Shown here one piece after another: positions 1 to 64,000 of a DNA stretch of 64,000 bases. The number at the start of each line of letters is the position of its first letter. Within the stretch, counting starts at the first letter, position 1. The translations under genes were made by a program, and so were the position numbers. The notes beneath the pieces are model-generated. The model saw only the letters and a list, made by a program, of their open reading frames with translations. It ran no database searches and was not told the origin of the DNA. Origin of the DNA: Cytidiella melzeri (lineage: Eukaryota > Basidiomycota > Agaricomycetes > Polyporales > Irpicaceae); assembly GCA_022592445.1 (NCBI GenBank), contig JABYQR010000077.1:62001-126000 (forward strand), written 5' to 3'.

Positions 1-179
1 ATTGATAAATTTGGTTGCAGGAACAGGAGCCATACATTGATGAAGGTAGTCACCAATGGTAGCAAGGAGTTCCATCTATCTTGTCATTAATCTTGTGCAG
101 TGTTCTCTGCTGATTCTAAAAAATTACTTGCTTCAAGAATGAAGGGCTTGAGGATGTCTCATTGGATCAATTGCTGGAA

Positions 180-1475
180 CATGTTACATGTGTCCTGTTG
201 ATGTCTGCACTGCCTCACCCCCATTGGAGCTGCCACAGGCTGGGTTTTGATTGTAAATCCTGCTTATAGAGCAACTAGTGGTTGTGAAACTGTGTAGAAG
301 AATCAAAGGCAGTGCTCTATGGTGATGCAACCACGTCCTGTTGATGTCTGAACTGCATCAGCCCCACTGGAACTGCCACAGGCTGTGTTGTAATTGTAAC
401 TCCTGCTTATAGAGTAACTGGTGGTTGTGAAACTGTATGGAAGAATCAAAAGCAGTGCTCTATGCTGATGCAACCATGTCCTGTTCATGTTTGAACTGCC
501 TCAGCCCCATCAGAACCACCACAGGCTATGTTCTGATTGTAACCCCTCCTGAGAGAGCAATTAATGGTTGTGAAACTTTGTGGAACAATCCGATGCAGTG
601 CTTGCTGCTGATGCAACCATGTCCTGTTGATGTCTGAGCTGCATCACCCCTATTGGAACTGCCACAGACTGTGTTCTGATTGTAACTCATGGTTATAGAG
701 CAACTTGTGGTTGTGAAACTGTATGGAAGAATCAAAGGCAGTGCTCTATGCTGATGCGACCATGTACAGTTGATGTCTAAACTGTATCAGCCCCACTAGA
801 ACTTACACAGGCTGTGTTCTGTTTGTAACTCCTCCTTGGAGAGAAACTAATGGTTGTGAACATTTGTGCAACAATCCAATGCAGTGCTTGCTGCTGATGC
901 AACCATGTCCTGCTGATGTCTGAACTGCCTCACCCCTATGGGAACTGCCACAGACTGTGTTCTGATTGTAACTCCTGCTTATAGAGCAACCGGTGGTTGT
1001 GAAACTGTATGGAAGAATCAAAGGCAGTGCTTTATTCTGATGCAACCACATTCTGTTGATGTCTGAACTGCCTCACTCCTATTGGAACTGCCACAGACTG
1101 TGTTCTGATTGTAACTCCTGCTTGTAGAGCAACTGGTGGTTGTGAAACTGTATGGAAAACTCAAAGGCAGTGCTCTGCTGATGAAATCACATCCTGTTAA
1201 TTTCTCAACTGTATCAGCCCCACTAGAACTTCCACAGGTTGTGTTTAGATTGGAACTCCTTCTTAGAGAGCAACTAATGGTTGTGAACATTTGTGCAACA
1301 ATCCAATGCAGTGCTTGCTACTGATGCAACCATGTCCTGTTGATGTCTGAACTGCCTCCCCCCCATTGGAACTGCCACAGGCTGTGTTCTGATTGTAACT
1401 CCTGCTTAGAGAGCAACTAACAGTTGTGAAACTTTGTGGAACAATCAGATACAGTACTCACTACTAATGCAGCCA
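180..1475. repeat. Tandem repeat of ~143 bp, about nine copies
   Basis: A motif beginning GATGCAACCATGTCCTGTTG recurs near 323, 469, 609, 753, 895, 1040, 1180 and 1324, with a first diverged copy near 185. Spacing is 140-146 bp. Copies end in one of two versions: type A (AGAATCAAAGGCAGTGCTCT) or type B (AACAATCCAATGCAGTGCTT). Their order along the array is roughly A A B A B A A B B. The short ORFs inside are by-products of the repeat and show no conserved domain. Array edges are approximate. Confidence 0.9.
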
Positions 1476-1544
1476 AAAACTTACATTGTCCAAGATTGTA
1501 GGGGTTGTGAATTTGTAGTTAGCTTCCAAAGTACTGGTAATTCT

Positions 1545-2257
1545 TGTTACGAACGGTCTTCACACCCTATTATTTTTCTTTCCTTGTTCGATTATCTTGA
1601 TAACTAGTTATCTTCTTTACAATTGTCTTGACGATCCAACTTGTCCTTCCTCCATCATTCCCTGATCCACATTGCCTCCATTCAACATGGACTATTATGT
1701 CATTAGTTGTCTCCTTGTGTCCATTCAAACCTCGGACCTAACTCCAATTGGTTACCATTGCCTTGGTTCAACCCTCGGCCTCTCCATACCTCCGTTACCA
1801 CTCCATTGGGTCCAACCCCATCTATCCCCTGTTTCAGGTCCAACCCCGTCTATCCCCTGTTTTAGGTTCAACCCCTTCTCTATTGATCTTTGCCTCATGT
1901 TTCACCTTTCTATTGTCTCTCGTTTCCGCACCTTGACGGTCTTTTCTCTCATTGGCTTTCCCAAGCAGTGGATGTTCTCTGTGTATCGTTCTTCCTTTCT
2001 ATTTCTTCCAATTTGCTACCACTACTTCAGACTGGTCCAAAAGTAGTTAGGTCAACATGTATAAATAGCCGCTAGACAAGGGGCTAGAACCTCAGTCTAT
2101 ATACTTTGTATCAATATTCCTTCTATCGAACCATCATCTGTCTGCCACTGTGCTTGACAGCAACCGCGCAGCCTAGACCATCATTTGACCTTGTGTGTAG
2201 CTACACCAAGGGGTTCTGACTTGATAACTTGTCCCTTGACGATAGTTGGTCTTAACA
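1545..2257 (+). mobile_element. Solo LTR, 713 bp
   Basis: The segment starts TGTTACGA and ends TCTTAACA, with the TG...CA ends and short inverted termini (TGTTA/TAACA) typical of LTRs. It is flanked by a perfect 5-bp duplication ATTCT at 1540-1544 and 2258-2262. A TATAAATAG box near 2060 is followed by a likely transcript start region, which sets the + orientation. No internal domain or second LTR lies next to it, so it is read as a solo LTR left by recombination. The short ORFs within it are ignored. Confidence 0.75.
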
Positions 2258-2262
2258 ATTCT

Positions 2263-4532
2263 TGCTCAGAGGCACTACTATGTGTGGCATGTCTTCTAAT
2301 TGTATTCCTTGTTCAAAGAGCAAGCAATGTCTGTAGATTGCTGCACATGTACCTGATCAGAATTTGACATCATTTGCCAGCAGCAGTGGAGTTTGGATCT
2401 GAGTCTGGAAGACCATTTTCAGTAGACTGGCCATAATGTGCTCAAAACCACTTCAATTGACAGGATGTTTGTACCAGGATGTTGCCACAAGATAGGGCTA
2501 TCCAATGGTGTATTATCTGAACAAATTTGTACCCATATGCAGTCTGTAAAAATCTAAAACTGCATTTTGATTGCAAAAGTGATCTGATACAAAGTTATAA
2601 AGGGCTGATAACAAGGCCAGTGTGATGCCATCAGCTGGATTCATTGTTCTGTTATTGACACTGTTACTGTCTGTATTCTGCCATCAAATTCCCACACTTT
2701 GGGGGACAAAAAGGTCACATCTGAAAAGGCATCAATGTGCTGGAGCACACTGGAACAATTCTTCTTCAATCTTCAGGAATTGTAATTACATCTGTTCTAC
2801 TACTATTTGTGTTGTGCATTCAGAAAGCAAATAAAGGCAAATTGTATGGGGAAGTTTTCACCCAAACAGTGCGGCAGAGAATTTTCTGTCTTACTATGAG
2901 TGTAGGATTGAAGTGTTTTCAAAAGTGCACAGAATGACAAGAGCAGCTCTGCCAACTTAACAGGAGAGACTGGGTCTCAAGCCTACTACCTGTTACAGTA
3001 GATGTTGGTCCCCTGTGCTACGCCTCTTGCAGTAGTAGGAAGCCAGGTTATGGTCCTCTTCCCCCTGTTGAAACTTCCCTGGTCTCTGAGCTTCACATTG
3101 TACGTGAGAACATGAAGATGGAGCTTGTGTGGTATGGTTTCCTCATTCTTGTCTCTGTGTCTTCCTTGATTATTTTTTACTAGTGCTGCAACCTGAAGTA
3201 ATTCTCTTTGGAGCTTTTTGTGTCCATCTTGCTGTGTTTACTCTCCTGCACTGTCTCCTCCTCTCCCATGTCCAGTCTTTTCCCCTTTCCTTGGCAGTGC
3301 CTCCTTTGGTAGGGTCAAGCTGCCTAGAGTGTGTGCAAAATGTCTGGTAGTGTGGGTGTAGCAGAAAAGCAGGTATAATGTGTGTGTATTGCTTAGAAGG
3401 TCTGGTAGGGACAGGCCGGTGACACAGAGACGGGGCTCGGCGTGACAAACAGGGACACAAAGTGGAAAACAACAAGGAGGTGGTGGCAGGCGTAGAGCAC
3501 AATGCTTTCACCAGCTATCAGACTTTGTTCAAGTTTCTAGCCCAGTAAATACAAAGTTAGTATTTGTACTACCAGCTATATAGTACAGGAGGGGGTGGCT
3601 TACCTAGCCCAGTAAAGACCAAGAGGTCAAGATTGGGGGGCTAGGAGTGTACATGCAGCATCTCATATAGATGTCAGGGATCTGCACACAGACCATGTTA
3701 AGGGCAGGCTTTGCAAGAAGCCGTGTGAACAAAGAACAATAGAACTACCTAAAGGAGAATAATAGCTATTGTCTGGACTCTGCCAAGACCTCTACTTGTG
3801 AGAGAATCTATCTTAAAAGGAGACCAGTCAGTGTATTCCATTCCCACACCTGTGAGAACATCCTTCCATCAAGAGAACAATAGCAAAAGAACAATAGGAG
3901 TCCATGTGAGTGCTATCTATGATGTCAAACCCTAGCTATGGGCTGAGCCATGTAGTTGTAGCCATGTGGTCTTACATAAGCAGAGTCACGTGTCAGTGTG
4001 ATGTAGCAGCAAGTAACGTAACCATGTAGAGCGTCTAAGCCACGTGATACAGGCGCTTAATAGACATGCAAGGGGTTTGTGCAGAGAGGGTTGCAACTGG
4101 GTTGCAACCTGATTTCAACCTGGTTTCAAAGGTAAACTTAGAGGTAAAATGCAAAAAATAAGGGCTAGTCAGGCCATCCACAACAGCTGGGTGGCCTAGT
4201 TTGTAGGTGAGGAATGTCTCTTGTCTCTTGTATACCAGACAGTATAGTAGTAGTGTTCAACCGTTTCTGGGTACATGTCACAGGCTGGGCACAATGGCAA
4301 GGGTGTTTTCCCAATACAATGCAGGTGTCAATGTAGAGGTGTGTGTCCAGTGCGCAGTCAGAATAGGAGGGCAGTATGTCATCTGAGCAGTGTCAAGATG
4401 AGGTCTACAAAGTGGTCTGATAGTAGATTGGGATTCATTTTGCTTAGCTTGCAATGATGCGGGAATATGTTCCACAGCTGCTTTGCCATTCCTTCAATTT
4501 TGGCTGCCTTTATCTGTTTGAGCTTGGTCACA
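2263..4532. other. Intergenic, no gene recognised
   Basis: About 2.3 kb between two solo LTRs. Only short ORFs (under about 125 codons) without recognisable domains occur. The short motif CTAGCCCAGTAAA appears twice, near 3538 and 3605. The stretch looks like old repeat-derived sequence, but no element ends could be placed. Confidence 0.5.
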
Positions 4533-4537
4533 CTTAG

Positions 4538-5618
4538 TGTTATGATTCAAACCGGATCACGTGATTGGGACCAAAGTTCCAATCACTCCAGCATCTTTCC
4601 GCCGCTACCCCACATACTCATCATCACATGCTCCCGACCAAAGTCCAAACCCTCAACCCATGCTCCCAAAAATGCCCTGAACCCTTCACAACTTTGTCAT
4701 CATACCTATTCACATCCGACACTTACCTTGTACTTTCTGCTTCATCCATATCCTGGCTCTGATCTGATTCCAGTAACCTTCCTGAACACTTACACAGAAA
4801 ACTTTCTGTATATATGTCTTCTATTGGACTTCTAACATGTAGTAGTGTATAAGCTGATCCAACTTGTACAGTAGAAGTCTTAAGTTCAACTATCAATTTA
4901 GATTCCCACTCTACTTCATTCCACTTCACTAGCTGAAGTAGTCTTACTCATGGTTGCCCAACTTCTGTTCACTGTCCGACTATTCCAATCTGAGTCTAAT
5001 CCCGCCCCCGAGAACTCAGAGGTTGAACCTCTGAACTTGTTAAGTCCAAAACCCAAGTCTGAGAGTTTCCGAGAGGTGCAGCTTACTTTTTTTTTTGGAA
5101 GAGTGTGTGCTGTCACGTGTGATGGTGCTGGTGGCAGGCAGTCAACATGCTTGACTCCACATTCCACCCAATGTAGTAGGGGATTTTTACCCCATCAATC
5201 CAAAAGGGAAAAAATGCATTTATGCACAAAGTGTGGGACTCGGTGCACCCTGACCACCCGGTAGAGAGTGGATTATCACAGGGGGCCCATACCCACTAAA
5301 AACCCAGTGTTCAATCCATTCTAGGGGAAGGTCGCAATTGTGGTTGAGTATGTTGCTCCAGGTGCATAGAACTACTTGTTTTGACAGTTTTTGTTCACCG
5401 TATTTTGGTTTTGTCAGTTCACTGTCCATGGTGACTTACATGATCATTGCTGTAAGCCATTTCCGGTCAATTTCTCTGGAGAAGTGTGTGCAGCTTACTT
5501 AGCTGAAGCCGAGGACTCACTCTGTTCCCCCTTGCGCCAATCCCAATCCCAACACCAACAACCTTGTTGTTGGCCGGCCCCGAGTGTGACCCAATCCAAT
5601 TAGCCACGGGTCTTAACA
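4538..5618 (+). mobile_element. Solo LTR, 1081 bp
   Basis: The segment begins TGTTATGATTC and ends GGTCTTAACA, again with TGTTA/TAACA inverted termini. It is flanked by a perfect 5-bp target duplication CTTAG at 4533-4537 and 5619-5623. A TATATATG motif near 4809 is a candidate internal promoter, giving a tentative + orientation. No gag, pol or second LTR is linked to it. Apart from the ends it does not resemble the 713-bp solo LTR, so it is probably a different family. Confidence 0.75.
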
Positions 5619-5623
5619 CTTAG

Positions 5624-6112
5624 AGGGCAAGCATGGTGAAGTGTGAGGGAGAGATGTGCTGTGTCAGAGAATTGGTCATGTGCTGCTTCCTTTGCCTGTT
5701 TATCTGCTCCTTTGTTTCCTTTCAACCCTGTGGTGCCCTGGTACTCACTGTACTGTGAGGGTGAGGTCCGAGCTGTTTGTTTGTGACTTCTTTCAATTGC
5801 ATAGTTGAAGTAGTCTCACAGTTTCAGGAATTGTACTTGCTGCATGCTAGCCCTGCTACCACTTGGCATAACATACAGTTCTCAGCTCAATGTTCCCTTC
5901 ATATTCTGCAGGGATACATCAATCTGTGGTATACAAATGCAAAGATATACTTAATCAGCCTTAAGTAGTGCCAAGAAGCTATTATATTTAGCAGTTCAAT
6001 GTATACAAAAGCACATGTAAACTACAATAAGTTATTTACTGTAAGCAAGAAAGGAATGTGAGAATTGAGTCTGAGTGCTGGTGCAATATATATGTGACTA
6101 CATCATCAAGCC
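5624..6112. other. Intergenic, nothing recognised
   Basis: About 490 bp of AT-leaning sequence between the solo LTR and the gag-only LTR element. Only very short ORFs are present and no repeat ends were found. Confidence 0.5.
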
Positions 6113-6117
6113 ACTAT

Positions 6118-6352
6118 TGTAACCCTGCTCACGCAGTTTACCCAATATGTATGTAGATTACGTAATGTAGTTTGACACTGTCATGGACGAGACGTGTGTC
6201 GAACGACTCTCCCTTCTCTACGCTCTACCTTACGACTCTCTTGTACTCTGTACTCGCCCCGTTGTCGCACATCTGGACAATACAGCGCGGTCCTGTTCCT
6301 TTTCTGAACAACCGCGCGCCCCAGTGAAGACGGGCCGCCAACTGGCCTTACA
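6118..6352 (+). repeat. 5' LTR of gag-only element
   Basis: 235-bp terminal repeat, TG...CA, about 92 percent identical to the 3' copy by eye. Nearly all differences are transitions, mostly at CpG sites. It is followed by a T-run; no standard tRNA primer site was recognised. Confidence 0.9.
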
Positions 6353-6539
6353 CTTTTTTTGAACCTCAACCGCTCTGATCTCCGCTCTCGTTTCAACACT
6401 CTATTCCATCCTGGCCGACCGACCGTCTTGAACCAAGGCCCGTGAGTCTGCATGAGCTACAAGTCATGCTACCTCAGCAGATCCGGCGCCATCGCGGATA
6501 TCTTGTCCTTCAGCATCGAAAGACACTCCTCCACATCTG

Positions 6540-7688
6540 TTGACCGAGCCGCCTACCACCCGCTTGAGCCCTCTATTGCCCCTGCCAGAATATTTGATTG
6601 ACTTCACTTCTGCCACTCCGCCACTCTCTAGCACTCGACGACCACCTTCTCCTGAGACTTCCTCCTCATCTGGATCACAGCCCCTTGTCATAGTGCCGCG
6701 ACAAATTGGGATGTCTACTAGGATAGACGTACCGCTACTGGCTGGACCGTTGTCTCATGGTGTTGTCGTGAATTGGCTCAACAAGTGCCAAGACACCTTT
6801 GAGATGGCGCTCCTTCTCAACCCAGCCTGTACTAGTGTCTTGTCTGTTCGGGCGCAAATCACGTTGGCTGGATTGAAGATGACGGATGACGCCGCTGTGT
6901 CCTGGTGGAACAAAAATCGCGATGAACTCAAAGCTTTGGCCACCTGGGATCTCTTTGCTGCCAGGGTTCGCGAACGCTTCATGCCGACTGGTTGGCGCCT
7001 CAAGGCTCTTGACCACTTCTACAGCCTTTCGCAGCAAAATGGTGACTTCCGCGTGTTTGTCGCGGAACTTCAAGCTGCTTGCAATGCTCTCGCTGGTGCC
7101 TGGAAGGACTTTGTAATCTCCGACACAAACATGAAGAACCACGTCCTCTTCTTCGCTAACCGCCTCCTTTGCCTCCGTGTCTTAGCCAACCCTGCGCTCA
7201 AGTACAAAACCTTGAGGCTTGATGCGCTCATGAACCTCCTTCAGACCACTTGGGTTAGCATGGGAAACAACTCAGCTGCTCCTTATTGCCCATCTAGTCC
7301 TCCTGCTGTGATTCCTATCTCAAATGGTTGTGCTCCGCTGACCGACCACAACTGTGATGTGCTGCAGAAGGCTGGTGGCTGTTTCAACTGCCGTTGCACG
7401 CCTGTTTCTCCAGGTTGGGTGGCTCACAACTCCCATAACTGTTCCGGTAATCCAGCCAACGGGATTCCACCTCGCCAAGTCACCTTGCCGACTTCGAGAA
7501 TGGTTGGTGCAGTTTGCCTTGTAGAAGACGATCTGCTGCCTCTTTCTGGCATCTTGACTGATGACAACCTGAACGACCCGATTGTTGCGACCATCCGCGA
7601 AGCTCCTGCGTCATCGGTCAATGGCAGTCCTCCAAAGATGACCTGGCTTGGTCAGCTTTACAATGATGAAGACCTCTCTGACGACTAG
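6540..7688 (+). CDS. Retrotransposon Gag-like protein
   Basis: The open frame encodes about 380 residues with the layout of fungal Ty3/gypsy Gag. A central retrotransposon-gag region contains the pattern WWNKN...W..F..RVRERFMP.GW...ALDHFYSLSQ, followed by a C-terminal zinc knuckle CX2CX11HX4C (starting CFNCRC near 7380) of the type seen in basidiomycete Gag proteins. The protein should form the RNA-packaging particle. The start is uncertain: the frame is open upstream to about 6456 but contains no ATG before the Met at 6712, so the N-terminus may be decayed or frameshifted. There is no pol frame downstream; the stop at 7686-7688 is followed by 250 bp of T-rich sequence and then the polypurine tract. 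Nothing suggests a host function. Confidence 0.8.
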   Translation: MTEPPTTRLSPLLPLPEYLIDFTSATPPLSSTRRPPSPETSSSSGSQPLVIVPRQIGMSTRIDVPLLAGPLSHGVVVNWLNKCQDTFEMALLLNPACTSVLSVRAQITLAGLKMTDDAAVSWWNKNRDELKALATWDLFAARVRERFMPTGWRLKALDHFYSLSQQNGDFRVFVAELQAACNALAGAWKDFVISDTNMKNHVLFFANRLLCLRVLANPALKYKTLRLDALMNLLQTTWVSMGNNSAAPYCPSSPPAVIPISNGCAPLTDHNCDVLQKAGGCFNCRCTPVSPGWVAHNSHNCSGNPANGIPPRQVTLPTSRMVGAVCLVEDDLLPLSGILTDDNLNDPIVATIREAPASSVNGSPPKMTWLGQLYNDEDLSDD

Positions 7689-7930
7689 CTGCACTCTTAA
7701 ACCTCTCCACTCTCGCAATTGCCTTTGCTATCAATGTTTTCCTTCCCTTCCTTCTTTTCTTTCTGGCCCACACTCGTTGCGACGCTCGTTTGGCTTACTG
7801 TCTGTCATTTACCCCCATGGCCTCAGCTCGCGTGTATGCCCTTCTGGGACTCCTTTTGTGCAACTCCTCGAGTATTTTTTTTCAACTTTGTTAATTGTTT
7901 TTGCTTGACCCCTGCAAATGTTTTTGAACT

Positions 7931-7938
7931 GGGGAGAG
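7931..7938 (+). other. Polypurine tract
   Basis: GGGGAGAG lies directly before the TG of the 3' LTR, where plus-strand DNA synthesis is primed in LTR retrotransposons. Confidence 0.75.
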
Positions 7939-8173
7939 TGTAACCCTGCTCACGCAGTTTACCCAATTTGTATGTAGATTACATAACGTAGTTTGACACC
8001 GTCATGGACAAGACATGTGTCAAACAACTCTCTCTTCTCTACGCTCTACCTTACGACTCTCTTGTACTCCGTACTCGCCCCGTTGTTGCGCATCTGGACA
8101 ATACAGCGCGGTCCTGTTCCTTTTCTGGACGACTGCGCGCCCCAGTGAAGACGAGCTGCCAACTTGCCTTACA
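7939..8173 (+). repeat. 3' LTR of gag-only element
   Basis: 235-bp terminal repeat matching 6118-6352 and followed by the ACTAT target duplication. Relative to the 5' LTR it has lost several CpG sites (for example GACGAG to GACAAG and TCGAAC to TCAAAC). Confidence 0.9.
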
Positions 8174-8341
8174 ACTATACAGTTCCTACACTACAAAGCT
8201 CTTGTGTCCAAACAGGAAGAGTACAAAAGAGTGAGAGAGTCCATGCCTGATGAACAAAGAATAAATTACAACAATAACATGTGTGTCCCTGACATCTTGT
8301 ACACATGTATAAAGCCAACCTTTGGCCCAGAATATATGCTT

Positions 8342-9728
8342 CTACAACCCATTCAACATGTTCACAGCTTGCAATCCCTGACCAAGGTTAACAAAGTCCA
8401 GGAGAACACAGTTGGGTGCCCTGCCAGCAGCAAGATGTGCGCAGTTCCTGGCATGTGCCAAGATCCTGTTGTTTTGGTTGATCCCAGGATTAGCAAAGTA
8501 GAGAGTAGGAATGAAAAGACACTTACGAGGACACACTGTTTGTTAGATGCATGATTTGGTTCAGTGAGTATCACACCAGAGTGCAAGACATTGTTGTTCA
8601 ATGAGTGGTTGATCATGTACATGTGATCATTCTGCTGGAGGGTCCAATATTCAATGCGGTCTACAGAGCAGGGAAAGGAGGGGTCAGTAACACTGAATGG
8701 TGTTTCCCATATCTGCACATCAAGAGGTTGTCAAAACATATCAAGCTTTCAAAGTAAAATGATTACCATGTCAAATTCAGGAAGGATGTAAGGGACATCC
8801 ATGTTGATTTCAGCACCATGGTCAAGGAAGACAATGACTCTCTTTCCAGAGCTGATGAACTCTCTGAGAGTTGGCCACTGTGGGTTTTGTAATTCTTTGA
8901 TTGGAATGTTTCTAGCTTTCTCCAATAAAAGCAGACATACATCTTTCTGTGCCACAGGCAGATTTGGTGGAACATCTGCAATATCAGAGATACCAGACTT
9001 GACAAATGCAGGTGCCCAGACATCTGGAATGGAGACACCTTCAGGGTTTGTCAAGATCAGTGTGAGGACTTTGTGGGGATTGGCTCGCATAAACGTGTTC
9101 ACTATTGTGAGGTAGTCCTGGACAGAGCCTCCATCAAACTAGGCCTGTCAAGAGATGGGGCTGGGATGAGAGAAGTGAGAAGATTGAGTGAGGTGAGTGT
9201 GCTTACACAGTTGGTATGGCAAAAGTGGAGGACCCTGTTGTGCCTGTAGATCTGTGTGAGTTTTGTAGACCAATGCCAGTATTGGACTGTTCAAAACATA
9301 CATGTGGGACTGGGCCTGCAGCAAGCGAACACCAAGGGCAAGTTGTGAAGGGATGTCCACTTGTTGATCTCTAGCCACTAGAAGTTGATTGTCATGCATC
9401 AATTGGTGTATGATGATTCAAACAGTTGTTAAACATACAGGCATAATGATGTTGGCTAAAGGCAAACGAGTCGTGTGCTTACTTCTGTGTAACATGGGAG
9501 CATGTAACGGGTCAAAAACAAAAGCTCACCACCCATGAAAGTGATGTTTCCGTAGCTCCTGTCACATAGCTCTTTATGACCATTGCACACCATTGCACTG
9601 GAATCTCTTGCATGAAAACGGGAGTTGAGATGACTGGGTAACAAGCCCAGAGGGTGAAACGGAGCGGCAGAAAGGGTGCGCAGAGATGCAAGGGCCGCAA
9701 GCAAAGGGAGAAAACCAAAATTGAACAT
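8342..9728 (-). CDS. Secreted PI-PLC X-like phosphodiesterase
   Basis: Seven exons give 340 residues: 9728-9530, 9477-9439, 9377-9302, 9243-9207, 9138-8767, 8712-8537 and 8465-8342. Residues 1-22 form a signal peptide. The mature part has the PLC-like TIM-barrel pattern of fungal secreted enzymes: CNGH.ELCDRSY, the catalytic-His block GAHDS (about residue 67), LARDQQVDIPSQL, a second His block QAQSHM (about 103), FDGGSVQDYL, NPEG, GKRVIVFLD and PNCVLLDFVN near the end. In this family the two histidines act on a phosphodiester, but the substrate is unknown. Splice details: a 37-nt fourth exon, an AAG acceptor for exon 2 and a GTGTGT donor after exon 5. Its start codon lies inside the 14-bp target duplication of the half-LINE just upstream, so the original promoter is now 1.7 kb away. 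The frame itself is intact. Confidence 0.82.
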
Positions 9729-9732
9729 GGTC
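9719..9732. repeat. LINE target-site duplication, 3' copy
   Basis: AATTGAACATGGTC, identical to 11454-11467. On the minus strand it contains the ATG and the next codons of the PLC-like gene. Confidence 0.93.
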
Positions 9733-11453
9733 TTTTTTTTTTTTTTTTTTTAAGTCACTAACATTTATAATGCGCCGGCATGAGCCAGAGGCGCAGAAAT
9801 AGGTGATAGCGTACAAATCACTACCTACGTGAGCAAATTAAAGCTTTGAGATAGCTCCCATTTGACAGGAGCTGCAAGCTGCGAGCAACAACCAAGGCTG
9901 TCGCGTAAGATTCCGGTAAGCCCATGTGCTTGCCTGAGGTTTATGGAGCACGCTTTTTTCCCTTCTTCCTTCCTCCATCAGGGACTGAACTGTGCAAATC
10001 AGGTTGGTGGCTGCGAATCCATTCAGGATCACGCCTGTGAATAAAAAATGAACATTCCTTCGAGTCAGAGCGGTGAGCTCCCTTGCAGTTGAAGCATGTG
10101 ACTGCGGAAGATGGGGCAAGGGCCAGATGACGACGCTCGTCATGCGGGCCAGTACAGATGACACACCTCATAGAGGTGTACCGACAAATGGCTGCTGAGT
10201 GCCCCCAGCGTTGGCAAATAGAGCACCTCTGAACCAGAGGTCGGAAGTTGGTTGCTTGGGCTGCATGAGCCAAGCACCCAGCGGCACCAAGGTAAATCGG
10301 CTCTTTGAGGATGGCCTTGAGGTTGGAACCTTTGGCATTGTCATGAAAATCGACATAGACTATACCAAAGCCTGGTGAGTGAGCTGGAATGTGCAAGCGA
10401 GGTGATCCAATGATGGGAATGTCCTTCCAGACCGGGGATGACTTGATGTGGTAGGAGAGAGTGGGGAGGGCAGACTCAGGTGTGGTCCATGTACCCTGAC
10501 GACCGGAGAGTGCAACCCGCTTGTAGAAGACAGTGTTGCGGAACTGGAAGCGCTCAGTGGCAAAGGGAATGGACTTCAGTGTTGGGAGGAAGTCGGAGCG
10601 GGTGAAGCCTGAGCAGATGTCATCAGCAATGGCTGCTGGCTTGGTGGAGAAAGTGAGCCGGATTCCAATGCCCGGAATCCAGCGTGCAGAACACAATTGC
10701 GGAAGGGAGCCGTCCTGGACCTGTTGAGGACAGGCCTGAGCGACATAGCTATGCCAAGCGGCACTGAGTAGATAGTCACTTGGCAGGGTGGCAAGGTTGA
10801 CTGGAGCAAGCGGGCGGAGGGTTATTGAGCATGCAAGCCCCTTTGGAGTGCGTGCAACCTTAGGTTTGGGTCGCGGTGGGGTGGTGAGCTTCGAGGCCAA
10901 GTCAATGACCTCTGCAGTGGAAGCGGCAGGGAGGGCTGAGGCGAGGACCTTGGCCATGGAAAGTGGGTCACCTTTGGAGACCTTAGCGTTAGGAACACGC
11001 ATTTGTGTGACTGAGCCAGAGGCAGGCAGAGCTGCATGGGGTTGAGGGAGAGATGAGGTGGTGTCCACATGTTGAGTCGACGGTGGGTTTGTGGGCAGTG
11101 GATTTGGCGCTTTGAAGCGCGCAGGAGTTGACCGGTTCCACACAAATGTTAGAGCCTTCAGGGAGTTGAAGAATGAGTCGAAGGTAAGTCCAGAGTCGGG
11201 CGAGCGAGAGGCGGACTTGATGAGTTCTTGCTGCGCAGTGAGCAGCGAGGTGATTTGATTGAAAGCGTCGGCAGCATTTTTCAGCGCAGCCGACAGCTGG
11301 TTGATGGCAGGGTCTATGCGGGCCTCATTGACAGAGACTGCGACCGGTTCTGTGCCAGCGAAAGGAGGCGGGCGGGGTATAGACTGTCCAGGTGGCGGAG
11401 ACGTGGCAGGGCGCTTATTGGTGCTCATGATGGTAACAGAGCAAGAAGTTGCG
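9733..11453 (-). mobile_element. Half-LINE: non-LTR element with ORF1 only
   Basis: A 1721-bp insertion is bounded by a perfect 14-bp target duplication (9719-9732 and 11454-11467). Read on the minus strand it has a 25-nt leader, ORF1 (11428-9941), about 190 nt of 3' sequence and a poly(A) tail of 19 (9751-9733). There is no endonuclease or reverse transcriptase ORF2, and the insertion is too short to hold one. The intact ORF1, very short leader and clean tail look like a mobilised short derivative rather than a 5'-truncated copy, which would normally keep the 3' end and lose ORF1. Movement would need an ORF2 protein supplied in trans. Confidence 0.9.
9941..11428 (-). CDS. LINE ORF1 protein (nucleic-acid-binding, Gag-like)
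   Basis: A single open frame of 495 residues starts at the ATG 25 nt inside the element. The N-terminal 130 residues are Pro/Ser/Thr-rich and probably disordered. The middle is a globular region without a motif I can name. The C-terminus (about 400-465) carries three zinc knuckles: CX2CX4HX4C (CSICQRWGHSAAIC), CX2CX3HX4H (CVICTGPH) and CX2CX3HX6C (CFNCKGAH), followed by a basic tail ending GRKKGKKRAP. This is the arrangement of ORF1 proteins in fungal Tad-like and I-like LINEs, which coat the element RNA. The frame is free of stops, which suggests fairly recent activity. No reverse-transcriptase frame follows. Confidence 0.88.
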   Translation of the reverse strand: MSTNKRPATSPPPGQSIPRPPPFAGTEPVAVSVNEARIDPAINQLSAALKNAADAFNQITSLLTAQQELIKSASRSPDSGLTFDSFFNSLKALTFVWNRSTPARFKAPNPLPTNPPSTQHVDTTSSLPQPHAALPASGSVTQMRVPNAKVSKGDPLSMAKVLASALPAASTAEVIDLASKLTTPPRPKPKVARTPKGLACSITLRPLAPVNLATLPSDYLLSAAWHSYVAQACPQQVQDGSLPQLCSARWIPGIGIRLTFSTKPAAIADDICSGFTRSDFLPTLKSIPFATERFQFRNTVFYKRVALSGRQGTWTTPESALPTLSYHIKSSPVWKDIPIIGSPRLHIPAHSPGFGIVYVDFHDNAKGSNLKAILKEPIYLGAAGCLAHAAQATNFRPLVQRCSICQRWGHSAAICRYTSMRCVICTGPHDERRHLALAPSSAVTCFNCKGAHRSDSKECSFFIHRRDPEWIRSHQPDLHSSVPDGGRKKGKKRAP

Positions 11454-11467
11454 AATTGAACATGGTC
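11454..11467. repeat. LINE target-site duplication, 5' copy
   Basis: AATTGAACATGGTC, the second copy of the 14-bp duplication and presumably the original position of the PLC-like start codon next to its promoter. Confidence 0.93.
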
Positions 11468-12325
11468 AACATGCTCTTTGTGTGCCTTGGAGTCTGCTCC
11501 TTTCTCTGTGCCAAGACCGTCTCATTAACAACCGTTGTCGAAGGACGTCGTCCCTCATCCACTTACTCCTCGCGCACTCGTCTCATTCCCGGGAGGCGGA
11601 GAAAGTGGCTTGTATCTAGCAGGTGTCAATCCCGGGGGCTATGCTGCGTGGTGAATTCCCTCGTAACAATAATACAAGTGGTGCCCTTTTTCGTTCCATT
11701 CAGAGGTTGTGCTTGCTAACGCTTGAGACAGAGCCTCGTATATCATATATCAATGGTGAACCGAGTCCCGAGACGTTTCTACCTCGACCGTCGCAGCCAC
11801 AGTCCCCTCCACCTCCTCCATTAACAACTCGGACCCCTTTCTTAGGGATGCGCAGTGAGGGACCTGGACGTGGGAGAGAGCCTAGAGGGGTGTGAAGAAC
11901 GCGGGCTGCGTATCCAGGAGTAGGACACGTATTCCCGGGAGAGACAGTGCTGGATGTGGTTTGATCTTGTGTGGGAGCATGTATGGAAGGGGTCGGTCTG
12001 CGTGTGAGAGTGCTGGAGTGAAAAACGTGTGTTTGTGGGTACCAACTTTGGTTCAACGTTTCCGAGGCAGCTAATTCAGAGGACTCGTTACACAGGGAAT
12101 ATGTGATGTAGCATTGCTGGAAGGTCTCCTCGCAAAGTCCGGTCGCAGCTTCTATGGCTCATACGCACGAGCATATGAGCAAGTTCGAGTTGATTCTGTT
12201 CAAATCCATGGCAAGCCGTCTCTCACACCGTGAGTGAGCGATCCCCATGGACTCGGAAAAATTAGGTTTTATCATCCTCCACTGTCGACTTTGAGCATCG
12301 ATTGTAAGACTGAGCGTTTTCCAAG
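11468..12325. other. Intergenic; displaced PLC promoter and lactonase A promoter
   Basis: About 860 bp lie between the LINE insertion and lactonase A. The part next to 11468 should hold the former promoter of the minus-strand PLC-like gene, and the end near 12300 that of lactonase A. No conserved ORF was seen. The motif ATTCCCGGGAG occurs twice, near 11587 and 11931. Confidence 0.45.
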
Positions 12326-13420
12326 ATGTCCTCGACACAGATTCCTCCACTCCCAAACGACTCGGAGAACCAATCTTTTGTTACCGTCAAAGCTCTGCTC
12401 ACATGCTTCATCCACTTACCGTTCAATCTGGTCTTTCAGGACTCGGTCAACTATCCCGACAGCACCGGCTCATACGTCCCCGTGTTCAACTTCCTCATCG
12501 CTCATCCAACACGCGGCCTCGCGCTGTTCGATCTCGGTGTTCGCAAGGTGAGAGCCCTAGTCAATCGTTCATTCTCACTCTCAAACTGATGGAAGCTATC
12601 ATATTTGCTCTGTCCGCCTGCTTTTAGCACGCAGAGGGTTACCCCCCTGGGATTGCCAGAGTCCGCGCATCTCGCGCGGCTGAGACTGCCCACAGCGACG
12701 TCGCAGACCTTCTGCGCGAGCAAGGGGTCAAACCGGAGGATATACAGCATGTGATCATGAGGCGAGTAATTACCCTAGGCTGTCTACAACTTTGCTTATG
12801 TGTCTGTGACACCTGGGAAAAAACGCAGCCATTTGCACTGGGACCATATTGGAGATCCCGCACCGTTCACATCTGCAGATATTGTCGTAGGCGCAGAAGC
12901 CAGAGCCGCGCTCGCAGAGGATGTCTACCCTGCGAACCCGGGTGGGACTATCCTGCAGTTCCCACCCGATAGACCGATCACGTTTGTCGATTGGGGGGAG
13001 GACGCATTGCGGCAGACTATCCTCTCGCCGTTTGCGTCGTTTGAACGTGCGGTTGATTTTCACGGGGACGGGTCATTGTACCTAGTGGACGCGCCTGGAC
13101 ATTTTCGAGGGCACCTCGCTGCGGTGGCGCGTGTGGCCCCTGGAAGGTTCGTGTTCTTGGGAGGGGATACGTGTCATAATCCGCAGTGTTATGTGTCTGG
13201 GAGGAGGTTGACGGGCGAGAGGATTCATCATGATGTGGGGCGGGCGAGGGAGACAATTGGAAGACTGAGGAGGTTGAGCGAGGAGGTGGATGAGGTGGTG
13301 GTGGTGTTGGCGCATGAGGCGGAGAGGTTGGAGGAAGGGATGCCGTTGTTCCCTGAGGATTTGAGGGAGTGGGTGGTTAGCAGGGTGGAGAAGAGGAAGG
13401 CTGTGAGGAGGAGCATGTAG
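12326..13420 (+). CDS. MBL-fold lactonase-like hydrolase A
   Basis: Three exons give 315 residues: 12326-12547, 12628-12761 and 12829-13420. The protein has the metallo-beta-lactamase fold signature HLHWDH (about residues 120-125, spanning the exon 2/3 junction region), then PGH followed by RGH (about 208), GGDTCHN (about 230) and a distal AHE. These are the zinc ligands of the AHL-lactonase (AiiA/AttM-like) branch. No signal peptide is visible, so it is probably cytosolic. Substrate is inferred only; related mushroom proteins are known to open lactone rings of bacterial signals. Exon 2 ends at AG|GCGAGT, so intron 2 appears to be a GC-AG intron: no GT donor keeps the frame. It is the first of a tandem trio with the same exon structure. 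Confidence 0.88.
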
Positions 13421-13633
13421 GCTGTCGCGGTGGTATTACTGTGGGAGGCTTTCATTGTATTTGGTGACTTCAGCTCTGAAAGAAAACGAATGCACGCAGA
13501 TGTTTGTTATCGTACTCGATTTCGACTAATCGAGCGCTCTACTATGAACTTGACTCGTGGGCGTCCACGATGATTGGCCAAGATATTGACCCATGGACAC
13601 AGACCCCTATACTGTAAGCACTTGGCAACCACC

Positions 13634-14729
13634 ATGTCTACTCCCATCCCATCTCTCCCCAGAGACGCAGACAACCAGAACTATGTCACAGTCAAGCCAA
13701 TCATCGCCGGGAAGATTACGTTACCTATGAACCTCGCGTTCCAGGACAGTCATGCAGAGCCTGCTAGCAACGCAATCGAGGCCCCTGTGTTCTCTTTTCT
13801 CATCACACATCCCAGCAGAGGACACGCACTATTCGACCTTGGAATCCGAAAAGTGAGACAGCTTGCAGGTTGAACCGCACAGATTCTGTGATCATTTGAT
13901 TGATTGTAGAGAGGAGAGGGTTACCCGCCATCGCTGCATAGTAGGATCCACGACATGTTTAAAGCCGTTTCCGAAGAAGACGTCGTAGACGAGCTGCGTA
14001 AAGGTGGCGTCGAGGCGGAGGACATCTCCACCGTCGTTCTTAGGTATGTATCGACTTTCTGCCCCTTCGCGTGTGTGTTGTTGACGAGTGAGTGTGTGAA
14101 ACCGCAGCCACCTCCACTGGGATCACATTGGCGACCCTAGTCTCTTCCCTAACGCAGAGATCGTCATGGGAGGCGGGGTTCAGACGAAACTTGCTGAGAG
14201 AGTCTATCCGGAGAATCCCAGGGGTACCATCATGGAGCTTCCAAAGGCGAACAAGAAAACCTTCATCCACTTCCAAAATACCGACTCGACGACTTTTAAA
14301 AGTGTCTCGCCTCTGGCGACATTTGCGACTGCCGTTGATTTCTTTGGTGACGGATCGGTCTATCTCGTTGATACGCCTGGACATTGTCCAGGACACATCT
14401 CGGGTCTGGTGCGCATCGCTCCGGACACCTTCGTGTTTCTTGGTGGAGATCTGTGTCATCACAGAGAGGCGTACGATCCGGGGACTCGTCTCATTAGCGA
14501 GAAGATGTACGAGGACGTTGACACTGCAAGGGATACCGTCGAACGGCTGGCCACGCTAAACAAGAAGATGGCGAACGTGATTGTGGTCTTGGCGCATGAA
14601 GCCCACAGACTGGAAGAGGGGATGCCGCTGTTTCCGGAGGATATGCGAGACTGGGCATTGGAGATGGTGAGGAAAAGGATTCGGAGGGCTCTGAGAGCCA
14701 TACTGCGCTCCGCGCCAGTGCAAGAATGA
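13634..14729 (+). CDS. MBL-fold lactonase-like hydrolase B
   Basis: Three exons give 324 residues: 13634-13852, 13910-14043 and 14108-14729. Exon 2 is 134 nt, exactly as in gene A, and intron phases match. The metal-binding set is complete: HLHWDH at the start of exon 3, PGH followed by PGH, GGDLCHH and AHE, ending in a basic helix. The start at 13634 (ACCACCATG) aligns with the start of copies A and C; an upstream in-frame ATG at 13574 is not used in this model. The gene lies 213 bp after copy A on the same strand and has ordinary GT-AG introns. A and B are clearly diverged paralogs, so the duplication is old. Function as in A: hydrolysis of a lactone or similar ester is likely, the substrate unproven. 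Confidence 0.88.
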
Positions 14730-15566
14730 CTCGATTGTAACAGAGTATGAAATCGAAGACGACACATCTGTATGAGCGCGTCTTAGCGTGGAAGGTTCTG
14801 TTTAAGCCACGAAGCCATAGCCCACCATTTCCTGTACACGGATTATGTTCTAAATCTGAGTCTGAGTAGTGTCGAATGTTCACTTCGGTCATCCAAGATC
14901 GCACATCAAACCTGTGGATTCAATGGCTCAGGAAGCCGCCTGTATTATGAACAGTCAGGTAGATCAGTAACCGGCTTCAAGTTGGCGTTCATAGTCTCAC
15001 TAATTTCCGCAGGTAGCGCTATAGCTAGAGACTCCAATCGATGTCGAGTACATGTAGTAGGAGTTGTGTACTAAACTCATCACCGTAAGTCTACGGCTCA
15101 GTCAGGCCGGTAGTTGTCAGGAGTTTGTTCCTGCTACAAGGAGGTCTTTCAATATTTGTTGGAGTTACTAAACGCAGAAGGCCTTTAGCTACCTGCGCCC
15201 AGCCCTCTGATATCCAATTTGACCAAGGGAAACCGGTGTTCAGCCTCGGTATACCATATACGAGAAATCGCTGGCTTTCAGCGGTAGACCTGTCGAAGCT
15301 ATTCTGATCAGCCGATCGTGTAGAAATCAAGAAGGTCCTCACCGCATTTACAAAATAACATTTTCAACTTTAGGCACAAGGTGGGTGGATTCAGCTCTGA
15401 TTACTGCTCAAGGGAAAAGAATGCGCACACTGGCAAACGTTTGTTGTCGACCTCGAATGTTGTGGAAATGTCACTACCGCGTGCTCTGTGTGAATCTAGC
15501 TAGTTAATGTCCACGACATCAATTACGGCCACAGACCCATACTGTAAGCACTGGCCTGTCACTACC
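14730..15566. other. Intergenic between lactonase B and the pseudogene
   Basis: About 840 bp with no recognisable ORF. The last 170 bp before copy C resemble the region upstream of copy B (shared blocks ending in ACTGTAAGCACT), so the tandem duplication included the promoter. Confidence 0.5.
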
Positions 15567-16434
15567 ATGTCTATGGCCACCCCATCTCTCCGTAGGGACG
15601 CGGAGAACTAGAACTATGTCACAGTCAGGCCGATCATCGCCAGGAAAGTGACATTACCTTTGAACCTTGTATTTCAGTCATGTAGAGCCTGCCAAAAACT
15701 TATCTGAAGTTCCCGTGTTTTCCTTTATCATAACGCATTCCACCAGAGGGCATGCACTTTTTGACCTTAGCATTAGAAAGGTGAGGAAATTGATTGTACC
15801 TTGCAGAGTAGGTTGCACAAACCAAAATTGATTGTATGGAGGAGAGGGCTACCCGCCACCGTTGCAAAGTCTGGTCCACGACATGCCCAAGGCCGTGGAC
15901 GAAGACGTCACAGACCAGCTGCGTAAAGGGTCCTGGCCAGTTCAGGTTCCAGCCTCTGGTTTATCTTTGCCATCCACTTGCACTGTATCCATATAGGCGA
16001 TGACAGTCCTTGCAAAAACGAATCCGTAAAAGAGTACCTCGACAACGCCGTCCACCCCGAGAACCCAATAACTTACCTCAACTACTCATCTGCCCATGGC
16101 GAACGCTTCTATCTCCCCATTTGCCACTTTCGGGCGAGCCGATGATTTCTACGGCGACAGTTCCCTGTACACCGTTGATACGCCTGGACGTTCCCTTGGC
16201 CACTTGTCCGCTGTGGCACACGTCGCGCCAGACGTATCTGGCTGTCTTGCAAGGGACCTATGTCACAACAGACTGTGTCAGTCACGTGGGCACCATCTCG
16301 TTAGCGGACTTGATTACTTACGAAGATTTGGCGGCTGCGTGGGAGTCGACGGGTAGGTTGGCGACAGGGAGCAAGACGAGGTAATCGTGATACCGTCACA
16401 TGAGGCGAACCGGTTGGAGGGAGAATGCCGGTAA
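15567..16434 (+). pseudogene. Decayed third lactonase-like copy (C)
   Basis: The region follows copies A and B along its whole length, including the promoter-side sequence. Exon 1 starts at ATG 15567 but has a TAG at codon 15 where copy B has CAG (Gln), followed by a frame change after the block TLPLNLVFQS. The exon 1 end (HALFD...IRK) and exon 2 (GEGYPP...QLRKG) are still readable. The metal site is destroyed: HLHWDH has become HLHCIH near 15975-16000, so the Asp is gone. Later fragments (DTPG, then a degraded AHE region) end near 16434. The gene cannot make an active enzyme. Confidence 0.85.
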
Positions 16435-17168
16435 TGAGGAACGAGTGAAGAATACTATAGTAAGGGAAGGGTCTCATTACAACCATTGTTCAAGTTTCAT
16501 CAGTTCAAGTACTGTCGCAGGCTTATGGATGGTGTAAGTTTGTCCGCGACCACTAGCAGTCTTAAAAATGGAGGATGTTACCGTACCGTCAAAGAGTAAA
16601 CTTGGAATCGGCTATCGAGCCCATTTGTCTTGCACCGGATGTCAATGGGCGAGACATGCGACGGGATATCAAGTGTGTAACTAGCGTCGTTGCCATCATT
16701 GTGGGTATTCTTGCAGGTTATATCCACAAAGGAAGGCTCATTGTCATAATTTCCATTGTGTTTGAGTTCAAGTGAAATCAGCCAAAAATCGGAGGAATAA
16801 TAACTTAGTTGTGGTGGCAACGCGCTTGATGAGGCGCCTAATCATCACGGAATCAAAAGCGCGATCACATGACCTTGTTGAACAGCTCGTGGCGCGCTTA
16901 GCCTGCCTCTCGACCACGTCTTCCCCCCATCCGTCCATCCCTTCAAAAAATAATCCTTTCTTTCCTCTGAGCGTCGCCGTCGTTGTCTGCGATAGCGAGC
17001 TCGCCGACGACCCCAGCGCCAGTCTCTCGCAGCAAGGTCTCAACAGTCAGATCGGCCAAAACAACACTCTCCACCTCGCTAATTATCCCGTGTCCTTTCT
17101 TTGGACCCCCGTATTTGCCTCCTGTCTCCGCAGCGCTACCCCCCACTCTCCTTTGTACTACAACTACC
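16435..17168. other. Intergenic, wee1 upstream region
   Basis: About 730 bp between the pseudogene and the chosen wee1 start. The wee1 frame is open upstream to 16983 with another ATG there, so the final 190 bp could be an N-terminal extension or, more likely, 5' UTR. Confidence 0.45.
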
Positions 17169-20100
17169 ATGTTCGCCTCTACACCTCTATCCGACTATGT
17201 CGCCCACAGGCCTATAAGACACGACCCTAGCAAGTCACCATCCTTCGTGCACAGGACCCCACCGCGTCTGCCGACGTATCGCAAGTCAATCAAAACGTCT
17301 TCGCCTCTTAAACGACACAGCCTGCCTGTTGCTTCAATGGACGACGACGACGTATTCTCTTCGCCGGTGCAAGCGGGTTTTACTAGGAAGGAGAATACTC
17401 CCCGTCGCAGATCTGGGCTATTTGATGCCGACGATGATGGTCTCTTTCTCGCGCCTCCGTCGTCTGCGCAGTCTCACTCCTTGTTTCCGCCGTCTTCATC
17501 GCCAATGCCACTTCGTACGCCAGTAAAGCAGACTGCAAACGTCTTTCAGACTCCTGCGAGGCCGGCACTCTCTGTGAAGCCGACAAACACGACCGCTGCT
17601 GGGACGAAACGCAAGCCCAATGCCATTTCTTTTTCGACCCCGGAGAAGAAGTGCATGCTGACTCCACTCAACGTCGTGGGAGATGAAGACGATGAATGCT
17701 TTGGCTTTAATCGGCTTGCGCCTCTCTCTGCGCCCCGCTTTGGTGCTCGCACTCCTCAGACGAGAGCCGACACTGACAAACACATGAAGAACCAGGCGGA
17801 CTCGCTGAAGAAGCTAAAGTTGGTCGACCTGGGGCAATCAGGTGAGGAAAGCGGATATGATACGGGTGTTGATGCGAAAGAAGCCGAAAGAAAGAGGCTG
17901 TTTACCGCACTTCCGACTGCGGTAAAGGGCAAGGCGAAGAAGTCGCCTGGATTAGTGCTGCGCATGGGGAAGGGCCTTGTGAACGAGGATGAAGTAGTAG
18001 AGTCTATGTCGCCCGGTGGGCATGTTAACAAGCGACGCGCTCGCTCCCGCCCGGTATCAACAGAGTTGCTTAGGACTTTGGCCAGCACACCGGCACCGAA
18101 CAAGGTACGTACTCGTTAGGTTATAAAGCACTGAATGCTGGCTCATCATTTCTAATCTCCTGTTCAGATTAATTATGTGCCTACACCGCACCTCAGTGAG
18201 ACCAAAGCATCGAGCTCGGTGGCATTTCCATCTTACTCAGGGATGCGCGGGCGCCGCACGTCGGGCTCCTCATCGAGCTCAGTGGAGATTGGGTCACCTC
18301 GACCACGCACACGATTACCCTCAGGCTCTGCGCCCCGCACACGTACTCAGTCGCAACATCAGCGCACTGCTTTGAACCGGCTTACGAGCCATAGCTCTGC
18401 CACGCTATTCTTTGGTCCGTCTATACCGCAGACAGAAGCCCGGACAAAGAAGCGAAGTACAGATGCCATGAGCGTCGATGTGCCGCCAACCTTCCCTTTA
18501 TCAGGACGACCGCAGGTCCGTGTACGACATTCATACGGAGGAGAGCTGTGGCGATCGCCTAAGAGCAGCGACGACATGGATGAAGCGGACTTGTTTTTCA
18601 GCAGCCCTCCAGGCGATACTTCCTTCACTTTCAGTCTTCGGGGTGGTACACCGAGTCCGACAAAGAAGCGGCGCATAGAGGCTGTGGAGATGCTGCCCAA
18701 GAAATATCGGCCTCGAGACTCCGGTGTCGTGCTCGACGATAGTGACAGCGAGCTGTTTGGACACGCTGGCTTGGGGTCTCGTGGCGGCAACTTGTTTGTA
18801 GCATCTGCAGGACAAGACTCTGGTTCTTTCAGCTCCCTCCAGACCGAGAGCGATGCCGGTGCACTTGTGACACCCAGCTTTGGACCTGGGGAAACGTCAG
18901 GTTGGCCAGGCATAGGCATTGTAGACCTTGATGACGACCTCTTTCCTGGTGCACATGTCGGTCACATCGAAGATAGCATTGATGCCTTCATCCTACGCGC
19001 GCTCACCACTGGCAGCAAAGCCTCAGCACCAGTTCCCGGTGAGCCGAAGCGCGTCCCTGGTACGCCAGTCAAGAAGATGAAGACCTCCCATCTGCTTGAA
19101 CGCCCGTGGCAAAGTGCTGTTGCACACAAGATAGGATTTCCGGAGTTTGATCCGCCCAAGGTTGGAGTGACAGGGAAGGAGAACAAGAAGGCGAAGCCGC
19201 GACAGAGCTTACCGGCGGCGTTCCCTGCAGTGGGTGGGAGTAGACAGAGGAGAGATGCAAGAGGTGGCGCATTAAGTATAGATTTGGACAACGACGATGA
19301 AGAGGCAAGTCCGACGACGAGGAAGGAGGCGAGATACGATAAGCTGGGTCATGGTAGACCGCCGGTGCCGACGTTCCCGAAGACATGTGACCCGAAGTCG
19401 AGGACGAGATGGTTGATGCGTAGAAGCAGCAGCGGTGCATTCTCGAGCGGTAGTGAGACAGCGACGTCAAGGAATGCAACACCGACGCGGCTGGTGGCGA
19501 ATGGTAAGTGTAGACCCCAATAAGGTTGCATGCGAAGCTTGAGCTGACTGTATGCTAGACTGGAACCCCTATGTGGGGCAGCACTCGCCGCTGGCTAACA
19601 CATCCCCGCTCGTGGATTCTACGAGATCGAACTCGACTTCTGCTACGACTTCGCCTACAATCACGTCGCCAACACTGGAGATAGCTGCACGTCATGGACA
19701 GATAGCAAAGGCTGGCGTCACTCCTTCACCAAAGAAAGGCACTGTCAACGCAACTGCACAACGCGCAGCCAAGGCTCGCGCTGGTATGTTCCCCGGTTCG
19801 GCTATCCGTGGTCGAATGTCTCTATCCAGTTCAGAGGAACGCCCTGGAAGGTTTGAACGAGAGTTCATCGAGATCGACGAGCTCGGCAGGGGCGAATTTG
19901 GTCGGGTCATGAAGGCTCGCTATAAGGAAGGTTCGCATGAAGTATTCGCTGTCAAAAAGTCGAAGCGCTTCGAAGGAGTGAAGCATCGGTATGTTATCCT
20001 CGCCTGAAAATTAGAACGCAGCGTTTAACTCGATGACATTGTCAGGCTACGTCTCCGGGAAGAAGTCGAAATTTTGAAGCACCTGTCTCAAGCGGCGGCT

Positions 20101-21063
20101 CGTGTGGGAGCTGGACTACGTCATCCGAATGTGTTAGGTTATATTGACAGCTGGGAAGAGGACGAAACGTTGTTCATTCAGACAGAGTTGTGTTCGCTCG
20201 GCAATTTCTCGCATCTCTTGTGGGAGTATGGGCGCGCGTTTCACCGGCTCGACGAAGCCCGTGTATGGAAAATCTTTGCTGAGCTCAGTGATGTAAGTTA
20301 GATACATCCTTTACATGATACCGAATTTCTCACTTTTCAATAGGGACTGAGGTTTATTCACGATGCTGGAGTCATCCACCTGGATCTCAAACCCGCTAAC
20401 ATATTCATCACAAGTGAGGGTCGATTCAAGATCGGCGATTTTGGGATGGCATCAATCTGGCCTAGACCGGCTCTTGCGAACCCCACGAATGCTGGTGGCA
20501 GGGTTTCATTTGAGCGGGAAGGTGACAAACTGTACCTCGCGCCCGAGGTTCTGCAGGGCAAGTACAGCAAAGCTGCCGACATCTTCAGGTCAGTTCTGTG
20601 TCAATGTTCAGCGTTGGCCGCGTATTGACAACGGCCACATAGTTTGGGGATGACTATACTCGAAACGGCAACCAACATCATTGTTCCAGACCAGTAAGTT
20701 CTGCCTTTCAGCGTATGTTTTATGAGCTGAAACTTTTGGTGTAGGGGAGACGCGTGGCATCGTATTCGTCACGAGGACTTCAAGCAGATTGACCTATCCG
20801 GGCTGTCCACCGAGCTGGCTGAGCTGCTGAAGAGTATGCTTCGCACTGACCCTTCCCTACGAGTCGACGCTGGCCTTGTTCATACGCACCCGGTCATCAT
20901 GCGGGCGCGGATTTCGATGGAGCTAGCTCGAGAGGCCCTGGGATCGGGTTTTCAGTCATCCGCCCTCTCAGGAGCGCCGCCTGGTTGGCTGGACTCCATC
21001 CTCGGCCATTCTGATGAGTGGGACGGCAACGAAGACGATGAAGCTATGGATATCAGCCCGTGA
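17169..21063 (+). CDS. wee1: Wee1-type mitotic inhibitor kinase
   Basis: Seven exons give 1187 residues: 17169-18104, 18168-19503, 19559-19988, 20046-20292, 20344-20588, 20643-20693 and 20745-21063. The first ~850 residues are Ser/Pro-rich and likely disordered, with many SP/TP sites fit for CDK and checkpoint control. The kinase domain (about 855-1130) has the glycine loop [13 protein letters not shown], the catalytic block [15 protein letters not shown] and the [11 protein letters not shown] block typical of Wee1. Wee1 phosphorylates the tyrosine of the Cdc2/Cdk1 glycine loop and delays mitosis. The start at ATG 17169 (CTACCATGTTC) is preferred; an in-frame ATG at 16983 would add 62 residues. 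The C-terminal tail after the kinase is acidic. It is a single-copy gene with normal splice sites. Confidence 0.92.
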
Positions 21064-22496
21064 GCTGCTTATGTCTTTCCATAACCGGCACCGTCGAACG
21101 CACAACTTCGCGTCTGGTTACGCAGGGCAGCCCAATGGAAAACAGTGACAATATATATCTGCTATATATTTGGAGATATACGGTCGAAGACGGCAGACAG
21201 AACATGGACTAGCCGGAGCTGTACACCATCCGGCTCTTAGGAATATCTCCTCTCTGGCTCAGACTTGCACCGCCCTCTACGGAAGCACGTCGCCTCTCTT
21301 GTGGCCCCATATCCGCTTGGCTTGTTTATTTGATTATGATTTCCTTTGGGTATGTTGTACATAATCATGGATATCTTGGTTCCCGTTACCCCTTCTTGCT
21401 TCTCCTCTTGGTTCTCTCTCAGCGTGTCGTAACTTGCCCCTCCGCATATCTCATTGGCCCTAGACCATTTATCCATAATCCCTCTTGCATTCCCGCCCAA
21501 CAACCGCAATGACCATCGACCACCTCACGCATTCACGTTCATGTCCATGTCCTCTTTAAATGCTTCCACGTTCATCATCTTTACACGCCGACCACCCATG
21601 ACACTCATCACGATCATCTTCATTACCATGAACCGTCACGTCTTTTTGTTCCTCCACCATGGATTATTAACCACATTCGACTTCATGCCTAACTTACGCC
21701 TCTATTCTTGGTCCAACTTGGTTTTGTCACATATCTGTTGCCCATGTTATTCCCCGATATCTTGTCGTTCTAAGCCAACCGGTCCGTCTCCCCACCCTCA
21801 TCTCGTAGTTTTCCCACAGCAACTCAGTAGTACCCCCTGTTTTCTTTGTTGGTAGCACAGCATCAATCGTCGCTCTATATGGTCTTGTTTTATTACAGTA
21901 GTATTCACAATCATCCCCACCGATGACTGTTTGTTTTTTTCTTAGTAGTATGCAGGAAACGTATGAAAAACTTTGGTTTTGAACTTTGACTATCTGATAT
22001 ACTGTCAAGTTCCCCTCAGAATTTGTGTCCTTATAATGTACGAAGTGGGTATAGATGCGGCCGTGTCGAATAGATGTTATGGGCTAGCTCCTCATACCGG
22101 GGTTCATGAGTCAAGAGTTACGGTATTTTATTTAGCTCGCAATCGCTCGACATTGACATGCATTGCATGAGGCGCTTTGCCGTATGGGCCCACAACTGAA
22201 AAGCATACACGACAAGCTTTCCACTAGCGACGAACAACCTCCACGCCATACAATTGACCGAGGTTGTTTGACTGTTTTCGTATAGGCCACTCTCATTTCA
22301 TCCAAGGCACGCCGCAGCGCGCACGCATGCAAACGGTCCGTGCTCGTCAAAGCAGTTCTTTTGATGCTGCTCAAGCTAACTCGACTGATCGAATTATTGA
22401 TGAGGTCGAGTTGGATCGCAGCTGAAATCACTGTCGAAAAGTGTACTAAAGGGCCGGTCAAAGCGAGTGTCTGCAAGCCATCGCCGTATTCCCACT
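21064..22496. other. Intergenic, nothing recognised
   Basis: About 1.4 kb between wee1 and the wax-synthase-like gene, with only short ORFs lacking domain features. It probably holds the wee1 3' UTR and the next promoter. Confidence 0.45.
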
Positions 22497-23902
22497 ATGA
22501 ACCAGACTACGCGCTTCGTCGAATCCTTGGTGCGACCAGAACGCCTACCCCTCTCAAACGCAAAGTTTGTCGTCCTCCCCATTCTCGCGCTGTCCGTCGG
22601 CGTTTCTCTCCGTCCAAGCAAACCAGTACGCGTCGGAGGACTGGTGTGCTATGTCTTTTGGAGCTTCAATGGTACGAAGTTCACAGCAGGTGGAGGCTAC
22701 GAGGACTACCTGAAGGGCTGCTTCCTTGGCGCGACGTCGCTCCTCGCGTTCTACGATCTCGTCTTGACGGACCCGATGACGGAGTGGAGGCACAATTCAC
22801 AGCCAACGTTACGTCCCGCTGACCTGCCCTTGTGGAAGCGGGTGTACTGGGTTTTATGTGAGGCGGCCAACAACCGGGGGATTGGCTGGTCTAGCCAGGT
22901 GAGGATACAAGCGGCTCGATCTAAAAACTTTCCAGCTTGACCTGGCTGTTGCTTGCTCTCCAGGTACCGTACATCCCTCCACTACCCAGCTACGACCGGC
23001 GGTCGTTTCTGGCTCGCAGAACGCGCCAGCTACTGTGGAACCTGCTGCTGGTGGATATCGCGCAGACATACGAAAGAATCAACCCGGTTTTCGCTCCCGG
23101 CAGTACGCGTGGCATGTGGTCGCAGGGTACCACCCTAGGCTACATCAACCTACTGGCGCGCATCACTGTCGCCTGGGGTATGTTCAACATCCCATATTGC
23201 TGGTTAAGCCTTGCCTGTGTGGCAACTGGGATTCACGAGCCCCGAGACTGGCCAGATACGTTTGGGAAGTGGAGCGATGCCTATACGGTGCGGAGGTTTT
23301 GGTCGTGAGTTGCGCTATTCAACCAAAGAGAAAATCCAGCTTGATGTCGTCCCATTAGACGCAGTTGGCACCAGAGGCTACGCCGAGTAAGTGCCGCTCA
23401 CACGCCTTGTCATCAGCAACCTAAACTTTGCCCCTCGATTTAGTACACCGCTACGACAGGTAGATCAGCCGCAAGGTTCCTTCGCTGCAAGCCAGGAACT
23501 TGGCTGTCCGCGCGCGTTCAGCTCATCTTCGGATTCGGGATTTCAACCTTGGTGCATTTGCTAGGAGACTTGATGGTTGATACGCGTTGGGCGGGTGCCT
23601 CAGCGCCGTTCTTCCTCTGGCAGATTGTCGCTATCACTTTCGAAGACTTCGTAGTTGGTGTCGGGAGTCACTTTGGTGTGGAGGAGGGGCTGTGGACGCA
23701 TGCTATCGGATGGCTATGGACATTCGCCTGGTTCAACGTGACGGCGACAAGATTCATCGACTGGACGTTCCCCGCAGGTGCTGCGATGCACGAGACGTTC
23801 CAGTACTCGGCTGTGCGCCCCATCATTGATTATGTTGGACGTGCGATATACGGGGTCGACCTTGCGTCATATCTGAGCTCTGCTATTTCTGAGGCAAAGT
23901 AA
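22497..23902 (+). CDS. Wax-synthase-like membrane acyltransferase
   Basis: Four exons give 409 residues: 22497-22898, 22964-23304, 23359-23386 (28 nt) and 23444-23902. Several hydrophobic segments suggest six to eight membrane spans. Motifs of the fungal wax-synthase-domain family are in order: RGIGWSSQVPYIPP at the exon 1/2 junction, FGKWSDAYTVRRFWS at the end of exon 2, and SRSWHQRLRR encoded by the tiny exon 3. The WHQ motif carries the likely catalytic His. Such proteins transfer acyl groups to alcohols, often in lipid or terpenoid metabolism; the substrate cannot be told. No other biosynthetic genes cluster here. The 28-nt exon is easily missed by gene finders and would cost the WHQ motif. 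Confidence 0.85.
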
Positions 23903-24045
23903 GGGTGTACATGTGGTTTTGATTTCCGTACTTTTGTCCATATCGGCAAAATCACGGCCCAAATAGCTACTATTCGTGCTGTATCGTAAGGTGTTACAAG
24001 TTAGCACGCCGCTTCCTAGTAAGTTGTGAATGGGTTAGAATAGCT

Positions 24046-27003
24046 TCAACTCACATCTAAATCTCGGATTACGATGGTCCCAGCGCCATCGCCCCTGAAA
24101 TTAACCAATCAGAAAGAGTTGATAGTATGAGGTGTAGAAGCTACTTACAGTACAAGGGGTTTCTCTGCTTTTGTCTGGTCTCCTAGAGAGAACCAGCTAA
24201 TGTAGGCGTCAGACTTGCCTATAACGGCTCCGTTGGGCTGCAGACGACTGCGCCCTACGCTAAGATCCCACAGTCGAACACAACCTGGCACTTGATCAGC
24301 CACAATACTAGACAAGGAAAGCGAGAAAAATCACCATCTGCTCCGGCTGAAACCAAGGACAGCTTGCCTACGTTTGGATCATCCATCCATTGCATCCTGT
24401 ACACGCCGTACTTGGCGTCATCAAGCGTGCCCTCAGTTGGTACGTCATGCAAAAAGCGGTAAAGCACGCGGGTGATGTATCTGCTGTCATAGACGTGCAC
24501 AGAATTGTCACTCCTTGCCAACGCGACGTAGACATCGTCGGAGCTGTATGATACCTGGTTGATGCTCGATGGGAGCTTGTTGATCGATGCGTCTGCTGAA
24601 TTCGCCTCTGTTTCTTCGTACCACCGTGGAAGCCGATCGAGTTCTACATTACGAGCTTTTCCACGGCAGAGGTTCGACCGTATGTCATAAATCGAAAGTT
24701 CGAAACGTTGTCCTTCGCCACAAGTTACCAAGGCGAGAGAGTCTCCTGCATGCGCAGAATATGTCAATCCAGAAATCATGTGCGGGGGATAGTAAATGAA
24801 ATACCTCTCGAGCTGACATCAATACATTCGCCACCAGCATCGTTTTTGATGCAGTACAAGAGCGAGTCCTTCTCAATATCGAAAGCCTTGTGGAATCCGA
24901 TGTATCGATTCCAGGTTTCCGAAGCGGACGTAGCAAAGACAAGGTTGTTCGTCATCTCCCGCCCCCAAGCCACAGCCTGAATGGGCTGAAGGTCATTGAG
25001 AGGTGGGACTATGCATTCAAGGTAGTCCTCTGCATCTGCCTGGTGAATGCAGACATGTCCTTGCGAGCCCCATGCTGCAAACAGGGATGTCCCCGGCTTG
25101 AAAGAGACTCCTAGCGGTTTGCCGTCATTGTCATACTCAACTAGACCAATAGCAAGATGTTGAGCAACAAAGTCCATCTGGAATGAGGGAATGACTGCCT
25201 ACAGCTCCGGATAAGGTTTGGCTGCCCAAGTCTTGCAGCTTCGGAGCAGTCCCATAAGTTAACGCGACCATCGTCGCCACAGGACACGAGGCGATATGGC
25301 CTATCATGGGATGAAAACCAGCGGACAAGGAAATGGGAAAAATAGCTACGCACTCGAGCGGATCGAAATGCGCCTGGTTCACTGTGTGGTATCTGACTCC
25401 TTGTGGAGTTTGAGACAAATGGCCTTCGACCGGTATCACTGCGGTGTGTCAGTCCAAAAATGTGTCATTGTGAGGATGATCGGCTTTTACTGACCTTGAT
25501 TGCCGCACATGAGCTTTAGGCTTGCATCTCTATTATAAATCCGGCTTGCTGTGCACAATACTTATTATTTTGGTTGCTTTTCAGTAGATCGTGGATACAA
25601 CGTACCATCCTCGTCAGTGTTGGGATTGAAGAGGACATAGCTGGCAACGGCTACCATCCCTGGGGCCTGCGAAATGTTACTGATGGCTGGTGAAAGTGCC
25701 TTGAGTGATCTTATGCCTCGTTTCAACAGCTTTAACACTTACGTCCGGGCGAAAAGCGTTTGTGAGCACATTGGCGAAGATTCAGGAAGCGCGAAAGTGG
25801 ACCATGCCGCATTATCGTGTGTGTTTTACTGTCGAATCTATCGAAAGCGATACTAAAAGGAGTGTTTCCGAACACTTCACGGATCTGGAAGTGATGAGCA
25901 TTGGTCTTTGCCTGTAGTGAGATGATGACAGCTTACTTTAGACCAATGATGATGCGGCTCAGGAAATAGTGCCGCTTCCTGGGCCGCACGTCGTGGTGGA
26001 AGAAACTCAGTACGTTGTGATATACGACTAGTAGCAGAGTAGCGCTTTAGCGCTGTGCGAGCTTCCTCGGACAATGCCAGAGCTGCGGCCGCCAGGTCCG
26101 CTGCAGTATCGTGGCTATCATCAAAATTTTCAGAATCATCCGCAAGCAGAAGTTTATTCCACTGAAGAGGGATGAGATAAGTATCATGGGCGAATATAGA
26201 ACTTACAATGGAGTGATCATTTATGTTGTATCCCGCGTGAAGAGTATCATAATCTTCTGCAACCTCATCTTCGTCCTCGACATCGTTTCGCTGAGAAGAG
26301 GTGAAGTTAGAGCGGATCGTCAAAATGAACGGCGTTGAACATTACGTCGTTCCCTATGATGTCCTGGCATTGTAACTCATCCAGCGAGACGTTCGCAGTT
26401 TCGTCTGGCGGATGTACCCTGTCTTCTTCTTCTTCTTCTGATGAGTCTGAGATAATCATGTACTTAGATGCGGATAAGGGAACCTGCTCCTGCGTTGTCA
26501 TTTCGGGTTTTGGAACCAGATCATGTTGTATCTTCAAAGTCGACGAGGGCACAAATTTCGCCTCTGGAGGGATACTAGATGGTCTAGCATTTTTGGCCTG
26601 CTGTACGTCCAAGGTGATCCTGGACGGTCCGGCAACTGGTTGCTCAGAAAACGCTTTTCTCTTCCGCGACGCAGCTACTGGACGCTAGGACAGGATTTCT
26701 AGCATATTCCAGCATCGTTTAAAGTCGACTCACCACAATAGGGGAAAGCCCTTCCACTTCTTCGTCGCTGTCCTGAATCTCAATCACCACTCTGGTAGGG
26801 CGCTGATTGGTTGATAAAGATAAAACGGAAGTCAGACTGTGTACCGGAGATCAATATTTATGACTAACCTGGTTGGTGGCGGGCATGACTTTCGCCCTGT
26901 GTAATGCACGCGACCTTGGATGAGAACTCTGGTACATTCCCATGAAGACTATATCTTGGTCGCTGCTACGGTTGTCTAAGTCGACGTCCATCTTGTCGGC
27001 CAT
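24046..27003 (-). CDS. WD40-repeat protein with acidic disordered N-terminus
   Basis: Fourteen exons give 752 residues: 27003-26869, 26802-26734, 26684-26331, 26290-26207, 26161-25937, 25884-25743, 25686-25606, 25548-25495, 25438-25354, 25300-25203, 25140-24805, 24745-24335, 24284-24149 and 24094-24046. The first ~270 residues are acidic and Ser-rich (DSSEEEEEDR and similar). The rest is a beta-propeller with WD-type endings such as GDDGRVNLWD, NSVHVYDSR and GCVRLWDL. I cannot assign it to a named family; it is probably a scaffold with nuclear partners, given the acidic tail. Intron 9 uses a GTGCGT donor. The gene is divergent from the RING/TRAF gene, 435 bp away. Small exons (49-85 nt) make this model the least certain of the set, but all phases agree. 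Confidence 0.75.
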
Positions 27004-27438
27004 GTCAATAACGACTTGGTTAAACTTTAGGCACAGGTAGGAAGCGGCAGTATTGAGTTGTACGCTCGAGCCGTGACTAACGACAACTCACCACAAGTTA
27101 CAGCCCAAGAATGAGACGCAAGGCTAGGCCAGCTCGTACTACTGAAAAGGTCTAACACTCCGAAACGGGAGTTTGCGACCAAGCTGTGAAACTTTGTTCA
27201 CAATTTGTGAACAGTCGAAAGCGGATGTACGGGCCGGGGCTGGGCACCGGGCATTCACCGTACCCGGCGTGCTATCTAAGAATTACCCGCCCATGCCCAT
27301 AGACATGGTAATTGGCAGTGAGCACTTCAAACCAGCTTGAACTTGAACTTGAAGTTACCACTCACATCCACCACTCGCTGCCAGTGTTTGCGGGTACTCA
27401 CCAGCACAAATCCCGCTTATCTCCTTACATCTATTTTC
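27004..27438. promoter_or_regulatory. Divergent promoter region, WD40 / RING-TRAF pair
   Basis: 435 bp separate two head-to-head start codons, so both promoters must lie here or overlap. No specific factor site was identified. Confidence 0.5.
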
Positions 27439-29311
27439 ATGACCACCTTCAACTATGTGGACCCGACTAACGTCAATCTGGTGCGTCGTTCCGTACTGGC
27501 ATACCATTACATTCAAGTTCTAACCAAAAGCTATCGCAGCTATGTTGCATTTGTAGGTAAATAGTCACTGATCTTGCGAGCAGAGAGCCGTTTATCCTCA
27601 GCTGAACTGGTTTAGAATGCCATTCTGTGAGCCGCTGACCACCCGCGCATGCTGCCACACATTCTGTCGAGAGTGTATTACGACGGCTCTCTATCTGTCT
27701 CCACATTGTCCCATCGACCGTTCTCCGCTCGTCATGGACGACCTAATTCCAGCGGACCCACTATTGAGAAACGTAGGTCAACGGTGCAACATGTATACTA
27801 TTCCCTACTTATAAACGCTTGTCAAAGCTCGTGGACGAGTTGCAGGTGGAATGTCCGATGCAAGCTGCCGGTTGCCCCTTTACGGGACAAAGGCAGTTGC
27901 TAGCCTCACACTTGAAAGATAACTGCCTGTATATCTCTGTCCCATGCTTGGACAACCTGTGCGATGAAGTTTTCCCGCGAAAAGAAGCAGAACATAGCGC
28001 ACACGCACCCCGAAGTGAATTGCGTAGTTTTGCGACAGCCTCGAAGGATGTCAAGGTGAGTACTCGGGTTGAAAGCTGTTCGAGCGGCTATGAACTCCTT
28101 GGGCAGACCGTTGAATGCGACGACTGTCTGTCGCAGCTCACTGCAGAAGAACTAGCGTCGCATAGAGAATCATGCCCGGACGTGCTCGTCGGATGCGTTC
28201 AGGCTGCACATGGCTGCGAGTGGAAGGCTCCAAGGAGAAAACTTGAGGGTCACCTCCAAAGCTGTGCGTATCAAGCCATAAAGGGCTTCTTCTTTCTGCA
28301 CGAAAAGAAATTATCTGCTGTCTCCGAAGAGAATGCCGTTCTTCGCCAAAGGGTTAGTGTCCTGGATGGCATTGTAACCTCCCTTCAACGGGAACTATCC
28401 ACAATGAAGTCCGCTTTGGGACCCTGGTACCGTTCAGAGAGGCGTTCAACGTCCAACTCGCATTCACAACTCGCACCGATTTCTGCAGCACATACCAGGA
28501 CAATCTCGCCGAGCGGCGAGGGTTCTACCCGGTCGTCCGACATAGGTTCGCTAACCAACACATTAGCGATGCCCACTCAACCTTCTGTGGGTAGTGGAGT
28601 ATCCGCAAGCGCGAACGACCTGTCATCTTACTTCCCGGCACCTGAGCCAGATGACTGGTTACCCATGGACTATCGGTCTGCATCCCACGATCATACGTTG
28701 CAGTCGATACTTCACTCAGGTGCTCCATCGTCTTCAAGCTCTGCTGCTGCGCGTCCGCCTATCCATTCCCCTCTCTCCAACCCCAGCACAACGCTTCCCT
28801 ACACTGCATATTCTCAACCTCAGTCCTCCGGCTACTCTGCACCTCTACCGTCTCCTGTCGCCCCTCTGGATCTCAGCACGAATCTAGAAGGCTCGCTTCT
28901 TGGCCTTCGCGAATCTATCGTCACCGTCAACGCCGCCCTGGACTCTCTCGCTCGAAAGCAGGATGTCGCATTGACGACAGAGTCAATGCGGACAGCCGAA
29001 GAGATCCGGAGCTTGCGCGCCATCATTCACGGTTTACGCATGCAGGTGAGAGCACACACACACATTCAGAGATTTTCCACACAATCCCTGAAATGCTCAT
29101 CTTATATCCCTCCCTCCCCTGTTTTAAGGTGCATTCGATCATCATGGACCGCAACGCTCAGGCGACAGGGCGTTCGAGCGACGAGTCTGTACCACCGTGG
29201 TTGCCTGATCCTCACGAGGGACCCTTACCTTGGATGCGCGTTCCCTTCCAGCCGAGATATCCTCTCCCTTTGATCCAGTCCGCCGCCTCTGGTTCTGCTC
29301 CCAAGCTCTGA
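27439..29311 (+). CDS. RING and TRAF-type zinc-finger protein
   Basis: Six exons give 521 residues: 27439-27480, 27540-27556, 27616-27772, 27828-28055, 28107-29045 and 29129-29311. A RING finger (about 15-60) starts with CCIC, encoded by a 17-nt micro-exon, and continues MPFCEPLTT.ACCHTFCRECI...CPIDRSPL. Two TRAF-type zinc-finger blocks follow (about 75-190: CPMQAAGCPF...HLKDNC and CVQAAHGCEW...HLQSC). A coiled coil (about 195-240) precedes a long Ser/Pro-rich tail. The protein is probably an E3 ubiquitin ligase; its targets are unknown. The 51-nt intron 28056-28106 is a multiple of three without stops, so retention would add 17 residues. Exons 4 and 6 use AAG acceptors. The end faces the end of the homeodomain gene. 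Confidence 0.85.
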
Positions 29312-30454
29312 ACCGCGCTTCTTCGCTGCAGTGCCAGACGACGGCTTCAATCCTTGGCGGCTGCGTTGAGTACCAAGTAGTATCTCTAGAGCTCCTCTGC
29401 GAGTGACATATCGCATCGCGCGTTACGGTACTCCGATCAAAAATCACACAAGGAACTAACGAGACGTCGTCGCGAACGACTTAAACAAATGCGCTGGGTC
29501 TCATTTGAGGTAGCACGAAGCGTTCACTAGCGTTGGAGGAATGCAAAACAAATAATTGTAATTCATTGGATTGACAGAGAGGAAAAGCACACACAGAGAG
29601 CGAGCGAGAGAGAAAGAAACACACAGACATCGACTTTATAAAAAGATGGAAAAAAAAGAGAAGGACCACAGGATTAAAATAGTAAGGGAGAAAAAGGAAG
29701 AGAAATCCGCAGAGGATATAAAGATATATAAAATTGATGGAAAGCAAAGACGATTGGAAAGAGAGGTGGAGTAGATGGGAGAAAGGGGTGATGAAGGGAG
29801 AGAATAAAAAAATATCCCTTTTTTTGTGGAAATGTATACAGATTAAGCAGTGATCTATCCTATCCAGCCAGCGCTGCGGTAAATCTGCTCTTTTTACGAC
29901 AAGTGAACAGCGCAGCGCATGTGGGATTTCGTGAATGGTGAGTGAAGAGGGTGAATGAACGAGGGGGAGGGGAGCGGGAGGGAGGGGGGGATAGCAGAAA
30001 GGTATGAATGTTGAAGCGGTATGAAAGCGTTGAGGGGGGAGATCGTCCTTGTGTGAATAACTAACGATTGGGAAAGCTTGTATGGGAGGAAAACGGGGAT
30101 ACGATGAAAGGAAAAGTAAGCCAGAGGCAACACGCATTAAGCGTACATATGTAATGACAGTACGCCGGTCTCGGGCAAACAGGCGTCCCCTCCAAACGGA
30201 AGGCATATGGTACAAACATACCCGAGCGAAAGAGGAGAGATTATAACGATATCCACTAGGGTTCGTAAACAGGCGGGCGGGAGAGACAGAGAGCCCAGAC
30301 GGCGAGTTGAGAAATATGAGCGGTATGGCTGTGTGGCTTGGAAAAATCCTTGCGTGGTAGTAGGAGACCCAAGATAAAAATATGTAATGAGCGACGAAGG
30401 CCGTTTGCTGGGAATGCCGGTTTTATGAACAAGAGGTCCAAACACGAAAGGTTC
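29312..30454. other. Tail-to-tail intergenic region with strand-biased purine tract
   Basis: About 1.1 kb between two convergent genes. The + strand from about 29571 to 29830 is markedly purine-rich (runs of GAGAGAAAGAAA and similar). Long ORFs on either strand here reflect this bias and have no domain. Confidence 0.5.
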
Positions 30455-33400
30455 CTACGACGAAGGGTAGTTTCCCATGTGCATACCATCCATGCTGGCG
30501 GGTATGCACATGGAGCCTAGATCGATGGCTCCCGTGTTATACACCTCCGTGCCCTGATGCATCTGGTACAAGTAATGCATCTCTTGCAAGGGATAGACCG
30601 GCTGCGAGTGAGCCTGGGTCACGTCGTACGGCTCGTCTTGATGGGAATACGAATGCGACGAATAGTGGGCCGTTTTGGGGGACAGCGGGCTGTACTGAGG
30701 GTGCGCTTGATGCGGGCTGAGATTATGCTCGGGCGTGCTCGCAAGAGACGGGTCAAACTCGTTGGGATAACTGAGCTGGGCCTCCAAGGTCTGCAATGAC
30801 CACCCAGTCAACATGTGTATCATTGTAACAGGCGAGCAACGGGTATTTACCTCTGACCCATTAAACGCATACATCAGATCACTCGAGTGCGAATGCTGAG
30901 GCATCGATGGCGAAACCGAGTGAGAATGCTCGTCAATGCCTTTTTCATCCGAAGCGCCGTGGCTGCGTGCAGATATCGTCGAAGACGGCGAGTACGATCC
31001 ATGCTCGTTGGAATATGGCAAATCATGGGGCGGGGTATGGTTATACGGAGACTGCCTGTTGGATGTGAAGCCGTCATGCTGCAGGCGCGGATCATACACT
31101 TCCTGTCCAGCGTATACACCTGAAAATGCGCGCTGCTCATGCAACGAGTTGGGGCTTCCGCGACGAGAGTGAGCAGGATGGGGTTGATCAGGTGGGACAC
31201 CGCCATCGCGAACAGGCTGTGGGGTTTTCCCGCCATTGACGTCCAGTTCTCCAAATAGTTGCGGCAGATAGCCAGAGGCACTGGATGCAGAAAAAAAAGG
31301 GGAAGCAGTCAGCGTCTGAGACAATCAGCACTAGCGATTGCCAAAACTATCATAACGCCTCGACATGTCGCAGGCATTGATCGGGAATCGAAAAACACCC
31401 AGGCTCGAAAAGCGTGATATGCGGAGACAAAAGGCGACATATATAAGACAGAATGAAACACGCACATGCTTCCCCTCCTCTCCGCATCATAGCCGTCCGG
31501 TGCACTCACACTCAACTTCCTCCCCTCCGCATCGCTGTAATACGCACTCGTCCAACTACTTTCCGTACTCGCCACGCTCGCAAGCGAGCCAAACCTGCTT
31601 CGCGGATCATACGTAGACGACACTGCACTCGCATCATCCGCCTCTTCCTCCACAACAGCTCTATTCCTCCCACCACCATACGACAGGCCAGCATCATGAA
31701 CAACCGGACTTGTCGATGACGAAGACCCGTTAGAAGACGGTGCCGAGGACGAAGGCACACCGAACGAAAAGTGCGCATCAGGCAGAGGACCGGGAACAGG
31801 TGCCGGAATCGACCTCGTCGACATGTTGTAGCGGGACATTGTCGAACCGAAATCCTGTGGGTGCTCATGAGGCCGACCTTGACCAACAGCATAACGCCTC
31901 GACAATGACTGAGCCAGCATCAACCCGTTGTACGGTAGAGGAGGTGCGGGGCGGCCAGGTGAAGCCGGTGGTAGCGCGTGAGGGGAAATCGGACTGTCGA
32001 TGGCAGACGACGCTGATTGCAACTTCTGAGACTGCGCGTGCCACGGGTCGGTGAAAGAAAGACCGGCGAACGATCCGTTCGCGGATGCTGATGGTGGAGA
32101 AGGACGGTGTTGATGATCTGGATGGAAAGATGGCATCGACACCCGCTGCGTCAGCATTGGCCTGTTCTGAGCCTGATTGTGCGTATGGGTTGATGTGGGT
32201 GTGAGGTAATACGTGCGACCCTGAGGCGTCTGATGTGTCCTCTCTGGCGAAGAGAACGAAGTGCCGGAGAGACCGTCCGAACCCTCCTCGAGGTCTGTGA
32301 GGCCAGTGTGCGAGATGGAGCGCCTGACATGTAAGCTCTGCGGCCCACCGTACATACTCATACCATGCCCGAAACCACCTGGACCATGGCTGTGGACGTA
32401 TTGCGCCGCCTGACTTGCGTAAGGGTGAGACGCCAACCTCCTCATGTTTGCGTTCATGGTATCCACACTCTTCCTCCTTTCATAGGGATCGAAACCCTTC
32501 GGGATCGCCTTTCCAGATAACCCGCTAGGCATGCGTCGTATCGTGTGCGGTAAAGAATGCATGTTGAGGATGGGCAACGAGGGTCTCCTCTGCGCAAGCA
32601 GCTCCGCCGCGGATGGGTTCGTACGAACAGGACGGGTCATAAAGGCCTGAGGCACGTGCGAGGGCGAGCTGTCGGTGTCTGAGGTGGGTGCAGAGAGATC
32701 ACCCGCGTACGCTACCTCATCCAAGGCGGTAGTTGCTGGTACAGCTGGCAGTGTCGACAGTGACGGTCGAACGGTTCGCACTGTAGAAGCAGAGGCAGGT
32801 TCGCCCAAGGCTGGTGAGGGCGTGGTGAGCGTGTCTGGGGACTCAGAATTGGCATCGGTGGAAGCAGATGCTGTAGAGGACTCTGCCTCTGACGTAGTGG
32901 TGCCATCGGCTGTCGGAACTGCAGGCGCAGAAGAGGATGAGGCAGACGTCGTTGTGCCTGTCACAGACAAGCTGGCATCGATTTTCTTGGCCTGGTTCTT
33001 CTCTTTCGCACGCCTGTTCTGGAACCACACCTGAGGAGTCTTAGTCAGATGGAAAGTAATCAAATGGACGGTATCTCCAAGGCGTCCTAGGATCAACCGC
33101 ATTAAATGGATCACGCACCTGGACACCCCTAGGTGTCATACCGAGCTCATCGGCCAACTTCTTTCTCAATACCGCGTTTGGCTTTGTGTCGTGCTCGTAG
33201 ACATTCTCCAGCACTTTCAGCTGCGGCCTTGTCGTTCGCTTGCGATGCTTGACCTCATTCGGTTGATAACTGTGTGAGAAAGGTTGAACTATGAGGCGGT
33301 TGGGACAACAAGTCAACTTACGGGTAGAAGGTCCGGATATCGACCTGGGCCGGGTCAATGCCGGGAGGGATGAGAGACGGGACGCAGGTCTGTCCTTGAT

Positions 33401-33509
33401 TATTGAGTGCGAGCTGGGGATGTGGAGGAAGGCCGTGATGTGGTTGGTGGAAGCCGTCGAGGGAATTGTGGGGCGAATGAGAGGGGATAGATGTGTACTT
33501 TGTCGACAT
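30455..33509 (-). CDS. Homeodomain transcription factor
   Basis: Five exons give 889 residues: 33509-33322, 33269-33119, 33030-31466, 31280-30851 and 30790-30455. The homeodomain lies at about residues 68-127, split by intron 2: KHRKRTTRPQL at its start, then helix 3 VWFQNRRAKEK at the beginning of exon 3, with the Asn and Arg that contact DNA. The rest is long, Ser/Pro/His-rich and probably disordered, as in fungal homeodomain regulators outside the mating locus. There is no paired second homeodomain gene nearby, so this is not a mating-type HD1/HD2 pair. Introns 2 and 3 use GTGCGT donors. The last intron (30791-30850, 60 nt) is in frame without stops. Target genes are unknown. Confidence 0.88.
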
Positions 33510-36069
33510 CTTGAGGACGAAGATATGGTGAGATAGGCAGATTGAGGTGATATGAAGCACGAGTGGGGGTGTGTGTGTGTGTGACAGGAACCCAGGCTGA
33601 AGCTGGCCTGCAGTTCAAAGAGACAAAAGGACCATGTACGAAAGTCAGCACGGGTGGTTTGAGACGTGTTGACAAGGGGAGGGGGAGGCGATGTGCCCTA
33701 GGATGGTAGAGTGCCAATGAGGGAGTACACACCGGCGGCTGAATGGGTCGTCACGGACAACGGTTCAAAGCGTGGGCTCAAAGCTCTGTGGCGACTGTGG
33801 GCGGGGAGAGGTGAGAGGGTAGTGCTGGCGACAAGAGGGAGAAAAGTGACCTGGTGAATGGTGTGCGTTCAAGTGTGCACCGCTACTAGCAATATTGATC
33901 ACCAGGGATCTGCGCGGTGACGGATGTTAGGCTGGGTTGTCGAGGGGAGGAGATGGGAAGTTGGGAACAAGGACAATCGAAAAGCCGTGGATCACGGTGG
34001 TGTTGGCGGTTGCTGGCGGAGAAGATGCTGGTAGAGAGAAGCTGTGTGTAGTGAGGCGAGCGAGACGAAACAGGGGAGTGAGGTCTACCGGCGATGGCCC
34101 TTTTCTCTGCGTGCGCGGCGGTGCGTGATGACAAGGGTGGCGGACGGTATGCGGGAGATAGAGGAGGAGGAGGAGGAGGAGGAGGAGGAGGAGGAGGAGG
34201 ACAGAGGACGGTCACACAGAGAGCGAGAAGAAATGAGAAACAGCTCTGAGAGACGGGCGCCTGGGATGGAAGCAGATCGCGTCTGGCGTGGGAAAGTCGA
34301 ATATGTTGACGTTGAACGCAATCTACCGCACGTCCGTCGACCTTGTCACCGTCCACTCATTCGAGTAGAAAATACATTCCAGCTCATTGTTATGTGAGTG
34401 AGATACAATCTATCTTACGGATCACTGTCTCGACGGTGTGTGGCACTCGGGCGAGGGACTAGCAACTACCACAGTTGGCTGCAGCACGCGAACGAGAAGT
34501 GGACGGTCAAGTGTAGCTTGCCATCTTTCTACTCGGCTCGGGCATGTATCCTTGGGCAGTTCGCGGCTCTCGTCCTGTATCGTGTATATTACGACTGGCT
34601 ATCAAGAACTCCGGCTCAAACGGAATGTCGAGCAGCACCTTGGAGTTTTATGCCTGACGCTGTCCTTTGATGACCTAAGAGGAACACCCAGATGCCCGGC
34701 GAACTACTCGCTCGATGTTGACGGGACCTCAATTCGGCTACCTAACACGCTCGTGCGTAATCGCTACCGCTTTGCCAGGATCACGACTGCTGCTGCTAGA
34801 CACTGCTTTTTTGCAGAGTCTGACTCAGACGGGACGTCCAGTTTATGCCAACGGACCCAAATTGAGAGTCCCTGGCTATTCTTTTCTTGAGTATCTATTC
34901 GTACTCCGAGGAAGACAGCTGTCTGTCTTGGTAGCCAAGCGACTCGTTTGTGACTCTTGTGTCGTAGGTCTGCGAGTACCGTCGTCGTTACAGCTTTGAA
35001 GACTGCCACTCACGTGCGAGTCGACAAGCTCAATAAAAAAAACTTTAGCACTGGTTCACCCTCTGGGCTCCACATGTCGCGAGGTCATGCTACACTGAAA
35101 ATTTATCTGCCACACTTCACTCGCGGGATTGCCGTGGCCGGAAGCAAGCACAGGGGTGATTGTAGCCATGTACATAGTCCAGAGCACTGTCTTTTCTAAC
35201 ACTCACAAACGGTCCAGGCAGGACCAAGACCGTCGGGGACGTCGCAGGACGAATCCGCACTCGCCACCGCATTTTCCAGTACTAAAAGTATTCAACGCGA
35301 TGATCGCGGGCACCCACCTCCGTCTTCCGTCTGTGCAGCCACGAACAGGCCCAGGCATATCTATGCAAAGACTTGGTTTCGCATAGAGAAGTATGTGAGA
35401 GATACGACGAGTTGCCGAGGTGGACGAGTAAAAACTCGCGAGGCCGAATTTAGCTGGCCATGGGCCGTTCGGCGTCTGCACCGTCAGGGGGAGAGTCTCT
35501 CGTGATTCACGATTCTGCGGGTGCGAAAACCGAGTGTGTGCTGTCGCCAGATACGCCGAGCAGGTTGCTGTCGCTCACCACTCGCCCACCTCTCAATCCC
35601 GTCGCCTCACCTCCTCACCTCCCGCCTCTCGAGTGGTCCTGGTCCGACGGAGGAGCAATCGCGCCCTCGGGGGGCCGTCACGGACGATACCGGCTTGCCA
35701 TTTGGTCTCGTGATAAAGCACCGATTTCCCGATTTGGATTTTATAACGCTCAGTGGATGTGGCTGCAAGCTGTTATAAAGTCTCGCTCGCCCTTCGTTTC
35801 TGCCTCAGCCCCCGTATCCTTCCTACGCGCATACAATCGTGCCGTTTCATCAACAAAGTACTCCTCTGCCTCCCTCTGTAAAGTGAGTTTCGTCTCTTGG
35901 CTCTCTCCAGATCTATCCCATGCTTCCCCGCACGACCGCATGGCGGAGGTCATGTTCCGACTGGGTCAACCCCTCGCATGGTCCGGCATCCTGATTTCCC
36001 ATAAATTCTCCACTCTCTTAGGTTGCACACAGGAGCAACTCGGAACTGCACACCCACCTGCACAACAAT
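33510..36069. other. Long divergent intergenic region, homeodomain gene / pck1
   Basis: About 2.56 kb between head-to-head genes, unusually long here. It holds a GAG microsatellite (34161-34201) and TATA-like motifs near 35739 and 35775 that could serve pck1. No convincing protein-coding ORF was seen on either strand. Confidence 0.5.
34161..34201 (+). repeat. (GAG)n microsatellite, about 13.7 units
   Basis: Uninterrupted GAG repeat of 41 bp about 650 bp upstream of the homeodomain gene start; it reads CTC on the strand of that gene. Confidence 0.95.
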
Positions 36070-38119
36070 ATGGTCTACCAAACTCCTTACGTGACCCCCC
36101 ACATCCTCCACAAGCACTATGCTCAAGCACACGATGCCGAGTCAAGTAACCGTACGTCGCGACTACCACCATGTTTCGTCGCGTTCACTAAAGGTCTCAA
36201 CTCTGCATGCAGTGATCGGCCGCGACCTGGAGTACTTCTCCCAGGCGGGCTTCGACATGGATCGCATCCAGATCAACCGCAACGCCCCTGTTGCGCAACT
36301 GTACGAGGACGCTATCCGGAATGAAGGTGCCATCATCTCCAACACCGGTGCCCTAATCAATTTCTCTGGCAAGAAGACGGGTCGCAGCCCAAAGGACAAG
36401 CGGATTGTCTACGAGGAGACTTCGAAGGATGAGATCTGGTGGGGATCCGTCAACATCAAGATGGACGAACGTGAGTGTTGATTACCATAATAAAACGCGT
36501 CGAGGCTGATCGTCTGTGCGGGTAGATACTTTCGAGATCAACCGTGAACGTGCCATTGACTACTTGAACACGCGCGACAATGTCTATGTGTTTGATGGCT
36601 TTGCAGGGGTACGCTCATTACGTCATTCGCGCGACTGAAACCCAGCTTGACAATCCTATCTTCTCTACAGTGGGATCCCAAATATCGCATCAAAGTGCGC
36701 GTTATCTGTGCGCGTGCCTATCACGCCTTGTTTATGGTCAGTGACTCTTGACGCTCACACCGTGTAAAACGTCAAACTGACGTCGTCTAAAAGAACAACA
36801 TGCTCATCCGCCCGACTGAGGCGGAGCTCGCAGATTTTGGCGAACCGGACTTTATCATCTACAACGCAGGACAGTTCCCCGCCAACCGTTTCACTAAGGG
36901 CATGTCCTCGACGACGTCCGTGGAGATCAACTTTAAGCGTATGGAGATGGTCATCCTCGGCACCGAGTACGCTGGTGAGATGAAGAAGGGTGTCTTCTCT
37001 GTCATGGTATGCGCAGATGGCATTATATCGCATTCAACCACTCATGCTTGGGTTATGTAGCACTATTTGCAGCCGGTAAAGTTTGGCCAACTCTCGCTGC
37101 ACTCGTCGGCCAACGTTGGCATGGACAACGGGGACGTCACTCTCTTCTTTGGTCTTTCTGGCACTGGCAAGACCACCCTTTCGGCTGATCCCCGTCGACT
37201 TCTGATTGGTGACGACGAACACGTCTGGTCCGACACCGGCGTGTTCAACATCGAAGGTGGATGCTACGCAAAGACGATCAACTTGTCCGCAGAGAAGGAG
37301 CCCGAGATTTTCAGCGCCATCCGTTTCGGCTCGATCTTGGAGAACGTCGTCTACAACCCGTTGTCGCGTGTACCCGACTACGACGACATATCGATCACGG
37401 AAAACACGCGTTGCGCCTACCCTATCGAATTCATCCCGAACGCGAAGATCCCCTGCGTCGTCGACCGCCAACCGAGCAACATCATCATGTTGACTTGCGA
37501 CGCCTTTGGTGTCCTCCCTCCCGTCAGCAAACTGACGCCCGAACAGGCCGAGTATCACTTCTTGGCCGGGTACACCTCGTAAGTCAAATTTTCCAACGGT
37601 CTACCCTTCTTTTTCCCTTTTGGCTCACTGCTCTTTTTATCACAAAATCGCAGGAAAACGCCTGGTACGGAAGACGGCGTGCTCGAACCCATCCCCACCT
37701 TCTCCACCTGCTACTCTGCTCCCTTCATCGTCCTCCACCCCGGTCGTTACGCCGAGATGCTGTCCGAACGGATGGCGAAGCACAACGTCGACTGCTGGCT
37801 CATCAACACTGGCTGGACGAGTGGCAAGTACGGCACCGGCTCGCGATGCCCGCTCAAGTACACCCGCCGAATCGTCGACGCCGTGCACTCTGGAGAGCTC
37901 GCAAAGGCAGAGTACGAGACGTTTGGGGTATTCAACTTGCAGATCCCGACTTCGCTCGAGGGCGTGCCGCGCGAGTTGTTGAACCCGCGGTTGGCGTGGA
38001 AGGATACGGAGGCGTTTGAGCGCGAGGTGAAGAAGCTGGGGGGGATGTTTAAGAAGGCGTTTGCGTTGTACGAGGCGGACGTCTCGGTCAAGGTCAGGGA
38101 GGCTGGACCGCAAGTTTGA
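36070..38119 (+). CDS. pck1: Phosphoenolpyruvate carboxykinase (ATP)
   Basis: Seven exons give 561 residues: 36070-36151, 36213-36470, 36526-36608, 36671-36736, 36794-37006, 37061-37578 and 37654-38119. The enzyme turns oxaloacetate and ATP into PEP, CO2 and ADP in the cytosol, the entry step of gluconeogenesis. Visible motifs: [14 protein letters not shown] near the start, [17 protein letters not shown], the P-loop [11 protein letters not shown] (about 264-274), [20 protein letters not shown] and [11 protein letters not shown], all in family order, and the usual length. The ATG at 36070 opens a 27-codon first exon that joins in frame. Exon 5 uses an AAG acceptor. In fungi the gene is usually repressed by glucose and induced on acetate or ethanol; no specific site was identified in the long upstream region. 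Confidence 0.96.
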
Positions 38120-38999
38120 GCGGAGGAAGAGAGCGAGGAGTGGGGGGGCCAGCATCCTCCTTTGGGGTATAGAGCACGTCCGTATACACTCACACACTAC
38201 TGCTACTAGTTCATGGATATTTTTGATTTCGGTGTTGTCTTTCTTTTCGAGCATGTTCTGTATGTAATTGTGTGGATGTATAAGAGAGATATGAAAATTG
38301 GGTATTTGTTTATTCGCATAAACCTCGTTGTGTGTAGCTACAGTATGTTGGCTATCAGGCGAGAGCGCAACTCTTGGAGGCAAACACTGGTGGGCTGATT
38401 TGTATTGGAATACGTGTTCAACTGATGCAGCATAACGGGGACAGCGGCAAAGACGAGCGTGGTAGGGGAGAATGTCTGTGTCTGTGTGTCGACTTGAAAG
38501 GCCATCTGGCACGAGAGTCAGTCATCGGGGGTTTCCGGTAGTGAATGATACTGTCTGTAAGTCACCCGTGCTGCGTACGGTGACCGATGGGGAGCGATAT
38601 GGGTTGCGCGATGGAGGAGTTGGAAGACTTGGCGTGATGATGGTAGTCGATGGTGTGAGATGCAGAATGAACGTTGATGCATTGACCTGGTGCAGCGTGG
38701 TGAAAAATGTAGAGGTGACAAGCTCGGGCGTAGAGTTCAAGGGGATGGGGACCGGCGTGTATGGGTGAAGCCTGAAGAGACTCAGCTAGATGGTTGGTTG
38801 CTGAAGAGGCCAAGGAGAGCGATGGTATGGACAGGGTGGCATGTTGGAATCAGGGTAGGGGAGGAAGATGAGGAAAGCGAGCACTGCAATAGGGTCTTCA
38901 AGTTGCTGAAGGTAGCTGGTGCAGGCGAGAGGGAAAGTTGAAGTGGGGAGAAGGATAGCAGCAGTGGTGACGTGGCGGGGGAGGGTGAGCTACGAGGAC
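38120..38999. other. Intergenic, pck1 3' flank
   Basis: About 880 bp between pck1 and the outer end of the left duplication arm. Nothing recognised beyond short ORFs. Confidence 0.45.
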
Positions 39000-40316
39000 G
39001 AGGACGAGATGAAGCGTGTTGGCAACAACGAGCAGACCACGGCAAGGGTGTATGCCGAGGACAAAAAATAAGGTCCGACGAGCGAAGAGGAGAATGATGA
39101 AGCTTTCTAGCCAATCATCGTGGCCAGAAGGAGCAAAACAAGGGGCGCGGAAGCAAAACATTGAAGGAAATTGAAGAGGAGAGCGAAGAACGGAAGGCAG
39201 TTGACAATGCGAGTATGTGCGACGTAACTTGCAAATAAATTCAAATAAATTCTCGCAGACAGGAGAAGAAAACATAGTGAGAAGGAATAAAATTTGAGAG
39301 TTGTGTGAGAGGCGAGAAACACACCAATGCCCAAACACCATTGCTCGCTGTTAGTGAGAGCGGCAAAGAGGTTACTTCTTTAGGCCATGCCGTTGTATCG
39401 CCTATTATAAGAAAGTTGTTGGTCCACGTTGAACCCTCGGGGCCGCATCGCTGTCGCCGTTTCTGTCGTTCAAAGCGCGAGAATCGCAGAAACTGCTGGT
39501 TTGCGCTTTGAGCACGGGGTGTGTGCCATGTATCAGCGTTCAGTGGGTCTTTTAGAGCTTGCAGCTGCTTTTGAACTCACTTTCAACTCTGTTCACCGTT
39601 TTCTAGGCCTTTCTAAATGCTGTCGACGTGGCAGGTCGCGTCGAGTGCAGGTCAAAAGCCATGCATCACTGGCCTTTGTCCGTGGTTTGGCGCTGGCTTG
39701 TTTGCGCATCTGTTGAATGGCACCGGTATTGCAATCTGCGAGCCCAAAGCTGGACAACCAATTGAAGATCGTCGCGTCAGAAGAATGAGTGGTAGCCCGG
39801 AAGAACGAGGAACAAAGGAGAAGTGCATTGTCGAATGAGGATGCGTCGCGGTACCTGGATGTGCTCGCGTGGTCGGAGTTCAATTCTGGGCAGTTAGTCT
39901 GACGCGCGACCTCTAGCACCACCCACCCTCTATATCATTTCCCTGTCTCTCGTCATTCATCGTCCACCACCCGTCGTCCCCACTCAATAACAACGCTGTC
40001 CAGAGCACCCTTGGTGTTGTGCGACTGACCTCCTCTACTGCCGGATTTGTTCGCGTAGTTACATCCACCACCACTGGAAACGCGTTGCGCGCTGTCTTTT
40101 GTGCAAGCAGTCGTGTGGCCTTTCCATCCCTGCTCACTTTCCCCTCCTCTGTACCCACACGACAGCATCTACGAGTGCCATCCATTTGTCGAGTGATTCA
40201 TCGTCTCCCCCGCCTCTTTCTTCTGCTCCCATTCGTCCTCGTAATCGTCCTCGTACGCGGTCGTCGTGGTCGCTGTTAAACCTCGAGAAACTCGAATCCG
40301 TCTCTTTAATTTCAGC
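39000..40316. other. Outer arm sequence, no gene recognised
   Basis: About 1.3 kb upstream of the orphan gene. Short ORFs exist in both arms but carry arm-to-arm changes without sign of constraint. No tRNA could be folded. Confidence 0.4.
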
Positions 40317-41730
40317 ATGGACAAACCGAGTACGGCTATGACCAAAGCCAAAACCAGGGCCACAGCGGGCCAGGGCTCGGCCACCACGGCCACCCCCGCG
40401 CAACGTGCGGTCAGAGCGAGGAAGAGGGCCAACGGTGGTCTTAAGTTTGTTAATATTCCTGCGGGCAACAAGATCGTCGATAGACGCAACAGGAATCAGA
40501 ATAAGAAGAACAACTCGACAGGTGAAGTGGCCGCACAGCCAAGTGCACAACCAAGCGGTAGTCAAGTTGTATGTGCTTCAGCTCTTACTTCCGGGTCTTG
40601 TGCTCACGCGTAGGCCACATATTCCAGTCCCAAGAACTTCCTATTGTTCCATATCACCTTCCTCCTGACAGCGAACGTCCTCCCTTTCCTGGAGTACCGT
40701 CACAAGGTTCTGGTGGTCTGCACCCCAGCGAATATCGTGTCGTAAGTGTTCCCTCAGGTGTTCAATCATGTCCTGCGTGTCATCCAACTGAACAACTCTT
40801 CAGGCTCTAGAAGACGGGATGCTCTATCCACGCTCCAACATTTTTATCCTGCCTCCCTATCTCGTCCTGGTCGAGGAAGGAGGAGTACAACGTCTGCGTC
40901 TGCGGAAAAGGTTTTCGAAGTGTGCCCTGCCAGCTGTTGAGCGTTTCTTAAGAACCAACAGTCCCTATAAAATGCCGTTCTATCTCAGCGATGGCATGCC
41001 CACTTTTGAGGAAAAAGAAGCGGCCCCGTTTCGATACTTCGAATGTCAAGACGGGGCATTTGTGTTTCGAACGGAGATAGGCGGGCCGTGGCTATTTCAT
41101 GCTGATGAAGTGGAGGCCCTGCGCCGTGATCCTGAGGGATACCACGAGGATTTGGACATTGAATACCCCATGCCGCCGATGGTCAGTTCCCCGCCAGCTC
41201 CCCTGCCAGCGCCCGACAATACCTTGGGTTCAGAGGGCTATGAGACTCAGACCTCCCATGCCTCGTCGAGCGCGAACATCCCAATGATCGATCCTGCTCT
41301 GGTGAGCTTGGAAAGACCGAAGAAGCGACGTAGGTCCTCGTCTCCCGAGCCGGCGAAGGAAAGTGGTGTTCCACAACAGGAACGGGACGTTAATCTCAAC
41401 AATAACAAGGAGGTCAGCGTTAGAGCCGACTCAGCGCCATTTTTGGACTTTATACCCAACGTGATCCCTGGTGCAAAGCTGAAATGGTCGACTGGCCCAA
41501 GCATGCTGTCCGAGTCCGCTACTTCTGGATCGTCCACGTCTTACCTTGACCACGATCCGTATGCTTCTAGCGAGGACGGCCTGCGGGATTACACACACCT
41601 GCTGTCCGAGTCCGCTACTGTTGGATCGTCCACGTCTTACCTTGACCACGATCGGTATGCTTCTAGCGAGGACGGCCTGCGGGGTTACACACACCTGCTC
41701 TCCGACTCGGAGAATGAGACGTCCGACTGA
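40317..41730 (+). CDS. Orphan protein with C-terminal tandem repeat (left copy)
   Basis: Three exons give 430 residues: 40317-40568, 40628-40741 and 40804-41730. The N-terminus is basic (KRANGGLKF, DRRNRNQNKK). A middle region (about 120-230) looks folded: SNIFILPPYLVLVEEGG, RFLRTNSPYK, a run rich in aromatic residues and a stretch ending GPWLFHADEVEALRRDPEGY. A nuclear-targeting-like KKRRRSSSPEP follows. The last ~70 residues are two near-identical 32-residue units rich in Ser and Asp (SGSSTSYLDHD, YASSEDGL). I do not recognise the family. It is present in both arms, with only a few coding differences (for example Thr versus Asn in the first repeat unit and one Ile/Thr change), and a third, older fragment lies at 51885-52345. 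The start is uncertain: the frame is open upstream to 40266. Confidence 0.65.
41506..41697 (+). repeat. Two 96-bp in-frame repeats in the orphan gene
   Basis: Units 41506-41601 and 41602-41697 start CTGTCCGAGTCCGCTACT and are nearly identical. The same pair occurs in the right arm at 56601-56792 on the minus strand. Confidence 0.9.
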
Positions 41731-42577
41731 GATACAGTTGTTCTGGTGAGCAACCTCCCGGATTCCACCACTCCTCCCGATGACTAACATCATTCTCTTC
41801 TTCCACTGGCAGTATCTCTTCCTCCCTCGATCCTCGACATGTGGGTTGGAGTCCGCTCATGCTCGACTGCCTAGTCGAAGCAAGCATGGCTATACACCCC
41901 GCGACGCATGGCCAATCTACTTCGATTCTCTCGACTTTCTACTTTTTTGAATCCTCTAAAGCCTGCCTGTTGCACGCAAGCGAAGGCTACCCATCATCTC
42001 TCAAGGAGAACGACACCATCATCAGGCTAACACATCACCGTCTCTAATCTACCCATTGTAGCTTAGCCCTCCCCACCATCTCGCTCTGAAGGAGCACGAA
42101 ACGCAATGTACCTCGCTATCTCGTTGTTGCGCTATATTTGCTATGTATCTTTCCCTATCCTTGTATTGCACATCCCTATCGCTAATCACGCTCACGGATT
42201 CGGACTTGACTCTCACACCATCCCACCGCTGTTCGATGCTCGCTCATCCCCCATTGTCATCATTGTTTCCATAGTTTTTCACTGTATCCAGGTTATGGTC
42301 AAGGTTATCCATTAAAGCAGAAAACGTCGTCGTAGTGCTGTACTACTCAGCTATCTCGTTAATGCATACACTCTTCGACAAAATGGCGGCTTTCGCAATG
42401 CGTTGAATCGCGGCTCGCATAGGTAATTTTGAGCCCACGAAAGCACGAGGAGCGTGTGAGAATACGTGCCTACTGTGCATACTAGTTGTACATGCTATAC
42501 TAAGGACAAACTCTCGCATAGCCGTGCGAGTGCCTTGAGTGAGTGTTCATTAGGATGAAGAGCAATAAATATCGAGA
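41731..42577. other. Intergenic between orphan gene and U6, left arm
   Basis: About 850 bp. It includes the orphan 3' flank, whose diverged relative also lies at 51885-52100, and the presumed U6 downstream region. No other gene was recognised. Confidence 0.4.
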
Positions 42578-42626
42578 CCCGTAGGTCTACCACTCCGGGA
42601 AAGCGTGTCATCCTTGTGCAGGGGCC

Positions 42627-42657
<31 letters not shown>

Positions 42658-42681
42658 TTCGTATGTCACCCCGAAGGGGAC
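42578..42681 (-). ncRNA. U6: U6 spliceosomal snRNA (left copy)
   Basis: The minus strand carries the U6 core: AATTGGAACGATACAGAGAA, then GATTAGCATGGCCCCTGC and AAGGATGACACGC, including the ACAGAGA box that pairs with the 5' splice site and the AGC triad for U4/U2 pairing. It is preceded by a small 5' stem-loop (GTCCCC TTCG GGGTGAC). The 3' end is a guess because no run of four or more T follows directly. A TATATTA motif lies about 70 bp upstream. The second copy (55617-55720) is identical over the RNA. Confidence 0.93.
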
Positions 42682-42847
42682 ATTGGAGAATGTGAACGCT
42701 GGGAGGCAAATCAGCGTACTTGCAAATTTTGTTCTACTCGCGGGGGATAATATACATCGACATAAAAACACGGCCTTCAATGTCGTGTAACTGCCAGTGT
42801 CGGTGCTTAGGTGTCTACGGGTACTCCATAATAACAACAATCCGGCA

Positions 42848-43249
42848 ATGGTAGCAGACTCTTCCGAGTCATTTTCGTCGAGGTCCAGTGTTGGGAAGGC
42901 CACAGTGCGACAGCCAATCAGTTCAGCTGCAGTTCCCCTGCCCACGACGCTCATGGCCACCAAAGCAAATCCACTTCCTCTGGACAAAACCCTACGCGAC
43001 CTGGCCCTCCTCACGTCGTGCGACATTGATCTGTCAATTCTCATCCCAAACACAAGTACAATGGCGACGGAAGAGCACTCAGACGTAGACTCGACGGTGG
43101 CGCGTTCGTACGAGTTTGTCCGTGAGGCACGAGCTGCACAGGGCATCCTCAATCGCGAGCAAGTCGAGAAACAGGATGGCAGGGTCGAGGAAATAAGAAA
43201 TACTCTCGATGATGTCGCACAAGGCCTGGGTGCTGCAAGCTCGCAGTGA
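42848..43249 (+). CDS. Small coiled protein of unknown function (left copy)
   Basis: An intronless ORF of 133 residues starts at ATG 42848. The first half is Ser/Pro-rich. The second half (about 85-125) is a charged helix (SYEFVREARAAQGILNREQV...), likely a short coiled coil. I do not recognise it. The antisense frame 42550-43278 is longer but looks like a shadow: it has odd composition and runs through the U6 gene. The gene is divergent from U6, about 170 bp away, and convergent with MED14. An identical copy lies at 55049-55450. Confidence 0.6.
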   Translation: MVADSSESFSSRSSVGKATVRQPISSAAVPLPTTLMATKANPLPLDKTLRDLALLTSCDIDLSILIPNTSTMATEEHSDVDSTVARSYEFVREARAAQGILNREQVEKQDGRVEEIRNTLDDVAQGLGAASSQ

Positions 43250-43702
43250 GGTAGGTCAGTACTCCCGGTCATTGCCATCGCTGTTTAGTAGTCAAGTTTA
43301 TCAAGTACATCCATAGTGCCGATTGTGTTCCCTGATCGTTCTGTTGTTGCTGGAACTTTTGTCATTGCAAGTATCGAAACACTCCATGACCAGCGGTGAC
43401 ATTATTCCTTTGCGAATGGTACTCTACATGGCGATATATATATATCACTCTGTTTCAATCTTCCGAGTCAGTGCAACATGCGTATGCCAGGGAGGACCCT
43501 TTGCCTGAGCACCTGCACCTGTGGCGACGTCCACATTTCCCTCTCGTGGTCTTTCCATCTTTGTGTCAACTCATTCGAATTCTGCTTGCTCGGACATGCT
43601 TCCGCTATGCACACATCAGTCGCACTGGTCATCATGATATTCAAGTTGAACCCGCGTAGATTACATATTACTATATCATAACAGAACAAGTCTCCCAAGA
43701 CT
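43250..43702. other. Tail-to-tail spacer, small ORF / MED14
   Basis: About 450 bp between two convergent genes; nothing recognised. Confidence 0.4.
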
Positions 43703-46700
43703 TTAAGGTTGAATAATCCCTTTCTCCTTCAAAATCTTTTGAACTCTCTCGTGCAGCACCCGGCCCACCGTCCTGACTGCCGAAGAATGGCAAATCATCC
43801 CAACATCAATAGAGACAACCTTTCTTGAAGCTCCAGTATCTGTGATATCCTTGCGAACTTCAAGAACAATTGAACGAAAGTCAGGAATGGGCTGCAGTAT
43901 CAAACTGCTATCACCCGAGTCTTTATGTTCGCCAGCGTTGAAGAGAGAGCTCGAACCGTCCATAATGAGCACCTGCGCACTCGACATAACCCTGAAATCG
44001 AGCGCGTGTCTACGCATTCGTGAGATTGAGTCAAGAGAACTATCGGAGGAGGAATAGAGAATAATCTATACCTGAGGTCGCCATACAAGACTCGGAACCA
44101 GCCGGCGGTTTTGGGGAATGTGTCGACGTTCTCTCCTGCCTTCTGAGCCTTGATGCGGATGTACTCAAGCTCTGCAACAATAGGCAAGGTTTCCCGAAGC
44201 AGCGCGACGAGTCTGTGAAGAGCCTGCACGAGAGGCGTCTTACGCAGGATGTCTCGTAAGAAGGGCTCCACGTCCTCGTGCGGATTGTACTGCGCTAGGA
44301 TCGTCTCTATGTCCGCTGTGCTCTCATCCACGATCTCCGGCACATCCAGCCCGCGTGAGAAACTGAGCTCGAAGGAGCCGCCAGTCGGGGAGAGCTGATC
44401 GACACAAGTTATGGACACGTTGTAGCCAGCCGCATAAGAAAATTCGACAGTCTGGAGATCAAAGGACAATAGTCGCACATCTGTCCATTTGAACTTGATG
44501 GCCATTTGTGCGACTAGAGAGGACATAAGTTATGTTACAGCTGGAACACAATGGCCGACGTACCTTCTCGCGCGATGACAACCATCTTCGACACCCGGGC
44601 CCATTCTTCTGAAAACTCGTCTACGCACTTGTCCACATCCTCCGATAGAAAGGTAACTACCGCGTCTCTCGTATCGTATATAATGCGTTTGGAGGGGCGA
44701 ATCACGGCACTGCTTCCTGCTCGTTTACCGACAGGTTGCTGCACATACTTAAGTTTTACGCATGTGACGACTTGCGGTTTCTGTTCGGACCACCAGTTCA
44801 GAGGTATGACGCGGATGTTTGGCATAGCGGCTTCCGCAGCTGGGGCTCCAGAGAGGATATCTGAGGCCTGCACGCAGAGTGAAGGGACTGAGCGCGCTAA
44901 AGAGGAGTGGACGTGCGCAAGAACTGCCAGCGAGGACTCGGAATAGCTCGGTTCGACGTGCTTGTATGCAATACCCCGTGACTTTAGCTGCATCTCAACC
45001 TTTGTGTACGCGACACGGGCACTAAGAACAATGAACACAGTACGAGAGTAGGCGCAATCGATAAACTTACCAACAGTAAGCGTAAAGCTCTCGTAGGACT
45101 TGTGTATCCAGACGAAAGCTATCGATGTCCGAATTTCAGCTCTTTTGTTCATGGTATATGAACCTCAGGGCACTCACCTGGCTGATGCTCTCTGTTCGCC
45201 CAAGCGACTGGAAGCAATCAACCCTGTGCCATCGCCCTCGTAGATTGACCGTTTACGTTTTAGGCCGGCGGCAGCAACAGCATCTAGGCCAGATCGCTGC
45301 TGTAACACTGCGTCTTCGCCATGGATCCGCTTCACGTCAAGCCAGCCGATATCTTCCATTATCAGTTCGGCGTACATAGAATCCCTTCGCTCTTTCACAG
45401 ATATCAGTGCGTAGCGGAACTCCTCATCGGTAATGACAAGAACAAGGTAGTGATAGGGAAATGTCGCGAGTTGAATGTAGAGCGTGCCTCGAGCTGTTGG
45501 ACCCAGCTTTTGGAGCTCTGTAAATATATTTAGTCTGAGTCCCGCGTCACAACAAGACTGCATTCATGGGCACATACCGTCACGGCTGAAGTTGCGCTGC
45601 CGGAAGCTGCGTAGGCCGAGGTAGTTCACTTTCTGTTCAGCAAGGTCTGTGATAGTCTGCAAGGCACTGCTGGTCAGTATGCGATCATATGGATACAATA
45701 GAGAACGTACGTTGAATCGCAGCCGTACAAGCGCCTCGGGTAGTTGACTAGGAGTTACATTGATTGCGTCCGAGATACTTGAAAACTTGGGACCTCTCCC
45801 GGCCGCTGCCAAATCCCCAGTATCACGCATGCTAATTCTACCTGTCCTAGGATCTATGGTGATGATGACAACCTCGTCGGCGCATAGGTGTGTTCGTAAC
45901 ACCAACGCTCCTTCTAGTCCGTCGGTGTGAGGTCGTGGCAAGCGCATGATCCCTCCAGGAGTACTTACGTTCCGTTACAAGAACCACTTCTTCGGGAGGA
46001 CCGAAGACAGACCGGTAAGGGCCTTGTTGAAGTTGAAGTTGGTACATATATAGAATGGCCTTCGTGTGTCTCCATATGACTTTGCGCAGAAGTTGCTCTA
46101 CGTCAAGATCATCGGCGTTCTACCACCATCTGCTGTCAGGAACTGTGAGTGGGGAACAGATATACTAACTACTAACAACGATAAGCACGTCCGGTGGCAC
46201 AGCCGCGTCATCTTGAGAGATTTGAATACCCAGTGCTGCACGCTGAGGTTCCCATTTGACAGATATCTTCATACTCTCAACCTGGTCGGATGCCTGGGTT
46301 TTGACCTGGATATCTTGAGCTTGCGCCCGCTGTCCTAGCTTCACACGCTCCTGCAGTTCGGCGAGCACACGATCTCGAGGAGTGCGATGAGTTCTTGGAG
46401 GTGGTTGTGATACTTGGTGTGGTAACTGCGTTTGGCTTTGTGTGTTTTGACTCGTAGACGTGCGAACAGGCAACGACGGGGCTGTTGGTATTGGCGGTGC
46501 GGACTGCGTAGGTATAATGGAGATTGTCAGAGTACCACCGAAAAGCGGTATTTTCGAGCGAGGTGGAGGACGACCGGGTATAGTTGGCGGAGGCTTACGT
46601 CTGTTGGATACAAACGAGTGAAATTTTAGACATATATAATCAATAATGGAACGTACATCCAGTAAGACAGCGTCAGCGTTCGTCTATCATTGCCCATATT

Positions 46701-48070
46701 AACGGTGAGATATTCTCCCCATCCAAGCGAGCGCATTCGCTCCGCCTAATGCGGGGTTGTTTCTTGAGACAATTTTGATCTTTGCAACCAAAATTCACGT
46801 ACCTGATACCATAGAATCTCCAGCTGGTACGACAACGACATCATCTCTGCAAAGCCTCATGAATAGAACGAATGGTATTGTTGTACGTCAGGACCTACGC
46901 AAAAAGTTGTATAGGCGCACGAGAGGGGCATCGAAGACACCATCCGGAAGCTGATGCTTCTGGGTTTCTGGCTGTCCATCCGGAGCAGGAGGTATGTCAT
47001 CAGGTGGCGGTAAGTAAAAGGCTAGGCGTCCGTCAGCTTCATCTGCGATATGTCGCCTCATCCCGCCCGTAGGTCTTCTAGGAAACTCTGTTTGAGGGTA
47101 TCAATCAGATAAGTCGGGAGTCGTGAGCGAGGCAATGTCCTGCAACGCAGTTTCCGCTAACCTTGCATTCCCGTGACATCACCACCAACGGTGAACAGGA
47201 AATCGACATCGACGAAGAACCAACCATCATCTTTTTTCGCACCTTTCAAGGAGAGAGACACCTCAAACAACTGATGCACTGTGAAGAATACTCGTCCGTC
47301 ACTGATGCGGTAGTTGCACATTTCATGGGGAATGAGTTCCTGCATTCGCAAGCGGTAGCGCATGACGTCTTCAATCTCAGCAAGCGTCTGGCTTATTTTC
47401 TCAGCAGAAAAAGGTGTTGGAGGTATGATAAATGTCTACTGTATATCAGGGATATGTACAAGAGCACAGGGTGGTGAAACTAACCTTGATAGCAGATGGG
47501 AGCCGCCGATAAGTACCCGTAGTCAGAACATCGAGAGAAGTGAGAAGGTCGTGGTTTCGGAGCCTGGCAGAGTCCAACCCGTCTCGAGCAGACTTAAGAC
47601 CGTCGATTGCTTCCTCAAACTGGCGGTTCTGGTCCATGAGAAACGCTGTAATGTTCTGCGGACCTTCAGCACTCGTGCAGAAGCAATGATTACTTGAGCT
47701 GACCATAGCTTTCTGTACAACTGCCGCGTCCCTCGACCACTTCACAACTGCGTACAACTTTACAACCTGCTTCTTGGTTTTGACAACCCACTCAGCGATT
47801 ATCCTCTTGCGCTGAGGATCAGACATGTGTGGCATGCTGGTATCACAGTCAGACGACTTCTGTTATCCTGTATGATGAGACTACTCACGTCTCTGCAAGC
47901 TCAGTGAGCTCGGCGTACATAGCTTGCGCCATGCGCGAGACCAGCTCTGCCAGAGGAACTTGACCATCGCGTACAAGCGGCAACTCGAGTTCAAGTGCTT
48001 CTTTGGACGGAAATTGTGGTAATCCATTGGGTACACTGTCTGATGTACAAGTCAGAACCTGCTGTTCCAT
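43703..48070 (-). CDS. MED14: Mediator complex subunit 14 (Med14/Rgr1)
   Basis: Sixteen exons give 1177 residues: 48070-47889, 47836-47704, 47655-47485, 47435-47162, 47087-46899, 46846-46803, 46745-46657, 46600-46177, 46119-45969, 45913-45711, 45656-45578, 45517-45178, 45118-45071, 45021-44564, 44513-44072 and 44009-43703. The N-terminal MED14 block is clear: LPLVRDGQVPLAELVSRMAQ, KTKKQVVKLYAVVKW, LTTGTYRRLP, then IPPTPFSAEKI and DAPLVRLYNFL...LSYQLEILWYQAERMRSLGWG. Med14 is the backbone that links the Mediator head, middle and tail in the nucleus for RNA polymerase II transcription. The start is the first ATG of exon 1; the frame is open a little further up. Intron 2 (47656-47703) is 48 nt, in frame. 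Exons 10-16 are duplicated in the right arm. It is divergent from MCM2. Confidence 0.93.
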
Positions 48071-48487
48071 GTCATGAGGATTTGCGGGATTGTATGCCAA
48101 ACAGGTGGCGGTAAGTGGGTAAGGAATAAAGGATCAATAATGAACGGGGCGACTGAGAACAATGAGCGTCGTCTTTGCTAAATCGGGCTTATGCCGGGAT
48201 GGGCGGATCAAAATATCCATATAAGGAGACAGGCGGGGACTTGCTCCCCGCCGCGGCACCTCGGACTGAGGTTGTTCTCAACTCCTCCTATGTGTACGCC
48301 ATGTCAATCAAATACCAAGGAAAATGTGTGAACACAGCTTCGGTGTCTGCGGTGCTCTCTGCACAGTGTTCGTGCGTTGTTTGCATCTGTTGACGCGTTT
48401 GAAACTCAGCCAAGATAATAATTGGAACGCGTCAACGGGTCGCGACGTGCAGCATCTCTCCCCAGTAACCCTCCATACGACAACGGC
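48071..48487. promoter_or_regulatory. Divergent promoter region, MED14 / MCM2
   Basis: 417 bp separate the two head-to-head start codons of a transcription core gene and a replication core gene. No specific element was assigned; the motif ACGCGT/GACGCG occurs near 48390 and 48427, similar to cell-cycle (MluI-type) boxes, which would fit MCM2. Confidence 0.5.
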
Positions 48488-51400
48488 ATGGTGAGCATTA
48501 TTCCCTTGAGCGCGTTTGAATGTGCCATAACAATGTCTAGTCTGCACCTCGTCGCACGAAACGCAGGCGTTCAGCCTCACCCCAAGCAGGGTCTTCGCCG
48601 CCAGGACCGGGCGCAGACGACGCCGAGTCTTCGTTGCCACCATCGTCTCCTCCTGCGCCGTTTTCAGACACAGACGACAGTGTGGATGACAGAGATGCCG
48701 TGCAAGATGCTGACGACGCGGCTGATGAAGACGAAGATGGGGAAGATCTTTTCGGCGAGAACTTGGAAGAGTAAGTCTTTGTCAATGGTTATTCGCAATT
48801 TCCATGGGTGTGTCCTTATATCACGCGTTTTACAGTGACTATGCTGTTAAGGAAGTCTTAGACCGCTACTCCGACGCTGATTTAGACGATGAGGAGGAAT
48901 ACGCCGCGTTGTCAGCTAGTCAACGTCGCGCGGCCGAGGCGAAGATGGATCGACGGGATCGATTTGAGCGAAGAGGTGGGACAGGCTCGCGCGCAGCTCG
49001 TCGAACACGCTATCCAGGCTTTTTGGAGAGCGACGACATGGAAGATGAAGATATGGCAGGTGGCGGGCTGTTATCCCAAATGAAACGGCGAACAAGGAGA
49101 CAATACGATGAGCGGAAAGACCTAGATGACCTTGACGGCGTTGAAGATGTGCGGCTCTGTCTTTTCCCTTATCTCCCAGCTAATATATGGGTCATTATTA
49201 GGAAATACCTCTGGAGCAGCTGAGCGATATCAAAGCCAAGTCTATCGTGGAATGGATTGCCAACGAGCGCGTGCGCCGCTCAATTGTCCGACATTTCAGG
49301 CAGTTTCTCATGACTTACGTTGATGAGCATGGCTCTTCAGTGTATGGTCAACGCATTCGAAGCTTGGGCGAAAGTATGTTGGTGAAAACATTTGTCAATT
49401 TATTCCACTAACGCGGCACGCCGACAGACAACTCCGAATCACTCGAAGTGTCCTATCTACACCTCGCAATGTCCAAGCCCATACTTGCATATTTCCTTAC
49501 GAATTCTCCATCAGCCATGCTCGCCATCTTTGACGAAGTTGCGCTCGCTGCCATCCTGGTCTACTACCCTTCGTACAAACGTATCCATTCAGAAGTTCAT
49601 GTTCGCATCACGGATCTACCGTTGAGCTCGTCACTGCGTGATCTGCGGCGCACAAACTTGAACAACCTTGTTCGTGTATCAGGAGTGGTCACTAGGCGGA
49701 CTGGTGTCTTCCCACAGCTGAAGTATGTCAAGTTCGACTGTCGTAAATGTGGCGCCGTTTTGGGCCCTTTCTATCAGGACTCTACGCAGGAAGTCAGAAT
49801 TAGCTACTGCCCTAACTGCGAGGGTAGGGGTCCATTCTCAGTCAATTCTGAACAGGTATGCTCTTATAGTGACTATGCGGGTTTTCTACTTACATATGTC
49901 CAAAGACAATTTATCGAAACTACCAAAAGATGACTCTCCAGGAGTCGCCTGGCTCAGTACCTCCTGGTAGGCTACCGAGGCACCGCGAAGTAGTCCTGCT
50001 GTGGGATTTGATCGATTCCGCCAAACCGGGAGAGGAAATTGTGAGACCGTGTCACAGCATATTGCGTCTTCCGTCTTCCGTTGCGCTGACCTCCGTTTCC
50101 CAGGAAGTCACTGGTGTTTACAGAAACAATTTCGACGCATCACTGAATGCCAAGAACGGCTTCCCAGTATTCTCGACGATGATCGAGGCGAACCATATCA
50201 ACAAGAAGGAAGACCAGTTCGCTGCTTTCCGTCTGACCGAGGAAGATGAGAAAGAAATTCGTGCTCTGGCAAGAGATGAACGTATTCGAAAGCGTATCAT
50301 CAAGTCTATCGCGCCTTCCATTTATGGTCATGAGGACATCAAGACGGCTATCGCGCTTTCGCTTTTCGGCGGCGTTCCCAAGGATATCAACCGCAAGCAC
50401 AGAATTCGTGGTGATATCAACGTCCTGCTTTTGGGCGACCCTGGAACAGCGAAGTCTCAGTTCCTCAAGTACGTTGAGAAAACAGCGCATCGCTCAGTCT
50501 TCGCTACGGGCCAGGGTGCGTCAGCTGTGGGTCTCACAGCAAGTGTTCGGAAAGACCCTGTCACTCGCGAATGGACACTTGAAGGCGGTGCCTTAGTTTT
50601 AGCAGACAAGGGTACTTGTCTGATCGACGAATTCGACAAGATGAACGATGCAGACAGAACATCTATTCACGAAGCAATGGAACAGCAATCAATCTCTATC
50701 TCCAAAGCCGGCATCGTGACCTCTCTCCAGGCCCGCTGTGCCATCATCGCTGCTGCCAACCCAATTCGCGGGAGATATAATCCAACAATTCCGTTCCAGC
50801 AGAACGTAGAGTTGACCGAGCCCATCCTCTCACGTTTCGACATTCTCTGCGTCGTTAAAGACGCAGTGGATCCCGTTCAAGATGAGATGCTTGCTCGGTT
50901 TGTCGTCGGCAGCCACCTGAGAAGCCATCCAAAATTCGAGGCAGAAAAGGATGAGATGGACGTTGGCACGACTTTGGACGCAGACGTAAGTTTAGCTATC
51001 AATCCGCGCTGCATCAATGAGATTGAAGGTGTTCTGCATAGTTAATCCCGCAAGATACTCTGCGAAAGTACATCATGTACGCGCGCGAAAAGGTTCGCCC
51101 AAAGTTATTCGACCTAGATCAGGAGAAGTTATCCCGTCTGTTTGCTGATCTCCGCCGCGAATCCCTGGCCACTGGTTCTTATCCGGTCACTGTTCGTCAT
51201 TTCGAAAGCATGATACGTATGTCGGAAGCCAGTGCGAAGATGGCTTTGCGAGAATACGTTCGAGCAGACGATGTCGATCTTGCCATCTCAGTCACCGTTG
51301 GTAGCTTCGTGAGCGCTCAGAAAATGTCCATCAAGAAAACTCTAGAGCGAGTAAGTGGACCATGAGGTTTCGTTGGCAGCTGCACTCTAATGAGCTTTCC

Positions 51401-51730
51401 ATATCAGGGCTTCCGAAAATACCTAACCCAAGCTCGAGACCATGAAGAGCTGCTCGCGTTCCTACTTGGTCAGATCGTTAAGGAGAAGGTACATCTGTAC
51501 CAGCTGCAGAGGCGCGATCAACCTGCCTCAGTCACAGTAAAAGTCACAGAGCTCGATGAGCGCGTGAGTAGTTTCCGATACGCATTGGGAAACTCTACTG
51601 ATCCCAAGTCTTCCAGGCTAAAGAACATGATATTTTTGATACCGCACCCTTCCTTCGTTCCAAACTGTTCGTCACTAACGGTTACAAAATCGCCGACGGT
51701 GCCATTGAGAAAGTTTTTCGCACTAGTTAG
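48488..51730 (+). CDS. MCM2: DNA replication licensing factor Mcm2
   Basis: Ten exons give 913 residues: 48488-48490, 48541-48770, 48836-49148, 49202-49373, 49428-49855, 49906-50040, 50104-50985, 51042-51350, 51408-51563 and 51617-51730. The first coding exon is just ATG. The acidic N-terminus ([11 protein letters not shown]) and the block [15 protein letters not shown] mark it as Mcm2 rather than another MCM. A zinc finger (CRKC...CPNC) lies near 343, Walker A GDPGTAKS near 538, Walker [10 protein letters not shown] near 599 and the arginine finger SRFD near 669. Mcm2 is one of six subunits of the replicative helicase loaded at origins. The 63-nt intron 50041-50103 is in frame without stops. 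Exon 6 uses an AAG acceptor. Only about 150 bp separate its end from the duplicated material. Confidence 0.95.
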
Positions 51731-51884
51731 AGAAGGAGCCGGCGAGATGTGCATAGGTCAGTCGCTTGGACCTAGAGTCAAACACTGTGTCTTCAATATG
51801 TTGTGCCCCCGCTTTCGGCTTTGTCCTTGTACAAAAAGTCCCCTCTCGTTGTTTGTTTGAGATACTATATATCTGCCAAATTGA

Positions 51885-52345
51885 CCTCATGATGGTGTCG
51901 TTCTCCTTGGGTAGCCGTCGCTTGCGTACAGCAAGCAGGCTTTAGCGGTTGTTAAGAGCGTACTGTGAGTCGTAAATAATCATAGAAAGCAGGAAGTCGA
52001 GGGGATCGAAGGTGGGTGCCCATGCGTCGCGGGGTATGTAGCCCTGCTTGCTTCAACTAGGCAGTCAAGTGCGAGCGGACTCCAATCTGCGTGTTGAGGA
52101 TCGAGGGAGGAAGAGATGCTGCCAGTGGAAGAGCGGTCGCTCACCAGATCAACTGGATCTCAGACGTCACATCATCCGAGTCGGAGGGCAAGTGTATGCA
52201 ATCCGACAGTCCGTCCTCGCTGGGAGTACTATCCAGAACGTAATCAAAGTAAGGCGTTGGCGGTCCAGAAACACCTGACTCGGAGAGCGTGCTTGGGCCA
52301 GTCGACTGTCCCAGGTCTGCATCGGCCTGTGGCCTTCCCAACACG
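51885..52345 (-). pseudogene. Diverged 3' fragment of the orphan gene
   Basis: The segment aligns with the 3' end and flank of the right-arm orphan gene (roughly 56270-56800) on the same strand, with many substitutions and gaps. Shared blocks include ATGGTGTCGTTCTCCTT, CATGCGTCGCGGGGT and GAGGATCGAGGGAGGAAGAG. On the minus strand it still has an open frame of 67 codons (52344-52141) with a single, degenerate repeat unit (LSESG.SGPPTPYFDY). It lacks everything upstream and stops at the right-arm edge. It is therefore an older copy already present before the inverted duplication. Confidence 0.8.
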
Positions 52346-52384
52346 GGATCCTGCGCTTGCTATAACCTCACACCGACGGACTAG

Positions 52385-54595
52385 AAGGAGCGTTGGTGTT
52401 ACGAACACACCTATGCGCCGACGAGGTTGTCATCATCACCATAGATCCTAGGACAGGTAGAATTAGCATGCGTGATACTGGGGATTTGGCAGCGGCCGGG
52501 AGAGGTCCCAAGTTTTCAAGTATCTCGGACGCAATCAATGTAACTCCTAGTCAACTACCCGAGGCGCTTGTACGGCTGCGATTCAACGTACGTTCTCTAT
52601 TGTATCCATATGATCGCATACTGACCAGCAGTGCCTTGCAGACTATCACAGACCTTGCTGAACAGAAAGTGAACTACCTCGGCCTACGCAGCTTCCGGCA
52701 GCGCAACTTCAGCCGTGACGGTATGTGCCCATGAATGCAGTCTTGTTGTGACGCGGGACTCAGACTAAATATATTTACAGAGCTCCAAAAGCTGGGTCCA
52801 ACAGCTCGAGGCACGCTCTACATTCAACTCGCGACATTTCCCTATCACTACCTTGTTCTTGTCATTACCGATGAGGAGTTCCGCTACGCACTGATATCTG
52901 TGAAAGAGCGAAGGGATTCTATGTACGCCGAACTGATAATGGAAGATATCGGCTGGCTTGACGTGAAGCGGATCCATGGCGAAGACGCAGTGTTACAGCA
53001 GCGATCTGGCCTAGATGCTGTTGCTGCCGCCGGCCTAAAACGTAAACGGTCAATCTACGAGGGCGATGGCACAGGGTTGATTGCTTCCAGTCGCTTGGGC
53101 GAACAGAGAGCATCAGCCAGGTGAGTGCCCTGAGGTTCATATACCATGAACAAAAGAGCTGAAATTCGGACATCGATAGCTTTCGTCTGGATACACAAGT
53201 CCTACGAGAGCTTTACGCTTACTGTTGGTAAGTTTATCGATTGCGCCTACTCTCGTACTGTGTTCATTGTTCTTAGTGCCCGTGTCGCGTACACAAAGGT
53301 TGAGATGCAGCTAAAGTCACGGGGTATTGCATACAAGCACGTCGAACCGAGCTATTCCGAGTCCTCGCTGGCAGTTCTTGCGCACGTCCACTCCTCTTTA
53401 GCGCGCTCAGTCCCTTCACTCTGCGTGCAGGCCTCAGATATCCTCTCTGGAGCCCCAGCTGCGGAAGCCGCTATGCCAAACATCCGCGTCATACCTCTGA
53501 ACTGGTGGTCCGAACAGAAACCGCAAGTCGTCACATGCGTAAAACTTAAGTATGTGCAGCAACCTGTCGGTAAACGAGCAGGAAGCAGTGCCGTGATTCG
53601 CCCCTCCAAACGCATTATATACGATACGAGAGACGCGGTAGTTACCTTTCTATCGGAGGATGTGGACAAGTGCGTAGACGAGTTTTCAGAAGAATGGGCC
53701 CGGGTGTCGAAGATGGTTGTCATCGCGCGAGAAGGTACGTCGGCCATTGTGTTCCAGCTGTAACATAACTTATGTCCTCTCTAGTCGCACAAATGGCCAT
53801 CAAGTTCAAATGGACAGATGTGCGACTATTGTCCTTTGATCTCCAGACTGTCGAATTTTCTTATGCGGCTGGCTACAACGTGTCCATAACTTGTGTCGAT
53901 CAGCTCTCCCCGACTGGCGGCTCCTTCGAGCTCAGTTTCTCACGCGGGCTGGATGTGCCGGAGATCGTGGATGAGAGCACAGCGGACATAGAGACGATCC
54001 TAGCGCAGTACAATCCGCACGAGGACGTGGAGCCCTTCTTACGAGACATCCTGCGTAAGACGCCTCTCGTGCAGGCTCTTCACAGACTCGTCGCGCTGCT
54101 TCGGGAAACCTTGCCTATTGTTGCAGAGCTTGAGTACATCCGCATCAAGGCTCAGAAGGCAGGAGAGAACGTCGACACATTCCCCAAAACCGCCGGCTGG
54201 TTCCGAGTCTTGTATGGCGACCTCAGGTATAGATTATTCTCTATTCCTCCTCCGATAGTTCTCTTGACTCAATCTCACGAATGCGTAGACACGCGCTCGA
54301 TTTCAGGGTTATGTCGAGTGCGCAGGTGCTCATTATGGACGGTTCGAGCTCTCTCTTCAACGCTGGCGAACATAAAGACTCGGGTGATAGCAGTTTGATA
54401 CTGCAGCCCATTCCTGACTTTCGTTCAATTGTTCTTGAAGTTCGCAAGGATATCACAGATACTGGAGCTTCAAGAAAGGTTGTCTCTATTGATGTTGGGA
54501 TGATTTGCCATTCTTCGGCAGTCAGGACGGTGGGCCGGGTGCTGCACGAGAGAGTTCAAAAGATTTTGAAGGAGAAAGGGATTATTCAACCTTAA
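52385..54595 (+). pseudogene. Truncated MED14 copy, exons 10-16 only
   Basis: Exons 52385-52587, 52642-52720, 52781-53120, 53180-53227, 53277-53734, 53785-54226 and 54289-54595 mirror MED14 exons 10-16, with all splice sites and frame intact and no protein change seen. They encode residues 553-1177 of Med14. The N-terminal 552 residues, including the conserved MED14 domain, and the promoter are missing. It could only be expressed from a new promoter; the first Met is near 52468. The lack of decay means the copy is very young or is kept identical by gene conversion with the left arm. Confidence 0.9.
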
Positions 54596-55048
54596 AGTCT
54601 TGGGAGACTTGTTCTGTTATGATATAGTAATATGTAATCTACGCGGGTTCAACTTGAATATCATGATGACCAGTGCGACTGATGTGTGCATAGCGGAAGC
54701 ATGTCCGAGCAAGCAGAATTCGAATGAGTTGACACAAAGATGGAAAGACCACGAGAGGGAAATGTGGACGTCGCCACAGGTGCAGGTGCTCAGGCAAAGG
54801 GTCCTCCCTGGCATACGCATGTTGCACTGACTCGGAAGATTGAAACAGAGTGATATATATATATCGCCATGTAGAGTACCATTCGCAAAGGAATAATGTC
54901 ACCGCTGGTCATGGAGTGTTTCGATACTTGCAATGACAAAAGTTCCAGCAACAACAGAACGATCAGGGAACACAATCGGCACTATGGATGTACTTGATAA
55001 ACTTGACTACTAAACAGCGATGGCAATGACCGGGAGTACTGACCTACC
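54596..55048. other. Tail-to-tail spacer, right arm
   Basis: Mirror of 43250-43702; nothing recognised. Confidence 0.4.
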
Positions 55049-55450
55049 TCACTGCGAGCTTGCAGCACCCAGGCCTTGTGCGACATCATCGAGAGTATTT
55101 CTTATTTCCTCGACCCTGCCATCCTGTTTCTCGACTTGCTCGCGATTGAGGATGCCCTGTGCAGCTCGTGCCTCACGGACAAACTCGTACGAACGCGCCA
55201 CCGTCGAGTCTACGTCTGAGTGCTCTTCCGTCGCCATTGTACTTGTGTTTGGGATGAGAATTGACAGATCAATGTCGCACGACGTGAGGAGGGCCAGGTC
55301 GCGTAGGGTTTTGTCCAGAGGAAGTGGATTTGCTTTGGTGGCCATGAGCGTCGTGGGCAGGGGAACTGCAGCTGAACTGATTGGCTGTCGCACTGTGGCC
55401 TTCCCAACACTGGACCTCGACGAAAATGACTCGGAAGAGTCTGCTACCAT
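55049..55450 (-). CDS. Small coiled protein of unknown function (right copy)
   Basis: Identical at protein level to the left-arm copy 42848-43249 (133 residues, one exon): a Ser/Pro-rich half followed by a charged helix. Its 5' flank, including the divergent U6 gene, is duplicated as well, so its promoter should be intact. The function is not recognised. An 18-bp piece of this ORF (55393-55410) recurs at the inner junction of the right arm. Confidence 0.6.
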   Translation of the reverse strand: MVADSSESFSSRSSVGKATVRQPISSAAVPLPTTLMATKANPLPLDKTLRDLALLTSCDIDLSILIPNTSTMATEEHSDVDSTVARSYEFVREARAAQGILNREQVEKQDGRVEEIRNTLDDVAQGLGAASSQ

Positions 55451-55616
55451 TGCCGGATTGTTGTTATTATGGAGTACCCGTAGACACCTAAGCACCGACA
55501 CTGGCAGTTACACGACATTGAAGGCCGTGTTTTTATGTCGATGTATATTATCCCCCGCGAGTAGAACAAAATTTGCAAGTACGCTGATTTGCCTCCCAGC
55601 GTTCACATTCTCCAAT

Positions 55617-55640
55617 GTCCCCTTCGGGGTGACATACGAA

Positions 55641-55671
<31 letters not shown>

Positions 55672-55720
55672 GGCCCCTGCACAAGGATGACACGCTTTCC
55701 CGGAGTGGTAGACCTACGGG
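55617..55720 (+). ncRNA. U6: U6 spliceosomal snRNA (right copy)
   Basis: Same RNA as the left-arm copy on the opposite strand: 5' stem-loop, ATTGGAACGATACAGAGAAG, TAGCATGGCCCCTGC and GGATGACACGC. The upstream TATATTA near 55543 is also present, so both copies may be transcribed by RNA polymerase III. The 3' boundary is approximate. Confidence 0.93.
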
Positions 55721-56567
55721 TCTCGATATTTATTGCTCTTCATCCTAATGAACACTCACTCAAGGCACTCGCACGGCTATGCGAGAGTTTGTCCTTAGTA
55801 TAGCATGTACAACTAGTATGCACAGTAGGCATGTATTCTCACACGCTCCTCGTGCTTTCGTGGGCTCAAAATTACCTATGCGAGCCGCGATTCAACGCAT
55901 TGCGAAAGCCGCCATTTTGTCGAAGAGTGTATGCATTAACGAGATAGCTGAGTAGTACAGCACTACGACGACGTTTTCTGCTTTAATGGATAACCTTGAC
56001 CATAACCTGGATACAGTGAAAAACTATGGAAACAATGATGACAATGGGGGATGAGCGAGCATCGAACAGCGGTGGGATGGTGTGAGAGTCAAGTCCGAAT
56101 CCGTGAGCGTGATTAGCGATAGGGATGTGCAATACAAGGATAGGGAAAGATACATAGCAAATATAGCGCAACAACGAGATAGCGAGGTACATTGCGTTTC
56201 GTGCTCCTTCAGAGCGAGATGGTGGGGAGGGCTAAGCTACAATTGGTAGATTAGAGACGATGATGTGTTAGCCTGATGATGGTGTCGTTCTCCTTGAGAG
56301 ATGATGGGTAGCCTTCGCTTGCGTGCAACAGGCAGGCTTTAGAGGATTCAAAAAAGTAGAAAGTCGAGAGAATCGAAGTAGATTGGCCATGCGTCGCGGG
56401 GTGTATAGCCATGCTTGCTTCGACTAGGCAGTCGAGCATGAGCGGACTCCAACCCACATGTCGAGGATCGAGGGAGGAAGAGATACTGCCAGTGGAAGAA
56501 GAGAATGATGTTAGTCATCGGGAGGAGTAGTGGAATCCGGGAGGTTGCTCACCAGAACAACTGTATC
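55721..56567. other. Intergenic between U6 and orphan gene, right arm
   Basis: Mirror of the left-arm interval 41731-42577, with no further gene. Confidence 0.4.
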
Positions 56568-57981
56568 TCAGTCGGACGTCTCATTCTCCGAGTCGGAGAG
56601 CAGGTGTGTGTAACCCCGCAGGCCGTCCTCGCTAGAAGCATACCGATCGTGGTCAAGGTAAGACGTGGACGATCCAACAGTAGCGGACTCGGACAGCAGG
56701 TGTGTGTAATCCCGCAGGCCGTCCTCGCTAGAAGCATACGGATCGTGGTCAAGGTAAGACGTGGACGATCCAGAATTAGCGGACTCGGACAGCATGCTTG
56801 GGCCAGTCGACCATTTCAGCTTTGCACCAGGGATCACGTTGGGTATAAAGTCCAAAAATGGCGCTGAGTCGGCTCTAACGCTGACCTCCTTGTTATTGTT
56901 GAGATTAACGTCCCGTTCCTGTTGTGGAACACCACTTTCCTTCGCCGGCTCGGGAGACGAGGACCTACGTCGCTTCTTCGGTCTTTCCAAGCTCACCAGA
57001 GCAGGATCGATCATTGGGATGTTCGCGCTCGACGAGGCATGGGAGGTCTGAGTCTCATAGCCCTCTGAACCCAAGGTATTGTCGGGCGCTGGCAGGGGAG
57101 CTGGCGGGGAACTGACCATCGGCGGCATGGGGTATTCAATGTCCAAATCCTCGTGGTATCCCTCAGGATCACGGCGCAGGGCCTCCACTTCATCAGCATG
57201 AAATAGCCACGGCCCGCCTATCTCCGTTCGAAACACAAATGCCCCGTCTTGACATTCGAAGTATCGAAACGGGGCCGCTTCTTTTTCCTCAAAAGTGGGC
57301 ATGCCATCGCTGAGATAGAACGGCATTTTATAGGGACTGTTGGTTCTTAAGAAACGCTCAACAGCTGGCAGGGCACACTTCGAAAACCTTTTCCGCAGAC
57401 GCAGACGTTGTACTCCTCCTTCCTCGACCAGGACGAGATAGGGAGGCAGGATAAAAATGTTGGAGCGTGGATAGAGCATCCCGTCTTCTAGAGCCTGAAG
57501 AGTTGTTCAGTTGGATGACACGCAGGACATGATTGAACACCTGAGGGAACACTTACGACACGATATTCGCTGGGGTGCAGACCACCAGAACCTTGTGACG
57601 GTACTCCAGGAAAGGGAGGACGTTCGCTGTCAGGAGGAAGGTGATATGGAACAATAGGAAGTTCTTGGGACTGGAATATGTGGCCTACGCGTGAGCACAA
57701 GACCCGGAAGTAAGAGCTGAAGCACATACAACTTGACTACCGCTTGGTTGTGCACTTGGCTGTGCGGCCACTTCACCTGTCGAGTTGTTCTTCTTATTCT
57801 GATTCCTGTTGCGTCTGTCGACGATCTTGTTGCCCGCAGGAATATTAACAAACTTAAGACCACCGTTGGCCCTCTTCCTCGCTCTGACCGCACGTTGCGC
57901 GGGGGTGGCCGTGGTGGCCGAGCCCTGGCCCGCTGTGGCCCTGGTTTTGGCTTTGGTCATAGCCGTACTCGGTTTGTCCAT
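56568..57981 (-). CDS. Orphan protein with C-terminal tandem repeat (right copy)
   Basis: Exons 57981-57730, 57670-57557 and 57494-56568 give 430 residues, the mirror of the left-arm gene. Only a few coding differences were noticed: Asn for Thr in the first 32-residue repeat unit and minor changes further out. Splice sites and frame are intact, so both copies could be functional. A basic N-terminus, a folded middle and a Ser/Asp-rich repeated tail are all present. The family is not recognised. Confidence 0.65.
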
Positions 57982-59280
57982 GCTGAAATTAAAGAGACGG
58001 ATTCGAGTTTCTCGAGGTTTAACAGCGACCACGACGACCGCGTACGAGGACGATTGCGAGGACGAATGGGAGCAGAAGAAAGAGGCGGGGGAGACTATGA
58101 ATCACTCGACAGATGGATGGCACTCGTAGATGCTGTCGTGTGGGTACGGAGGAGGGGAAAGTGAGCAGGGATGGAAAGGCCACACGACTGCTTGCACAAG
58201 AGACAGCGCGCAACGCGTTTCCAGTGGTGGTGGATATAACTACGCGAACAAATCCGGCAGTAGAGGAGGTCAGTCGCACAACACCAAGGGTGCTCTGGAC
58301 AGCGTCGTTATTGAGTGGGGACGACGGGTGGTGGACGATGAATGACAAGAGACAGGGAATTGATATAGAGGGTGGGTGGTGCTAGAGGTCGCGCGTCAGA
58401 CTAACTGCCCGGAATTGAACTCCGACCACGCGAGCACATCCAGGTACCGCGACGCATCCTCATTCGACAATGCACTTCTCCTTTGTTCCTCGTTCTTCCG
58501 GGCTACCACTCATTCTTCTGACGCAACGATCTTCAATTCGTGTCCAGCTTTGAGCTCGCAGATTGCAATACCGGTGCCATTCAACAGATGCGCAAACAAG
58601 CCAGCGCCAAACCACGGACAAAGGCCAGTGATGCATGGCTTTTGACCTGCACTCGACGCGACCTGCCACGTCGACAGCATTTAGAAAGGCCTAGATAACG
58701 GTGAACAGAGTTGAAAGTGAGTTCAAAAGCAGCTGCAAGCTCTAAAAGACCCACTGAACGCTGATACATGGCACACACCCCGTGCTCAAAGCGTAAACCA
58801 GCAGTTTCTGCGATTCTCGCGCTTTGAACGACAGAAACGGCGACAGCGATGCGGCCCCGAGGGTTCAACGTGGACCAACAACTTTCTTATAATAGGCGAT
58901 ACAACGGCATGGCCTAAAGAAGTAACCTCTTTGCCGCTCTCACTAACAGCGAGCAATGGTGTTCGGGCATTGGTGTGTTTCTCGCCTCTCACATAAATCT
59001 CAAATCTTATTCCTTCTCACTATGCTTTCTTCTCCTGTCTGCGAGAATTTTTTTGGATTTATTTGCAAGTTACGTCGCACATTCTCGCATTGTCAACTGC
59101 CTTCCGTTCTTCGCTCTCCTCTTCAATTTCCTTCAATGTTTTGCTTCCGCGCCCATTGATACGCTCGATGATTGGCTGGATGCCTCACCCATTCTCGTTT
59201 TTACTTGTCGGACCTTGTTTTTGTCCTCGGCATACACCCTTGCCGTGCTCTGCTTGTTGTTCTCGACCTCGTCGACGTTA
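57982..59280. other. Outer right-arm sequence, no gene recognised
   Basis: Mirror of 39000-40316 with increasing divergence outward; nothing recognised. Confidence 0.4.
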
Positions 59281-59460
59281 GTGCTCTGCAAAAATACCAT
59301 TATAATGCAATATAATCTCAGAATATCATTAAATACCCATTAAATACTCGCTTGTGGAATTGTTTTTAGAATACGATTACCATTAAATACAATACAATAC
59401 ATTACAATACAATACAGTACTATTCCTGTATTTAATGGTATTCTAGAATATTATGCATGT
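59281..59460. repeat. AT-rich stretch with CATTAAATAC repeats and a hairpin
   Basis: CATTAAATAC occurs at 59327, 59338 and 59381, followed by a run of AATAC units (59386-59416). The segment TAGAATAC..CCATTAAATAC (59367-59390) pairs with GTATTTAATGGTATTCTA (59418-59435) as an imperfect inverted repeat. It begins right where the right duplication arm ends and is absent from the left side. Confidence 0.7.
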
Positions 59461-59591
59461 GACAAGTTTTGAGCACATGCATGTATGTACAGCCTCTTTC
59501 CTACAATTTGCACTGTTCATGCACCCATACACAGTTTTTCAATGCTGCATAGCTACCTTAATCATTTGCACTGCCTTTGTTTTGCACTGCT

Positions 59592-59872
59592 TGTTGTAAT
59601 TCAATGACGCGCTAAGTGACGCGTCTCTTCCCATACAAGGAAACCCCGACTGATTCCTTTCTTGTTTCCGCTCCGGCCTCTTCATTCATACTTTCCGTCT
59701 CGGCTTACTTGTATTTGTATTATCCGTTCCGCCCTGTATCCTGTATCCGCGCTGCCCAATATGTGTTATCCTTAATTTTGTATTACTATATAATCACTTG
59801 TGTTCTCCATGATAATGTTATCTGCTCATTTTTCTGCTCTCACTCGTGCGTTCGCATCCTCTCGCAACAACA
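59592..59872 (+). repeat. Probable 5' LTR of the copia element
   Basis: The 3' edge (AACAACA, 59872) is set by the adjacent primer site. The 5' edge is tentative, placed at TGTTGTAAT. A TATATAATC motif near 59787 could be the promoter. Confidence 0.55.
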
Positions 59873-59896
59873 GGTTATGAGCCCCGCGCTCTAACC
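59873..59896 (+). other. Primer-binding site, half-tRNA iMet type
   Basis: GGTTATGAGCCCCGCGCT directly follows the LTR. It is complementary to the anticodon-stem and D-arm side of initiator tRNA-Met (GGGCTCATAACC), the primer half used by copia-type elements. Confidence 0.7.
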
Positions 59897-60019
59897 GCAC
59901 GAGAATTCCACCCATCAAGCTCTATACTTGAACTCTATTGAACTAGGCGACAGTACGTCGGCATTAAGCCCGTAGGCCATCATTATCTCTATCTTTTTGA
60001 TCTTGCAATTAGATCTACT

Positions 60020-63000
60020 ATGGCGACAACTACTGCCGCAGCTTCCGAGACGTCGGGCAGCTATCGTATTGAACCACTGAAGGGCGCCGAGAATTATATT
60101 ACCTGGCGCGTCCAGATTACGGACATTCTCACGGACATGGGGCTGTGGGAATACACTTCAGGAGACACAACCAAACCCGCTGATGCAGTTCAAGCTGCCG
60201 AGTGGACCAAGAAGGATCGGAAAGCGCTTACAACTATCCGACTCCGCGTTTCCAACTCAATGATGGCGCATGTGATTTCCGCCAGTACCTCGAAGGATGC
60301 CTTCAATACGCTTTCCAACGTTTTCAACAACGAAGGTGCAGTTGCTTTAATTGTTTTACGCCGCCGTTTTCTTCGTTAGCAGATCCCTGAGGAGGGCGAT
60401 CTTGGTGAAGAACTCCGCAAAATCAAAGGACTTTGGCAGGAGATCAATTTGGTACAGACGCCGAAGATCTCCGACAATGAGCTAGCCTCCGTCATTCTAA
60501 CGGCGCTACCACACTCTTGGGACCCTTTGATCTCATCAATCTCGCTCGACAATACCCTTACATTGGCAAATATCATTGGCCGTATCCTGCAAGAAGACAA
60601 TAGGCGAAAGGAGCGCGTTACCTCGGAAACCACTCTGTACGCTTCTTATTGCCGAAAGAAAACTAAATTCCGCTCAGGAGTATTTTGTCACGGCTGTGGG
60701 AAAGAAGGACATATCAAACCGGAGTGTAGAAGCGGAGGAAAGGACAAAGAAGACGGTAAAAATGGAGATCATGCTAAGGAAAAGAAAGGAAAGGACAATA
60801 GAAGACCGAAGCAAACCTACGCCCACATTGCCGAGGACAATCCAGACGACGGAAGTAATAGCGAGCCCGAGGAATACGCATTCCCGGCTACCGAGAATGC
60901 TTCTGCTGAGCCCTCTGGTACCTGGCTCGGCGACTCGGGCACCTCATCACACATTATTAATGATAAGTCATTGTTTATTACCTTTTCTCCAGTCAAAGGA
61001 GCCATCCACGGCGTAGGCGATTGTTCGAGCCTTGGACGCGGCGATGTGCGAATCGCATTCATTACCAAATCAGGAACCGTCCCCGTTATACTCAAGGACG
61101 CGCTCTATGCGCCATCAATGAGATTCAATCTCATTTCTCTCGGTAGGCTTACTAGCGCAGGCCTCTCATACGAAGGAAAAGGATCAGAACTTTCCATCAA
61201 GAACGGAGATAAAGTGATTGGACATGGAACCAAATCCGGCAACCTTTACCGAATGGCCGTCAAATCCGTCGACGCAATTACAATGATCGCTTGCTTCGAC
61301 CGCTCATGGTACGAATGGCATTGCGCCCTCGGGCACGTCAATAAAGGACAATTGAAAGAAATGCATCGCAAAGGATTAGTATTAGGTATGGACGTTGACA
61401 CATCTTCAGATGATGACTTCATTTGTGAAGCATGCATCGCGGCAAAACATACTCGCGCATCCATTCCTCTCCGGACTTTGCGCAAGATTTCCAAGATCGG
61501 CGAGATCATCTTCTCCGATATCTGGGGACCGGCGAGCACCAATTCAATTGCAGGTCACTCGTATATGATCTCATTCACCGACAGAAAGTCTCGCTTCGTC
61601 TGGGTTGATTTTATGAAGGATCAAGATGAGGCACCGGAGAAGCTCGAGAAACTTGATGCTTTCATCGAAAATCAGTTGGGTTGCCGAATGAAAGTCCTAC
61701 GAGTTGACAATGCGAAAGAGTAAGTGCAAGGCAAGATGAAGTCATACACTGATAAGCGCGGCATCAAAGTAGAACCCACAACGCCCTACACACCGGAATT
61801 TAATGGAGTCTCGGAACGACTCAACCGCACGCTTGTGGAACACGCACGCGCTATGTTACTCGCGCACCGACTCCCGAAATATCTTTGGGAGGAGGCAATT
61901 TCTTACGCAGCATATCTGAAGAATCGTTCGCCAACTCGCGCGTTACCGCACTCCACTCCATTCGAAGGACTTTGGAAAAAGAAGCCCGATGTGAGTTCCA
62001 TACATGAATTTGGCACTGATTGCTGGGTCCGCGTCAACACATCGAAATCTAAGCTAAACGCGCGATCACTCAAACGGACATTTGTCGGGATCACTGAAGG
62101 GACAGTGGGATACAGGTACTTGGTACCTGAAACGCGCAAAATCCTTACCTCGCGCGAAGTTATTTTTCCGCGATCAAATGATCTCACCGCACCCATAGTG
62201 GAGACGTTTGCTGGTCCTGAGGGGGAGAACCCCATCATTCCACAGTCAATCACGACACCTATCAAGATCAAGACCACACCCGTCTCATCTCCAGAAACTA
62301 CTCGCAATCTCAGGGAGAAACCACGCGTTGATTACCTAAAACTCAACGACGGCCCTCAGAAATTGCTTCGATCGCTCTCCGCAAAGCCGAAGCCAAAGAT
62401 TACTCCCGCACCTACAACCGAACCACCGGTTCAGGGGGAGATCCCATCAAATGCCGATGAATCCGCTCCATCAGCGAATTTTTGTTTCCTTGCGAACGTT
62501 TCAGATTCACCTCAGACTTTTGATGAAGTTAGAAAACGTGATGACTGGCCTCTTTGGAAGGAGGCGATGGACAAGGAAATGGCACAACTCGATAAACTAG
62601 GAACCTACTCAATGGCAGAACTTCCTGCCGACCGTAAGGCCGTTGGATGTCGGTGGGTATTCACCATCAAGCGCGACCCTGACAGAAACATTTTGAAATA
62701 CAAGGCCCGACTGGTCGCACAAGGGTTCTCTCAGATCCCCGGTCAAGATTTTTTCTTGACCCATGCTCCGGTCATTCGATTGGAAACGTTCCGTATTCTG
62801 ATATCAATCGCCGCTCACCTTGACCTTGAGCTTCATCAAGTTGACGTTGTAGGTGCTTATCTAAATTCACCACTCAAAGAAGACATCTACATGAAACAAG
62901 CACCCGGATATGACGACAATACATCGCGAGTCTATCACCTCCATAAGGCTCTTTACGGCCTTAAACAAGCAGGACGCGCTTGGCGCGCGGAACTTGATCG

Positions 63001-64000
63001 TGTGCTACTTGAGGCCCTCGGCTTCACGCGCTCCCAAGCCAATCCATGTCTGTATTACCGTGGAACCAATACGGACCGTATTCTCATCGGTACGCATGTT
63101 GATGACTGCCTCGTGGTGTCCTCGAATCTACAGATCGTCTCCAAGTTAAAGAACGATCTGAAGAAATATTTCGACATCACCGATCTTGGCGAAGCAAGTC
63201 TATACGTTGGCATTCAGATTTTCCGCCAACGAAACAAAGGCACAATCACAATTTGTCAAACACGTTACATTGACAATATTCTCACACGTTTTGGCATGGA
63301 GACTTGTAATCCAGTATCAACTCCCCTCGACTCCAACATCTCGCTTCAGCCAGCTACTGCGCATGATGCATCTGACGCCGAAGAACCCTATCAAGCGGTT
63401 ATTGGATCCCTAATGTATGCCGCCGTCGGCACTCGTCCCGACATCGCATTCGCCGTCCAAGCCCTGAGTCAATTCAATTCAGTTCACACGGCCACTCATT
63501 GGACCGCGGCAAAGCACGTTCTTCGCTACCTCAAAGGGACCCGAAACATCGGTATCGTCTATGGCGGAACCCCTGACTTAACCATTTCAGGCTACAGCGA
63601 CGCAGACTGGGGCCAAAACCGTGTCGACCGCCGATCAGTATCGGGATACGCATTCCTCCTCGGAGGAGGCATCATTAGCTGGAGTTCAAAGAAGCAACAA
63701 ACAGTTGCTTTGTCAACAATGGAGGCCGAATATGTGGCACTCGCCCATGCAGCCAAGGAGGCTATCTGAATTAGGGAAATTTTGACAGAACTCGGATTCG
63801 CGCCTACAGGAGCGACCTCCCTCGCTACGGATAATCTTGCCGCTATCTCATTCGCTCAAGATCATCAATTTCATGCACGTTCTAAGCACATCAATATTCA
63901 CCATCACTTCGTTTGCGAACGAGTTCTAGACGGAACAATTCTTATTCCCCACTGCACTTCTGACGACAACTGCGCTGATATCCTAACAAAGGCTTTACCG
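60020..64000 (+). pseudogene. copia Gag-Pol polyprotein with three nonsense codons
   Basis: One frame runs from ATG 60020 to beyond the window end, broken by TAG 60377-60379, TAA 61721-61723 and TGA 63767-63769; no frameshift separates the parts. Order: Gag (LKGAENYITWR), zinc knuckle CHGCGKEGHIKPEC (about 60686-60727), protease DSGTSSH (near 60932), the GAG-pre-integrase block WHCALGH, integrase (FSDIWGP, then the second Asp just before the TAA, and the SERLNRTLVEHA region), RT with YLNSPLKEDIYMKQAPGY and HVDDCLVV in place of the usual YVDD (near 63097), and RNase H SGYSDADWG. The window ends close to the normal C-terminus (ADILTKALP). The TAA interrupts integrase. The TGA replaces a likely Trp codon, a G-to-A change. 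Confidence 0.92.

Follow-up and report, generated by a model that had tools for sequence, protein, structure and literature searches.

A palindrome with near-identical ~6.8-kb arms around MCM2 and the 5′ half of MED14 in Cytidiella melzeri

Known inverted repeats and the C. melzeri palindrome

The palindromes of mammalian sex chromosomes are described as large inverted arms, >99% alike, with a spacer between them and with gene conversion maintaining the likeness (PMC8981503). In the flip/flop mating-type loci of Ogataea, Komagataella and Ascoidea, genes lie in a loop between the copies of an inverted repeat, and recombination turns that loop round (PMC6692504). The same source also documents inverted repeats in yeasts that had been lengthened by one assembler and ran to contig ends; in two of the three cases the copies differed by 1 nt and in the third they were identical (PMC6692504). 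The C. melzeri palindrome described here looks like a known kind of structure, an inverted duplication with near-identical arms. At human Xq28, inverted repeats surround the emerin and filamin A genes and the loop is recurrently inverted, and these repeats likewise enclose two genes; a literature search on emerin/filamin with inverted repeats returned nothing. In the literature searched, by titles and abstract starts, there was nothing on Cytidiella melzeri or on Irpicaceae with an inverted duplication, and no mention of this locus.

The window analysed here, a stretch of 64,000 nt without N bases, comprises positions 62001-126000 on a contig of 146,652 bp, one of 731 in the 49.7-Mb genome of C. 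melzeri, a polypore of the family Irpicaceae. A repeat search and BLASTN both recovered the pair of inverted arms that a preliminary description had reported, with the left arm at 39131-45953 (forward) and its inverted copy, the right arm, at 52345-59166 (reverse), ~6.8 kb each, facing opposite ways and both terminating within the contig. Weaker homology extends to 39024 on the left and to 59261 on the right. The repeat search reported two adjoining pairs, 39757-45953 with 52345-58541 (6,197 nt, 100% after rounding) and 39131-39756 with 58541-59166 (626 nt, 98%), and with the weak ends included the BLASTN alignment of 39024-45953 to 59261-52345 has 6,931 columns at 99.08% identity, with 49 mismatches and 5 gap openings. 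A chance origin is out of the question for a match of such length. The outer limits first proposed, 39000 and 59280, are slightly too wide, as only 79 of the 95 columns compared in 39024-39130 agree, and the constant sum of mirrored coordinates, 98298, is found inside 39757-45953 only, being 98297 further out, after a single-base indel at 39756. The loop (45954-52344; 6,391 bp) contains the 5′ half of MED14, MCM2, an ORF-A-like fragment and a junction filler, and an own-genome search matched none of it elsewhere except the stretch 51885-52323.

The locus therefore has long inverted arms that are >99% identical around a unique spacer, as gene-converting palindromes do, and in this resembles the mammalian sex-chromosome palindromes, although those belong to sex chromosomes and may be over 1 Mb long (PMC8981503), whereas the C. 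melzeri arms are of 6.8 kb, are only partly homogenised and are partly made up of members of a dispersed gene family. When 244,484 bases of the C. melzeri genome were compared with themselves, further inverted pairs turned up. Two of these form an older palindrome of the same ORF family (C491:290-2359 / 4769-6818 and C586:1481-3239 / 5648-7388), with arms 93-94% alike and a loop of about 2.4 kb; the two versions, 98.4% alike across 6,126 columns, are possibly two haplotypes. Another (C358:1-1346 / 2282-3628; 1,347 columns, 99.85%) lies at the very end of its contig, and is either real or an end artefact.

Genes of the arms, loop and flanks

Each arm had been said to hold a U6 gene, two ORFs and the 3′ exons of MED14, and all of these were located. 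The U6 snRNA genes, at 42576-42681 (reverse) in the left arm and 55617-55722 (forward) in the right, score 86.3 bits each; with the best 48 of 2,894 candidates scored, the genome has at least nine U6 matches above the Rfam cut-off, including these two, and at least two below it. ORF-B, at 40317-41730 (forward) and 56568-57981 (reverse), belongs to a family of 430-447-aa proteins, and where the arms differ the right copy carries the residue of P0001. No Pfam family matched ORF-B, and a database search gave two matches, both from C. melzeri. The second ORF, ORFx, occupies 42848-43249 (forward; 133 aa as read from a start codon of our choosing) and 55049-55450 (reverse). It has 43 database hits, one of them its own record, and the others span 66-83% of ORFx; the 10 of the 43 that carry an organism name are all from fungi, nine of which we take to be polypores, and a scan for ORFx relatives in viral contigs confirmed none.

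The complete MED14 gene (43703-48070, reverse) encodes 1,216 aa in 14 exons with 13 introns according to a gene model of our own, built from the genomic sequence, in which the exon numbers are provisional and an in-frame intron near 45700 may have been read through. Exons 1-8 of the model are in the loop and exons 9-14 in the left arm. The earlier placement of the loop-side arm edge within a MED14 intron agrees with this model, as the left arm's inner edge falls in intron 8 (45914-45968, reverse), with GTAAGT at 45968 and TAG at 45914. A truncated second copy of the MED14 3′ half (52345-54595, forward) is present in the right arm and, lacking the 5′ half of the gene, is presumably a pseudogene. 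The two arms are the only places in the genome at which an own-genome search matched the MED14 half of the arm. As had also been proposed, MED14 should come out the same from a crossover between the arms, whichever way the loop then faces, since the two arms have an identical MED14 part, with zero arm differences in 42467-45933.

That the loop carries MED14 and MCM2 is borne out by Pfam matches to PF08638 (4e-28) and PF00493 (2.3e-102). MCM2 extends over 48488-51860 (forward; limits approximate), with PF00493 and PF17207 on 49873-51042. No MAT genes were detected among the three loop ORFs compared with Pfam; these are Med14, MCM and one without a hit (46165-46680), which is part of MED14 in our model. 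MED14 and MCM2 are essential genes in yeast. The locus shares the geometry of the yeast flip/flop loci, and just as the Ogataea repeat is part of the gene SLA2 (PMC6692504), the C. melzeri repeat includes part of MED14. In the flip/flop loci, inversion carries MAT genes from expressed to repressed positions and back (PMC6692504), whereas MED14 and MCM2 take up the C. melzeri loop, and turning it round should leave the protein unchanged.

To the left of the palindrome is PCK1, encoding an ATP-type PEP carboxykinase (36095-38119, forward; limits approximate; PF01293, 1.2e-89, on 37061-37579 only), and 42 nt separate its stop codon from the dispersed homology that begins at 38162. The outer end of the right arm adjoins a high-copy dispersed repeat (59280-59591, forward) that is present at 95-99% identity in at least 36 other places among the best 40 of 188 candidates. 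It is followed, within the high-copy repeat, by a Copia-type LTR retrotransposon (59592-64000, forward) with its second LTR just past the window, 97.9% alike over 284 nt. A tandem array of about 8.8 copies of a 143-nt unit is present at window positions 191-1447.

The dispersed family, the old locus and the inner junction

The outer half of each arm is a member of a dispersed multi-copy family. On the left, the dispersed segment (38162-42586, forward) comprises the spacer, ORF-B and the 3′ flank to U6, and has relatives on contigs C707, C358, C82, C89, C491, C586 and C228. The closest, designated K (C707:51415-56064), is 97% identical and ~44 kb off on the same contig as the palindrome; two copies on C358, one on C82 and one on C89 are 92-95% identical, and older copies on C491, C586 and C228 have about 82% identity. 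The ORF-B family was counted by BLAST hits and, as the second C358 copy and the C82 copy are identical across the aligned segment and may be one locus, the copy numbers are upper limits. K (C707:51415-57742) is inverted relative to the left arm and direct relative to the right arm, and larger inversions or deletions are therefore also possible.

The copies of the dispersed segment do not share termini as those of a transposon would, but stop variously at 42794/42839, 42905 and 43327 on one side and at 38162, 38219 and 38439 on the other, and the C358 and C89 copies remain alike beyond these ends. A U6-targeting transposon, considered as copies stop near the U6 3′ end, was rejected, as C358 and C89 show element insertions there. 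In C358 an element (C358:25237-25570) is inserted at or close to the 3′ end of U6; its ends, TGTTGAGC...GCTCAACA, are LTR-like, and it is accompanied by a CCGTA duplication. C89 has a different mobile element (C89:28845-30760), likewise at or close to the 3′ end of U6, with a TAA duplication and the inverted ends CACTACGTCAAA.

On the sequence evidence, the left copy is the old locus, with the order PCK1 - ORF-B - U6 - ORFx - MED14 - MCM2. The spacer, which begins 42 nt past the stop codon of PCK1, is common to the five close copies looked at, and the older, ~82% copies (C228, C491, C586) have the same ORF-B/spacer order; in C586, U6 and ORFx sequence is found about 1.2 kb from ORF-B, and in C491 ORFx sequence is present on the same contig as the ORF-B copy. 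MED14 is continuous from the loop through the left arm. The right arm opens inside the MED14 intron, and is preceded by a filler and, adjoining MCM2, an ORF-family fragment. By this arrangement of intron start, filler and fragment ahead of the right MED14 piece, the right arm is read as the duplicate and its inner junction as composite.

The fragment (51885-52323, reverse; 439 nt) is ORF-A-like, consisting of the 3′ end and natural 3′ flank of a truncated ORF-B-family member, and this sequence beside MCM2 is collinear with its relatives. The filler (52324-52344, forward) is 21 nt in length, identical to a dispersed repeat, and the 21-mer GGCCTGTGGCCTTCCCAACAC has 15 exact occurrences in the genome, this junction included, with one more at one mismatch. 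At 13 sites the 21-mer lies within one longer dispersed repeat, which in four of the 13 breaks off on one side within the stretch read. The repeat containing it shares a ~24-nt block (one mismatch) with ORFx, and the C358 filler site is the point at which ORFx passes into the dispersed repeat.

It could be argued from this region that the arms were once direct repeats, a former tandem duplication of which one copy was turned by an inversion of about 38162-51981, since in all five close copies (5/5) the sequence continues at 38162 into an ORF-A 3′ end resembling the fragment at 51982. However, the sequence across 51982 is collinear with two copies on C491, two on C586, C228 and the C89 piece, so that 51982 is no break in the window and the junction is instead derived in the five close copies, and we consider such a history very improbable. 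The idea that 38162 and 51982 are the ends of one broken unit, separated by a 13.8-kb inversion, was likewise rejected by the collinearity of C491, C228 and C586.

Divergence of the arms and a proposed history

With K as a yardstick, substitutions between the left (L) and right (R) arms are distributed in zones. In the outer zone of the alignment, 39131-40481, the arms differ from each other (28/1350) about as much as from K (L-K 30/1351; R-K 30/1350). In the middle zone, 40482-42575, they differ at only 5/2094 positions (L-K 57/2087; R-K 56/2087), and in the core, 42587-45933, at 0/3347, a count to be read with the more constrained sequence of the core (MED14 exons, ORFx and U6), in which about 907 bases are non-coding by our model. 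Both arms differ evenly from K, by 2.2-2.7%. By Fisher's test, the L-R difference between outer and middle zones has p = 1.5e-7 and that between middle and core p = 0.008, whereas for L-K, outer versus middle gives p = 0.38. The outer-versus-middle contrast fits arms that are more alike than their age predicts, and a chimeric origin would give the same main contrast. An allele table, read against K and four copies from C358, C82 and C89, assigned 13 of the 28 outer substitutions to the left arm alone and 10 to the right arm alone, with 5 mixed.

Both extreme edges depart from this pattern. Four substitutions fall within the terminal 20 bp of the inner edge (4/20; p = 9e-10 versus the core, Fisher's test). 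Over the outer edge, 39024-39130, 15-18 of 95 columns separate the right arm from each of the seven other rows, whereas 0-3 of 107 separate the left arm, K and the copies on C358, C82 and C89 from one another, and the edge therefore changed fast in the right arm only, a change that perhaps dates from the joining of this arm.

These differences bear on the improbable alternative that the palindrome is an assembly artefact, a single-copy region written twice or mis-joined. There is the precedent of the assembler-lengthened yeast repeats (PMC6692504), and haplotype-like duplicates seem to be present in the assembly, as in the 98.4% likeness of C491 and C586. The yeast repeats, however, are at contig ends and identical or one base apart (PMC6692504), and the C. 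melzeri arms show neither, ending inside their contig and differing at 49 sites. At the right inner edge there are a filler, a piece of another gene and four substitutions within 20 nt. After a consensus mix-up one would expect equal arm middles and loop-side ends that still differ, but here the loop-side part is identical. The arm differences and the right inner junction speak against a simple assembly duplicate.

We consider it moderately probable that the locus arose by inverted segmental duplication and that gene conversion between the arms later homogenised the inner 5.4 kb. The stretch from the MED14 intron out to the ORF-B spacer would have been copied from the left locus and attached, facing the other way, to a broken gene of the ORF family next to the end of MCM2. 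The join would have picked up filler from a dispersed repeat, as in template-switching repair during break-induced replication, for which template switching has been described (PMC3678771), although this step is one that we infer. The arms would then have exchanged sequence, with conversion homogenising the inner 5.4 kb but neither the outer 1.35 kb nor the two extreme edges. Gene conversion is proposed because divergence is zoned while both arms differ evenly from K. The oddness of the right arm at 39024-39130 sits badly with conversion alone, and escape by itself does not explain it; error-prone joining could account for the divergence of the extreme edges at both ends. A crossover in place of conversion would be expected to turn the 6.4-kb loop round with no damage to MED14.

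The main rival is a recent chimeric duplication without later conversion, the inner 5.4 kb coming from the left arm with a switch near 40480 to another family copy. Several close family copies exist, break-induced replication has been described as switching templates (PMC3678771), the inner-junction filler shows that a third sequence took part, the clustered changes at both extreme edges fit error-prone joining, and the main divergence step is accounted for without any conversion. In 39131-40481, however, the right arm is no nearer to any of the six other copies in the divergence alignment, which left out C228 and C586, than it is to the left arm, and a chimeric donor would therefore have to be unsampled. 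The contrast of 5/2094 with 0/3347 is also not expected, and with the edges would need another cause. We regard this origin as possible but unlikely, and retain duplication followed by conversion as the preferred history.

If the assembly is right, the locus offers a naturally occurring example, in a wood-decaying basidiomycete, on which the origin of inverted duplications and the homogenisation of their arms can be tested, of a size suited to ordinary PCR and long reads, with K, a third family copy on the same contig, as an internal clock. With the second half of MED14 present twice, gene-copy counts and MED14 knock-outs in C. melzeri would need care. There is no sign that the palindrome has been selected for. 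It is tentatively conceivable that the palindrome is active in the mycelium, with the loop present in both orientations and the MED14 3′ half drawn from either of two conversion-maintained copies; C. melzeri would then have an essential Mediator gene with a self-repairing spare 3′ half.
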